From: Hexactinellida sp. DTS-2022
Lineage: Eukaryota > Porifera > Hexactinellida
NCBI GenBank assembly: GCA_028753945.1
Contig: JAPNXP010000002.1
Span: 1,302,001-1,366,000 of the forward strand
DNA: 64,000 nt
Direction: 5' to 3'
The notes beneath the pieces were generated by a model, which made no database searches, had not been told where the DNA came from, and worked only from the letters and a program-made list of their open reading frames with translations. Below are positions 1-64,000 of the stretch, piece by piece. A program made the position numbers and the translations under genes. Positions within the stretch are counted from its first letter, which is position 1; every line of letters starts with the position of its first letter.

Positions 1-999
1 TGTAGTTACGACTCTGACAGAGACGGGTATCCTGACTATGGAGTTTTTTGTGATTTTATTAACAAGTACTGTGTGGATAACTGTCGATTCACATACAACC
101 CTTTACAAGAAGACTGCGATAATGACGGTATTGGAGATGCATGTACCAGCTATCTGGATTTCGATCCTGCTATAGTAACACTAATGAACAGATCCATTGT
201 GTTAGAACCAGGGATTAAAAACTTCAGTTTGAACCTGGCCTTGTCTCACAACTCTAGCTACACAGTGAGTGTACAGAGCTGTGAGGTTGGATGGATAGAG
301 TGTCAGCACTATTTACTTAACAACCACAGTTATTCAGGCAGTGAAGAGATTGAACTGTATCTGGATTCTGAATGGAACTTGAATTACCTTTTGCTCTCAA
401 TATCCCATCACGGGAATGATAGCAGAGTTGGATTGTTGGTGATCTCTCAGAACTTATCTGTTCCTGAATTGCAATCTCGTTCTTTCGTCTCCGGGGACAG
501 AGTATGGGTGGGAGTGTCTGTGAGCTCCTGTACCTCTGAGTGTCCTAATTTGAATTCCTCTCTGTGGTCTGTCGGCTTGAGAGACGTGAATATATCTGGT
601 ATGACTGATTATTTTTCATTGGAGTTGGAGTACTGTGAGTTCTTACCGAGTGTACACTGGTTTGGATTCAGTTCATATGTGTACTCTGTTTTTGTGAAGC
701 AAGCTACCATTCTAATGAACGGTCGTTACAAGCTTCTTGTATCTGACAGTATTTCCTATGAAGAAGCAATATTCACACTTAACTATGTTGGACTGCAGAA
801 TTGTAGTGACGAGCTGTCCTTCGGTTTATACTGGAATTGGACCTATGTATCCATGTCCCAGACTATTGCATGTTCACAGCTAATGGGGGAGTATGGTGCC
901 GTTGTTAACGTTGACTTGACCATCAGTAGGAGCTGTGAAACTGATTTTAATTTCTCATCTCTGGCTGCTGAGTGTAGCTTTGACGGAGACGGGGATCAA
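1..999 (+). CDS. Adhesion GPCR ectodomain exon A, cassette 1 (5' truncated by window)
   Basis: The window opens inside this exon, just after the EGF-like cysteines. Reading frame: TSP3 calcium-binding repeats come first (acidic DxDxDG pattern, then DNC...NPLQ and DCDNDGIGDAC). About 220 residues of beta-rich, Cys-containing sequence follow that I do not recognise, and then a Cys/Trp-containing end resembling a degenerate hormone-receptor motif (YWNWT ... SRSC). Many N-glycosylation sequons (NRS, NFS, NSS, NHS, NDS, NLS, NIS, NWT) support an extracellular location. The exon ends in phase 0 at GATCAA followed by a good donor (GTGAGT). A 74-bp intron leads to exon B. The TSP3 call is firm; the middle domain is unassigned. 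Confidence 0.75.
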
Positions 1000-1073
1000 G
1001 TGAGTATATTTACGTAATTTCTTTATTATACAATCTTTAACCACTAAATGTATTATTTTTATGTTTTATGTAG

Positions 1074-1470
1074 TTTTTGATGTTTTCTGTGATTCTCAAT
1101 CCGTCCAATTTTTTCTTCTCATCTCTTGACAATGTCACTGACAAGAATAGCTATATACATGACTGTTTGAATCTCGTAGACAGTGAATTCAACTTTTTGG
1201 ATTTCTACTATATGGATACTGTTCTCCAGGATAATATTGTTTACTTTAGATTCGATACTTCTCTCTTCACAGTTGATTATATCAGCTCTATCTTCACCAG
1301 AGATTGGTTCAAGGAAGCGCGAAATGCATGGAGTAACTGTGTCAATGAATTCTCTATTGCAAACTTTGTGCAATCACTCAAGTGCAATTGTATTCATGAC
1401 TTCAGTAACAGGGATCCGGATCAGGTGTCTATTGTGGAGATTTGTCATAAACAAGCTTGTTCCTGCGAAG
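1074..1470 (+). CDS. Adhesion GPCR ectodomain exon B, cassette 1
   Basis: The exon starts after a TATGTAG acceptor in phase 0 and continues the exon A frame (FLMFSVILNPSN...). It ends in phase 1 after CSCEG at donor GGTAAT. The product is about 132 residues with conserved Cys, Trp and aromatic residues (NCVNEFSIANF, CNCIHDF, EICHKQACSC). I recognise no named domain; it may be an extracellular Cys-rich module specific to this receptor group. Its last G joins AT at the start of the next exon A to give Asp, so the A+B pair forms a symmetric phase 1-1 cassette. Confidence 0.7.
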
Positions 1471-1507
1471 GTAATTTGTACTTTATCATTTTATTATCCC
1501 AGCTATT

Positions 1508-1660
1508 GTAAATACGCTTATAATCCTGGTCTGATGCAATTTTCATACGCCTAAATCACGAATTAATGTTGCGGTATAGGAGAAGATTCCAAATTTTCGC
1601 GCTCCTAATTCAAATTTTCCAAAAATCATACTCCAAAAGGAGCGTCTCGCGCTCCTGAAT
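1508..1660 (+). repeat. Dispersed repeat with GC-rich short hairpin, intronic copy 1
   Basis: About 150 bp, from TAAATACGCTTATAATCCTGG to the imperfect hairpin GGAGCGTCTCGCGCTCC. The same sequence occurs in inverse orientation at about 18,803-18,957, far from the GPCR tandem repeat, so it is an interspersed element and not part of the gene. Copies lie at +2,934 (4,442-4,594) and +5,868 (7,376-7,528). I found no target-site duplication, and the family is unassigned. Confidence 0.6.
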
Positions 1661-1716
1661 ATATCCTTGCTCGCCACATACATATACATAATCCAACAGA
1701 AGTTAGTCAGTTAGTT

Positions 1717-1867
1717 CAGTGTTTCTCAAAGTGTGGGTAGCGATTGGCGATCGGTCGCCACCTAATCTTGTGGGGTCGCTACTTTTAGCTTATAGGGACG
1801 CGATTTAGTTCAGCTACTTAAATGATGGAAATTTGGGGTCGCGATATAAAAAGTTTCAGAACCCCTG
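1717..1867. mobile_element. Short non-autonomous hAT-like element (MITE), copy 1
   Basis: It begins CAGTGTTTCTCAAAGTGTGGG and ends AAGTTTCAGAACCCCTG. The ends are imperfect inverted repeats of the kind typical of hAT MITEs. Flanks AGTTAGTT and AGTTATGT match at 6 of 8 positions, consistent with an old 8-bp duplication. It is 151 bp with no coding capacity, and lies in the intron after exon B1. Confidence 0.6.
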
Positions 1868-2881
1868 AGTTATGTCATAAGTAGAATACACTCACGCATT
1901 ACTTGTGTGTGCGTTTAGTAACGCTCGTATTGGATCAATAATTCGCTGCACCTCTTACCATTGGGAATTTCTTCGTATCGATGTTGTAACAACTTCTCGC
2001 TATGCATTCATTGTATGGGACCTAGTTATCATCCGAGTTTTACTGAGATATTCCCACCTGTTCGTTAGTAGTTAAAATATTTCGACCACAATTAATAATA
2101 GGGATATGTGCCTTAAAAGCGATAATTATTGTCATAGATCGATTAGAGCATTTATCTCCTTCCCTATCATGCTAGGCATTGATAAATCAAACTATACCCG
2201 ACTTACATCTATTCACTATAATTCGGGTAATTCGGGCTACCTGGCAATAATCTGTTTTCTGTTTAAACCAGTCATTCAATCTTCACTCATCATGGTGGCC
2301 GTGAGAACTTTCTATCCCCCATCGCTTCGATTCTATCCGAACAAATAACAAACACACAACCGAGTTTTAATAATATAGATTATTGTCATTATTGCTAATA
2401 TTTAACATTTAACGCACTTTAAAATAGCCATAATTTGATAATAACATGAATATAAATTATGGCATTCATTATTGCCCAACGATTGCATATTATGAAAGAG
2501 CACTCACAAATTACAATACGTATTCGCAAAGCGAATTTTAAACGTTTTTAGAGCATCTCATTATCATTATATCATCAAATAATGAGATAGGAAAATAATG
2601 AGGTGTTCCCGCCCGCATCTTCATGTGGAGCTCTGAAACAATATTAGCATTAACACTGGCCTAAACTCCACAAGACCTAATTCTTGATTTTTACCTTAAT
2701 TGCGAAGTATATCTTGCTTTGTACACAAATAAACTGTTATAATTAATGCGTGCAGGGAAATTCCAGGGAATTCCTGCGCATGTATTCAGGGTTTCATACA
2801 AGGGGGACCCTTCCCTGCTTGAGTCCCACCCCCAGAAATTTGGAAAGTATGATGTCATTTTATCATTGTTTATTTCTCTAG

Positions 2882-3933
2882 ATTATAACTGTTCTTGTAA
2901 TGGCACAAATGACTATATAGGGAGTGGACAGAACTGTAGTTACGACTCTGACAGAGACGGGTATCCTGACTATGGAGTTTTTTGTGATTTTATTAACAAG
3001 TACTGTGTGGATAACTGTCGATTCACATACAACCCTTTACAAGAAGACTGCGATAATGACGGTATTGGAGATGCATGTACCAGCTATCTGGATTTCGATC
3101 CTGCTATAGTAACACTAATGAACAGATCCATTGTGTTAGAACCAGGGATTAAAAACTTCAGTTTGAACCTGGCCTTGTCTCACAACTCTAGCTACACAGT
3201 GAGTGTACAGAGCTGTGAGGTTGGATGGATAGAGTGTCAGCACTATTTACTTAACAACCACAGTTATTCAGGCAGTGAAGAGATTGAACTGTATCTGGAT
3301 TCTGAATGGAACTTGAATTACCTTTTGCTCTCAATATCCCATCACGGGAATGATAGCAGAGTTGGATTGTTGGTGATCTCTCAGAACTTATCTGTTCCTG
3401 AATTGCAATCTCGTTCTTTCGTCTCCGGGGACAGAGTATGGGTGGGAGTGTCTGTGAGCTCCTGTACCTCTGAGTGTCCTAATTTGAATTCCTCTCTGTG
3501 GTCTGTCGGCTTGAGAGACGTGAATATATCTGGTATGACTGATTATTTTTCATTGGAGTTGGAGTACTGTGAGTTCTTACCGAGTGTACACTGGTTTGGA
3601 TTCAGTTCATATGTGTACTCTGTTTTTGTGAAGCAAGCTACCATTCTAATGAACGGTCGTTACAAGCTTCTTGTATCTGACAGTATTTCCTATGAAGAAG
3701 CAATATTCACACTTAACTATGTTGGACTGCAGAATTGTAGTGACGAGCTGTCCTTCGGTTTATACTGGAATTGGACCTATGTATCCATGTCCCAGACTAT
3801 TGCATGTTCACAGCTAATGGGGGAGTATGGTGCCGTTGTTAACGTTGACTTGACCATCAGTAGGAGCTGTGAAACTGATTTTAATTTCTCATCTCTGGCT
3901 GCTGAGTGTAGCTTTGACGGAGACGGGGATCAA
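2882..3933 (+). CDS. Adhesion GPCR ectodomain exon A, cassette 2 (complete)
   Basis: This is a complete copy of exon A. The acceptor is TTTCTCTAG; the first two bases complete a codon split from exon B1. Order in about 350 residues: EGF-like start (DYNCSCNG...GQNCSY, residues ~1-25), TSP3 repeats (~25-75, ending DCDNDGIGDAC), unassigned beta-rich region (~76-290), HormR-like end (~295-350). An in-frame ATG lies upstream in the intron, but the splice phases and the matching acceptor in all copies make this an internal exon, not a gene start. Where both copies are in the window I saw no difference from cassette 1. Confidence 0.8.
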
Positions 3934-4007
3934 GTGAGTATATTTACGTAATTTCTTTATTATACAATCTTTAACCACTAAATGTATTATTTTTATGTTT
4001 TATGTAG

Positions 4008-4404
4008 TTTTTGATGTTTTCTGTGATTCTCAATCCGTCCAATTTTTTCTTCTCATCTCTTGACAATGTCACTGACAAGAATAGCTATATACATGACTGT
4101 TTGAATCTCGTAGACAGTGAATTCAACTTTTTGGATTTCTACTATATGGATACTGTTCTCCAGGATAATATTGTTTACTTTAGATTCGATACTTCTCTCT
4201 TCACAGTTGATTATATCAGCTCTATCTTCACCAGAGATTGGTTCAAGGAAGCGCGAAATGCATGGAGTAACTGTGTCAATGAATTCTCTATTGCAAACTT
4301 TGTGCAATCACTCAAGTGCAATTGTATTCATGACTTCAGTAACAGGGATCCGGATCAGGTGTCTATTGTGGAGATTTGTCATAAACAAGCTTGTTCCTGC
4401 GAAG
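4008..4404 (+). CDS. Adhesion GPCR ectodomain exon B, cassette 2
   Basis: Second copy of the Cys-rich exon, shifted exactly 2,934 bp from cassette 1 and apparently identical to it. It has the same acceptor, the same phase-0 start and phase-1 end, and the same GTAATT donor. The 1,411-bp intron downstream carries the same inserted repeats as cassette 1, so the introns were duplicated together with the exons. Confidence 0.7.
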
Positions 4405-4650
4405 GTAATTTGTACTTTATCATTTTATTATCCCAGCTATTGTAAATACGCTTATAATCCTGGTCTGATGCAATTTTCATACGCCTAAATCACGAATTAA
4501 TGTTGCGGTATAGGAGAAGATTCCAAATTTTCGCGCTCCTAATTCAAATTTTCCAAAAATCATACTCCAAAAGGAGCGTCTCGCGCTCCTGAATATATCC
4601 TTGCTCGCCACATACATATACATAATCCAACAGAAGTTAGTCAGTTAGTT

Positions 4651-4801
4651 CAGTGTTTCTCAAAGTGTGGGTAGCGATTGGCGATCGGTCGCCACCTAAT
4701 CTTGTGGGGTCGCTACTTTTAGCTTATAGGGACGCGATTTAGTTCAGCTACTTAAATGATGGAAATTTGGGGTCGCGATATAAAAAGTTTCAGAACCCCT
4801 G
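4651..4801. mobile_element. hAT-like MITE, copy 2 (carried in the tandem repeat)
   Basis: Identical element at +2,934 bp. It was copied with the segmental duplication rather than inserted separately, since its flanks are identical too. Confidence 0.6.
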
Positions 4802-5815
4802 AGTTATGTCATAAGTAGAATACACTCACGCATTACTTGTGTGTGCGTTTAGTAACGCTCGTATTGGATCAATAATTCGCTGCACCTCTTACCATTGGGA
4901 ATTTCTTCGTATCGATGTTGTAACAACTTCTCGCTATGCATTCATTGTATGGGACCTAGTTATCATCCGAGTTTTACTGAGATATTCCCACCTGTTCGTT
5001 AGTAGTTAAAATATTTCGACCACAATTAATAATAGGGATATGTGCCTTAAAAGCGATAATTATTGTCATAGATCGATTAGAGCATTTATCTCCTTCCCTA
5101 TCATGCTAGGCATTGATAAATCAAACTATACCCGACTTACATCTATTCACTATAATTCGGGTAATTCGGGCTACCTGGCAATAATCTGTTTTCTGTTTAA
5201 ACCAGTCATTCAATCTTCACTCATCATGGTGGCCGTGAGAACTTTCTATCCCCCATCGCTTCGATTCTATCCGAACAAATAACAAACACACAACCGAGTT
5301 TTAATAATATAGATTATTGTCATTATTGCTAATATTTAACATTTAACGCACTTTAAAATAGCCATAATTTGATAATAACATGAATATAAATTATGGCATT
5401 CATTATTGCCCAACGATTGCATATTATGAAAGAGCACTCACAAATTACAATACGTATTCGCAAAGCGAATTTTAAACGTTTTTAGAGCATCTCATTATCA
5501 TTATATCATCAAATAATGAGATAGGAAAATAATGAGGTGTTCCCGCCCGCATCTTCATGTGGAGCTCTGAAACAATATTAGCATTAACACTGGCCTAAAC
5601 TCCACAAGACCTAATTCTTGATTTTTACCTTAATTGCGAAGTATATCTTGCTTTGTACACAAATAAACTGTTATAATTAATGCGTGCAGGGAAATTCCAG
5701 GGAATTCCTGCGCATGTATTCAGGGTTTCATACAAGGGGGACCCTTCCCTGCTTGAGTCCCACCCCCAGAAATTTGGAAAGTATGATGTCATTTTATCAT
5801 TGTTTATTTCTCTAG

Positions 5816-6867
5816 ATTATAACTGTTCTTGTAATGGCACAAATGACTATATAGGGAGTGGACAGAACTGTAGTTACGACTCTGACAGAGACGGGTATCC
5901 TGACTATGGAGTTTTTTGTGATTTTATTAACAAGTACTGTGTGGATAACTGTCGATTCACATACAACCCTTTACAAGAAGACTGCGATAATGACGGTATT
6001 GGAGATGCATGTACCAGCTATCTGGATTTCGATCCTGCTATAGTAACACTAATGAACAGATCCATTGTGTTAGAACCAGGGATTAATAACTTCAGTTTGA
6101 ACCTGGCCTTGTCTCACAACTCTAGCTACACAGTGAGTGTACAGAGCTGTGAGGTTGGATGGATAGAGTGTCAGCACTATTTACTTAACAACCACAGTTA
6201 TTCAGGCAGTGAAGAGATTGAACTGTATCTGGATTCTGAATGGAACTTGAATTACCTTTTGCTCTCAATATCCCATCACGGGAATGATAGCAGAGTTGGA
6301 TTGTTGGTGATCTCTCAGAACTTATCTGTTCCTGAATTGCAATCTCGTTCTTTCGTCTCCGGGGACAGAGTATGGGTGGGAGTGTCTGTGAGCTCCTGTA
6401 CCTCTGAGTGTCCTAATTTGAATTCCTCTCTGTGGTCTGTCGGCTTGAGAGACGTGAATATATCTGGTATGACTGATTATTTTTCATTGGAGTTGGAGTA
6501 CTGTGAGTTCTTACCGAGTGTACACTGGTTTGGATTCAGTTCATATGTGTACTCTGTTTTTGTGAAGCAAGCTACCATTCTAATGAACGGTCGTTACAAG
6601 CTTCTTGTATCTGACAGTATTTCCTATGAAGAAGCAATATTCACACTTAACTATGTTGGACTGCAGAATTGTAGTGACGAGCTGTCCTTCGGTTTATACT
6701 GGAATTGGACCTATGTATCCATGTCCCAGACTATTGCATGTTCACAGCTAATGGGGGAGTATGGTGCCGTTGTTAACGTTGACTTGACCATCAGTAGGAG
6801 CTGTGAAACTGATTTTAATTTCTCATCTCTGGCTGCTGAGTGTAGCTTTGACGGAGACGGGGATCAA
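5816..6867 (+). CDS. Adhesion GPCR ectodomain exon A, cassette 3
   Basis: Third copy of the EGF/TSP3/beta-rich/HormR-like exon. The only change I found from cassette 2 is near 6,087, where AAA becomes AAT (Lys to Asn, in EPGINNFSL); this creates one more N-glycosylation sequon. Splice signals and phases match the other copies. Near-identity over the whole exon means a very recent duplication or continuing homogenisation. Confidence 0.8.
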
Positions 6868-6941
6868 GTGAGTATATTTACGTAATTTCTTTATTATACA
6901 ATCTTTAACCACTAAATGTATTATTTTTATGTTTTATGTAG

Positions 6942-7338
6942 TTTTTGATGTTTTCTGTGATTCTCAATCCGTCCAATTTTTTCTTCTCATCTCTTGACAA
7001 TGTCACTGACAAGAATAGCTATATACATGACTGTTTGAATCTCGTAGACAGTGAATTCAACTTTTTGGATTTCTACTATATGGATACTGTTCTCCAGGAT
7101 AATATTGTTTACTTTAGATTCGATACTTCTCTCTTCACAGTTGATTATATCAGCTCTATCTTCACCAGAGATTGGTTCAAGGAAGCGCGAAATGCATGGA
7201 GTAACTGTGTCAATGAATTCTCTATTGCAAACTTTGTGCAATCACTCAAGTGCAATTGTATTCATGACTTCAGTAACAGGGATCCGGATCAGGTGTCTAT
7301 TGTGGAGATTTGTCATAAACAAGCTTGTTCCTGCGAAG
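6942..7338 (+). CDS. Adhesion GPCR ectodomain exon B, cassette 3
   Basis: Third near-identical copy of the Cys-rich exon (132 residues, phase 0 in, phase 1 out). The following intron is longer (2,088 bp) than in cassettes 1-2 because sequence identity to the 2,934-bp repeat ends at about 7,880 and a different, transposon-bearing stretch follows. Confidence 0.7.
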
Positions 7339-7584
7339 GTAATTTGTACTTTATCATTTTATTATCCCAGCTATTGTAAATACGCTTATAATCCTGGTCT
7401 GATGCAATTTTCATACGCCTAAATCACGAATTAATGTTGCGGTATAGGAGAAGATTCCAAATTTTCGCGCTCCTAATTCAAATTTTCCAAAAATCATACT
7501 CCAAAAGGAGCGTCTCGCGCTCCTGAATATATCCTTGCTCGCCACATACATATACATAATCCAACAGAAGTTAGTCAGTTAGTT

Positions 7585-7735
7585 CAGTGTTTCTCAAAGT
7601 GTGGGTAGCGATTGGCGATCGGTCGCCACCTAATCTTGTGGGGTCGCTACTTTTAGCTTATAGGGACGCGATTTAGTTCAGCTACTTAAATGATGGAAAT
7701 TTGGGGTCGCGATATAAAAAGTTTCAGAACCCCTG
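7585..7735. mobile_element. hAT-like MITE, copy 3 (carried in the tandem repeat)
   Basis: Third copy at +5,868 bp with the same flanks, within the intron between cassettes 3 and 4. Confidence 0.6.
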
Positions 7736-8030
7736 AGTTATGTCATAAGTAGAATACACTCACGCATTACTTGTGTGTGCGTTTAGTAACGCTCGTATTG
7801 GATCAATAATTCGCTGCACCTCTTACCATTGGGAATTTCTTCGTATCGATGTTGTAACAACTTCTCGCTATGCATTCATTGTTTGGGACCTAGCTATCTT
7901 CCGAGTTTACCTAGATATGCCCACAGCCCACCTGTGACCTGTTCGTTAGTTGATATATTTCGACCACATTTCAGTAGGGTGTGTGCGTTACAAACGATAA
8001 TTATTGTCACAGATCGATTAGAGCTATTAA

Positions 8031-8211
8031 CAGTAGAACCTCGTTAGTACGAACACATTTAATACGAATTTCCGGATTAGACGAACAAACAGATCCAAAA
8101 AATCAAGTCCCTACAAAGCCTAGTGAATGGGTTTTACTCCGGTTAATACGAACTCCGTATAAAGCGAACGAATTTTTTACCGTTGGTGTTCGTATTAACG
8201 AGGTTCCACTG
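8031..8211. mobile_element. Pogo/Tigger-like MITE with an identifiable empty site
   Basis: The element is 181 bp with ends CAGTRGAACCTCGTTA in inverted orientation (left CAGTAGAACCTCG, right CGAGGTTCCACTG), typical of the pogo branch of Tc1/mariner. TA follows the right end. The same intron position in cassettes 1 and 2 (about 2,146 and 5,080) reads GATTAGAGCATTTATCTCC without the element, giving a natural pre-insertion site. No transposase is encoded. Confidence 0.75.
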
Positions 8212-8219
8212 TATCTCCC

Positions 8220-8840
8220 TCCCTATCATCCTATGCTAGGTTATTCACTCTTGGTGGCTTCTCTACGGATCACTTAGCCACCGCGGTTTCGCTTTCTTGG
8301 TCAACTCAGAATATATACCTGCCAACCGTATAGGAGTTACATGTGTCGTCCAGGGATTCTCCCTTTGTCCATGTCATAGTCTATGGTCCATGCGCACAGG
8401 GATTTACCCCATTGTCCATGGATTTACTCCATTGTCCATGGATTTTTATTTTGAGCAAACCTACTAGGTTTAAGGCCAGTGTTAGTGGTATTCTTATTTC
8501 AGCTCCACCGCACTCATCGTATTTTTCCTACCGCACTTTATTGTCACGAGCCTTTCGTTCTCGGTCGCTTTGCGACGGATAACTCAATCACTACGCAGTC
8601 TCTCTCTTTCCAATAGACAAAAAATATTTACATTAAAAAACTTGTTTATCTTTTCTAACATTTGGAAATTAGTCTCTAGATTCATTTTGAATTTTCTTTA
8701 ATTTGTTACCTATTTTTGTAAACAACAGCATTATATATTCTTGTTAGAAATTCGTTAATGCGAAATTGGTTTTCAGCAGAGTAGTTTACCTATACCCGTA
8801 TCGTTAATCTCTCTCAAATATAAATGCAGTTTCTATTCCC
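8220..8840. other. Cassette-4-specific intron stretch without genes
   Basis: This part of the intron before exon A4 does not match cassettes 1-3. It contains a 20-bp direct duplication around 8,410-8,450 (CCATTGTCCATGGATTTACT) and, at about 8,549-8,580, a short sequence (CGAGCC...TCGGTCGCTTTGCGACGGAT) also found near 17,079. Open frames here are short and lack support. Homology to the other introns resumes near 8,840. Confidence 0.5.
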
Positions 8841-9426
8841 CCAACGCTTTGATTCTATCCGGACAAACAGACAAACACACAACCGAGTTTTAATAATATA
8901 GATTATTGTCATTATTGCTCATCTTGTGCTAATATTTAACAATTAACGCACTTTAAAATAGCCATAATTAGATAGTAACATAGTAGAAATTATGACAAGC
9001 ATTATTACCCAACGATTGCATATTATGAAAGAGCAGGCACAAATTAAAATACTTATTTGCAAAGCGAATATTCAACTATACCAAATCATCTCATTATCAT
9101 TATCTCATCAAATAATGAGATAGTAATATACTAATAATGAGATGCTCTTGCCCGCATCTTCATATTTGCTTCATGTGGAGCAGAAACAATATTACCATTA
9201 ACACTCGCCTAAACTCCACAATGCCTAATTATTGATTTACATTAATTACAAAGTATATCTTGCTTTGTGCGCAAATAAACTTTAATAACTAATGCGTATA
9301 GGGAAAGTCTAGGGTATTCCTGCGCATATAATCAGGGTTTCATACAGGGTGGGCCTTCGAATCCCCCCACCAATAAAAAATTTGGAAAGTATGATGTCAT
9401 ATTATTATTGTTTTTTATTTCTCTAG

Positions 9427-10484
9427 ATAATAGCTGTTCTTGTATTGGCACAAATAACTATATTGGGAGTGGACAGAACTGTAGTTACGACTCTGATGGA
9501 GACATGTATCCTGACTATGGTGTTTTTTGTGATCTTATTAACAAGTACTGTGTGGATAACTGTCGATTCACATATAACCCTTTACAAGAAGACTGTGATA
9601 ATGACGGTATTGGAGATGCATGTACTAGCTATCTGGATTTCGATCCTGCTATAGTAACACTAAAGAACAGATCCATTGTGTTAGAACCAGGGATTAAAAA
9701 CTTCTGTTTGAACCTGGCCTTGTCTCACAACTCTAGCTACACAGTGAGTGTACAGAGCTGTGAGGTTGGATGGATAGAGTGTCAGCACTATTTACTTAAC
9801 AACCACAGTTATTCAGGCAGTGAAGAGATTGAACTGTATCTGGATTCTGAATGGAACTTGAATTACCTTTTGCTCTCATTATCCCATCACGGGAGTGATA
9901 GCAGAGTTGGATTGTTGGTGATCTATCAGAACTTATCTGTTCCTGAATTGCAATCTCGTTCTTTCGTCTCCGGGGACAGAGTTTGGGTGGGAGTGTCTGT
10001 GAGCTCCTGTACCTCTGAGTGTCCTAATTTGAATTCCTCTCTGTGGTCTGTCGGCTTGAGAGACGTGAATATATCTGGTATGACTGATTATTTTTCATTG
10101 GAGTTAGAGTACTGTGAGTTCTTACCGAGTGTACACTGGTTTGGATTCAGTTCATATGTGTACTCTGTTTTTGTGAAGCAAGCCACCATTCTAATGAACG
10201 GTCGTTACAAGGTCATTGTGACAGGAGACAGTATCAGAGGAGATTCTACATTCGACCTGTTATACCCAGGTCTATATCATGCATGTGAGGGCAACCTAGA
10301 TCTTGGACTGTATTGGAATTGGACAAGCATGGGAGATCCACGTCCACTTGAGATCCCGTGTTCTGATTTGATTGGAATCTTTAATCAGCATTCTAGTGGG
10401 AAATACTTAACTAGGGAATGTGGAACACAAGGAAATTGGTCTGACATTTCTGGACAATGTGCTTTCAACGGATCTACGAAACAG
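9427..10484 (+). CDS. Adhesion GPCR ectodomain exon A, cassette 4 (mosaic copy)
   Basis: The acceptor TTTCTCTAG is followed by the EGF-like start (NSCSCIGTN), TSP3 repeats and beta-rich region, nearly identical to cassettes 1-3 up to about 10,211 (NGRYK). The sequence then diverges abruptly. The last ~90 residues form a more canonical HormR-like end (PCSDL ... YLTRECGTQGNWSDISGQC). The donor is CAG followed by GTACTT, phase 0. The sharp identity break inside the exon suggests gene conversion or unequal crossing-over. The product would sit just before the last cassette of the receptor ectodomain. Confidence 0.78.
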
Positions 10485-10631
10485 GTACTTTAAATGCGAT
10501 TGCAATTATAATCTAAAATTGTTAATAACATGACTTTAGAGACGACTCTTGTTTTTAGACTTCTAGCTAGATTGGCATTTTTAATTAATGGACTTTCAAT
10601 GTATCTAGTATGATCTATATATTTAACTTAG

Positions 10632-11025
10632 GTAATGGTAATTACTTCAATTTTGAATCCTTCAAACAGATTCTTTCTTTCGCGTTATCTACCAAATGTT
10701 TCTTACGGCAATCAATGTCTTGGTGAATTAATGTACAATCTCTCTTTTGAAGACACATTAACTAATCCAGATTATATAGAAATTGACAATATAGCATATT
10801 TTCGACTGGATGCCACGTTAGCTTCAACAAAAGTGATAGAAAGGATAGCGAATATAGTAATCTTTCCAATCCTTAAAACACTATTAGAGACTTGTATTGA
10901 TGACTACTCTATTTATGTACTCAGCCAATCAACCATTTGTGAATGTAATCCTAACACTAAAGAGGCTGTTAGACAGAGAGTTAACTTTGTCAACCTCTGT
11001 GACGAACTTGCCTGTTCATGTGGGG
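10632..11025 (+). CDS. Adhesion GPCR ectodomain exon B, cassette 4 (diverged)
   Basis: The acceptor TTAACTTAG is followed by an in-frame start VMVITSILNPSN and the exon ends in ELACSCG at donor GGGTAAG, phase 1. It is clearly homologous to exon B of cassettes 1-3 (shared ILNPSN, FR.D.L, CxCN, CxxxACSC) but strongly diverged, unlike most of its partner exon A4. The 147-bp intron between A4 and B4 is also unlike the 74-bp intron of the other cassettes. Function unknown beyond an extracellular Cys-rich module. Confidence 0.68.
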
Positions 11026-11093
11026 GTAAGTTGATCAATGCTAATGCAGCAATAATATTGTGCATCATCTAGAATACTCTTGGTGTACTGCTA

Positions 11094-11880
11094 CATGGCC
11101 TACTTAATATACGGGTAGATATGTCGCCGAGAAGGCCATAAAACGAGAAGGCCAGATTCTAATTTTCATTTAGGATAAACTATGCCTCCTATTGTTGTTA
11201 TTTGGGTTATATATGGGTAATCAACCATTGCGAGTCCAATGGAACCACTTAGGAGAATCTCAGATTTGTGGTTAAGCTGTTTAGGCGCCATTTAATGATG
11301 ACACCACAAAAATACAAAAATATAAAATTCGAGTCTAAAGAACTGCGAGAAAATGAAAATAATTTGCTAATATACTTGGAATACATTTTCCGAATATATT
11401 ATGAGAATGAATATATATATAAACCAGCAATTATATACGTTTTATGTACGAAAATAGTAAGTTTTAATTCGGATAATACTTGTATTTTAGCATGTGGTTG
11501 CTTTATAATTTTTAATTTTTTTAGAATGTCGCTATTTTGCCATTTAGTAGCCTTGGGGTTTGAAATATATCCCTATTTTAGTATTCCTATTACAAAATTA
11601 TTAGAAAGTAGGAAGAAACTGAAATTTAGGATATTTGAAAAAACATTCATTTTAACATAAATTGTTACCGTCATCATTAAATTGCGCCTAAACAGCTTAA
11701 CCACAAATCTGAGATTCTCAAAAGTGGTTCTAATGGACTCGCAATGGTTGATTACCCCATATACAATGCAAATAACAACAATAGGAGGCATAGTTTATCC
11801 TAAAATGAAAATTAGAAACTGGCCTTCTCGTTTTATGGCCTTCTCGGTGACATATCTAGCCGTATATTAAGTAGGCCATG
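11094..11880. mobile_element. Foldback DNA transposon with ~200-bp inverted repeats, 7-bp TSD
   Basis: It starts CATGGCCTACTTAATATAC and ends with the reverse complement. Arms (about 11,094-11,297 and 11,674-11,880) are long inverted repeats around an AT-rich core without a credible gene. Direct flanks ACTGCTA at 11,087-11,093 and 11,881-11,887 are a perfect 7-bp target-site duplication. A second member with related ends lies at 17,690-18,489. The superfamily is uncertain; CATGR ends and 7-bp duplications are compatible with P-like elements, but I cannot prove this. It lies in the GPCR intron before the 3' exon. Confidence 0.8.
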
Positions 11881-11897
11881 ACTGCTATCAGGGAATT

Positions 11898-12000
11898 AAA
11901 GGTTCACGAACGGACTGAATAAACCCAATTCAGTTCATCTCTAATTGACGCACGTTCTGTTCGTTCAGGTCTAGTTTAAAAAGTTCTTTCGTGAACCTTT
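11898..12000. mobile_element. 103-bp palindromic MITE-like repeat
   Basis: The ends AAAGGTTCACGAA and TTCGTGAACCTTT are perfect 13-bp inverted repeats, and the interior continues imperfect pairing around GTTCRTTC motifs. No clear target duplication was found. It is too short to code. Confidence 0.5.
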
Positions 12001-12127
12001 CAACCTCAAATTGGTCAGTACCCGTTCTGACTTATTCACTGGATTACTGTTTTAAATTATTTATGCCCTTTCAGTAGTTGGCGACCAAAAGATTGTGCAA
12101 TTGGCTTAGTTATTCAACCATAAACAG

Positions 12128-12802
12128 TAGGAATCGACCGGGATAAGATTTCATGCCGGGACGGGATTTTGCCGGGATTGTCAGATTTTTGCCGGGATTT
12201 TGCCGGGATTTTGCCGGGAATAGTACATAAACGTACGTAATACACAATTATGTACTAGTATAGTAGTATGAGAATCTAAATGTCACATTATGAAGTTCAC
12301 CTATTATTTGGAACTATATGAAGGTACTAAATTGGATGACTAAATAGGATGTACATCATTTATAGATATGTATGTACTATCTACATTGCAATGTATTGTC
12401 TCGTCTACTCGTATAATTGTCAATAAAATGTTTTGGTTCAACATGTAAACTATTGATTTAACAAGTTGTCAACTATTGATATTGTGAATAGACCGTATTT
12501 CTGAGGATAAGGGTAGCCTTAGGTAGGGTTTCGTCCTAAAAGAATGGTCGGGATTCGGAATAGCGGGGTGTCCAGAATTCTGAAATAATTTAATGTTAAT
12601 GTCTATAGTGTATAATAAATACGTTTAACCATAAATTAATTAGTAGAATATTATTCTTTCGGAGTTCCACTACATAAATATTTTTAAAATTCCCGGCTAG
12701 ATCCCGGTAAATTCAGGTGTTCCCTGCAAAATCCGGGATCCCGGAAAAATAACCAAATCCCCGCAAAACCGGGAATTAACCGGGATTCCCGTTCGATCCC
12801 TA
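12128..12802. mobile_element. Non-autonomous hAT element, 675 bp, perfect 8-bp TSD
   Basis: Terminal inverted repeats TAGGRATCGAMCGGGAWT (left TAGGAATCGACCGGGAT; right end reads back TAGGGATCGAACGGGAAT). The 8-bp duplication ATAAACAG at 12,120-12,127 and 12,803-12,810 is diagnostic for hAT-type integration. Subterminal clusters of CCGGGATTTTG near both ends look like transposase-binding repeats. The interior is AT-rich and non-coding. Confidence 0.85.
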
Positions 12803-12885
12803 ATAAACAGCCTTGTCACGAAATCCAGTAGGGCCAATTGTCCTGTGGTGGTTCTTGATGTGTGTTTCTGTAAAACACAATATTA

Positions 12886-13007
12886 TAGTGCAACCTCGAT
12901 TATTCGAACTCGTTGGGACCAGTCAAACAGTTCGGATATTATAATACTAGACTACTTTATGGAACATTGGCACAAGCCTGGGGTGTAGTGAAATCGAAGT
13001 TGCACTG
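12886..13007. mobile_element. Short pogo-like MITE relic
   Basis: The left end TAGTGCAACCTCGATTATTCG and right end CGAAGTTGCACTG are inverted relatives of pogo-type termini. The TA flanks are not clean, so boundaries are approximate and the element is probably old. Confidence 0.5.
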
Positions 13008-13237
13008 TTATGATTTTATATTTTTATGATTTTAATTTGCTAACAAGTTATAATATTTAACTTCAGTTACTTACAACAGAGTAGTAAGTGGTACAAATTA
13101 CCAAATACTAACTACTACTAAGAGAAAAGGTCACTACCGGTAGATTGTAGGTTTCTTAGGAAAATTCTTATTGTTTGGGTAAAAAGTCAAGCTGTCTATC
13201 ATTTGATAACAACAGCTACAAATTTTTATTATTGAAA

Positions 13238-13392
13238 GTAGAGTTTGCTTATTAGCAACTCCCCTATTTGCAATATTGCTTTATTAGCAACCGCTTTTCG
13301 GGTCCCAAGCGTGATACATACTGTTAATTTCATTCCCCTATTAGCAACCAGATTTCGTGGCAACACGGGTTGCTATTAAGCGAACTCCACTG
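13238..13392. mobile_element. Second pogo-like MITE relic
   Basis: The left end (AGTAGAGTTTGCTTATTAGC) and right end (read back CAGTGGAGTTCGCTTAATAG) are inverted repeats. TA follows the right end. The interior repeats the TTAGCAAC motif several times. It lies about 230 bp upstream of the acceptor of the receptor's last exon. Confidence 0.55.
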
Positions 13393-13530
13393 TAATTTCG
13401 TTCTACATATTTTTATTAAATATTTTATACATCATAGTCATTCTTCTTATTTAGAATATTGTTTGTATAATCAAGGAATATGTTGCAGTGCAAACGCGAG
13501 ATTAACTACAGTTAATAATTTATAGACAAG

Positions 13531-13554
13531 TTGGTGTACACGAGTGTACACCAA
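13531..13554. repeat. Perfect 10-bp stem hairpin in GPCR intron
   Basis: TTGGTGTACA, a CGAG loop, then TGTACACCAA. The stem is perfect, and the hairpin ends 64 bp before the acceptor of the 3' exon. It could be a small palindromic insertion or an intronic RNA structure; nothing else distinguishes these. Confidence 0.5.
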
Positions 13555-13618
13555 TCTCGCGTATACACTACAACACGCCTAAACGTAGGCTACTAAGTCT
13601 CATTTAATTTTCTTTCAG

Positions 13619-16434
13619 ATTCGGGTGAAAATTGCAAGTGCACAAAGGAATTCTATGGAGATGGAGTGAATTGCAGTTCTGATACAGATGGAGACGGATT
13701 GCCTGACAACTCTGTCCTGTGTGACGGTACTACCCCTTGTGAAGACAAATGTCCTTTCCAGTCGAGATGTAACCCATCTGGAAGTATTAAAGATGATTGT
13801 GAATTAGTTTGTCCTGAAGAAATAGACTATATTTTCACTATAACCTGGCCGTGTACGTCTGGAGGAGCCAAGAGATATGTCGATTGTCCAGAAGGGAAAA
13901 CTAGAGCTTCACGCATCTGTAGTCCTCTTGGTATTTGGGATAATCCCAATACAACTCTCTGTATCTCAGAAAAATACTCTAACTTTAATGGAAGTACCAC
14001 AGAGAATCTTAATAAACTATTGTTAATTAGTGAGGTAGCTACTGCTGTATCAGGAGACGTGTTAATAACACTTGATATTGTTACTCAGAGCAGCGATGAG
14101 GTCCCGCAAGATTTTGAGACTCAAAAGAATGTTATTACGCAGATTACTAGCATTATTAGCAACCTAGTGAATAGTGGAAACAGAGATGTGTTACAGAATA
14201 CGCAAATAGAGCAACCTGTAGTGCAGCAGATAATAAGTGCTATTGCCAATCTAGCCACTAGAATTAGTGAGAGCGGAAATTTCATATTAGACAAGTCAGA
14301 AAATGTTTTTGTTGAGACGAGACTGCTTATTGCTGGTGATAATGACCAAGAGATAAAGTTAACTGCGGGTAATATTAAGATAGGTGATGACAACGAAAGT
14401 CCTTCAATCGTAATATCTGTTGATAATTCTAAAAATAGGAGTTTGAGCTTTGTGGTAATAAAGAATATTGGAAGCTTGCTCTCGAACTTCTCTGAATTTT
14501 TAAGGTTTGGCAAATTTGGAATCAATATTAATTATTTTAGGGAAGTTTCCATTGTAACACCCATAATAACGCTAAACATTACACAGAATGGAACACCGGT
14601 TAAAGAAGTAAATGTTAACATGGCTCTACCAATTGAATATAATGATGAGAGTAATGAGAGTGGAAAGAATACCTACTTTAGACCAATTTGTGTTTATATT
14701 AATGATGAGGATCCAAAAAATCCTCAGATACAGCAAGAAAATTATACACCAGGAGATAGTGTTAAGTTAGTTAAATGTCACGCGAGAAGGAGTGCTTCTT
14801 TCCTGGTGCTTGTGGGTATCAATGATCTGGCTGATCAATCAATCGTGTTGAACATTATCTCTTATGCAGGATGCTCTCTCTCCACCATATGTCTGACTAT
14901 AAGCATTTCCATCTACATCCTGTTCGGATACAAACTGTTGAAGAAGATATATCATTTCGTACACTTCAACCTGGCCGTCTCCCTGCTAATCACCTATTTG
15001 GTGTTCTTGGTGGGACTCGAGCTGCCCTATGTAAACGTATTAGAGTATATTCCCTGTAAGGCCGTGTCTGCTTTGATGCAGTACATTCTGCTAGTCATGT
15101 TTCTATGGATGTTGATGGAGGGAGTTGTGATATTCATAATGATCTATTTACCGTTCAGAAAATTCACGAAGAAATACTTTGTTGCTTTCTTTTGTATTTC
15201 CTGGATTTGTCCTGTGTTGTATGTCTTGGCAGTATCACCTTGGTTCCATCCTTACCTGATCTCACCTCCTTACCCCGACAATACTCAACCCGCAAACACA
15301 ACTAACAGCACTAATATTATCACTCTGACTACCAACAATGCTAGTGTCCCTGTTATTAATCCTAATCCTGGATTCTGTTGGATACACAACGATGAGAAAA
15401 CTAACCTCATATTCGCCGTCACTGTCCCCATTCTGTTGATTATTATTATCAACATAATTCTATTTGTCAGTGTAGCCATACGTTGTTTTTTGTTAATACG
15501 CCAACAGAAAAGTGTCCATCTACTAGCCAGATCTCAAAAAATAGGTCTACGTTTGTTCAGTTTATCCCTCGTCTTATTCCCAGTGCTAGGATTCGGTTGG
15601 ACTTTCGGTCTTATTGCTATAATCTCACATGTTGCCATATTTGCTTGGATCTTTACAATCTTAGGAAGTGGACAAGGAGTCTTGATTCTATTTTTCGTAA
15701 TTCTCATCAGGAAAGATATCCGACTCAATATACTCCGTGCGCTTAATTTGAAAGCCAAATTCTCAGCACTATCTAGTAAGATAACCAGTCAGTTCACCAA
15801 ACAGACCTCAGCTGCCCCCCCTCCCGCCTGGGCCGCCTCTGAAGTAGATTTTACTATTGAGCCTACTCATTCCAGATTTTTCATCTACCATGGCAAAGAT
15901 CCTTATGCCCAGGATAGGCTGAGCAGGGGTTCAGGTTCTGAATTAGAAATTGGAAATCAAATAGGAGCTCAACGCCAGCTTTACCAAACCAAACATGAGT
16001 TTGATTTGGAATTGGATCAACTCCAAGTTGGTCTTGTTGATTTTGCAAAAGCAGTAGCGGAGATACCTGATACCCCAACTACCCCACATGATCCTCTTAT
16101 TCAAGTCTTGAAGCTAAAATCCGATGAAATACCAACTTTAAAGCCTGTAGTAGACCGTACACGTAGAAGAAAAGAACTTCAAGTTTTACCACAAATTTTA
16201 GAAGGTGATCTAAAGGAAACCTTTCTTAGTAAAGATTTTGGTACGTTGTTTCCTCTGATTGATTCTGAACTTTCTATGACAAATTACACGCAAACTGAGA
16301 CTGTTGAGACAGTTTTACCTTCACAAGACGATTTAACTACAATGAGTACGACGGATAGCCTACGCATTCTGACGAGTCAACTCGATGATCTGTTGGCAAC
16401 TTTTGATACTGTCAATACTTTGCCAAAAATCTAA
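13619..16434 (+). CDS. Adhesion GPCR 3' exon: EGF/TSP3, HormR, GAIN-like, degenerate GPS, 7TM, C-tail
   Basis: The acceptor TTTCTTTCAG adds AT to the G of exon B4 (phase 1). Counting from the GTG codon at 13,666: TSP3-like acidic repeat (~3-30), HormR (~45-100; WPCTSGG, CPEG, RICSPLGIW), helical then beta GAIN-like region (~115-365), GPS-like segment around Cys371, then seven helices (about 392-420, 428-452, 464-492, 503-525, 579-604, 627-655, 655-682). Family B2 hallmarks: Cys464 at TM3 with Cys571-Trp in loop 2, WMLMEG in TM3, LGFGWTFG in TM6, GSGQG in TM7. Loop 2 is long with N-glycosylation sites. A ~240-residue cytoplasmic tail follows. The usual HL|T cleavage triad aligns with Arg375-Ser-Ala, so self-cleavage is unlikely. 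This is the membrane anchor and signalling part of the multi-cassette receptor; the ligand is unknown. Confidence 0.88.
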
Positions 16435-16740
16435 AAATTTTTAATAATGTCCCCTTAATATATCCAAACTTTTTTAATCATCAAATTAACTTTTTAGTGC
16501 ATTATTTCCAAGTATACTTGTATAATTTATTACCAACAATATATCCAAATAATTTATTATATTGAGTTTACTTATCCAGAGATAATCGGTAACACTATTC
16601 AATTCCTATCTATGGGTAGTTCAGACTGTTGGATTGAATCATGTTTCAAGTCATCAACTTAGATACATCTCGAAATTTTTATAACAATTACCCATTCCAA
16701 TCAACTCCCAACCAAACTTTACAATCAACAATATAATCAT
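16435..16740. other. Downstream of the GPCR gene: AT-rich, no gene seen
   Basis: This follows the TAA stop of the receptor. It is very AT-rich with repeated ATATATCCAAA-like words. I see no canonical AATAAA close to the stop, so the polyadenylation site is unassigned. Confidence 0.4.
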
Positions 16741-17080
16741 ACATTTCTACCAGAGTGAGTCTCTCAACCTAACCGCCTCCTCCTACAACTATAACATAAG
16801 CTCTTTAACATTGTCTGGTTCTAATTCCTTGACGATTGGACTGAGGGACTTCCTGTCTCACTTCCTAGCCTCGTATCTCTGTACATGCTGAACAACACAC
16901 TGCTACGAGACATTGAGGAGAGGAGCTTTGTCTCTCTGACAGGACTACAGATGCTGACAGTGGAGGGAGTGGGTATTGAGAGGATAGGAAATAATCTATT
17001 GGAGGGGTTGTATCGTCTGATAAGATTGGAGTGGACTAACTCTAACACGTCTGTTATATCTTTTAGTACTTATTTATAAC
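16741..17080 (+). pseudogene. Relic of a leucine-rich-repeat gene exon
   Basis: From 16,885 the frame reads as LRR units (MLNNTLLRDIEERSF, LTGLQMLTVEGVGIERI, LLEGLYRLIRLEW), i.e. LxxLxLxxN-like spacing. The upstream frame (ESLNLTA...SSLTLSGSNSLTI) also looks LRR-like but lies in a different phase. The join near 16,840 therefore needs a frame change, and the downstream frame runs into stops at the end. I interpret it as a degraded host exon fragment; an exon with sequencing errors is the alternative. No splice-supported gene surrounds it. Confidence 0.5.
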
Positions 17081-17113
17081 GAGCCCTTCGGTCTCGGTCG
17101 CTTTGCGACGGAT
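17079..17113. repeat. Short dispersed repeat with CGCTTTGCG hairpin
   Basis: AACGAGCCCTTCGGTCTCGG then TCGCTTTGCGACGGAT. Nearly the same sequence is at about 8,546-8,580. The GTCGC-TTT-GCGAC hairpin is shared. Probably the end of a small interspersed element; family unknown. Confidence 0.4.
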
Positions 17114-17689
17114 TGGTACTCCGCACCTCAAGTTAACGACCGCTGCGCGGCCTTACTCCTGACTCTTTCTGCCATTGAAATGGTAGAAAGGGACGTTATA
17201 TACATCCCTTTATAAGATCACCATAGTTTTAACTTGTTTTTCATATTATAAATTTGAATTTAATGGTAAAATAATGTATTGTTCCATAAACCTCGAAGAT
17301 ACAAGAAGAAGCCGATCGTACTGATAATATAATTTCTGCATCTTGATTTTTAATATGCTATTCTGGCGTCTATTTCTGTAATACAATCTCTACCCGGATA
17401 ATTGTCGACCAGATGTACGGATCCGGCCGGAGCAGAGATTCTCTAATCCGGTACAGCTCTATTCTAAATTGTTATTAACAACACTTGTTTTCCTTTAATA
17501 GAAACATGAATAACTTTTCAGAGCAGGGCTGTTAATATCAAACAGTCAAAAGTGCTATAACAATGCTTAGGGCCTTAGGCCAACACATCTTGAGATAGTA
17601 TTTGATCATAATATATTCGCAAAGAATATGGATGGTATTATTAGTAACTAGGCTGTGGTTTTAGTAGACTTATATTCCATAACATGGAG

Positions 17690-18489
17690 CATGACCTACT
17701 ATATAATACGGCTAGATAAGTCAAGTATTTGCTCATTTCATTTCCAGGCCAGTGTTTACTTTCTAATTGCTCATAAAATGAATTACCTATCGACATGAAA
17801 TAAACTAAACTTAGGTTTTCAAAAACGTCAGAAACATCTAAAATACTTTTGAGAATGATTTCTCATCGGATTTAATCACAATGACGTAATCAGATATGCA
17901 TACCCATATATGGCAATGATGTTAAATAAATGTTAATTTTTTTAATAATTTGAGAATCTAACTTTGCCGTTTTTATCCTAATGCATTTTTCTTGTTAAAA
18001 ACTAACTACAGTAACAAATTATGTTATTCCTTTCACTCAAATTCTTTTCAACGTCAATGCAAGTAAATAATAATACTATTATTATCAAACCATATATTTT
18101 GTATTTTTTGAAATGTATAGTTAGATTTTAATCTAAGTCTTAAAAGTGCTGTTTGACGATGTACATGTTGCCCAGTTAGTTTAATGACCGTTCTTGGGAC
18201 TTATTTAGCTAATGTTTACTGAATCTTTACTTCAATCTCTACTTCATAATTAGTATTAATTACCATATATGGCATGGGTATTATATTTGATTACGTCATT
18301 ATGGTTAAATCCGATGAGAAATCATTCTCAAAAGTATTTTAGATGTTTCTGACGTATTTGAAAACCTAGTTTAGTTTATTCCATGACAATAGATAATTCA
18401 TTTTACGAGCAATTAGAAAGTAAACACTGGCCTGGAAATGAAATGAGCAAATACTTGACTTATCTAGCCGTATAATACAGTAAGCCATG
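17690..18489. mobile_element. Second CATGR foldback transposon, 800 bp, 7-bp TSD
   Basis: It starts CATGACCTACTATATAATAC and ends GTATAATACAGTAAGCCATG; the arms (about 17,690-17,910 and 18,270-18,489) are long inverted repeats. CATGGAG at 17,683-17,689 and again at 18,490-18,496 is a perfect 7-bp duplication. The outer ~30 bp resemble the element at 11,094, but the inner arms differ, so the two are related subfamilies. The AT-rich core shows no gene. Confidence 0.8.
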
Positions 18490-18802
18490 CATGGAGGTAT
18501 TATTTTCTTATCATTATAACCTGGGTTTAAATTACCTCAGTAATATGAATTTAAGGTAGTAGCGAGGTACTGCTACAAATTAAAATCATCAAATTTATAC
18601 ATTCGTTTTGAGGATTTAATGGAAAGCAATGTACCAAATAAGCAGAGTTGCTGATTTTGATTACTATCTGAATCTTATATCTATGGTAATAATTTCAGAT
18701 TTGAGTATGTTTTAATTATTAAAAGAAAAACATGAGTCTAATATTAATAAAAACAGAATAACATTTAATAAACTAGTAGTGGGGCAGCAATTCAAGGAAT
18801 TA

Positions 18803-18957
18803 TCCAGGAGCGCGAGACGCTCCTTTTGGAGCATGATTTTTGGAAAATTTGAATTTAGGAGCGCGAAAATTTGGAATCTTCTCCTATACCATAACATTAA
18901 TTTGTGATTTAGGCGTATGAAATTTGGATCAGACCAGGATTAGGAGCGTATTTACAA
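18803..18957 (-). repeat. Dispersed GC-hairpin repeat, inverse copy
   Basis: Reverse-complement homologue of the 1,508-1,660 repeat, with the same GGAGCGTCTCGCGCTCC core and the words GGTATAGGAGAAGATTCC and CATACGCCTAAATCAC. It lies just left of the first hairpin-P unit. Confidence 0.6.
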
Positions 18958-19049
18958 ATGGCTGTATAATACACTGGGCAGCATAGCAATAAAATTGTTA
19001 AATTTTTGATGAAAATTGGCACAAACATAGATAAATATATTATAAAAAA

Positions 19050-22000
19050 ATCCAAAATTGCAGCCTGTGCCGACGCATGTTCCTTTGATGGCACTATATT
19101 TTGGTGGTGGTTCATTGATAGTGCCTCCAAAGGAACATGCTGTCGGCACAAGCTGCAATTTTGGATTTGTTTTTGCCTAGTCATCAGCGCCTCAAGGCGT
19201 CAAGAACCATTTGTTAATTGGTCGGAGTCACAAGGAAAGGTAGATAAATTTGAAGTTCGTTTCTATCATAAAACATCTTGAGTTTAATGCCATTCATTCA
19301 TTATGTATTGATAATAAATTATATTATTAGTTATTTATTTTAGCAATGTTATCCACGGTTGGTTGAGTTGAGTCAACAAATTCCTTATATTATATTATTA
19401 TATTTAATCCATTGTATAGTAATGCTACAATTAAATAGAAGCCAGCTGGAATTTATAAGTTGAATCAATTTAATTATCGCAAGTTGAATCAATAGAGTAG
19501 GATTTAACAAGTTAAATCAATATAATTATTACAAGTTAAAACAATGGAATTAGATTTAACACTTTTACAGAAATTGAAGTGTGAGTAAACAAAGAAATTT
19601 CAACCCCAATTTATGGCAAAAATTAAACCCATTTTTAAAGGTTTTCTTCTCCCAACAGACGCAAAATTTTAAGATGAATCCAAATATGAAATAAAATTTG
19701 GGGGTTTAGTAAAACATATTTTGAGTTATGGACCAGACAAATTTTGAAAGGTGTTAAAGATGTGTCCAAAATGTGTTAATTAAAAATCGTAACCCCAGGT
19801 GCAAATTAAACGGTCCCATCGCACCTACATGCCTAGTTTCAGCCCATCAACTATAAAGCTCTGGCCAGGGCACTGTCTACGGAGAAAAAAAAAAAAAAAT
19901 CCAAAATTGCAGCTGTGCCGACGCATGTTCCTTTGGTGGCACTATATTTTGGTGGTGGTTTATTGATAGTGCCTCCAATGGGACATGCTGTCAGCACAGC
20001 TGCAATTTTGGATTTTTTTTCGCCATGTCATCATCACTATGAAGTTGTTAAAATATTTCAAAAGGTGTTACAGAAGGCATCAACCTTTAGAGTGGCGGAA
20101 GTTTCCATTTAGTTCACATCATTTTAGAGATATTCAAGTTTTAGTAGAATATAATAGCTGATGACTCAGCATTTTTTATGTGAGTGTTGGGTCATCACCC
20201 AACTTCAACTAACCCATTTTAAATATCGAATTAACAAAATTGTAAAAACACATTTTTTTGACGATGTCATCATCACCTCAAGGTGTCAATACCCATTTGT
20301 AGAGGTGTTACGTGGCATAAGGATCAATTGATAAACTGGAAGTTTGTTTCTATCTTAGTGAATTCTGAGATTTATGATATTTAATTAATTAGTATAAATA
20401 ATTATTAATATTATTTATAATATAACACCAATTTCAATGTCAACTTACAATTATTAAGTTAAATTATTTTGTCATAAATAATTAATTAATTAATTTAGTT
20501 ATCAAATTTCAATTCCGCACACTCGTTAACCCCTAATACACAAATTGGAAGCATCTATATAAGTCATATACTGACTGAATTAATTATAATTAATTACGTC
20601 AGTCTATTAACAGTGCAAGAATATTCTCGCAGAAATAAATATAATCACTTAATCTGTCGTTGTTGTGGAATGTAAAATCTTAGGTTTCAATTAGAAAATA
20701 GAAGCCTACTCGATCTCACAAGTTGAATCAATATAATTATTACTAGTTGAAACAATGGAATTAGATTTCACAGTTTTACTGAAATTGAAGTGTGAGTAAA
20801 CAAAGAAATTTCAACCCCCATTTATGGCAGAAATAAAACTCTTTGTAAAAGTTTTCTTCTCCCATCAGACGCAGAATTTTACGGTGAATCCAAATATGAA
20901 ATAAAATTTGCGGGTTTAGTAAAACATTTTTTGAGTTATGGACCAGACAAATTTTTAAAGGTGTTAAAGATGTGTCAAAAATTTGTTAACAAAAAATGGT
21001 AACCCCAGGTGCAAATTAGACGGTCCCATCGCATCTACATGCCAAGTTTCAACCCATCAACAATTAAGCTCTGGCCAGGGCACCGTCTACGGAGAAAAAA
21101 AAAAAATTGCAGCCTGTGCCGACGCATGATCCTTTGGTGGCACTATATTTTGTTGTTGGTTTATTGATAGTGCCTCCAAAGGAACATGCTGTCGGCACAG
21201 GCTGCAATTTTGGATTTTTTTTTCGCCATGTCATCATCACTATGAAGGTGTTAAATTATTTCAGAAAGGTGTTTCAGAAGGGAACGACCCTTTAGAGCGG
21301 TGGAAGTTTCCATTCAGCTCACTTCATTAAAGAGATATTCAAGTTTCAGTAGAATATAATCTGTAATGACTCAGCATTTTTTAAGTGGGTGTTGGGTCAT
21401 CAACCAACATTAACTAACCCATTTTAAATATCGAATTAACAAAATTGTAAAAACACATTTTTTTAACGATGTCATCATCACCTCAAGGTGTCAAGACCCA
21501 CTTGTATAGGTGGCACGTGTCATAAGGACCAATTGATATATTGAAAGTTTGTTTCTATCTTCTATGATCTCTGAGATTTATGATATTTAATTAATTAGTA
21601 TAAATAATTATTAATATTATTTATAATATGACACCAATTTCAATGTCAACATACAATTATTAAGTTCAATTATTTTGTCATAAATACTTAATTAATTAAT
21701 TTATCTATCAAATTTCAATTCCGCACACTCGATAACCTCTAATATACAAATTGGAAGCTTCTATATAAGTTAAATACAAACTGAATTATTTATAATTAAT
21801 TACGTCAGTTTATTAACAGTGCAATTATATTCTCGCAGAAGTAAATATAATCACATAATATGTCGTTGTTATGAAATATACTTAATTTTCAATTGCAAAA
21901 TAGAAGCCAGCTTGAATTCACAAGTTAAATCAATATAATTATAGCAAGTTGAATCACTAGAGTAGGATTTAACAAGTTAAATCAATATAATTATTACAAG

Positions 22001-25000
22001 TTGAAACAATGGAATTAGATTTAACACTTTACTGAAATTGAAGTGTGAGTAAACAAAGAAATTTCAACCCCCATTTATGGCAGAAATTGACCCCTTTATT
22101 GGAAAATTTATTCTCCCATCAGACGCAGAATTTTATGGCGAATCCAAATATGAAATAAAATTTGGGGGTTTAGTAAAACATATTTTGAGTTATGGACCAG
22201 ACAAATTTTGAAAGGTGTTAAAGATGTGTCCAAAATTTGTTAATCAAAAATCGTAACCCCAGGTGCAGATAAGACGGTCCCATCGCACCTACATGCAAAG
22301 TTTAAGCCCATCAACTATAAAGCTCTGGCCAGGGCACCGTCTACGGAGAAAAAATAATAAAAAAAATCCAAAATTGCAGCTGTGCCGACGCATGTTCCTT
22401 TGGTGGCACTATATTTTGTTGGTGGGTTATTGATAGTGCCTCCAAAAGAACATGCTGTCAGCACATCTGCAATTTTGGATTTTTTTTCGCCAAGTCATCA
22501 ACGCCTCAAGGTGTCATGATCCATTTGTTAATTGATCCGAGCCACAATGAACGGTAGATAAATTTGAAGTTTGTTTCTATCATAAACCATCTTGAGTTTA
22601 ATGCCATTCATTCATTATGTATTGATAATAAATTATATTATTAGTTAATTTTTTTAGCAATGTTATCCACGGTTGAGTTGAATTAAGTCAACAAATTCCT
22701 TATAATATATTATTTTATTTAATCCATTGTCTAGTAATACTACAATTAAATAGAAGCCAGCTGGAATTTATAAGCTAAATCAATATATTTATCGCAAGTT
22801 GAAACAATAGAATAAGATTTAACAGGTCAAATCAATATAATTATTACAAGTTGAAACAATAGAATTAGATTTAACACTTTCAATGGAACTGAAGTGTTAG
22901 TAAAGAAAGGAAACTTGCAACTCTATTGTGGCACTAACGAAACCCAATTTAAAAATTCGTGCACTGTGAAAAGGTGTAGAATTTAATTCTCTATCCGTAC
23001 ATGTAAATTTTATCAAGCTCAATATTAATTATTTCATGTTATGAGCTATAATTAGTTTAAATAGGTGTTGAAATCATTTGATCAAAAATCGTAACCCCAG
23101 GTGCAAATTAGACGGTCCCTCCGCAACTACATGCCAAATTTCAGCCCTCAATATATACAGGTGTGGCCAGGGTACCGGCTACGGAGAAAAAAATAATAAT
23201 AAAAATAATAAAATCCAAAATTGCAGCTGTGCCGACGCATGTTCCTTTGGTGGCACTATATTTTGGTGGTGGTTTATTGATAGTGCCTCCAATGGGACAT
23301 GCTGTCAGCACAGCTGCAATTTTGGATTTTTTTTCGCCATGTCATCATCACTATGAAGGTGTTAAAATATATCAAAAGGTGTTACAGAAGGCATCGACCC
23401 TTAGAGTGGCGGAAGTTTCCATTTAGTTCACTTCATTTTAGAGATATTCAAGTTTGAGTAGAATATAATAGCTGATGACTCAGCATTTTTTATGTGAGTG
23501 TTGGGTCTTCACCCAACTTCAAATAACCCATTTTAAATATCGAATTCACAAAATTGTAAAAATACTTTTTTTTGACGATGTCATCATCACCTCAAGGTGT
23601 CAAGACTCACCTGTATAGGTGGTACGTGGCATAAGGACCAATTGATAAATTGAAAGTTTGTTTCTATCTTGTATCATCTCTGAGATCAATGAAATTTAGC
23701 TAATTAGTATAAATATTTAATTAATAAATTAATAATTTAACATCATTATTATGTACAGCAAAATAAATAAAGTTCATTTATTTGCACTTATTATTAATTT
23801 AAATCGAATTTCACTATCATATTTGAATTCAGCGCACTCGATAACCCCAATAATCCAATTGGAACCGTCTATAAGTTAAATACAAAAGGAATTAATTATA
23901 ATAAATTACGTCAGTACATTAATTGTGCAAGAATATTCTCGCGAAATAAATATAATCACTTTATCTGTCGTTGTTGTGGAATGTAAAATGTTAACGGTTC
24001 TATCATAAACCATCTTTAGTTTAATGCCATTCATTACTTATTGATAATAAATTAAATTATTAGTTATTTATTTTAGCAATGTTATCCACGGTGAGTTGAG
24101 TAAAGTCAACAAATTCCTTATATCATTATATTTTATTTAATCCATTGTATAGTAATACTAGAATTAAATAGAAGCCAGCTGGAATTTATAAGTTGAATCA
24201 ATATATTTATCTCAAGTTGAAACAATAGAGTAAGATTTAACAAGTTAAATCAATATAATTATTACAAGTTGTAACAATGGAATTAGATTCAATATAATTA
24301 TTACAAGTTGAAACAATAGAATTATATTTAACAGTTTTATTGAATCTGAAGTGTGAGAAAATACAGGAGATTGGTACCCCAATTAAGGCACAAATCTAGG
24401 CCAAATTGAAATTTTTTGATTTGCTAAAAATTGTAGAATTTAATTATCTATCCGTACATGTAAAATTTATCAAGCTCACTATTAATTATTTAATGTTATG
24501 AGCCATAATTAGTTTAAATAGGTGTTAAAATTATTTGATCAAAAATCGTAACCCCAGGTGCAAATTAGACGGTCACTCGGCAACTACATGCCAAGTTTCA
24601 GCCCTTAATGTATACTGGTGTGGCCAGGGCACCTGCTACGGAGAAATAATAATAAAAAAATCCAAAATTGCAGCCTGTGCCGACGCATGTTCCTTTGGTG
24701 GCACTATATTTTGTTGGTTGTTTATTGATAATGCCTCCAAAGGAACATGCTGTCGGCGCAGGCTGCAATTTTGGATTTTTTCTCCCAAGTCATCAACGCC
24801 CAAGGTGTGAAGAACCATTTCTTAATTGGTCGGAGTCACATGGAACGGTAGATAAATTTGAAGTTAGTTTCTATCATAAACCATCAAGAGTTTAATGCCA
24901 TTCATTCATTATGTATTTATAATAAAATATAGTATTAGTAATGTATTTTAGCAATGTTATCCACGGTTGGTTGAGTTGAGTCAACAAATTCCTTATATTA

Positions 25001-28000
25001 TATTATTTTATTTAATCCATTGTATAGTAATACTATATTTAAATAGTAGCCAGCTGGAATTTATAAGTTAAATCAATATAATTATCGCAAGTTGAATCAC
25101 TAGAGTAGGATTTAACAAGTTAAATCAATATAATTATTACAAGTTGAAACAATAGAATTAGATTTAACACTTTACTGAAATTGAAGTGTGAGTAAACAAA
25201 GAAATTTCAACCCCCATTTATGGCAGAAATTAAACACTATATTGAAAATTTTCTTCCCCCATCAGACGCAGAATTTTATGGTGAATCCAAATATGAAATA
25301 AAATTTGGGGGTTTAGTAAAGAAATTTTGAGTTATGGACCAGACAAATTTTGAAAGGTGTTAAAAATGTGTCCAAAATTTGTTAATCAAAAATCGTAACC
25401 CCAGGTGCAAATTAGACGGTTCCATCGCACCTACATGCCAAGTTTCAGCCCATCAACTATAAAGCTCTGGCCAGGGCACCGTCTACGGAGAAAAAATAAA
25501 ATCCAAAATTGCAGCCTGTGCCGACGCATGTTCCTTTGGTGGCACTACATTTTGTTGGTTGTTTATTTATAGTGCCTCCAAAAGAACATTCTGTCGGCGC
25601 AGGCTGCAATTTTGGATTTTTTTTCGCCATGTCATCATCACTATGAAGGTGTTAAATTATTTCAAAAAGGTGTTACAGAAGGCATCGACCCTTAGAGTGG
25701 TGGAAGTTTCCATTTAGTTCATATAATTTTAGAGATATTCAAGTTTGAGTAGAATATAATAGCTGATGACTCAGCATTTTTTATGTGTGTGTTGGGTCAT
25801 CACCCAACATCAACTAACCCATTTTAAATATCGAATTAAAAAAATTGTAAAAGTACATTTTTTTGACGATGTCATAATCACCTCAAGGTGTCAAGACCCA
25901 CTTGTATAGGTGGTACCTGGCATAAGGACCAATTGATAAATTGAAAGTTTGTTTCTATCTTGTATCATCTCTGAGATTAATGAAATTTATCTAGTTAGTA
26001 TAAATATTTAATTAATTTATTAATTATTTAACACCATTATTATATACAGCAAAATAAATTAAGTTCAATTATTTGCAATTATTATTAATTTAAATTGAAT
26101 TTCACTATAATATTTGAATTCCACGCACTCGATAACCCCAATAATCTATTTTGAACCATCTCTATACGGTAAACACAGAGCGAATTAATTAGAATTAAAT
26201 ATGTCAGTACATTAATTGTGCAAGAATATTCTCGCCGAAATAAATATAATCACTTAATCTGTCGTTGTTGTGGAATGTAAAATCTTAACGGTTCTATCAT
26301 AAACCATCTTTAGATTAATGCCATTCATTCATTATGTATTGATAATAAATTATATTATTAGTTATTTATTTTAGCAATGTTATCCATGGTTGGTTGAGTT
26401 GAGTCAACAAATTCCTTATATTATATTATTTAATTTAATCAATTGTATAGTAATACTAAAATTAAATAGAAGCCAGCTGGAATTTATAAGTTAAATCAAT
26501 TTAATTATCGCAAGTTGAATCAATAGAGTAAGATTTAACAAGTTAAATCAATATAATTATTACAAGTTGAAACAATGGAATTTGATTTAACAGTTATACT
26601 GAAACTGAAGTGTGAGTAAACAAAGAAATTTCAACCCCCATTTATGGCAGAAATAGAACTCTTTATTGAAAGTTTTCTTCTCCCATCAGACGCAGAATTT
26701 TATGGCGAATCCAAATGTGAAATAAAATTTTGGGGTTTAGTAAAACATTTTTTGAGTTATGGACCAGACAAATTTTGAAAGGTGTTAAAGATGTGTCAAA
26801 AATTTGTTAATACAAAATCGTAACCCCAGGTGCAAATTAGACGTCGACTCCGAATCTACATGCCAAGTTTCAGCCCTCTATGTATACAGGTGTGGCCAGG
26901 GCACCTGCTACGGAGAAATAATAATAATATAAATAAAGGCAGTGATTCTAATACTGGGCCACTATACTATAGTATAGTCGGCACAGTAATAAAGGCAGTG
27001 ATTCCAATACTGGGCCACTATACTATAGTATTGTCGGCACAGTAATAAAGGCAGTGATTCCAATACTGGGCCACTATACTATAGTATAGTCGGCACAGTA
27101 TTAATAAAAATCCAAAATTGCAGCCTGTGCCGACGCATGTTCCTTTGGTGGCACTATATTTTGGTGGTGGTTTATTGATAGTGCCTCCCAAGGAACATGC
27201 TATCGGCACAGGCTGCAATTTTGGATTTTTTTTCGAAAAGTCACCATCACTATAAAGGTGTTAAATTATTTCAGAGAGGTGTTTCGGAAGGCAACGACCC
27301 TTATAGTGGTGGAAGTTTCCATTTTACTCACTTCCTTTCAAACATATTCAAGTTTCAGTAGAATATAATAAGTGATGACTCAGCATTTTTTATGTGAGAG
27401 TTGGGTCATCACCCAACATCAAATAGCCCATTTTTAATATCGAATTAACAAAATTGTAAAAACACATTTTTTGACGATGTCATCATCACCTCAAGGTGTC
27501 AACATCCACTTGTATAGGTGGCACGTGCCATAAGGACCAATTGATAAATTAAAAGTTTGTTTCTATCTTGTATCATTTCCGAGATTAATGAAATTTAGAT
27601 AATTAGTATAAATATTTAATTAATCTAAGATAATTTAACACCAATATTATTTACATCAAAATAAAATTAAGTTCAATTATTTGCTATAATAATTAATTTA
27701 AATTTAATTTCACTATCATATTTGAATTCAGCGCACTCGATACCCCAATAATTTATTTGGAACCGTTTCTCTAAGTTAAACACAGAGCGAATTAATTAGA
27801 ATTAAATATCTCATGTATCCATTGTTCAAGAATATTCTGAGCAGAAATAAATATAATCACATAATCTGTTGTTGTTATGGAATGTAAAATCTTAGTTTTC
27901 AATTAGAAAATAGAAGCCTACTCGATCTCACAAGTTGAATCAATGTAATTATCACAAGTTGAAACAATAGAATTCGATTTAACACTTCAATTGAACTGGA

Positions 28001-29690
28001 GTGTTAGTAACAAAGGAAACTTGCAACTCAATTGTGGCACAAACGAAACTCAATTTAAAAATTCGTGCACTGTGAAAAGGTGTAGAATTTAATTCTCTAT
28101 CGAATGCATATAAATTAAATATTTGTGCACTATTTATTGTTCTTTTTCTAATATTAAACAGGTGCAAAAATGTGTCCAAAAAAATGTAGTAAATAATCGT
28201 GACCCCAGGTGCACATCTGTAACCCATGAGACACATATCGTGAAAATTTGGGCTCTTAGTTTACAAAACTCTGTTCTGTGGACGATCTACGGACTAATAA
28301 TAATAATAAAATCCAAAATTGCAGTCTGTGCCGACGCATGTTCATTTGGTGGCACTATATTTTGGTGGTGGCTTATTGATAGTGCCTCCAAAGGAACATG
28401 CTGTCGGCACAGATTGCAATTTTGGATTTTTTTTTTCGCATTGTCATCATCACTATGAAGGTGTTAAATTATTACAGAAAGGTGTTTCTGTAGGCAACGA
28501 CCCTTAGTGAGTTGTAAATTTCGTTTATGCTCACTTCATTTCAAAGATATTCAAGTTTCAGTAGAATATAATAGCTGATGACTCAGCATTATTTATGTGA
28601 GCTCTGGGTCATCACCCAAAACGAACCGACCCATTTAAATTATATAATTCACAAAATTGTGAAAACACATTTTTTTTACGATGTCATCATCACCTCAAGG
28701 TGTCAAGACCCACTTTTATAGGTGTTACGTGGCATAAGGATCAATTGATAAATTGGAAGTTTGTTTCTATCTTATTTGATTTCTGAGATTTATGATATTT
28801 AATTAATTAGTATAAATAATAATTAATATTATTTATAATTTAACACCAATTTCAATGTCAACTTACAATTATTAAATTTGTCATGAATAATTAATTAATT
28901 ATTTTGTTATCAAATTTCAATTAAGCACTCTCGATAACCCCTAATAAACAAATTATAAGCATCTATATAAGTAATATACTGACTGAATTAATTATAATTA
29001 ATTACGTCAGTATATTAAGAGTGCAATAATATTCTCGCAGAAGTAAATATAATCACATAATCTGTCGTTGTTGTGAAATATATAATCTTTTTTTTCAATT
29101 GGAAAATAGAAGCCTACTCGATCTCACAAGTTGAATCAATATTATAATAACGAGTTGAAACAATAGAATTAGATTTAACACTTTCAATTGAACTGAAGTG
29201 TTAGTAAACAAAGGAAACTTGCAACTCAATTGTGGCACAAACTAAGTACAATTTGAAAATTCGTGCACTGTAAAAAGGTGTAGAATTTAATTCTCTATCG
29301 AATGCATATAAATTGATTATTCGCGCACTATTTATTGTTCTTTTTCTAACATTAAACAGGTGCAAAAATGTGACCAAAAAAATGTGAAATAATATCGTGA
29401 CCCCAGGTGCACATCTGTAACCCATGAGACACCTGTCCTGAAAATTTCAGTTCTTAGTAATTACAACTCTGTTCTGTGGAGACAATACGGACCAATAATA
29501 AAAAAATCCAAAATTGCAGCCTGTGCCGACGCATGTTCCTTTGGTGGCACTATATTTTGTTGGTTGTTTATTGATAGTGCCTCCAAAGGAACATGCTGTC
29601 GGCGCAGGCTGCAATTTTGGATTTTTTTTCGCCAAGTCATCAACGCCCAAGGTGTGAAGAAGCATTTGTTAATTGGTCCGAGTACTGCAA
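19050..29690 (+). repeat. Hairpin-P modular tandem array, left arm (+ orientation)
   Basis: Ten palindromes P start at 19,050, 19,899, 21,102, 22,366, 23,213, 24,660, 25,501, 27,110, 28,311 and 29,506. Each is ~115 bp, AATCCAAAATTGCAGCCTG...GCAATTTTGGAT. The bodies between them are of at least two kinds. A short body (~730 bp; begins GTCATCAACGCC, contains TTATCCACGGTTG) gives 841-849-bp units. A longer body (begins GTCATCATCACTATGAAGG, contains TGATGACTCAGCATTTTT) gives ~1,200-bp units, or 1,447-1,609-bp units when parts of the short body follow. All bodies contain AAGTTGAATCAATATAATTA sub-repeats and most approach the next P through CCCCAGGTGCA...CTACGGAGAA. Small open frames across P are by-products. 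Class unknown; no transposase seen. Confidence 0.85.
26926..27101 (+). repeat. 50-bp palindromic mini-repeat, three copies
   Basis: Units of AAAGGCAGTGATTCYAATAC then TGGGCCACTATACTATAGTA then TAGTCGGCACAGTA. The core ACTATACTATAGTATAGT is a perfect 18-bp palindrome. The cluster ends directly beside the P hairpin at 27,110. Confidence 0.8.
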
Positions 29691-30239
29691 AGAATAATTT
29701 AATATTGAATAAACATTACTTAATTCATTCATTCAATAATATCAAACAGAAATAACAACAAATATTAATATTAATAATTTTTAAATGTTACATTCGTAAT
29801 CAGCCTACTAATTTACTTATCATGCCCGTTTGAAGCAAGTCAGTGCGAATATTAAGTACAAGATCATTTCCTAGTGATGCAACTTGATTTTTTGAGGTTA
29901 GTCAGACGTTTGTCACCAGGCATAAAGATATCTAATTGACAATCGTGTGTGGGAAGTGCTAAACTTGTTAGGACACTTTGTATCAGCCAGGTTGAGATCA
30001 CTCTGTTATTCACACTCCAAACTGTTCAATCTTAGACAGCAAGTTGATAAATTGGTGCAGTACGTACTTCTAAGAGTTTCCTCTATCTACATCAAGAGTT
30101 CTGCAAATACTATACAGGTTTTTGATGTTCATCTGTTCAAATCTCTTGCACAATTAAAAATATAGCTAATTGTATGGAGGAAAAAGAAAAAAAGAAATAT
30201 TAGTATTTTAATGTATTTTATTAAAAATACTTGATACTT
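29691..30239. other. Unique AT-rich stretch between array and Helentron 1
   Basis: No gene or recognised repeat. Array similarity stops after GTTAATTGGTCCGAGT. The stretch may be flanking DNA or the 3'-terminal part of the Helentron; its end could not be fixed. Confidence 0.4.
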
Positions 30240-30245
30240 GAGTAA

Positions 30246-30267
30246 TAGAGTGTCGACAGACACTCTA
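30246..30267 (-). terminator. Candidate 3' hairpin of Helentron 1
   Basis: Perfect 9-bp stem TAGAGTGTC / GACACTCTA with a 4-base loop, located beyond the 3' minisatellite on the coding strand. Rolling-circle transposons carry a short hairpin close to the 3' end as transposition terminator. Position and shape fit, but the true end is unproven. Confidence 0.5.
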
Positions 30268-30735
30268 AAACGAGCCATGTAGTATTAGACACTCGATTAC
30301 GAGACATGTACTATAAGACACTCGATCACGAGCCATGTAGTATAAGACACTCGATCACGAGCCATGTAGTATAAGACACTCGATCACGAGCCATGTAGTA
30401 TAAGACACTCGATCACGAGTCATGTAGTATAAGACACTCGATCACGAGCCATCAATGCAAGACACTCGATCACGAGCCATGTAGTATAAGACACTCGAAC
30501 ACGAGCCATGCAGTACAAGACACTCGAACCCGAGCCATGTACCATAAGACACTCGATCACGAGCCATGTACTATAAGACACTCGAACACGAGCCATGCAT
30601 TATATGACACTCGAACACGAGCCATGTACTATTAGACACTCGAACACGAGCCATGCATTATATGACACTCGAACACGAGCCATGTACTATTAGACACTCG
30701 AACACGAGCCATGTACTATAAGGCCTCGAACACAA
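30268..30735 (-). repeat. 29-30-bp minisatellite, ~16 copies, 3' of Helentron 1
   Basis: Unit GACACTCGATCACGAGCCAT followed by GTAGTATAA, repeated about 16 times with small changes. Each unit holds CTCG-NNNN-CGAG, a self-pairing 4-bp stem. There are no unique spacers, so it is not CRISPR-like. It lies between the polyprotein stop and the candidate terminal hairpin. Confidence 0.85.
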
Positions 30736-30807
30736 ACCATCTACTATCCTTCAGCACAATTTATACGAACACTTAATGTTCTTGATAAGTGTGTGGATAT
30801 GCTACTC

Positions 30808-33800
30808 CTAAAGTAGATTGCTACTTATAATAGGATACAATGCGTCATAATGATTAGAACAAGATCCAGAGAAATTAATACTATGAAACAACACAACAAG
30901 GTGTCTCCCTCCATATATTGATTCACTTGGTTTACCGAGAATATTGTCAGTAGACACATCAGTTATTACCCACTTAGAAGGGTCTGTAACAACAGCATTA
31001 ATGTAACTAACATTAATACCAGCTAAGATTCCAAATATAATAAGTTCATTCAGAGTTCCCCAAGAGTAATTACGCTTCATATTACTCAAGTGTTGCTGAA
31101 TAGTAACTGCATTATAGCCTTGGATGCCACAGAAAGCAGCAACATAAGGACTTTGTTCAAATGTGTCTATTAAAGAACCACGGATATTATGATGCTCACT
31201 TTCATCACCGAAAATAATGTGAGACAATGTTCTAAAGAAACAATTCCCATCACTTATTACAGGAACTATCCTGAAATTAAACCGATCTCTTATATTTGTA
31301 CGCATAAAATCGTAATAACTAGTAGCAGAGACTCTAGACCCAGTATAGTTAGTCGGTCTTAAAGGTATTCTCTGTAGATTAATGCATGCTGCTAATGACT
31401 TTCTCATCGCAAATGTGAATGAATTAGCATTGTCATATGCAACTACAGGAGGCAGCACAGGAGTAGGGATGTGTACATGACTAACAATTACATCCTGAAT
31501 ATCCTTGGTTGTATTATCATTTGATATTTGATCAATACCAATAATATCATGTTGACTAGTAGCATGTGATATAATTGGTTGATTATCCACATTACTACAG
31601 TCACTACAAAGAGTTCCAAGAGAAATCAACATTGGCTTATGATCACTAAAGTATGATTCATAAAAACCAGATGAACAGGTCAAGTTTTTAGTGAATACAC
31701 AATCCAGCTGAGATCCATAGTTAGTGGATACTCCAGACAAAGATTGCATAATCCCTTTATTTGCAAAATACTTTACCAGGGTATCTCTCTCAAGAGATCG
31801 CGCAAATAAATCTATATTGAAGTCCCCAGTAACAATCAAGGAATCAGAGTTATCAATTTTACATAGAACCTGATCAAGTTCCGAGTAAAGTTCCTTCATT
31901 GGGGATTGTGGTGATCGGTATATAGACATTACCACGACAGGCTTATCGATTATCATGGGATCATAGAACTGGAGAATCAATATCTCGATCCTAGCGCCAT
32001 TATGACAGCCTGAGTGTGCAACTAAAAACTTACACAACGCTGGATTTCGGGAGTATATGTGTGTACCAGAACCAGGGATTCTAGCACTACCATCAATTCT
32101 ACCAATGAGAGTATGACCAGGGATATTAAAGTTATCAGTGGCTAAAGTCATTGTCTCCTGCAAGATTAACACTTGGGATTGTACTATGAATGGATCTACG
32201 GTCAAGTCCTCCCAGTGTTTGTTCAATGAACGAACATTGTGTACATAGATATCCGGACTAGTTAGTGGAATAGACCAGAGAATAGCACAGTGTTCTCTTA
32301 ACCGCTTAAGTTCTAAGTGGACAGGATCTTTTTCAGATAACTTATTAGTTAGTTTTAGAATACCAACTACAAACAGACCAGATGCAGATTTAGCCCTACT
32401 GAGCGCGGTGTATAACGCATTACGTAGCATACGTATTTCTATATGGACTACAACACAATCGTAAGTATCGCCTTGACTCTTATGAATTGTAAGAGCTTCG
32501 GCTACTATGAAAGGAAACTGCTTCCTAACTATCTTATAACAACTCACACTTTTCCCTCTCTGGAAACGTCGTGTTTCCAATCCAATAGGAGTCCAGTTCC
32601 TTGGAATTGCATTATCTCTAAGATAACGATGTTGAGACTTTGCTCGTTTGTCCTTTCCAACTGTAGGATCGTCAAACTCAATCCAGAGGATACAGGGAAC
32701 TCGTTCCAGAGAATCGCTCTTGGTACCATATACCAGTTTCTTCAAGAGGCCAGTAGCTCCATTAACCAGACCATCTTGTATGTCGTTATTCACCGTCATG
32801 AGGTATCTAGCGCCCAGCTTCAAGAAGAGCTCATAGGGTAGTCCCTGGGTGTCACATACCTTTAGGTGTTTAATAACGTTACTCAGCTTGTCAGTGATAG
32901 CTCCAGCATTGTCTCCTACTAAAGAATCAATAGCTATAGATCTAAAACCTTCAGTGGTTAATGCATTGAGAACAATCTCGTTATGAGCATTAACACTGGC
33001 GTTTGTACTAAACAGATGGATAGATTTAATAGGAAGATTCTCATAAGAATCTTTCATAATAATTCTACTGGTAAATAGATGTATATCACCCTCAGTTAAA
33101 CAACAGTTAGCAAAATTGTTCAATGCTAATGCAAACTTCTGATCATCTTTTTGTCTCATTATTTCCGTCAGTTCTATATATGAGAATTTCTCCCAAAGGT
33201 ACGGACCAACCAGTCCGTCGTAATTATTGGCACTGGAGACTGAAATTTGAAATACATAGCTATCCATAACCGGACGTAACTGATGGAAATCTCCAACACA
33301 GATGATGGAGACACCACCAAAGTCCAGTGAATTGTCCATAATGGCTTTTAGTCGGTTATTAACCTGAGACATAATTTTACTACCAACCATGGATATTTCA
33401 TCTATTATTATAACTTTTAAACAGCTTAGCTTACTTCTTAATGTGTTACAAACATCAGAAGATAAGTTGGGCATTTCGCCGTTAAACTCCGTTACAGGTA
33501 AAGCAAATGCAGAATGTAGTGTCATACCACGGATATTAAAAGCAGCTTTACCTGTAGGAGCTGTTAGCAGTACTTTAATAGCATCAGGCTTAGTGCCAGG
33601 TAGTGAATTCATAAATCTTACCAAACCTTCGTATAAGACTCGTATTACCGTACTCTTACCAACACCAGCACCTCCTCCTATATAGAGATACATAGGAAGC
33701 TGCTTCATAGTCTTAAAGCAGTGCAGAGTGTGGAGGAATACAGTACGCTGAACCTTGTTCAGGCTGCGACACATCTCAAGGAATACCTCCTCAGTATTCA

Positions 33801-35884
33801 TGTTAGGAATAGTGAAGAATCCTCCCACAGATTTAGTTCCGGGTTCACTATTGGGATCTACAGTCCACGGATTGTCGTTCCCTGGATTGTCTACCTGGAA
33901 GTCAGTATCCTCAATAACCACTGCACCCTCATTGTTCATTATTTCCTCAATAGCAATCCCATCAAAGTTAAGCTCATCAGGGTCCAAGTCCTCAAGGATA
34001 TTAATAGCCGCGTCAATTGAGGATTGGTCTCTACTTTCAAACAATTCCCTATTCTGAGTAATCAGATTAAGATGGGTAGCATACATAGACTTAAAGTCGA
34101 TATTGTCAGTATCACTAGTGTCAGTTCTCCATGGTACAAACAGCATTAACTGTTCTCTATAAAAGTTAACTTCGTCCTGTATAATACTATACCTTCTAAA
34201 TCGGATAATTTTAGCTTTACGACGAAGTCTCATAAAACCTGTATCTTCGAGAGGAAATAGTCTCGGATTATCGACCAGGGACGCTGCTTCGTCTTCCATA
34301 TTTTCCTCCTCAAAGTCGGGATTAGTTTTACATACCCTCTTACTAGATTGGAATTCATACCATGCTGCAAACTCAGCTAGGCATGTTTCCTCTAACTCAT
34401 CAGGTCTTTGCATGTAGTGCTCAATTAGACCTGACAGAAGTATATCTACAGAATCCTGTTCCATACCCATTAGAACGGGTTTGGACTTGAGTATCCGAAC
34501 CCGTTTATTAGCAGGATTGGTGTTAATATAGATATTAGCTCTACTGCACTTAGAGAGAGGGAGACTGAGGAGATGGTAAGAAACCTCTTGAGCTGATACT
34601 TCGCTACAGCTCTGAAACTTGTATGCAATTCCCCTCAGTCTCTCCTTAATAGTGGCATTGCCTGCTTTCAGATGCATTAAGGCATCTCTCAATAACTTAG
34701 ACATCCCACGCTGGGACTTTCCGATATACGAAATAACGTAAACAGCACAAGCGTATGGATCCAATATGTATTGAAGATCCATATTAGCTTTCCAGAGATG
34801 CAATATAGTCGTATTATGAGCATTGATCCGCATTTCATTCAAATTTCGTTTCAGAAATATAGTTGGTCTATTTATACAAGATCTCAATGCAGTTATGTAT
34901 TGCTCTTCGGTAACATAGAGTTCATTAAAGAAATCCTGTATCGTTATACTACCTAAGTCAGTATCGCTCTTATCATAGGTGTCAATGAGAGTATATATTT
35001 TCTTAGCAGTCTCCTTAAGAGCTGCATTAGCAGCTATCTCCTCCTTGGTAGCCGTACTGGCATCAAACTCCAATGGTTCTAGAATTTTAGTTGATACCAT
35101 TGGAGGGTACGGAATACCAAACCTACAACGACGAAACGACTTTTTCTTATAACACGTATTTGTGTGCTTATGTCGCTGTAACTTAATGTCATCCTCAGTT
35201 ATTATACTAGTCTCATCTGGCAATTTAACTGAGATAGTACGATCAATAAATTCTAATACTTCAGGTAACGGATTGTGGTCATACTTAGGGGCATCTTGTA
35301 CCCAAAGTAATGAATGCACATGTGGGGACCCTCTTTGCTGAAATTCTATTCTCAAATAGTAATCAGTCAATTTACCAAGGGGACTAACCTCTGATCGAAG
35401 CACCTTAAATAGCTCCTTGGAGCGGTGATCAAAGTACCTAGCACAAGTGACAGGATCTCTCCTTATCAGATCTGCTCTCTCGCTCCACTGGAATTCCAGA
35501 ACCTCTTCAACAGACAGCTTGACGTCATCTAGGATCTGTTTCAGTATCCTTAGTAGCTCTAGCCATTTAGTCTCAGCAGCAGACAGAGTTAGAAAGAACG
35601 TGGGACATCCCAGCTGTCTTATCATAGACATCAGTTCTCTCTGCTTCTGCTGCCAGAATGCAGGGGTAGACCGAACTTGCTTCAAGAACTTAAAAGCCTC
35701 ATCGTCCTCAACCATTCTCTCCAGATTGTCGTCATTGAGAACATCAGACACAGTTATAGCCTGTCCGTCTGTAGACTTAGTCTTTCTCATACAAATACTG
35801 ATAGCACTGTTAAGACTAGCTGTCTCCACCAGTTTGTACTTAAGAAACAGCAGAGGGATGTTGGTACTACATCTCCTATCATAT
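30808..35884 (-). CDS. Helentron 1 exon 3: Rep-helicase-endonuclease-OTU
   Basis: The open exon starts after acceptor CCCTAG; its first base completes AG|A = Arg (LRYDRRCSTNIPL...). Order, numbered from the GTG at 35,829: Helitron-like N region (1-160), HUH motif GSPHVHSLLW (~168-176), two-Tyr Rep motif YVISYIGK (~364-371), PIF1-like helicase with GGAGVGKST (~719-727), IIIDEISM, GDFHQL, HKSQGDTYD and ALSRAKS, then APE-like nuclease (NVRSLN, LQE, TGDFNID, SDHKP), then OTU-like domain (SDGNCFFR ... NHYDALYP). All key residues I looked for are present. Product: the catalytic part of rolling-circle transposition; the nuclease and OTU parts are accessory. No internal stop. Confidence 0.9.
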
Positions 35885-36087
35885 CTAGGGTGTAAATTAA
35901 ATAGGCTAATTAGCAGATTTGAAAATTATATTTAAACTTAGTTAATTATAATTTAGATAACAAAAAGCTTATTTAACCATGGATATAACATAGTAATTTA
36001 AACTTCAAGAATATCCATGGTTGAGTAACAAAATGATATTTATAGTAGAGATTGAAATTATAAGTATTATTAGATAGTATAACTAAC

Positions 36088-36924
36088 CTCAAGATGTCAG
36101 ACTTTGATTTTTTGAGGATAGACAGGTCCTCAGGTAAGTCTCTGCATTGACCAGCAAACACACAAGGGTAAGCTAGTTCCTCTATAAACTTATCCGTGGT
36201 TAAGTACAGAGGCTTCCTCCCTTCTCCAGGAGCTAATTTCATTAGCAGGTTCTCATTAGACAGCAGCAGTGTGTCTAAAGAACCAGGGTTAATGGGGAGA
36301 TCATCCTTGGTCTCATCCCAATCATCAATCTCCTTCAACAACTCCTCAAGGTTATCGAAGAGCTCCTCGATACCAGGAACGGTCTCAGAGCCCTGTTCCT
36401 CTTCATCTACAACTACTATATCAGAAGGCTGGTCAGTAGGGTTAACAATAAAATTAACATTACTAGTACCAGTACGTGTAACAGAGTTAACCCAATTCTC
36501 TGAAACTACTACCTTCTCTAGCTTGAAGAGCTCAGTGGTAGAGAGATAGCGAGCGGCTTCTAACACTATATTGGGTCTTATCGTTTCGTATAAGTAGGGT
36601 TTCGCGAACGATAACTTTCGAAACAATTGTAACTGAATAGTTTGGGACTGTAGGAACGTCCTAGGTAACCGATTAACAGTCTTATCTACGTCTATGGGAA
36701 CATTAACAACCATGCCATGCAGTCCGTGCTGTCTCTCCCTGCCCAGAGATCTGATGTTCATGAACTCGTGTCTGGGAGATACCAGTCAGACCAGATAGCT
36801 CAGGAGGGATCTCGGGGAAAGTTAAGCCACGGCACAAGGCAATCTTAGGGACTCTGCCATCTTTGATGTTAATGAGACAGGTCTTACACACATACTCCAT
36901 GTTAAGTGTCTCATAGAGAAAAAC
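36088..36924 (-). pseudogene. Helentron 1 exon 2: DUF6570-like, frameshifted
   Basis: Acceptor CCTTTAG then GTTTTTCTC (VFLYETLNMEYVCKTCL); donor GAG/GTTAGT, phase 2. It contains the conserved run FPEIPPELSGL, GRERQHGLHGMVVNVPID and LPRTFLQSQ typical of the DUF6570 region that precedes Rep in many animal Helitrons. Relative to copy 2 it lacks 17 bp near 36,783, between two GACTG repeats. This shifts the frame after PELSGLTG, so copy 1 cannot make the full polyprotein from this reading. Confidence 0.8.
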
Positions 36925-37078
36925 CTAAAGGGGAATACCAGATAATAATAATGTAATAGGATAACCCGCATATTATATTTGAGTATGTCTTTGATTAATT
37001 AATTATCTATAATTATTAATTAACTAATATTTTCGCAAAAGAAATTATTTAAATATTTAAAGTAAGGAATATAATTAC

Positions 37079-38317
37079 CTGTTTGACGAAATCAGAGGTG
37101 GAAAGATTCGTTGAAACAAGTTTTTCTCTCTTAAGAATAACTACTGTTTTCCTGAAATGGAGACATCCACAACAAGAACAAACATACGTTGGACCTTGAG
37201 ATATCTGGCAGAAATAACTTTGAATAACAGAGTTACCCTCCTCTCTATTAATTCTATATTTCTCCAGAACATTTTTGTTGTGCTTTTCACGCACATCAGG
37301 ATCCTTCAATCTCTCGGCTACAGCGCTATTATGGTCAGCACGCTTATCAGGATCTTTCAATCTCTGGGTCATAGAATCTAGCTGCTGTTTATTATGCTCA
37401 GCACGCTTATCAGGATCCTTCAATCTCTCATTCATAGAATCTAGCTGCTGTTTATTATGTTCAGCACGCTTTTCAGGATCCTTCAATCTCTCATTCATAG
37501 CGTCTAGCTGCTGTTTATTATGTTCAGCACGCTTTTCAGGATCCTTCAATCTCTCATTCATAGCGTCTAGCTGCTGTTTATTATGTTCAGCACGCTTCTC
37601 AGGATCCTTCAATCTCTCATTCATAGCGTCTAGCTGCTGTTTATTATGTTCAGCACGCTTTTCAGGATCCTTCAATCTCTCATTCATAGCGTCTAGCTGC
37701 TGTTTATTATGTTCAGCACGCTTTTCAGGATCCTTCAATCTCTTTGTAATGTCCCGTAATTGATTTTCTTTGTGCTGAGATATAAAATCGGGATCCTCAC
37801 AATCTTCATTGAAACGCTCAAGACGAGCCTCATTCTCAGTTTTACAAAACTCCGAGTCATCAGTTCGTCTCTTCTTGATAGCAGCTCGATTTCTATCTTT
37901 TCTAGCCCTGTACCCTTTTCTCTTCCGAGACTTAGGGGTAGAGATACCCTTCTCAGGAGTCATTGGTATATCAGAATACTGGCTGGACAAATCGAGGTCG
38001 TTTAGAGGTACAACTTGAGACGATATCGGAGTCTGTTGTACCGTTTGAGAGGAGAATATAATCGCATCTGGTTGGGAACATTCCTCTATTTCCATAGCAC
38101 AAATTTCCTCCTCCGTTGTTGAACCAGGCCCAGGATTGATTTCAATCCCACCGATTATTAATAAGGCGCTGATGGTATTAGCCTGTAGGCGGGTAGAAAT
38201 GGGCCATAATATGTCGATACATATAGTAGACTTTTTGATTATAGACTGGGATAGTGGGGACCTAGCACGCCCACCCCAGCCACTTATTCTTGCTCTATAG
38301 AGCTCGATTGATATCAT
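37079..38317 (-). CDS. Helentron 1 exon 1: 2A-like leader, coding repeats, Cys-rich finger
   Basis: 413 codons from ATG to donor CAG/GTAATT (phase 0). Order: leader MISIELYRARISGWGG, hydrophobic stretch, 2A-like motif LLIIGGIEINPGP (residues ~53-65), acidic/Ser-rich linker, basic segment STPKSRKRKGYRARKDRNR (possible nuclear localisation), six 21-residue repeats starting RLKDPEKRAEHN plus variant 17- and 19-residue units, then GPTYVCSCCGCLHFRKTVV, a Cys-rich finger. If the 2A-like motif works, the ribosome would release a ~64-residue peptide and then continue with the main product. In this copy the leader and the repeat region share one exon. Confidence 0.75.
37310..37745 (-). repeat. Coding minisatellite, 63-bp unit (Helentron 1)
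   Basis: In-frame 63-bp units encoding RLKDPxKRAEHNKQQLDxM plus two residues, six almost identical copies, followed by one 51-bp unit (RLKDPDKRADHNSAVAE) and a degenerate last unit. The period is a multiple of three, so length change keeps the frame. Confidence 0.9.
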
Positions 38318-38330
38318 ATCTAATTATTAA

Positions 38331-38700
38331 TAAGTCAAAAAAATAAAGCGAAATATCAAATACATTTACAGTAAATACAGCAACGAAAAATAAAGTCATT
38401 ACTGTATTTTATTTAATAATATTATTTTGTATTATAATTGATTTCGAATTAATACACATAAATTTTAGTAACAGTAAATATTGAGAACGAATAGTGAGAG
38501 AGAAAAAGAAAGTGCATTAATAATAGAATAGGAAAAACATTACCTTCAAAAATAGAAGTTTACCAAAATGATTCAAAAGAATAAAGTCAAAAAGAATAAA
38601 GTCAAAAAGTCAAATAATGAGAAAGATAGAAATTATTTAATTTATACTTCTTGAAATAGACAAAATCTATACATGATATAGAACAGAAACCTGTAAGTAT
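38331..38700. other. AT-rich stretch 5' of Helentron 1
   Basis: Upstream of the exon 1 ATG on the minus strand. It has direct repeats of GAATAAAGTCAAAAA at about 38,579-38,612. No gene. It presumably contains promoter and 5' end of the element, but shares no clear sequence with the 5' side of copy 2. Confidence 0.4.
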
Positions 38701-40820
38701 CGATGGTCAATAATATAACTATCGCAAGTTCAAACAATAGATAAGATTTAAAAATTTCAATCAATATAATTATTACAAGTAAACACAATTAAATAGAAGC
38801 CAGCTCGAATTCACAAGTTAAATCAATATAATAATCGGAAGTTGAAACAATGGAATTAGATTTAACAGTTTTATTGAAACTGAAGTGTGAGTAAACAAAG
38901 AAATTTCAACCCCCATTAATGGCAGGAATAAAACCTTTTTTGAAGGTTTTCTTCTCCCATCAGACGCAGAATTTTATGGGGAATCCAAATATGAAATAAA
39001 ATTTTCGGGTTTAGTAAAACATATTTTGAGTTATGGACCAGACAAAATCTGAAAGGTGTTAAAGATGTGTCAAAAATTTCTTAATAAAAAATCGTAACCC
39101 CAGGTGCAAATTAGACGGTCCCACCGCACCTACATGCCAAGTTTCAGCCCATCAACTATAGAGCTCTGGCCAGGGTACCGTCTACGGAGAAAAAAAAAAA
39201 AGAATAATCCAAAATTGCATCCTGTGCCGACGCATGTTCCTTGGGTGGCACTATATTTTGTTGGTGGTTTATTGATAGTGCCTCCAATGGAACATGCTGT
39301 CGGCACAGGATGCAATTTTGGATTTTTTTCGCCATGTCATCATCACTATGAAGGTGTTAAATTATTTCAAAAAGGTGTTACAGAAGGCATCGACCCTTAG
39401 AGTGGTGGAAGTTTCCATTTAGTTCATATAATTTTAGAGATATTCAAGTTTGAGTAGAATATAATAGCTGATGACTCAGCATTTTTTATGTGTGTGTTGG
39501 GTCATCACCCAACATCAACTAACCCATTTTAAATATCGAATTAAAAAAATTGTAAAAGTACATTTTTTTGACGATGTCATAATCACCTCAAGGTGTCAAG
39601 ACCCACTTGTATAGGTGGTACCTGGCATAAGGACCAATTGATAAATTGAAAGTTTGTTTCTATCTTGTATCATCTCTGAGATTAATGAAATTTAGCTAAT
39701 TAGTATAAATATTTAATTAATTTATTAATTATTTAACACCATTATTATATACAGCAAAATAAATTAAGTTCAATTATTTGCAATTATTATTAATTTAAAT
39801 TGAATTTCACTATAATATTTGAATTCCACGCACTCGATAACCCCAATAATCTATTTTGAACCATCTCTATACGGTAAACACAGAGCGAATTAATTAGAAT
39901 TAAATATGTCAGTACATTAATTGTGCAAGAATATTCTCGCCGAAATAAATATAATCACTTAATCTGTCGTTGTTGTGGAATGTAAAATCTTAACGGTTCT
40001 ATCATAAACCATCTTTAGTTTAATGCCATTCATTCATTATGTATTGATAATAAATTATATTATTAGTTATTTATTTTAGCAATGTTATCCATGGTTGGTT
40101 GAGTTGAGTCAACAAATTCCTTATATTATATTATTTAATTTAATCAATTGTATAGTAATACTAAAATTAAATAGAAGCCAGCTGGAATTTATAAGTTAAA
40201 TCAATTTAATTATCGCAAGTTGAATCAATAGAGTAAGATTTAACAAGTTAAATCAATATAATTATTACAAGTTGAAACAATGGAATTTGATTTAACAGTT
40301 ATACTGAAACTGAAGTGTGAGTAAACAAAGAAATTTCAACCCCCATTTATGGCAGAAATAGAACTCTTTATTGAAAGTTTTCTTCTCCCATCAGACGCAG
40401 AATTTTATGGCGAATCCAAATGTGAAATAAAATTTTGGGGTTTAGTAAAACATTTTTTGAGTTATGGACCAGACAAATTTTGAAAGGTGTTAAAGATGTG
40501 TCAAAAATTTGTTAATACAAAATCGTAACCCCAGGTGCAAATTAGACGTCGACTCCGAATCTACATGCCAAGTTTCAGCCCTCTATGTATACAGGTGTGG
40601 CCAGGGCACCTGCTACGGAGAAATAATAATAATATAAATAAAGGCAGTGATTCTAATACTGGGCCACTATACTATAGTATAGTCGGCACAGTAAAAATAA
40701 TAATAATAAAGGCAGTGATTCCAATACTGGGCCACTGTACTATAGTATAGTCGGCACAGTAATAAAGGCAGTGAGATTAGAACTGGGCCACTATACTATA
40801 GTATAGTCGGCACAGTAAAA
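38701..40820 (+). repeat. Hairpin-P array, + orientation, between Helentron 1 and the inversion
   Basis: The array resumes at about 38,701 with partial body sequence; a P hairpin starts at 39,207 and a 1,614-bp unit runs to the P at 40,821. Positions ~39,325-40,670 are an almost exact direct copy of ~25,620-26,965 (offset 13,705 bp), including rare variants such as GACGTCGACTCCGAATC. Confidence 0.85.
40641..40815 (+). repeat. 50-bp palindromic mini-repeat, three copies
   Basis: Three units with core ACTATACTATAGTATAGT (one with CTGTAC), separated by AATAATAATA-type spacers, ending at the central P hairpin. Confidence 0.8.
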
Positions 40821-40936
40821 ATCCAAAATTGCAACCTGCGCCGACAGCATGTTCCTTTGGAGGCACTATCAATAAACAACCAACAAAATATAGTGCCACC
40901 AAAGGAACATGCGTCGGCACAGCTGCAATTTTGGAT
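40821..40936. repeat. P hairpin at the array inversion point
   Basis: Palindrome in - orientation (GCCGACAGCATG first, GCGTCGG second), while the flank on its left is in + orientation. Its two arms do not match as usual (GCAACCTGCGCC against GCAGCTGTGCC), as if joined from two different P copies. The array changes direction here. Confidence 0.8.
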
Positions 40937-41115
40937 TTTACTGTGCCGACTATACTATAGTATAGTGGCCCAGTATTGGAATCACTGCCTTTATTACTGT
41001 GCCGACTATACTATAGTATAGTGGCCCAGTTCTAATCTTACTGCCTTTATTTTTACTGTGCCGACTATACTATAGTATAGTGGCCCAGTATTGGAATCAC
41101 TGCCTTTATTATTTT
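40937..41115 (-). repeat. 50-bp palindromic mini-repeat, three copies (inverse orientation)
   Basis: Three units ACTGTGCCGACTATAC...; two carry the TATTGGAATCAC variant and the middle one TTCTAATCTT. They roughly mirror the cluster at 40,641 across the central P. Confidence 0.8.
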
Positions 41116-44100
41116 TTTTTTTTTTTTTTTTTCTCCGTAGACGGTGCCCTGGCCTGAGCTTTATAGTTGATGGGCTGAAACTTGGCATGTAGATGCGATG
41201 GGACCGTCTAATTTGCACCTGGGGTTACGATTTTTGATTAACAAATTTTTGACACATCTTTAACACCTTTCAAAATTTGTCTGGTCCATAACTCAAAATA
41301 TGTTTTACTAAACCCCCAAATTTTATTTCACATTTGGATTCACCATAAAATTCTGCGTCTGATGGGAGAAGAGAACTTTTAATAAAGATTTTTATTTCTG
41401 CCACAAATGTGGTTTGAAATTTCTTTGTTTACTCACACTTCAATTTCAGTAAAACTGTGAAATCTAATTCCATTTTTCAACTTGTAATAATTATATTGAT
41501 TTAACTTGTTAAATCTTTCACTATTGTTTCAACTTGCGATAATTAAATTGATTCAACTAATAAATTCCAGCTGGCTTCTATTTAATTCTAGTATTACTAT
41601 ACAATGGATTAAATAAATTATAATAATATAAGGAATTTGTTGACTCAACTCAACCAACCGTGGATAACATTGCTAAAATAAATTCCTGATAATATATTTT
41701 ATTATCAATACATAATGAATGAATGGCATTAAACTCTTGATGGTTTATGATAGAAACTAACTTCAAATTTATCTACCGTTCCTTGTAACTCCGACCAATT
41801 AACAAATGGTTCTTCACACCTTGGGCGTTGATGACTGGGCGAAAAAAAATCCAAAATTGCACCCTGTGCTGACAGCATGCTCCTTTGGAGGCACTATCAA
41901 TAACCAACCAATAAAATATAGTGCCACCAAAGGAACATGCGTCGGCACAGGGTGCAATTTTGGATTTTTTCTATTTTTCTCCGTAGACGGTGCCCTGGCC
42001 AGAGCTTTATAGTTGATGGGCTTAAACTTGGCATGTAGGTGCGATGGGAACGTCTAATTTGCACCTGGGTATACGATTTTTGATTAACAAATTTTTGACA
42101 CATCTTTAACACCTTTCAAATTTTGTCTGGTCCATAACTCAAAAAGTGTTTTACTAAACCCCATAATTTTATTTCACATTTGGATTCACCATAAAATTCT
42201 GCGTCTGATGGGAGAAGAAATTTTTCAATAAAGGGGTCAATTTCTGCCATAAATAGGGGTTGAAATTTCTTTGTTTACTCACACTTCAATTTCAATAAAT
42301 CTGTTAAATCTAATTCCATTGTTTCAACTTGTAATAATTATATTGATTTAACTTGTTAAATCCTACTCTATTGATTCAACTTGCTATAATTATATTGATT
42401 CAACTTATAAATTGCAGCTGGCTTCTATTTAATTGTAGTATTACTATACAATGGATTAAATAAAATAATATAATATAAGGAATTTGTTGACTAAACTCAA
42501 ATCACCGTGGATAACATTGCTAAAATAACTAACTAATAATATAATTCATTATCAATACATAATGAATGAATGGCATTGAACTCTAGATGGTTTATGATAG
42601 AAACAAACTTCAAATTTATCTACCGTTCCTTGTGACTCGGACCAAATAACAAATGCTTCTTCACACCTTGGTCGTTGATGACTTGGCGAAAAAAAATCCA
42701 AAATTGCAGCCTGCGCCGACAGCATGTTCCTTTGGAGGCACTATCAATAAACAACACAAAAATAGAGTGCCACCAAAGGAACATGCGTCGGCACAGGGTG
42801 CAATTTTGGATTTTTTTTATTTTTTCTCCGTAGACGGTGCCCTGGCCTGAGCTTTATAGTTGATGGGCTGAAACTTGGCATGTAGGTGCGTATGGACCGT
42901 CTAATTTGCACCTGGGGTTACGATTTTTGATTAACGAATTTTTGACACATCTTTAACACCTTTCAAAATTTGTCTGGTCCATAACTCAAAATATGTTTTA
43001 CTAAACCCCCAAATTTTATTTCACATTTGGATTCACCATAAAATTCTGCGTCTGATGGGAGAAGAAAACTTTCAATAAAGAGTTTTATTTCTGCCATAAA
43101 TGGGGGTTGAAATTTCTTTGTTTACTCACACTTCAGTTTCAGTATAACTGTTAAATCTAATTCCATTGTTTCAACTTGTAATAATTATATTGATTTAACT
43201 TGTTAAATCTTACTCTATTGATTCAACTTGCGATAATTAAATTGATTTAACTTATAAATTCCAGCTGGCTTCTATTTAATTGTAGTATTACTATACAATG
43301 GATTAAATATAATAATATAATATAAGGAATTTGTTGACTCAACTCAACCAACCGTGGATAACATTGCTAAAATAAATAACTAATAATATAATTTATTATC
43401 AATACATAATGAATGAGTGGCATTAAACTAAAGATGGTTTATGATAGAACCGTTAAGAATTACATTCCACAACAACGACAGATTAAGTGATATTTATTTC
43501 GGCGAGAATATTCTTGCACAATGAATGTACTGACGTAATTACGTAATTATAATTAATTCCTTTTGTATTTACACGTAACTTATATACGGTTCCAAATGGA
43601 TTATTGGGGTTATCGAGTGCGCTGAATTCAAATATGATAGTGAAATTCGATTTAAATTAATAATAAGTGCAAATAATTGAACTTTATTTATTTTGCTGGA
43701 CATAATAATGGTGTTAAATTATTAATTTATTAATTAAATATTTATACTAATTGGCTAAATTTCATTAATCTCAGAGATGATACAAGATAGAAACAAACTT
43801 TCATTTTATCAATTGGTCCTTATGCCACGTACCACCTATACAAGTGGGTCTTGACACCATGAGGTGATGATGACATCGTCAAAAAAATGTATTTTTACAA
43901 TTTTGTGAATTAAATAATTCGCATGGGTTGGTTGGAGTTGGGTGAATACACAACACGCACTTTAAAAATGCTGAGTCATCACAGATTATATTCTACTGAA
44001 ACTTGAATATCTCCCAAATGAAGTGAGCTAAATGGAAACTTCCACCACTCTAAGGGTCGTTGCCTACTGAAACACCTTTCTGTAATAATTTAACACCTTC

Positions 44101-46075
44101 ATAGTGATGATGACTAGGCGAAAAAAAATCCAAAATTGCAGCTTGTGCCGACAGCATGTTCCTTTGGAGGCACTATCAATAAACCACCACCAAAATATAG
44201 TGCCACCTAAGGACATGCGTCGGCACAGGGTGCAATTTTGGATTTTTTTTTACTGTGCCGACTATACTATAGTATAGTGGCCCAGTATTGGTCTTAGTGC
44301 TTTGGTTATTATTATTATTACTGTGCCGACTATACTATAGTATAGTGGCCCAGTATTGGTCTTAGTGCTTTGGTATATTATTATTACTGTGCCGACTATA
44401 CTATAGTATAGTGGCCCAGTTCTAATCTTAGTGCTTTGGTTAGTTATTATTATTATTATTTTTGGTCCGTAGATCGTCCACTGAACAGAGTTTAATTAAC
44501 TAAGAACCCAAAATTTCAGGACAGGTGTCTCATGGGTTACAGATGTGCACCTGGGGTCACGATTTTTTACTACATTTTTTTGGACACATTTTTGCACCTG
44601 TTTAATATTAGAAAAAGAACAATAAATAGTGCACAAATATTTAATTTATATGCATTCGATAGAGAATTAAATTCTACACCTTTTCACAGTGCACGAATTT
44701 TTAAATTGAGTTTCGTTTGTGCCACAATTGAGTTGCAAGTTTCCTTTGTTTACTAACACTTCAGTTCAATTGAAGTGTTAAATCGAATTCTATTGTTTCA
44801 ACTTGTGATAATTACATTGATTCAACTTGTGAGATCGAGTAGGCTTCTATTTTCTAATTGAAAACTAAGATTTTACATTCCATAACAACAACAGATTATG
44901 TGATTATATTTATTTCTGCTCAGAATATTCTTGAACAATGGATACATGAGATATTTAATTCTAATTAATTCGCTCTGTGTTTAACTTAGAGAAACGGTTC
45001 CAATTAGATTATTAGGGTATCGAGTGCGCTGAATTCAAATATGATAGTGAAATTAAATTTAAATTAATTATTATAGCAAATAATTGAACTTAATTTATTT
45101 TGATGTAAATAATATTGGTGTTAAATTATCTTAGATTAATTAAATATTTATACTAATTATCTAAATTTCATTAATCTCAGAAATGATACAAGATAGAAAC
45201 AAACTTTAAATTTATCAATTGGTCCTTATGGCACGTACCACCTGTACAAGTGGATCTTGACACCTTGAGGTGATGATGACATCGTCAAAAAAATGTATTT
45301 TTACAATTTTGTGAATTATATTATAAAAATGGGTTAGTTGGAGTTGGGTGATGACCCAACACTCACATAAAAAATGCTGATTCATCACTTATTATATTCT
45401 ACTGAAACTTGAATATCTTTGAAACGAAGTGAGCAAAATGGAAACTTCCACCACTCTAAGGGTCGTAGCCTTCTGAAACACCTTTATGAAATAATTTAAC
45501 ACCTTTATAGTGATGATGACTTGGTGAAAAAAAAATCCAAAATTGCAGCCTGTGCCGACAGCATGTTCCATTGGAGGCACTATCAATAGACCACCACCAA
45601 AATATAGTGCCACCAAATGAACATGCGTCGGCACAGGCTGCAATTTTGGATTTTTATTATTGGTCCGTAGCCTCTCTACTGAACAGAGTTTTATTAACTA
45701 AGAGCCCAAATTTTCAGGATATGTGTCTCATGGGTTACTGATGTGCACCTGGGGTCAGGATTTTTTATTACATTTTTTTGGACACATTTTTACACCTATT
45801 CAATGTTAGAAAAGGAACAATAAATAGTGCGCTAAGTTCAATTTATATGCATTCGATAGAGAATTAAATTCTACACCTTTTCACAGTGCACGAATTTTTA
45901 AATTGGGCTTCGTTCGTGACATTATTGACTTGCAAGTTTCCTTTGTTTACTAACACTTCAATACAATTGAATGTGTTAAATCTAATTCTATTGTTTCGAC
46001 TTGGAATAATTTTATTGATTCCAACTTGTGAAATTCGAGTAGGCTTCTATTTCAACTTAGGCATTCGTATTACTA
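41116..46075 (-). repeat. Hairpin-P array, - orientation, between the inversion and Helentron 2
   Basis: P hairpins start at 41,849, 42,696, 44,128 and 45,535. Reading on the plus strand the approach motif is CTCCGTAGACGGTGCCC, the reverse of the left arm. Several P copies here have mismatched arms, e.g. 42,696 (GCAGCCTG against GCACCCTG) and 44,128 (GCAGCTTG against GCACCCTG). Body types are the same as in the left arm. No gene. Confidence 0.85.
44244..44460 (-). repeat. 50-bp mini-repeat, three copies with variant tails
   Basis: The palindromic core is kept, but tails read GGTCTTAGTGCTTTGG instead of GGAATCACTGCC, so this cluster is an older or separate subfamily. It lies beside the P at 44,128. 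Confidence 0.75.
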
Positions 46076-46376
46076 TTTATACTAGAGAATCAGTTTTATA
46101 TTGAAACTAATTTATCATTATATTATATTATTATTACAACTTGCTACTTTCATTTCTATTTGCTATTTTTTGAACCTTGAACAAAGCTCATCCATTTCTA
46201 AGGTCAGTATTAATTAAGTCATTTCGTGTACTTTCGAAGTTTCAATGAATGCCTTCTTTACTTTTGATGAACTAATTAATTAATTTAATAATACTTCCAT
46301 GAATTAATTTAATACTTTCGATGAATTCATTTCATTTGTGATCACTATGCACCATTGTTAATTTATTTAAATAGAT
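46076..46376. other. AT-rich stretch 5' of Helentron 2
   Basis: No gene. Contains loose direct repeats of CTTTCGATGAATTAATT type between 46,230 and 46,340. Presumed 5' end and promoter region of the element; no clear match to the corresponding stretch of copy 1. Confidence 0.4.
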
Positions 46377-46635
46377 ATGATTTCTATTGAGCTTTGGAGA
46401 GCAAGAATTGGAGGCTGGGGAGGAAAAGGTAGATTACCTAAAGGATGTGATGAGAGTGAGACCTGGAATTTCTACCCCATTACGAAACAGGCGGATCCGA
46501 TATTAGCACTATCATGTTGCCTGTTATTGGTAGTCATCAGGATGCTACTTGTGATCGGTGGAGTAGAGTTAAATCCTGGACCTACCGGAGGAGATCCTAA
46601 TGCCTCATCTTCTGAAGACTTCTCATCTGAAACAG
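46377..46635 (+). CDS. Helentron 2 exon 1a: leader with 2A-like motif
   Basis: ATG then MISIELWRARIGGWGG, a variable stretch, a hydrophobic run (LALSCCLLLVVIRM) and LLVIGGVELNPGP, followed by TGGDPNASSSEDFSSET. The leader, the spacing and the motif parallel copy 1 although the sequence between is unrelated. A donor ACAG/GTTATT at 46,636 (weak consensus) leaves phase 1, which matches the next exon exactly. Reading on without splicing meets a stop at 46,745; an independent 122-codon product is the alternative. Confidence 0.65.
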
Positions 46636-47445
46636 GTTATTATTTTATTTTATTGTCATTAATTATTAAGTTTCTTGATCGAGTATTTTTTAATATTTTC
46701 AAACGAATTATCCATCTATTGAAAGATGTCATCGATAATTCTTAAAATTAATACTTAACGGTTTTTTGCCTAAATCAGCCATCTTCCCCATACACTAAGT
46801 GCGTACACTGATACGGTAATACATATCTGCTTCATAATGACTGTTATTTATTACGTTAGTGTTTGTAAATTAAGATATGTTTCATACATTAAAACACTTG
46901 CACACTTACAGTTGATAATGTCAATTCTATTATTCAAATTAGTAACGAAATTGTAAGATATTTATACTATTTGTAATAATAGAGAATACTTGTAAATACT
47001 CTTACCGATTGTTCTTTTAATTCTTTACACCTCCAACATTATTTAAAATTATATTTAAATAAGATGAAATTCAATTTGAGTATTAAAATCTTAATTGTTT
47101 AATACGTTATACGCTGTCCATCAACACGTATTATACGCTAATCTCTAAACAACCAGCAATGTTTTCGAAGTAATTCAATATAGCATATTTTTAAATATTA
47201 TTGTATATACAAGATGCTAGCAAATAATCAAATTTGTATTATACAGACTATGCTATTAGTCGATAACAACAAAGGAATAACGATTTTAAACAGAAAGTTG
47301 TTCAAAGGAAATTTCATGAGCTCGATATTATAAGGTATACGTATAGTATGTATTACATTATACGTAATACGTATCCAATGAAAGACGTACAATTTAGATT
47401 AAACTTTTAATTAATTATCCTTATATGTACAATACAATATTTTAG
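46636..47445 (+). other. 810-bp intron of Helentron 2, absent from copy 1
   Basis: AT-rich, donor GTTATT and acceptor ATATTTTAG. It splits leader and repeat region that are continuous in copy 1. It contains palindromic ACGTAT-rich sequence around 47,335-47,370. No gene seen. Confidence 0.55.
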
Positions 47446-48428
47446 ATACTATGGATATTTCAAATGATCTTACTATCCGAGAATTGAGTCCAATGGATAT
47501 ACAGTTATGCTCACAAGGAGAAACTAACGAAGATTCAGAATCTGAATTGAATGCTGATCTAAGTCAGGACGTTCAGCGTACCCCGATTTCTTCTCAGGTT
47601 GTACCGATGAATGATCTCGGGCTGTCTAGTCAGTGCTCCTCTACCTGTGCTACTCCTAGCAAGGGCACACTGATCTCTACTCCTAAGTCTCGCAAGAGGA
47701 AAGGGTATAGAGCTACTAAGGATAGAAAGAGAGATGCTATTAAACAGAGGAGAACGGATGATACTGAGTTTCGTGATATTGAAAACGAAACTAGACTTGC
47801 GAGTGTCAAGAAAGATCGAGAGGATCCCGAAACACGAGCGAAACATAATAGTGATGAGTCGAAGAGATTGACAAATAAGCTCAAGGATCCAGCTGAGAGG
47901 GCGAAACATAATGCCGCTGTTGCAAATAAGCTTAAGGATCCAGCTGAAAGGGCGAAACATAATGCCGCTGTTGCAGATAAGCTTAAGGAACCAGCTGAAA
48001 GGGCGAAACATAATGCCGCTGTTGCAGATAAGCTTAAGGAACCAGCTGAAAGGGCGAAACATAATGCCGCTGTTGCAGATAAGCTTAAGGAACCAGCTGA
48101 AAGGGCGAAACATAATGTCGCTGTTGCAGATAAGCTTAAGGAACCAGCTGAAAGGGCGAAACATAATGAACGCCAGCTGAAGCTTGTTACCGAGAAACGG
48201 ATAGATTCTAAAGAGAAAATGAAACACAACCTAGCTGAGATAGATAGGTATAGGACTATGCAAGGTGCGCTTAAGTCGGTTATTCTCAAATATCTATCTG
48301 AGATTGCTGAAGGGCCCACTTTTGTTTGTTCTTGCTGTGGATGTCTCCATTTCAGGAAAACAGTAGTGATTCTTAAGAGAGAGAAACTTGTTTCAACGAA
48401 TGAGTGCAAACATGATTTCGTCAAACAG
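47446..48428 (+). CDS. Helentron 2 exon 1b: coding repeats and Cys-rich finger
   Basis: Two bases complete Asp with exon 1a, then TMDISNDL.... Conserved with copy 1: TPISSQVVPMNDL, ISTPKSRKRKGYRATKDRKR (basic, possible nuclear localisation), RRTDDTEF. Then six 17-residue units (KLKEPAERAKHNAAVAD type), one 21-residue unit (KLKEPAERAKHNERQL...), and GPTFVCSCCGCLHFRKTVV. Ends KHDFVKQ at donor CAG/GTAATT, phase 0. The regular LK.P..RA.HN repeats are predicted helical, with possible nucleic-acid or multimer contacts (inference). Confidence 0.75.
47879..48200 (+). repeat. Coding minisatellite, 51-bp unit (Helentron 2)
   Basis: Six in-frame 51-bp copies encoding KLKxPAERAKHNAAVAD, flanked by single 60-63-bp-type units. 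It is the same repeat family as in copy 1, but a different unit has been amplified. Confidence 0.9.
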
Positions 48429-48576
48429 GTAATTATATTATACTCCATTGGTATTATTTTTAATATATTTAAGTATAATAAGATTTAATTAAAAATGATT
48501 TATTGATTAAGTAGGTATTAAATATAATTTTCGGTTAATCTTAATCATTTTAATATCTATAATGATTTCTATTTAG

Positions 48577-49427
48577 GTTTTTCTCTATGAGACAGTCAAC
48601 ATGGAGTATGTGTGTAAGACATGTCTCATTTATATCAAAGATGGCAGAGTCCCTAAAATAGCGTTGTGCCGTGGCTTGTCTTTTCCCGAGATCCCTCCTG
48701 AGCTATCTGGTCTGACTGTGATTGAACAGAGACTGGTATCTCCCAGACACGAGTTCATGAACATCAGATCTCTGGGCAGGGAGAGACAGCACGGGCTGCA
48801 TGGAATGGTTGTTAATGTTCCCATAGACATGGATAAGACTGTTAATCAGTTACCTAGGACATTCTTACAGTCCCAAACCATTCAGTTACAATTGTTTCGT
48901 AAGTTATCGTTCGCGAAACCTTATTTATACGAGACGATAAGACCGAATGTAGTGTTAGAAGCAGCTCGCTATCTCTCTACCACTGAGCTCTTCAAGCTAG
49001 AGAAGGTAGTAGTTTCAGAGAACTGGGTTTATTCTGTTCCACGAACTGTCACTGGTAATGTTAATTTTATTGTTAACCCGAATGACGAGCCTTCTGATGT
49101 AGTTGTAGATGAAGAACAAGAGGGTTCTGAGACTGTTCCTGCTATTGAGGAGCTCTTCGATAACCTTGAGGAGTTGTTGAAGGAGATTGATGATTGGGAT
49201 GAGACCAAGGATGATCTCCCCATTAACCCTGGTTCTTTAGACACATTGCTGCTGTCTAATGAGAACCTGCTAATGAAATGGGCTCCTGGAGAAGGGAGGA
49301 AGCCTCTGTACTTAACCACGGATAAGTTTATAGAGGAACTAGCTTACCCTTGTGTGTTTGCTGGTCTCAAGAGAGACTTACCTGAGGACCTGTCTATCCT
49401 CAAGAAATCAAAGTCTGACATCTTGAG
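48577..49427 (+). CDS. Helentron 2 exon 2: DUF6570-like region, intact
   Basis: Acceptor ATTTAG then VFLYETVNMEYVCKTCLIYIKDG; continues LSFPEIPPELSGLTVIEQRLVSPRHEFMN, GRERQHGLHGMVVNVPIDMD, LPRTFLQSQ, an acidic middle (DEEQEGSETVP) and ends KSDIL at donor GAG/GTTAGT, phase 2. Resembles the DUF6570 region found ahead of the Rep domain in animal Helitrons; its role is not known to me. A Cys pair (CKTC) continues the finger of exon 1b. Confidence 0.8.
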
Positions 49428-49618
49428 GTTAGTTACTATCTAATAATACTTATAATTTCAATCTCTACTATACATAATTTTGTTACAACCCTGGATATTC
49501 TTTAAGTTTAATAACTATGTTATATCCATAGTCCAATAACATATTTGTTATTTACAATTAATTAAATTTCAATATAATTTTCAAATCTGCTAATTATACT
49601 ATTTAATTTATTCCCTAG

Positions 49619-52600
49619 ATATGATAGGAGATGTAGCACTAACATCCCTCTGCTGCTTCTCAAGTACAAACTGGTGGAGACAGCTAGTCTTAACAATGCT
49701 ATCAGTATTTGTATGAGAAAAACTAAGTCTACAATCGGACAGGCTATAACTGTGTCTGATGTTCTCAATGACGACAATCTGGAGAGAATGGTTGAGGACG
49801 ATGAGGCTTTTAAGTTCTTGAAGCAAGTCCGGTCTACCCCTGCATTCTGGCAGCAGAAGCAGAGAGAGCTGATGTCTATGATAAGACAGCTGGGATGTCC
49901 CACATTCTTTCTAACTCTGTCTGCAGCTGAGACTAAATGGCTAGAGCTACTAAGGATACTGAAACAGATCCTAGATGACGTCAAGCTGTCTGTTGAAGAG
50001 GTTCTGGAATTCCAGTGGAGCGAGAGAGCAGATCTGATAAGGAGAGATCCTGTCACTTGTGCTAGGTACTTTGATCACCGCTCCAAGGAGCTATTTAAGG
50101 TGCTTCGATCAGAGGTTAGTCCCCTTGGTAAATTGACTGATTACTATTTGAGAATAGAATTTCAGCAAAGAGGGTCCCCACATGTGCATTCATTACTTTG
50201 GGTACAAGATGCCCCTAAGTATGACCACAATCCGTTAAATGAAGTAATAGATTTTATTGATCGTACTATCTCATGTAAATTGCCAGATGAGACTAGTATA
50301 ATAACTGAGGATGATATTAAGTTACAGCGACATAAGCACACAAATACGTGTTATAAGAAAAAGTCGTTTCGCCGCTGTAGGTTTGGTATTCCGTACCCTC
50401 CAATGGTATCAACTAAAATTCTAGAACCATTGGAGTTTGCTGCCAGTACGGCTACCAAAGAGGAGATAGCTGCTAATACAGCTCTTAAGGAGACTGCTAA
50501 GAAAATATATACTCTCATTGACACCTATGATAAGAGCGATACTGACTTAGGTAGTATAACGATACAGGATTTCTTTAATGAACTCTATGTTACCGAAGAG
50601 CAATACATAACTGCATTGAGATCTTGTATAAATAGACCAACTATATTTCTGAAACGAAATTTGAATGAAATGCGGATCAATGCTCATAATACGACTATAT
50701 TGCATCTCTGGAAAGCTAATATGGATCTTCAATACATATTGGATCCATACGCTTGTGCTGTTTACGTTATTTCGTATATCGGAAAGTCCCAGCGTGGGAT
50801 GTCTAAGTTATTGAGAGATGCCTTAATGCATCTGAAAGCAGGCAATGCCACTATTAAGGAGAGACTGAGGGGAATTGCATACAAGTTTCAGAGCTGTAGC
50901 GAAGTATCAGCTCAAGAGGTTTCTTACCATCTCCTCAGTCTCCCTCTCTCTAAGTGCAGTAGAGCTAATATCTATATTAACACCAATCCTGCTAATAAAC
51001 GGGTTAGGATACTCAAGTCCAAACCCGTCCTAATGGGTATGGAACAGGATTCTGTAGATATACTTCTGTCAGGTCTAATTGAGCACTACATGCAACGACC
51101 TGATGAGTTAGAGGAAACATGCCTAGCAGAGTTTGCCGCTTGGTATGAATTCCAATCTAGTAAGCGTATGTGTAAAATTAATCCCGACTTTGAGGAGGAA
51201 AATATGGAAGACGAGGCAGCGTCCCTGGTCGATAATCCGAGACTATTCTCTCTCAAAGATACAGGTTTTATGAGACTTCGTCGAAAAGCTAAAATTATCC
51301 GATTTAGAAGGTATAGTATTATACAGGACGAAGTTAACTTTTATAGAGAACAGTTAATGCTGTTTGTACCATGGAGAACTGACACTAGTGATACTGACAA
51401 TATCGACTTTAAGTCTATGTTTGCTACCCATCTTACTCTGATTACTCAGAATAGGGAACTATTTGAAAGCAAAGACCAATCCTCAATTGACGCGGCTATT
51501 AATATCCTCGAGGACTTGGACCCTGATGAGCTTAACTTTGATGGAATTGCTATTGAGGAAATAATGAACAATGAGGGTGCAGTGGTTATTGAGGATACTG
51601 ACTTCCAGGTAGACAATCCAGGGAACGACAATTCCTGGACTGTAGATCCCAATTGTGACCCCGGAACTAAATCTGTGGGAGGATTCTTCAATATTCCTAA
51701 CATGAATACTGAGGAGGTATTCCTTGAGATGTGTCGCAGCCTGAACAAGGTTCAGCGTACTGTATTCCTCCACACTCTGCACTGCTTTAAGACTATGAAG
51801 CAGCTGCCTATGTATCTCTATATAGGAGGAGGTGCTGGTGTTGGTAAGAGTACGGTGGTACGAGTCTTATACGAAGGTTTGGTAAGATTTATGAATTCAC
51901 TACCTGGCACTAAGCCTGATGCTATTAAGGTACTGCTAACAGCTCCTACAGGTAAAGCTGCTTTTAATATCCGTGGTATGACACTCCATTCTGCATTTGC
52001 TTTACCTGTAACGGAGTTTAACGGCGAAATGCCCAACTTATCTTCTGATGTTTGTAATACATTAAGAAGTAAGCTAAGCTGTTTGAAAGTAATCATAATA
52101 GATGAAATATCCATGGTTGGTAGTAAAATTTTGTCTCAGGTTAATAAGCGATTGAAAGCCATTATGGATAATTCACTGGACTTTGGTGGTGTCTCCATCA
52201 TCTGTGTTGGAGATTTCCATCAGTTACGTCCGGTTAAGGATAGCTATGTCTTTCAAATTTCAGTTTCCAGTGCCAATAATTACGACGGACTGGTTGGTCC
52301 GTACCTTTGGGAAAAATTCTCATATATAGAACTGACGGAAATAATGAGACAAAAAGATGATCAGAAGTTTGCATTAGCATTGAACAATTTTGCTAACTGT
52401 TGTTTAACTGAGGATGACACAAATCTTTTTACCAGTAGAATTATTGCGAAAGATTCTTATGAGAATCTTCCCATAAAATCTATCCATCTGTTTAGTACTA
52501 ACGCTAGTGTTAATGCTCATAACGAGATTGTTCTCAATGCATTAACCACTGAAGGTTTTAGATTTATAGCTATTGATTCTTTAGTAGGAGATACTGCTGG

Positions 52601-54701
52601 TGGAATTACTGACAAGCTGAGTAACGTTATTAAACACCTAAAGGTATGTGACACCCAGGGACTACCCTATGAGCTCTTCTTGAAGCTGGGCGCTAGATAC
52701 CTCATGACGCTGAATATCAATATACAAGATGGTCTGGTTAATGGGGCTACTGGACTCTTGAAGAGAATAGTTTATGGAACCAAGAGCGATTCTCTGGAAC
52801 GAGTTCCCTGTATCCTCTGGATCGAGTTTGACGATCTAACAGTTGGAAAGGACAAACGAGCAAAGTCTCAACATCGTTATCTTAGAGATAATGCAATTCC
52901 AAGGAACTGGACTCCTATTGGATTGGAAACACGACGTTTCCAGAGAGGGAAAGCCGTGAGTTGTTATAAGATAGTTAGGAAGCAGTTTTCTTTCATAGTA
53001 GCTGAAGCTCTTACAATTCATAAGAGTCAAGGCGATACTTACGATTGTGTTGTAGTCCATATAGAAGTACGTATGCTACGTACTGCATTATACACCGCGC
53101 TCAGTAGGGCTAAATCTGCATCTGGTCTGTTTGTAGTGGGTAATCTAAAACTAACTAATAAGTTATCTGAAAAAGATCCTGTCCACTTAGAACTTAAGCG
53201 GTTAAGAGACCACTGTGCTATTATATGGTCTATTCCACTAACTAGTCCAGATATCTATGTACACAATGTTCGTTCATTGAACAAACACTGGGAAGATTTG
53301 ACCGTAAATTCATTCATAGTACAATCCCAAGTGTTAATCTTGCAGGAGACAATGACTTTGACCACTGATAACTTTAATATCCCTGGTCATACTCTCATTG
53401 GTAGAATTGATAGTAGTGCTAGAATCCCTGGTTCTGGTACACACATATACTCCCGAAATCCAGCGGTGTGTAAGTTTTTAGTTGCACACTCAGGCTGTTA
53501 TAATGGCGCTAGGATCGAGATATTGATTATCCAGTTCTATGATCCCATGATAATAGATAAGCCTATCGTGGTAATGTCTATATACCGATCACCACATTCC
53601 CCTATGAAGGAATTTTACTCTGAGCTTGATCAGGTTCTAAGTAAAATTGATAACTCTGATCCCTTGATAATTACTGGGGACTTCAATTTAGATTTATTTG
53701 CGCGATCTCCTGAGAGAGATACCTTGATAAAGTATTTTGCAAATAAAGGGATGATACAATCTTTGTCTGGAGTATCCACTAACTATGGATCTCAGCTGGA
53801 TTGTGTATTCACTAAAAACTTGACCTGTTCATCTGATTTTTATGAATCATACTTTAGTGATCATAAGCCAATGTTGATTTCTCTTGGAACTGGTGTTAGT
53901 TACTGTAGTAATGTGGATAATCAACCAATTATATCACATGCTACTAGTCAACATGATATCATTGATATTGACCATATACCAAATGATAATACAACCAAGG
54001 ATATTCAGGATGTAATTGTTAGTCATGTGTCCATCCCTACTCCTTTGCTGCCTCCTGTAATTACATATGATAATGCTAATTCTTTCACGTTTGCAATGAG
54101 ACAGTCATTAGCACAATGTATTAATCTACAGAGAATACCTTTAAGACCGACTAACTATACTGGGTCTAGAGTCTCAGCTACTGGTTATTATGATTTTATG
54201 CGTACAAATGTAAGAGATCGGTTTAATTTCAGGATAGTTCCTGTAACAAGTGATGGGAATTGTTTCTTTAGAACATTGTCTCACATAATCTTCGGTGATG
54301 AAAGTGAGCATCATAATATCCGTGGTTCTTTAATAGACACATTTGAACAAAGTCCTTATGTTGCTGCTTTCTGTGGCATCCAAGGCTATAATGCAGTTAC
54401 TATTCAGCAACACTTGAGTAATATGAAGCGTAATTACTCTTGGGGAACTCTGAATGAACTTATTATGTTTGGAATCTTAGCTGGTATTAATGTGAGTTAC
54501 ATTAATGCTGTTGTTACAGACCCTTCTAAGTGGGTAATAACTGATGTGTCTACTGAGAATACTCTTGGTAAACCAAGTGATCCAATATATGGAGGGAGAC
54601 ACCTTGTTGTGTTGTTTCATAGTATTAATTTCTCTGGATCTTGTTCTAATCATTATGACGCATTGTATCCTGTTAATAATGCTCATAATTCTGTTTATTA
54701 A
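49619..54701 (+). CDS. Helentron 2 exon 3: Rep-helicase-endonuclease-OTU
   Basis: Acceptor TTCCCTAG; the first A completes Arg (RYDRRCSTNIPLLLLKYK). Numbered from the GTG at 49,674: HUH His170/His172 in GSPHVHSLLW; Rep Tyr364, Tyr368 and Lys371 in YVISYIGK (Tyr spacing as in active Helitron Reps); Walker A Lys725 in GGAGVGKST; Walker B Asp810 in IIIDEISM; GDFHQL (846-851); HKSQGDTYD (~1116); ALSRAKS; APE-like nuclease NVRSLN (~1197), LQE (~1225), TGDFNLD (~1335), SDHKP (~1395); OTU-like SDGNCFFR (~1525) and NHYD (~1659). Stop TAA at the end. It would nick, unwind and transfer a single strand; the OTU role is unknown. No disabling change seen. Confidence 0.92.
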
Positions 54702-55440
54702 GAATATGTTGATACCTATTTATGTATTGGATGCATATTGAGTACACATTGGTGCAATAAGACCCGGCTTGTAGAACAAAGGTCATGAGTGATGACCAGG
54801 CTTGTAGAACAAGATGTAACACTTAAATTAGTATTACATAGTGTCTTACTCTCATGTCACTTGAGTTTTGGCACAAGTGTGTAGTAAGACTGGCTTGTAG
54901 AACAAGGATGCAGAAAGGCCTGGCTAGTAGAACAAGTGTGTATCACTTTAATTAGTGTTACACAGTGTCTCTAACACTTGGGCATGAACAAGTGTGTAAG
55001 AGTACCTGGCTTGTAGAACAGCGTGTAATTTATGTAGTTACACTGAGTCTTAGCATCAGGTTTGTAGAACAGGCGTGTAACACTTTTATTAGTGTTACTC
55101 AGAGTCTTATAGCACCTGAGTTACGTGTACGTATTTATCGATTTCTGATTATACGTGTATAGCTTTATTTTGTATATTGGAGATGTGTACAATTGATATA
55201 TTTATCTGGGCTTGGTTCTGTCCGCTATACTACTACCTGGTTTAAGTGTATAACATTGTATGTGTATACAAGATACCTAGCTTGAAGTAAGTGTGTTTAC
55301 ACCTGGCTTGTTTACAAGTGTGTAGAGAGACCTGGCTAGAGCAATCAAGTGTCTTATATTTACACCTGGCTTGTCTACAAGTGTGTAGATAGACCTGGCT
55401 TGAGAAATCAAGTGTCTAGGAACACCTGGCTTACGTGATT
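54702..55440 (+). repeat. Hairpin-bearing degenerate minisatellite 3' of Helentron 2
   Basis: About a dozen irregular units with GGCTTGTAGAACAAG (stem CTTGT-AGA-ACAAG) or CTTGAGAAATCAAG (stem CTTGA/TCAAG), spaced by GTGTGTA and ACACTT words. It corresponds in position, and weakly in sequence (TGGCTYGT...AGTGT), to the 3' minisatellite of copy 1. No gene. Confidence 0.7.
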
Positions 55441-55800
55441 CAATAGGTATACTAAACGGGTTTGTAATAGTATAGAGTGTAGAACTCATTGTTGTTTTTT
55501 TCCAAATTTTGATTAAATTCTCTTGAGAATTGATTTTGGGGAAAATCGGGGAAAAGGTACTGAGGTGTGTCCCAAGTGCACCCACTGATTCCTATCAGCA
55601 GCCCTTGAGGGACCGAATTGAAATTCTTCATAGATTTCAAACAGTATTCTGTATGGTGAATTCAAATAATGCATCTTAATTTAGGTTAAATTATTGGTTA
55701 ATTATGAATTAAGGTGGCATTTCAAATACGTATTAACGAATATACTTATTGCACAATACGTATATTACATGTAATGTTCCGCCTATGCAGAGAAAAAATC
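55441..55800. other. Stretch after Helentron 2 with several short hairpins
   Basis: Contains AATTCTCTTGAGAATT (about 55,516), CTGATTCCTATCAG (about 55,587) and CCCTTGAGGG (about 55,603), then AT-rich sequence up to the array. The true 3' end of the Helentron probably lies here or just before. No gene. Confidence 0.4.
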
Positions 55801-57056
55801 TATAATTACAAACATGTTTATTATCATTTTTTCTCGGTAGACGGTGCCCTGGCCAGAGCTTTGTCTGGTCCATAACTCAATAATGTTATACTTAACCTCC
55901 AATTCACAAAACTCTGCGTCTGATGGGAGAAGAAAATTTTTAATAATGGGTTTAATTTCTGCCATAAATGGGGGTTGAAATTTCTTTGTTTACTCAAACT
56001 TCAGTTTCAGTAAAAGTGTTAAATCTAATTCCATTGTTTCAACTTGTAATAATTATATTGATTTAACTTGTTAAATCTTACACTATTGTTTAAAATTGCG
56101 ATAATTATATTGATTCCACTTGTGAAATCGAGTAGGCTTCTATTTTCTAATTGAAAACTAAGATTATATATTTCATAACAACGACAGATTATGTGATTAT
56201 ATTTATTTCTTCTTAGAATATTCTTGCACAATGGATACATGACATATTTAATTCTAATTAATTCGCTCTGTGTTTAACTTATAGACACGGTTCCAATTAG
56301 ATTATTGGGGTTATCGAGTGCGCTGAATTCAAATATGATAGTGAAAGTAATTTAAATTAATAAAAATTGCAAATAATTGAACTTCAATTATTTTGCTGTA
56401 TATAATAAAGGTGTTAAATTATTAATAATATAAATAATTATTTATACTAATTAATTAAATATCATAAATCTCAGAGATTATACGAGATAGAAACAAACTT
56501 CCAATTTATCAATTGATCCTTATGCCACGTAACACCTCTACAAATGGGTCTTGACACCTTGAGGTGATGATGACATCGTAAAAAAAATGTGTTTTCACAA
56601 TTTTGTGAATTATATAATATAAATGGGTCGGTTGGTTTCGGGTGATCACCCAACACGCACATAAAAAATGCTGATTCATCACTTTTTATATTCTACTGAA
56701 ACTTGAATATATTTGAAACGAAGTGAGCAAAATGGAAACTTCCACCACTCTAAGGGTCGTACCCTTCTGAAACACCTTTCTGAAATAATTTAACACATTT
56801 ATAGTGATGATGACTTGGCGAAAAAAAATCCAAAATTGCAGCCTGTGCCGACAGCATGTTCCATTGGAGGCACTATCAATAGACCACCACCAAAATATAG
56901 TGCCACCCAATGAACATGCGTCGGCACAGGCTGCAATTTTGGATTTTTTATTGGTCCGTAGATCCTCCACAGAACAGAGTTTTAGTAACTAAGAACTGAA
57001 ATTTTCAGGATATGTGTCTCATGAGTTACAGATGTGCACCTGGGGTCACGATTTTT

Positions 57057-57116
57057 ACTGTGCCGACTATACTATAGTATAGTGGCCCAGTATTAGAATC
57101 ACTGCCTTTATTTATT
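57057..57116 (-). repeat. Solitary 50-bp mini-repeat inserted in an array body
   Basis: One unit (ACTGTGCCGACTATACTATA...CACTGCCTTTATT) sits inside CACGATTTTT...TTACATTTTTTTGG. Sister units at about 44,555 and 45,758 read the same flank without it. It is the only copy not next to a P hairpin. Confidence 0.75.
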
Positions 57117-58205
57117 TATTACATTTTTTTGGACACATTTTTGCACCTGTTTAATATTGGAAAAATAACATTAAATAGTGCGAGAATATTTAATTTATAT
57201 GCATTCAATAGAGAATTAAATTCTACACCTTTTCACAGTGCACGAATTTTCAAATTGCGCTTCGTTTGTGCCACAATTGAGTTGCAAAATCCCTTTGTTT
57301 ACTAACACTTGAGTTCAATTGAAGTGTTAAATCTAATTCTATTGTTTCAACTCGTTATTATTATATTGATTCAACTTGTGAGATCGAGTAGGCTTCTATT
57401 TTCTAATAGAAAATTAAGATTCTACATTCCATAACAACGACAGATTATGTGATAATATTTACTTCTCCGTGAATATTCTTGCACAATGGATACATGACAT
57501 ATTTAATTATAATTAATTCGTTCTGTGTTTAACTTATAGAGACGGTTCCAATTAGATTATTGGGGTCATCGAGTGCGCTGAATTCAATTATTATAATGAA
57601 ATGAAATTAAAATTAATAATAATTGCAAATAATTGAACTTCATTTATTTTGATATACATAATATTGGTGTTAAATTATTAATAAATTAATTAAATATTTA
57701 TACTAATTAGCTAAATTTCATTAATCTCAGAAATTATATCAGATATAAACAAACTTTCAATTTATCAATTGGTCCTTATGGCACGTACCACCTATACAAG
57801 TGGGTCTTGACACCTTGAGGTGATGATGACATCGTAAAAAAAATGTGTTTTTTCAATTTTGTTAATTCGATATTTAAAATGGGTTAGTTGATGTTGGGTG
57901 ATGAACCAACACTCACATAAAAAATGCTGAGTCATCATCTATTATATTCTACTCAAACTTGAATATCTCTAGAATGAAGTGAACTAAATGGAAACTTCCA
58001 CCACTCTAAGGGTCGATGCCTTCTGTAACACCTTTTTGAAATAATTAACACCTTCATAGTGATGATGACTTGGCGGAAAAAAAAACCAAAATTGCAGCCT
58101 GTGCCGACAGCATGTTCCTTTGGAGGCACTATCAATAAATCACCACAAAATATAGTGTCTCCAAATGAACATGCGTCGGCACAGGCTGAAATTTTGGATT
58201 TTTTT

Positions 58206-58400
58206 TTATTACTGTGCCGACTATACTATAGTAAAGTGGCCCAGTATTGGAATCACTGCCTTTATTATTACTGTGCCGACTATACTATAGTATAGTGGCC
58301 CAGTATTGGAATAACTGCCTTTATTTATATTATTATTACTGTGCCGACTATACTATAGTATAGTGGCCCAGTATTGGAATCACTGCCTTTATTTATATTA
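58206..58400 (-). repeat. 50-bp palindromic mini-repeat, three copies
   Basis: Follows the P at 58,084; units separated by TTATATTATTATT spacers, one with TAGTAAAGTGG in the core. Confidence 0.8.
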
Positions 58401-60112
58401 TTATTATTTTTATTTTTTCTCCGTAGACGGTACCCTGGCTACACCTTTATACATTGAGGGCTGAAACTTGCCATGTAGATGCGAAGTGCCCTTCTAATTT
58501 GCACCTGGGGTTACGATTTTTGATTACGAAATTTTGCACACATCTTTAACACCTTTCAAAATTTGTCTGGTCCATAACTCAAAATATGTTTTATTAAACC
58601 CCCAAATTTTATTTCATATTTGGATTCATCTTAAAATTCTGCGTCTGTTGGGAGAAGAAATTTTTCAATAAAGTGGTCAATTTCTGCCATAAATGGGGGT
58701 TAAAATTTCTTTGTTTACTCACACTTCAATTTCAGTAAAGTGTTAAATCTAATTCTATTGTTTCAACTTGTATTAATTATATTGATTTAACTTGTTAAAT
58801 CCTACTCTAGTGATTCAACTTGCGATAATTATATTGATTTAACTTATAAATTACAGCTGGCTTCTATTTAATTCTAGTATTACTATACAATGGATAAAAT
58901 TAAGTTAATTTATATAAGGAATTTGTTGACTTTACTCAACTCACCGTGGATAACATTGCTAAAATATATAACTAATAATATAATTTATTATCAATACATA
59001 ATGAATGAATGGCATCAAACTCAAGATGGTTTAAGATAGAAACAAACTTCAAATTTATCTACCGTTCCTTGTGACTCGGACCAATTAACAAATGCTTCTT
59101 CACACCTTGGGCGTTGATGACTTGGCGAAAAAAAATCCAAAATTGCAGCCTGCGCCGACAGCATGTTCCTTTGGAGGCACTATCAATAAACAACCAACAA
59201 AATATAGTGCCACCAAAGGAACATGCGTCGGCACAGCTGCAATTTTGGATTTTTTATTATTATTTTTTCTCCGTAGACGGTACCCTGGCTACACCTTTAT
59301 ACATTGAGGGCTGAAACTTGCCATGTAGATGCGAAGTGCCCTTCTAATTTGCACCTGGGGTTACGATTTTTGATTACGAAATTTTGCACACATCTTCAAC
59401 ACCTTTCAAAATTTGTCTGGTCCATAACTCAAAAAATGTTTTACAAAACCCCCAAATTTTATTTCACATTTGGATTCACCATAAAATTCTGCGTCTAATG
59501 GGAGAAGAAATTTTTAATAAAGGGTTTAATTTCTGCCATAAATGGGGGTTAAAATTTCTTTGTTTACTCGCACTTCAGTTTCAATAAAACTGTGAAATCT
59601 AATTCCATTGTTTCAACTTGTAATAATTATATTGATTTAACTTGTTAAATCTTACTCTATTGTTTCAACTTGCGATAATTAAATTGATTCAACTTATAAA
59701 TTCCAGCTGGATTCTATTTAATTCTAGTATTACTATACAATGGATTAAATAAAATATAATAATATAAGGAATTTGTTGACTAAACTCAAATCACCGTGGA
59801 TAACATTGCTGAAATAACTAACTAATAATATAATTTATTATCAATACATAATGAATGAATGGCATTAAACTCTTGATGGGTTATGATAGAAACTAACTTC
59901 AAATTAATCTACCATTCCTTGTGACTCGGACCAATTAACAAATGGTTCTTGACACCTTGAGGCGTTGATGACTTGACGAAAAATAAAATCCAAAATTGCA
60001 GCCTGCGCCGACAGCATGTTCCTTTGGAGGCACAATGAATAAAGCACCAACAAAATATAGTGCCACCAAAGGTACATGCGTCGGCACAGTCTGCAATTTT
60101 GGATTTTTTTTT

Positions 60113-60304
60113 TACTGTGCCGACTATACTATAGTATAGTGGCCCAGTATTAGAATCACTGCCTTTATTATTATTATTACTGTGCCGACTATACTATAGT
60201 ATAGTGGCCCAGTATTGGAATCACTGCCTTTATTATTATTATTTTTTACTGTGCCGACTATACTATAGTATAGTGGCCCAGTATTGGAATCACTGCCTTT
60301 ATTA
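60113..60304 (-). repeat. 50-bp palindromic mini-repeat, three copies
   Basis: Follows the P at 59,988; units separated by TTATTATTATTA spacers, all with intact 18-bp palindromic cores. Confidence 0.8.
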
Positions 60305-63300
60305 TTTATATTATTATTTATATTATTTTTTCTCCGTAGACGGTGCCCTGGCCAGAGCTTAATTGTTGATGGGCTGAAACTTGGCATGTAGGTGTGATGG
60401 GACCGTCTAATTTGCACCTGGGGTTACGATTTTTTATTACCAAATTTTTGACACATCTTTAACACCTTTCAAATTTTGTCTGGTCCATAACTCAAAAATT
60501 GTTTTACTAACCCCCCAAATTTTATTTCACATTTGGATTCGCCGTAAAATTCTGCGTCTGATGGGAGAAGAAATTTTCCAATAAAGGGATCAATTTCTGC
60601 CATCAATGGGGGTTGAAATTTCTTTGTTTACTCACACTTCAATTTCAGTAAAACTGTGAAATCTAATTCCATTGTTTCAACTTGTAATAATTATATTGAT
60701 TTAACTTGTTAAATTCTACTCTAGTGATTCAACTTGCGATAATTATATTGATTTAACTTATAAATTCCAGCTGGCTTCTATTTAATTGTAGTATTACTAT
60801 ACAATGGATTAAATAAAATATCATAATATAAGGAATTTGTTGACTTAATTCAACTTAACCGTGGATAACATTGCTAAAATAAATAACTAATAATATAATT
60901 TATTATCAATACATAATGAATGAATGGCTTTAACTCAAGATGGTTTATGATAGAACCGTAAGATTTACATTCCACAACAACGACAGATTAAGTGAATATA
61001 TTTATTTCGGCGAGAATATTCTTGCACAATTAATGTACTGACGTAATTAATTATAATTAATTCCTTTTGTACTTAACTTATAGACGGTTCCAATTGGATT
61101 ATTGGGGTTATCGAGTGCGTGGAATTCAAACATTATAGTGAAATTCAATTTAAATTAATAATTATTGCAAATAATTGAACATAATTTATTTTGCTGTATA
61201 TAATAATGGTGTTAAATAATTAATACATTTATTAAATTTTTATGCTAATTAGCTAAATTTCATTAATCTCAGAGATGATACAAGATATAAACAAACTTTC
61301 AATTTATCAATTGGTCCTTATGCCAGGTACCACCTATACAAGTGGGTCTTGACACCTTGAGGTGACGATGACATCGTTAAAAAAATGTATTTTTACAATT
61401 TTTTAATTCGACATTCAAAATGGGTTAGTTGGTGTTGGGTGATGACCCAACACTCACATAAAAAATGCTGACTCATCACTTATTATATTCTACTGAAACT
61501 TGAATATCTTTGAAACGAAGTGAGCAAAATGGAAACTTCCACGACTCTAAGGGTCGTCGCCTTCTGTAACACCTTTCTGAAATAATTTAACACCTTCATA
61601 GTGATGATGATATGGCGGAAAAAAAAATCCAAAATTGCAGCCTGTGCCGAGAGCATGTTCCTATGGAGGCACTATCAATAAACCACCACCAAAATATAGT
61701 GCCACCAAAGGAACATGCGTCGGCACAGGCTGCAATTTTGGATTTTTTTTTTTTTTCTCCGTAGACGGTGCCCTGGCCAGAGCTTTAGAGTTGATGGGCT
61801 AAAACTTGGCATGTAGGTGCGATAGGACCGTCTAATTTGCACCTGGGGTTACGATTTTTTATTAACAAATTTTTGACACATCTTTAACACCTTTCAAATT
61901 TTGTCTGGTCCATAACTCAAAAATTGTTTTACTAAACCCGCAAATTTTATTTCACATTTGGATTCGCCATAAAATTCTGCGTCTGATAGGAAAAAAATAT
62001 TTCAATAAAGGGGTCAATTTCTGCCATAAATGGGGGTTGAAATTTCTTTGTTTACTCACACTTCAATTTCAGTAAAACTGTGAAATCTAATTCCATTGTT
62101 TCAGCTTGTAATAATTATATTGATTTAACTTGTTAAATCCTACTCTAGTGATTCAACTTGCGATAATTATATTGATTTAACTTATAAATTCCAGCTGGCT
62201 TCTATTTAATTGTAGTATTACTATACAATGGATTAAATAAAATATTATAATATAAGGAATTTGTTGACTTAATTAAACTTAACCGTGGATAACATTGCTA
62301 AAATAAATAACTAATAATATAATTTATTATCGATATAGTATAATGAATGAATGGCAGTAAACTATAGATGGTTTACGATAGAAACAAACTTCAAATTTAT
62401 CTACCATTCCTTGTGACTCGGACCAATTAACAAATGGTTTTTGACACCTTGAGGCGTTGATGACTGGGCGAAAAAAAATCCAAAATTGCAGACTGTGCCG
62501 ATTGCATGTTCCTTAGGAGGCACTATCAATAAACAAACAACAGAATATAGTGCCACCAAAGGAACATGGTCGGCACAGTCTGCAATTTTGGATTTTTTTT
62601 TTTTTTTTTTCTCCGTAGACGGTGCCCTGGCCTGAGCTTTATAGTTGATGGGCTGAAAGTTGGCATGTAGGTGCGATGGGACCGTCTAATTTGCACCTGG
62701 GTTTACGATTTTTGATTAACAAATTTTGGACACATCTTTAACACCTTTCAAAATTTGTCTGGTCCATAACTCAAAATATGTTTTACTAAACCCGCAAATT
62801 TTATTTCATATTTAGATTCATCTTAAAATTTTGCGTCTGTTGGGAGAAGAAAACTTTTAAAAATGGGTTTAATTTTTGCCATAAATGGGAGTTGAAATTT
62901 ATTTGTGTACTCACACTTCAATTTCTGTAAAAGTGTTAAATCTAATTCCATTGTTTTAACTTGTAATAATTATATTGATTTAACTTGTTAAATCCTACTC
63001 TATTGATTCAACTTGCGATAATTAAATTGATTCAACTTATAAATTCCAGCTGGCTTCTATTTAATTGTAGCATTACTATACAATGAATTAAATTAAATTA
63101 ATTTATATAAGGAATTTGTTGACTTTTCTCAACTCACCGTGGATAACATTGCTAAAATAAATAACTAATAATTTTATTTATTATCAATAAGTAATGAATG
63201 AATTGCATTTAACTCAAGATGGTTTATTCTAGAACCGTTAAGATTTTACATTCCACAACAACGCCAGATTAAGTGATTATATTTATTTCGGCGAGAATAT

Positions 63301-64000
63301 TCTTTTTGCACAATTAATGTACTGACGTAATTTATTATAATTAATTCCTTTTGTATTTAACTTATAGAATTTTCCAACTCGATTATTTGGGTTATCGAGT
63401 GCGCTGAATTCAAATATGATAGTGAAATTCGATTTAAATTAATAATAAGTGCAAATAATTGAACTTTATTTATTTTGCTGTACATAATAATGGTGTTAAA
63501 TTATTAATTTATTAATTAAATATTTATACTAATTAGCTAAATTTCATTAATCTCAGAGATGATACAAGATAGAAACAAACTTTCAATTTATCAATTGGTC
63601 CTTATGCCAGGTACCACCTATACAAGTGGGTCTTGACACCTTGAGGTGATTATGACATCGTCAAAAAAATGTATTTTGACAATTTTGTTAATTCGATATT
63701 TAAAATGGGTTAGTTGATGTTGGGTGATGACCCAACACACACATAAAAAATGCTGAGTCATCAGCTATTATATTCTACTCAAACTTGAATATCTCTAAAA
63801 TTATATGAACTAAATGGAAACTTCCACCACTCTAAGGGTCGATGCCTTCTGTAACACCATTTTGAAATAATTTAACACCTTCATAGTGATGATGACATGG
63901 CGAAAAAAAAATCCAAAATTGCAGCCTGCGCCGACAGCATGTTCTTTTGGAGGCACTATAAATAAACAACCAACAAAATATAGTGCCACCAAAGGAACAT

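What the first reader, a model, noticed from the sequence alone, without database searches (positions are those of the whole stretch)
46377..46635. 2A-like ribosome-skipping motif in the leader of a rolling-circle transposon (copy 2)
The leader carries LLVIGGVELNPGP after a hydrophobic run. 2A peptides share D-(V/I)-E-x-N-P-G-P; here Gly replaces Asp and every other position fits. 2A-like leaders are known from some APE-type non-LTR elements and some animal receptors; I do not know of one in a Helitron or Helentron. If active it would separate a short hydrophobic leader from the replication polyprotein.
Basis: partly seen in the sequence, partly recalled or inferred. Interest (0 to 1): 0.8.

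Follow-up and report, generated by a model that had tools for sequence, protein, structure and literature searches.

The report
Shared ribosome-skipping leader of DNA transposons
Rolling-circle transposons in this genome begin their protein with a short leader ending in a 2A-type ribosome-skipping signal, and a related leader sits on unrelated transposons of the same genome; 2A signals are best known from viruses and retrotransposons, and whether this one works has not been tested.

Summary
The motif is real: window 46560-46583 (+) encodes GVELNPGP. Gly at the Asp position is no defect; published work sets the StopGo/2A core as (D/G/C/N)(V/I)ExNPGP. The other Helentron in the window carries GIEINPGP. 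Genome-wide the core pattern occurs 130 times, its reversed control 0 times. Of 22 Helentron replicase copies with an open frame of at least 1000 aa, 19 have the core upstream; of 94 higher-scoring Helitron hits, taken as the other class, none has. In subfamily A the core is strongly constrained (pN/pS 0.03, against 1.03 and 0.45 beside it); in the other families evidence is weaker or absent. In copy 2, three GT-AG introns put leader, 2A, ORF1 and replicase in one 2391-aa frame; skipping would release a 68-residue leader.

The window's two Helentrons have 94.7% identical replicases but anciently diverged 5' modules, both with 2A. The leader looks like an exchangeable StopGo module of DNA transposons. 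Activity is untested, no relatives were found outside this genome, and one survey of eukaryotic 2A sequences could not be read.

The parts
46377..46635 (+). Leader exon of Helentron copy 2 (subfamily B): MISIELWRARIGG..., hydrophobic run, 2A core, ends at splice donor
46560..46583 (+). StopGo/2A core octapeptide GVELNPGP (residues 62-69); predicted skip between G (46578-46580) and P (46581-46583)
   Evidence: motif definition PMC12846837
46636..47445 (+). Predicted intron 1, GT...AG, 810 nt; joins leader to ORF1 in frame. Donor and the same acceptor context found in 4 of 8 subfamily-B loci looked at
47446..48428 (+). Exon 2: ORF1 with 17-residue KEPAERAKHN-type tandem repeats and CSCCGC cysteine cluster
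48577..49427 (+). Exon 3: DUF6570 domain
   Evidence: PF20209 1e-15; splice sites
49619..54701 (+). Exon 4: Rep (Helitron_like_N), PIF1 helicase, Exo_endo_phos endonuclease, C-terminal OTU-like region (weak)
37079..38317 (-). Helentron copy 1 (subfamily A) exon 1: leader MISIELYRARISGWGG..., 2A core and ORF1 in one uninterrupted frame
38126..38149 (-). 2A core GIEINPGP of copy 1 (residues 57-64)
36088..36924 (-). Copy 1 exon corresponding to the DUF6570 exon of copy 2; its reading frame is broken inside (joined model stops at codon 487)
   Evidence: no Pfam hit for the ORF 35973-36761 at 0.001
30808..35884 (-). Copy 1 Rep-helicase-endonuclease-OTU exon, 94.7% aa identical to copy 2 over 1673 aligned residues

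Best explanation
The leader ends in a genuine StopGo/2A element that is selectively maintained at least in subfamily A. While translating the Helentron polyprotein mRNA, the ribosome is expected to fail to join Gly to Pro in NPG|P. It would release a leader of 63 (copy 1) or 68 (copy 2) residues and go on, starting with Pro, to make the ORF1-DUF6570-Rep-helicase-endonuclease-OTU protein. A fraction of ribosomes may not skip and would leave the leader attached. In subfamily B the leader is hydrophobic enough that unskipped protein could be drawn to membranes, as proposed for sea-urchin 2A signal sequences; in subfamily A it is not, so separation rather than membrane targeting is the shared property. 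The leader is a module that different DNA transposons of this genome have in common (Helentron, Mutator-like, an OTU-bearing transposon) and that has been exchanged between elements. Shown: motif, conservation, reading frame, leader homology, mosaic divergence. Inferred: skipping in vivo, the fate of the leader peptide, exchange as the cause of the mosaic.
For: Core present and far above chance. 19 of 22 replicase copies with open frames >=1000 aa have it upstream within 13 kb. 27 of 56 Helitron_like_N hits under 106 bits (the group that holds the Helentrons) against 0 of 94 hits at or above 106 bits have a core within 12 kb upstream on the same strand; random placement mean 1.14, largest 7 in 200 trials (127 of the 130 core sites used, those with G or D first). 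Leader starts found without reference to the 2A core: 65 genome-wide, control 0; 45 of 65 have the exact core 120-220 nt downstream, 40 of them at a distance divisible by three, one of these (L104) with a stop between. Pooled pairwise pN/pS in subfamily A, 15 leaders: core 0.032, codons 11-42 1.03, codons 43-56 0.22, downstream 0.45. Minimum independent changes, A core 5 synonymous and 1 nonsynonymous, flank 32 and 59, one-sided p 0.029; A, B and Mutator-like pooled p 0.023; not corrected for several tests. One 2391-aa frame through three GT-AG introns in copy 2; in the Mutator-like element one uninterrupted 834-aa ORF holds leader, 2A and transposase (PF20700 1.4e-37). A profile of eight Mutator-like leaders cut before the 2A core finds 24 of 24 Helentron leaders given (8.5e-11 to 3.7e-7) and 5 of 5 family-C leaders given (6.8e-5 to 2.2e-4); best of 1450 shuffles 0.066. 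Copy 1 against copy 2: pS 0.081 replicase, 0.73 leader, 0.63 ORF1.
Against: No translation data. 20 of 65 leader starts lack the exact core at the expected distance; 11 of those 20 keep an open frame up to it but carry a substitution in it: E to Q in one Helentron with an intact replicase frame, E to Q plus G to R in another, N to H in two Mutator-like leaders, final Pro to Leu or Phe, Pro to Ser (three near-identical copies), Gly to Ser. The constraint on the core is not significant in subfamily B (p 0.42), to which this copy belongs, or in the Mutator-like family (p 0.31) taken alone, and in five family-C leaders the core is no more conserved than its flanks (pN/pS 0.63). Pairwise pN/pS values pool non-independent pairs. 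Copy 1 is itself broken in its second exon. No relative outside this genome was found.
Confidence: 0.75

Rival explanations
1. The leader is a membrane-anchoring or signal segment and NPGP is only a turn at its end; no skipping.
For: Hydrophobic 19-residue windows of 2.5-3.0 just before the core in the leaders of subfamilies B and E, family C and the Mutator-like family that were measured (6 of 6); sea-urchin 2A leaders act also as signal sequences (PMC4981915, abstract start in listing and one passage).
Against: The three subfamily A leaders measured have no such run (1.05-1.17) yet subfamily A keeps the core at pN/pS 0.03; the residues kept are those of StopGo, with free synonymous change.
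Confidence: 0.1
2. Relic: the 2A was inherited from an ancestral element or virus and is now neutral baggage.
For: Eleven leaders with open frames have substituted cores; the test is not significant in subfamily B and the Mutator-like family alone.
Against: 19 of 22 open-frame Helentrons keep it; subfamily A constraint; kept in two 5' modules whose synonymous sites differ by pS 0.73.
Confidence: 0.1
3. The leader ORF of subfamily B is a stand-alone 122-aa product or upstream ORF (unspliced reading runs to a stop at 46745) and is not joined to the replicase.
For: ORF 46377-46745 is open without splicing; no cDNA was available.
Against: In subfamily A leader and ORF1 share one uninterrupted frame; in the Mutator-like element leader and transposase do too; in copy 2 splicing gives one 2391-aa frame.
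Confidence: 0.05

Closest known systems
StopGo/2A elements of RNA viruses ((D/G/C/N)(V/I)ExNPGP; L-rich and motif-5 classes in PMC12846837)
   Same: Core octapeptide with G at the first position; leucine/isoleucine-rich hexapeptide before it; GG at positions 11-12 fits the (A/G/S)G ending described for motif 5; synonymous codons vary.
   Different: Sits in a DNA transposon leader, not in a viral polyprotein; activity untested.
2A sequences of APE-type non-LTR retrotransposons (Odon et al. 2013; title seen in a reference list; paper not held)
   Same: Transposon with a 2A; both encode an APE-type endonuclease (for the retrotransposons from the title).
   Different: Helentrons are rolling-circle DNA elements; no reverse transcriptase domain among the hits of the ORFs scanned beyond the endonuclease family PF14529. 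The leader also occurs on a Mutator-like element, with no endonuclease hit in the pieces scanned.
Sea-urchin 2A-like signal sequences (Roulston et al. 2016, PMC4981915; abstract start and one passage seen)
   Same: N-terminal leader with hydrophobic run followed by a 2A core; dual fate conceivable.
   Different: Host proteins there; here transposons, and subfamily A lacks the hydrophobic run.
Helentrons (PMC4067079, passages read)
   Same: Rep/helicase with C-terminal endonuclease; OTU-type protease associated.
   Different: No 2A leader mentioned in the passages seen; here the OTU-like region is fused at the C-terminus, and no RPA hit was among the ORFs scanned.

Membership tests
StopGo/2A element | Core (D/G/C/N)(V/I)ExNPGP | tested here: met
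   GVELNPGP; definition
StopGo/2A element | Supportive upstream hexapeptide (L-rich or other known class) | tested here: inconclusive
   MLLVIG before p12=G resembles the L-rich classes and the (A/G/S)G ending of motif 5 as described in PMC12846837; compared by eye, no MEME/FIMO run
StopGo/2A element | In frame with coding sequence on both sides | tested here: met
   copy 2 after predicted splicing; subfamily A without splicing; Mutator-like
StopGo/2A element | Amino-acid constraint on the core, subfamily A | tested here: met
   pN/pS 0.032; p 0.029 uncorrected
StopGo/2A element | Amino-acid constraint on the core, subfamily B (this copy's) | tested here: inconclusive
   pN/pS 0.09 but p 0.42 with 3 changes in the core; 8 of 15 B leader rows used, window copy 2 not among them because of a length difference
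StopGo/2A element | Two products from one frame in translation | not testable with these tools
   needs wet-lab assay
Helentron | Helitron-type Rep plus PIF1 helicase | tested here: met
   PF14214 4e-28, PF05970 1.9e-24
Helentron | APE-type endonuclease fused C-terminal to the helicase | tested here: met
   PF14529 1.5e-09
Helentron | OTU protease | tested here: inconclusive
   PF02338 only 0.03, 15.3 bits against a cut-off of 23.3
Helentron | Terminal structures and insertion-site preference | not tested
   element ends not delimited
Mutator-like DNA transposon (second carrier of the leader) | Mutator-like transposase domain in the same ORF as the leader | tested here: met
   PF20700 1.4e-37 in L088; uninterrupted 834-aa ORF in L081+L088

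The most novel reading that the evidence does not exclude
A single StopGo leader, a conserved MIS(I/L)E-x-(W/Y)R-x-RI head with a 2A core, is a mobile expression module passed among unrelated classes of DNA transposons (rolling-circle Helentron, Mutator-like, OTU-bearing), each using it to cut its replication or transposition protein free from a common leader peptide; 2A would then be a general translation strategy of DNA transposons in this lineage and not only of RNA viruses and retrotransposons.
Probability: 0.55. Interest if true: 0.8.

Novelty: new variant of a known kind. Interest (0 to 1): 0.66.

Why it matters
StopGo is regarded as largely viral and rare in cellular genes (PMC12846837). 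A genome with 130 core matches, in which the cores examined lie largely in front of transposon proteins of several classes, would show that transposons are a natural home of it and a possible route by which host genes acquire it. It also gives a ready test set: natural leaders with G, D or N at the first core position and with N-to-H, E-to-Q and terminal-Pro changes. The mosaic of recent replicase and ancient 5' module raises the question of how rolling-circle and cut-and-paste elements come to share a leader.

Tried and rejected
Chance: rejected by shuffles and reversed-pattern controls. A window-only curiosity: rejected by genome-wide counts. Gly for Asp as a defect: rejected from PMC12846837 and PMC6249498. 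Fast protein evolution alone as the cause of the diverged 5' half: does not explain pS of 0.73 beside 0.08; recombination or module replacement fits better.

Led nowhere: scans for relatives of the replicase (viral contigs, genome contigs), of the leader alignment and of the Mutator-like protein (viral contigs) found none. Wnt search to place the host found nothing, but its controls were silent too, so the host stays unidentified; an animal is my inference from the adhesion-type GPCR in the window. Family C gave no Pfam hit besides OTU and only one PDB sequence, over the OTU part (6dx2); its fold prediction (ticket) had not finished at ten collections and was not used. Thirty loci around the higher-scoring Helitron hits (L035-L064) were fetched but not read. 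Rao et al. 2025 (Cell Rep 44, 115822) and Odon et al. 2013 are not held, so whether the first already lists 2A in DNA transposons is open. Luke et al. 2008 (PMC2885027): one passage seen, nothing on transposons.

Rows dropped: of the leader rows I used 15 of 21 of type A (six broken or interrupted rows out), 8 of 15 of type B (rows of other length or spelling, window copy 2 among them, or broken out), 8 of 10 Mutator-like (two broken out) and, and as profile targets, 5 of 9 of family C (four broken out). In one search one contig length (C10) in the random-placement control was a guess of mine.

Full report
What is there. The ORF starting at 46377 (+) encodes a leader that ends in IGGVELNPGP. 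A degenerate DNA pattern for GVELNPGP with up to 3 mismatches matches twice in the window and in none of 100 shuffles as often; the second match is GIEINPGP in the other, inverted Helentron copy at 38127-38149 (-). The window lies in an assembly of 112.4 Mb in 18 contigs that can be searched. Exact GVELNPGP occurs 16 times there, the wider pattern for (R-class codon)(V/I)ExNPGP 130 times, reversed controls 0; 75 of the matches have G and 52 have D at the first position.

Is the core a proper 2A core? The 2026 survey and structure paper (PMC12846837; abstract and sections 9, 10 and 14 read) sets the core as (D/G/C/N)(V/I)ExNPGP, finds G as prevalent as D in RNA viruses, and describes leucine-rich upstream classes and one class ending in (A/G/S)G at the first core position. 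The leader's MLLVIG-G fits that description by eye. Duck hepatitis A virus uses GxExNPGP (PMC6249498, abstract and passages).

Is it part of the element? 27 of 56 Helitron_like_N hits under 106 bits have a core within 12 kb upstream on the same strand, 0 of 94 hits at or above 106 bits have; 200 random placements of the hits gave a mean of 1.14 and at most 7 (150 of 151 hits typed in, where 150 of 292 candidates had been scored; 127 of 130 core sites used). I take the higher-scoring group as the other Helitron class by score alone; the lower group also holds partial hits. Taking Helentron replicases alone (109 matches), 22 have an open frame of at least 1000 aa and 19 of these have a core upstream within 13 kb, one at 10 kb and one (L102) behind a frameshifted leader. 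The three without: one has an intact leader with E changed to Q (L090), one has its leader interrupted (L092), and for one no leader was found in the 1.7 kb looked at (L089).

Selection. To avoid finding only what was sought, leaders were also located by their first ten codons: 65 sites, control 0. 45 have the exact core 120-220 nt downstream, 40 of them at a distance divisible by three, one of which (L104) has a stop between. Of the 20 others, two have a core displaced further downstream (by coordinates, 494 and 680 nt), seven are broken by stops, frameshifts or interruption at or before the core, and eleven keep the frame up to the core but carry a substitution in it, two of them the N-to-H change that the 2026 paper found active in viral contexts (PMC12846837 section 9). 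In subfamily A (15 distinct leaders) pooled pN/pS is 0.032 in the core against 1.03, 0.22 and 0.45 in the segments around it; in B (8) 0.09 against 0.42, 0.23 and 2.47; in the Mutator-like family (8) 0.37 against 0.66, 0.36 and 0.62; in family C (5) 0.63 against 0.32, 0.00 and 0.30. Counting minimal independent changes, only A is significant alone (p 0.029; B 0.42; Mutator-like 0.31); the three pooled give p 0.023. These p values are not corrected for the number of tests.

Reading frame. Copy 2: exon 46377-46635, intron, exon 47446-48428, intron, exon 48577-49427, intron, exon 49619-54701; all three introns are GT-AG and the joined exons read 2391 codons to the stop with the core at residues 62-69. 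Donor and acceptor context of the first intron were both found in 4 of 8 subfamily-B loci looked at (L002, L004, L007, L008). The other two junctions are shared by copy 1, and the first of these two by L016. Copy 1 lacks the first intron, so its leader, core (residues 57-64) and ORF1 are one uninterrupted frame, but its joined model stops at codon 487, inside its second exon: copy 1 is broken there. Pfam shows DUF6570 (copy 2 only), Helitron_like_N, PIF1 and Exo_endo_phos; OTU only weakly. Skipping would thus part the leader from the whole replication polyprotein.

A leader shared by other transposons. The same head and core begin a Mutator-like element (L079-L081, L087, L088): in L081+L088 one uninterrupted ORF of 834 aa runs from the leader through 2A to a PF20700 transposase; in L079+L087 the frame ends after 252 codons. 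They also begin family C, whose leader joins, in the one copy where the join was made (L020), through a 55-nt intron to a protein type that ends in an OTU domain in L085. A profile of eight Mutator-like leaders cut before the 2A finds 24 of 24 Helentron leaders given (8.5e-11 to 3.7e-7) and 5 of 5 family-C leaders given (6.8e-5 to 2.2e-4); best of 1450 shuffles 0.066. By identity, the copy-2 leader is as close to four Mutator-like leaders (38-43%) as to the copy-1 Helentron leader (43%), although the two replicases are 94.7% identical. Synonymous divergence between the copies is 0.081 in the replicase, 0.164 in the DUF6570 ORF, 0.63 in ORF1 and 0.73 in the leader. Module exchange is my reading of this.

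Further 2A cores without that head lie in front of other transposon proteins: D-type families with a short intron right after the core (L018, L025 open well beyond it; L010 and L022 broken within about 45 codons); another D-type family ends in OTU (L013/L086; its own junction not tested); an integrase-type element with 2A and rve in one 529-aa ORF (L015); and a retroelement-like locus with NIETNPGP (L026, named by eye, no Pfam hit for the piece scanned). I classified only loci for which I held sequence; most of the 52 D-type sites were not examined.

Mechanism. The likely course is StopGo at NPG|P with release of a leader of 63 (copy 1) or 68 (copy 2) residues. The hydrophobic run before the core is strong in the B, E, C and Mutator-like leaders measured (best 19-residue mean 2.5-3.0, 6 of 6) and absent in the A leaders measured (1.05-1.17, 3 of 3), so the common trait is the 2A core and not a membrane segment. 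What the free leader does is unknown; its conserved head suggests a function of its own.

Novelty. In the held library no paper has Helitron together with 2A-like or NPGP; searches pairing NPGP with transposase (12 of 13 papers listed) or StopGo and 2A terms with transposon terms (20 of 161 listed) showed none about a natural 2A in a DNA transposon, judged from titles and abstract starts. 2A in non-LTR retrotransposons is known (title of Odon 2013 in a reference list). Rao et al. 2025 surveyed eukaryotic 2A sequences and could not be read; it may hold part of this.

Noticed in passing
window 1-10500: ORFs with DSDRDGYPDYG repeats (TSP3-like by eye) recur at about 2.93-kb spacing (73, 2746, 5680, then a diverged copy at 9408), next to an adhesion-type GPCR ORF at 13666-16434 (7tm_2): recent tandem duplications.
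   Followed up: no
window 38807-45661: Dense array of inverted repeats (86-94% complementary, 115-650 nt, among the 25 of 70 pairs shown) between the two inverted Helentron copies, with a partly palindromic 56-68-nt unit repeated.
   Followed up: no
window 37327-37810 and 47875-48168: ORF1 of both Helentrons carries tandem repeats of different unit length (63 nt in copy 1, 51 nt in copy 2) encoding KDPEKRAEHN / KEPAERAKHN units, which look related by eye.
   Followed up: partly
window 36088-36924: Copy 1 has a reading-frame break in the exon that matches the DUF6570 exon of copy 2, though its leader, ORF1 and replicase frames are open.
   Followed up: partly
G000:C11:1374711 (about 8.7 kb right of the window): A third Helentron with the GIEINPGP core close to the two in the window; its leader is frameshifted (L102) while its replicase frame is open.
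   Followed up: partly
L015, L014, L024, L084: Integrase-type element with DIESNPGP or DVESNPGP; in L015 2A and the rve domain are in one ORF, a further transposon class with 2A.
   Followed up: partly
L085, L086: Transposon proteins with no Pfam match except a C-terminal OTU protease; possible D/D/E residues by eye; superfamily not identified.
   Followed up: partly
L116, L123: Mutator-like leaders with GVEEHPGP, the N-to-H core variant reported active in viral 2A contexts (PMC12846837 section 9).
   Followed up: no
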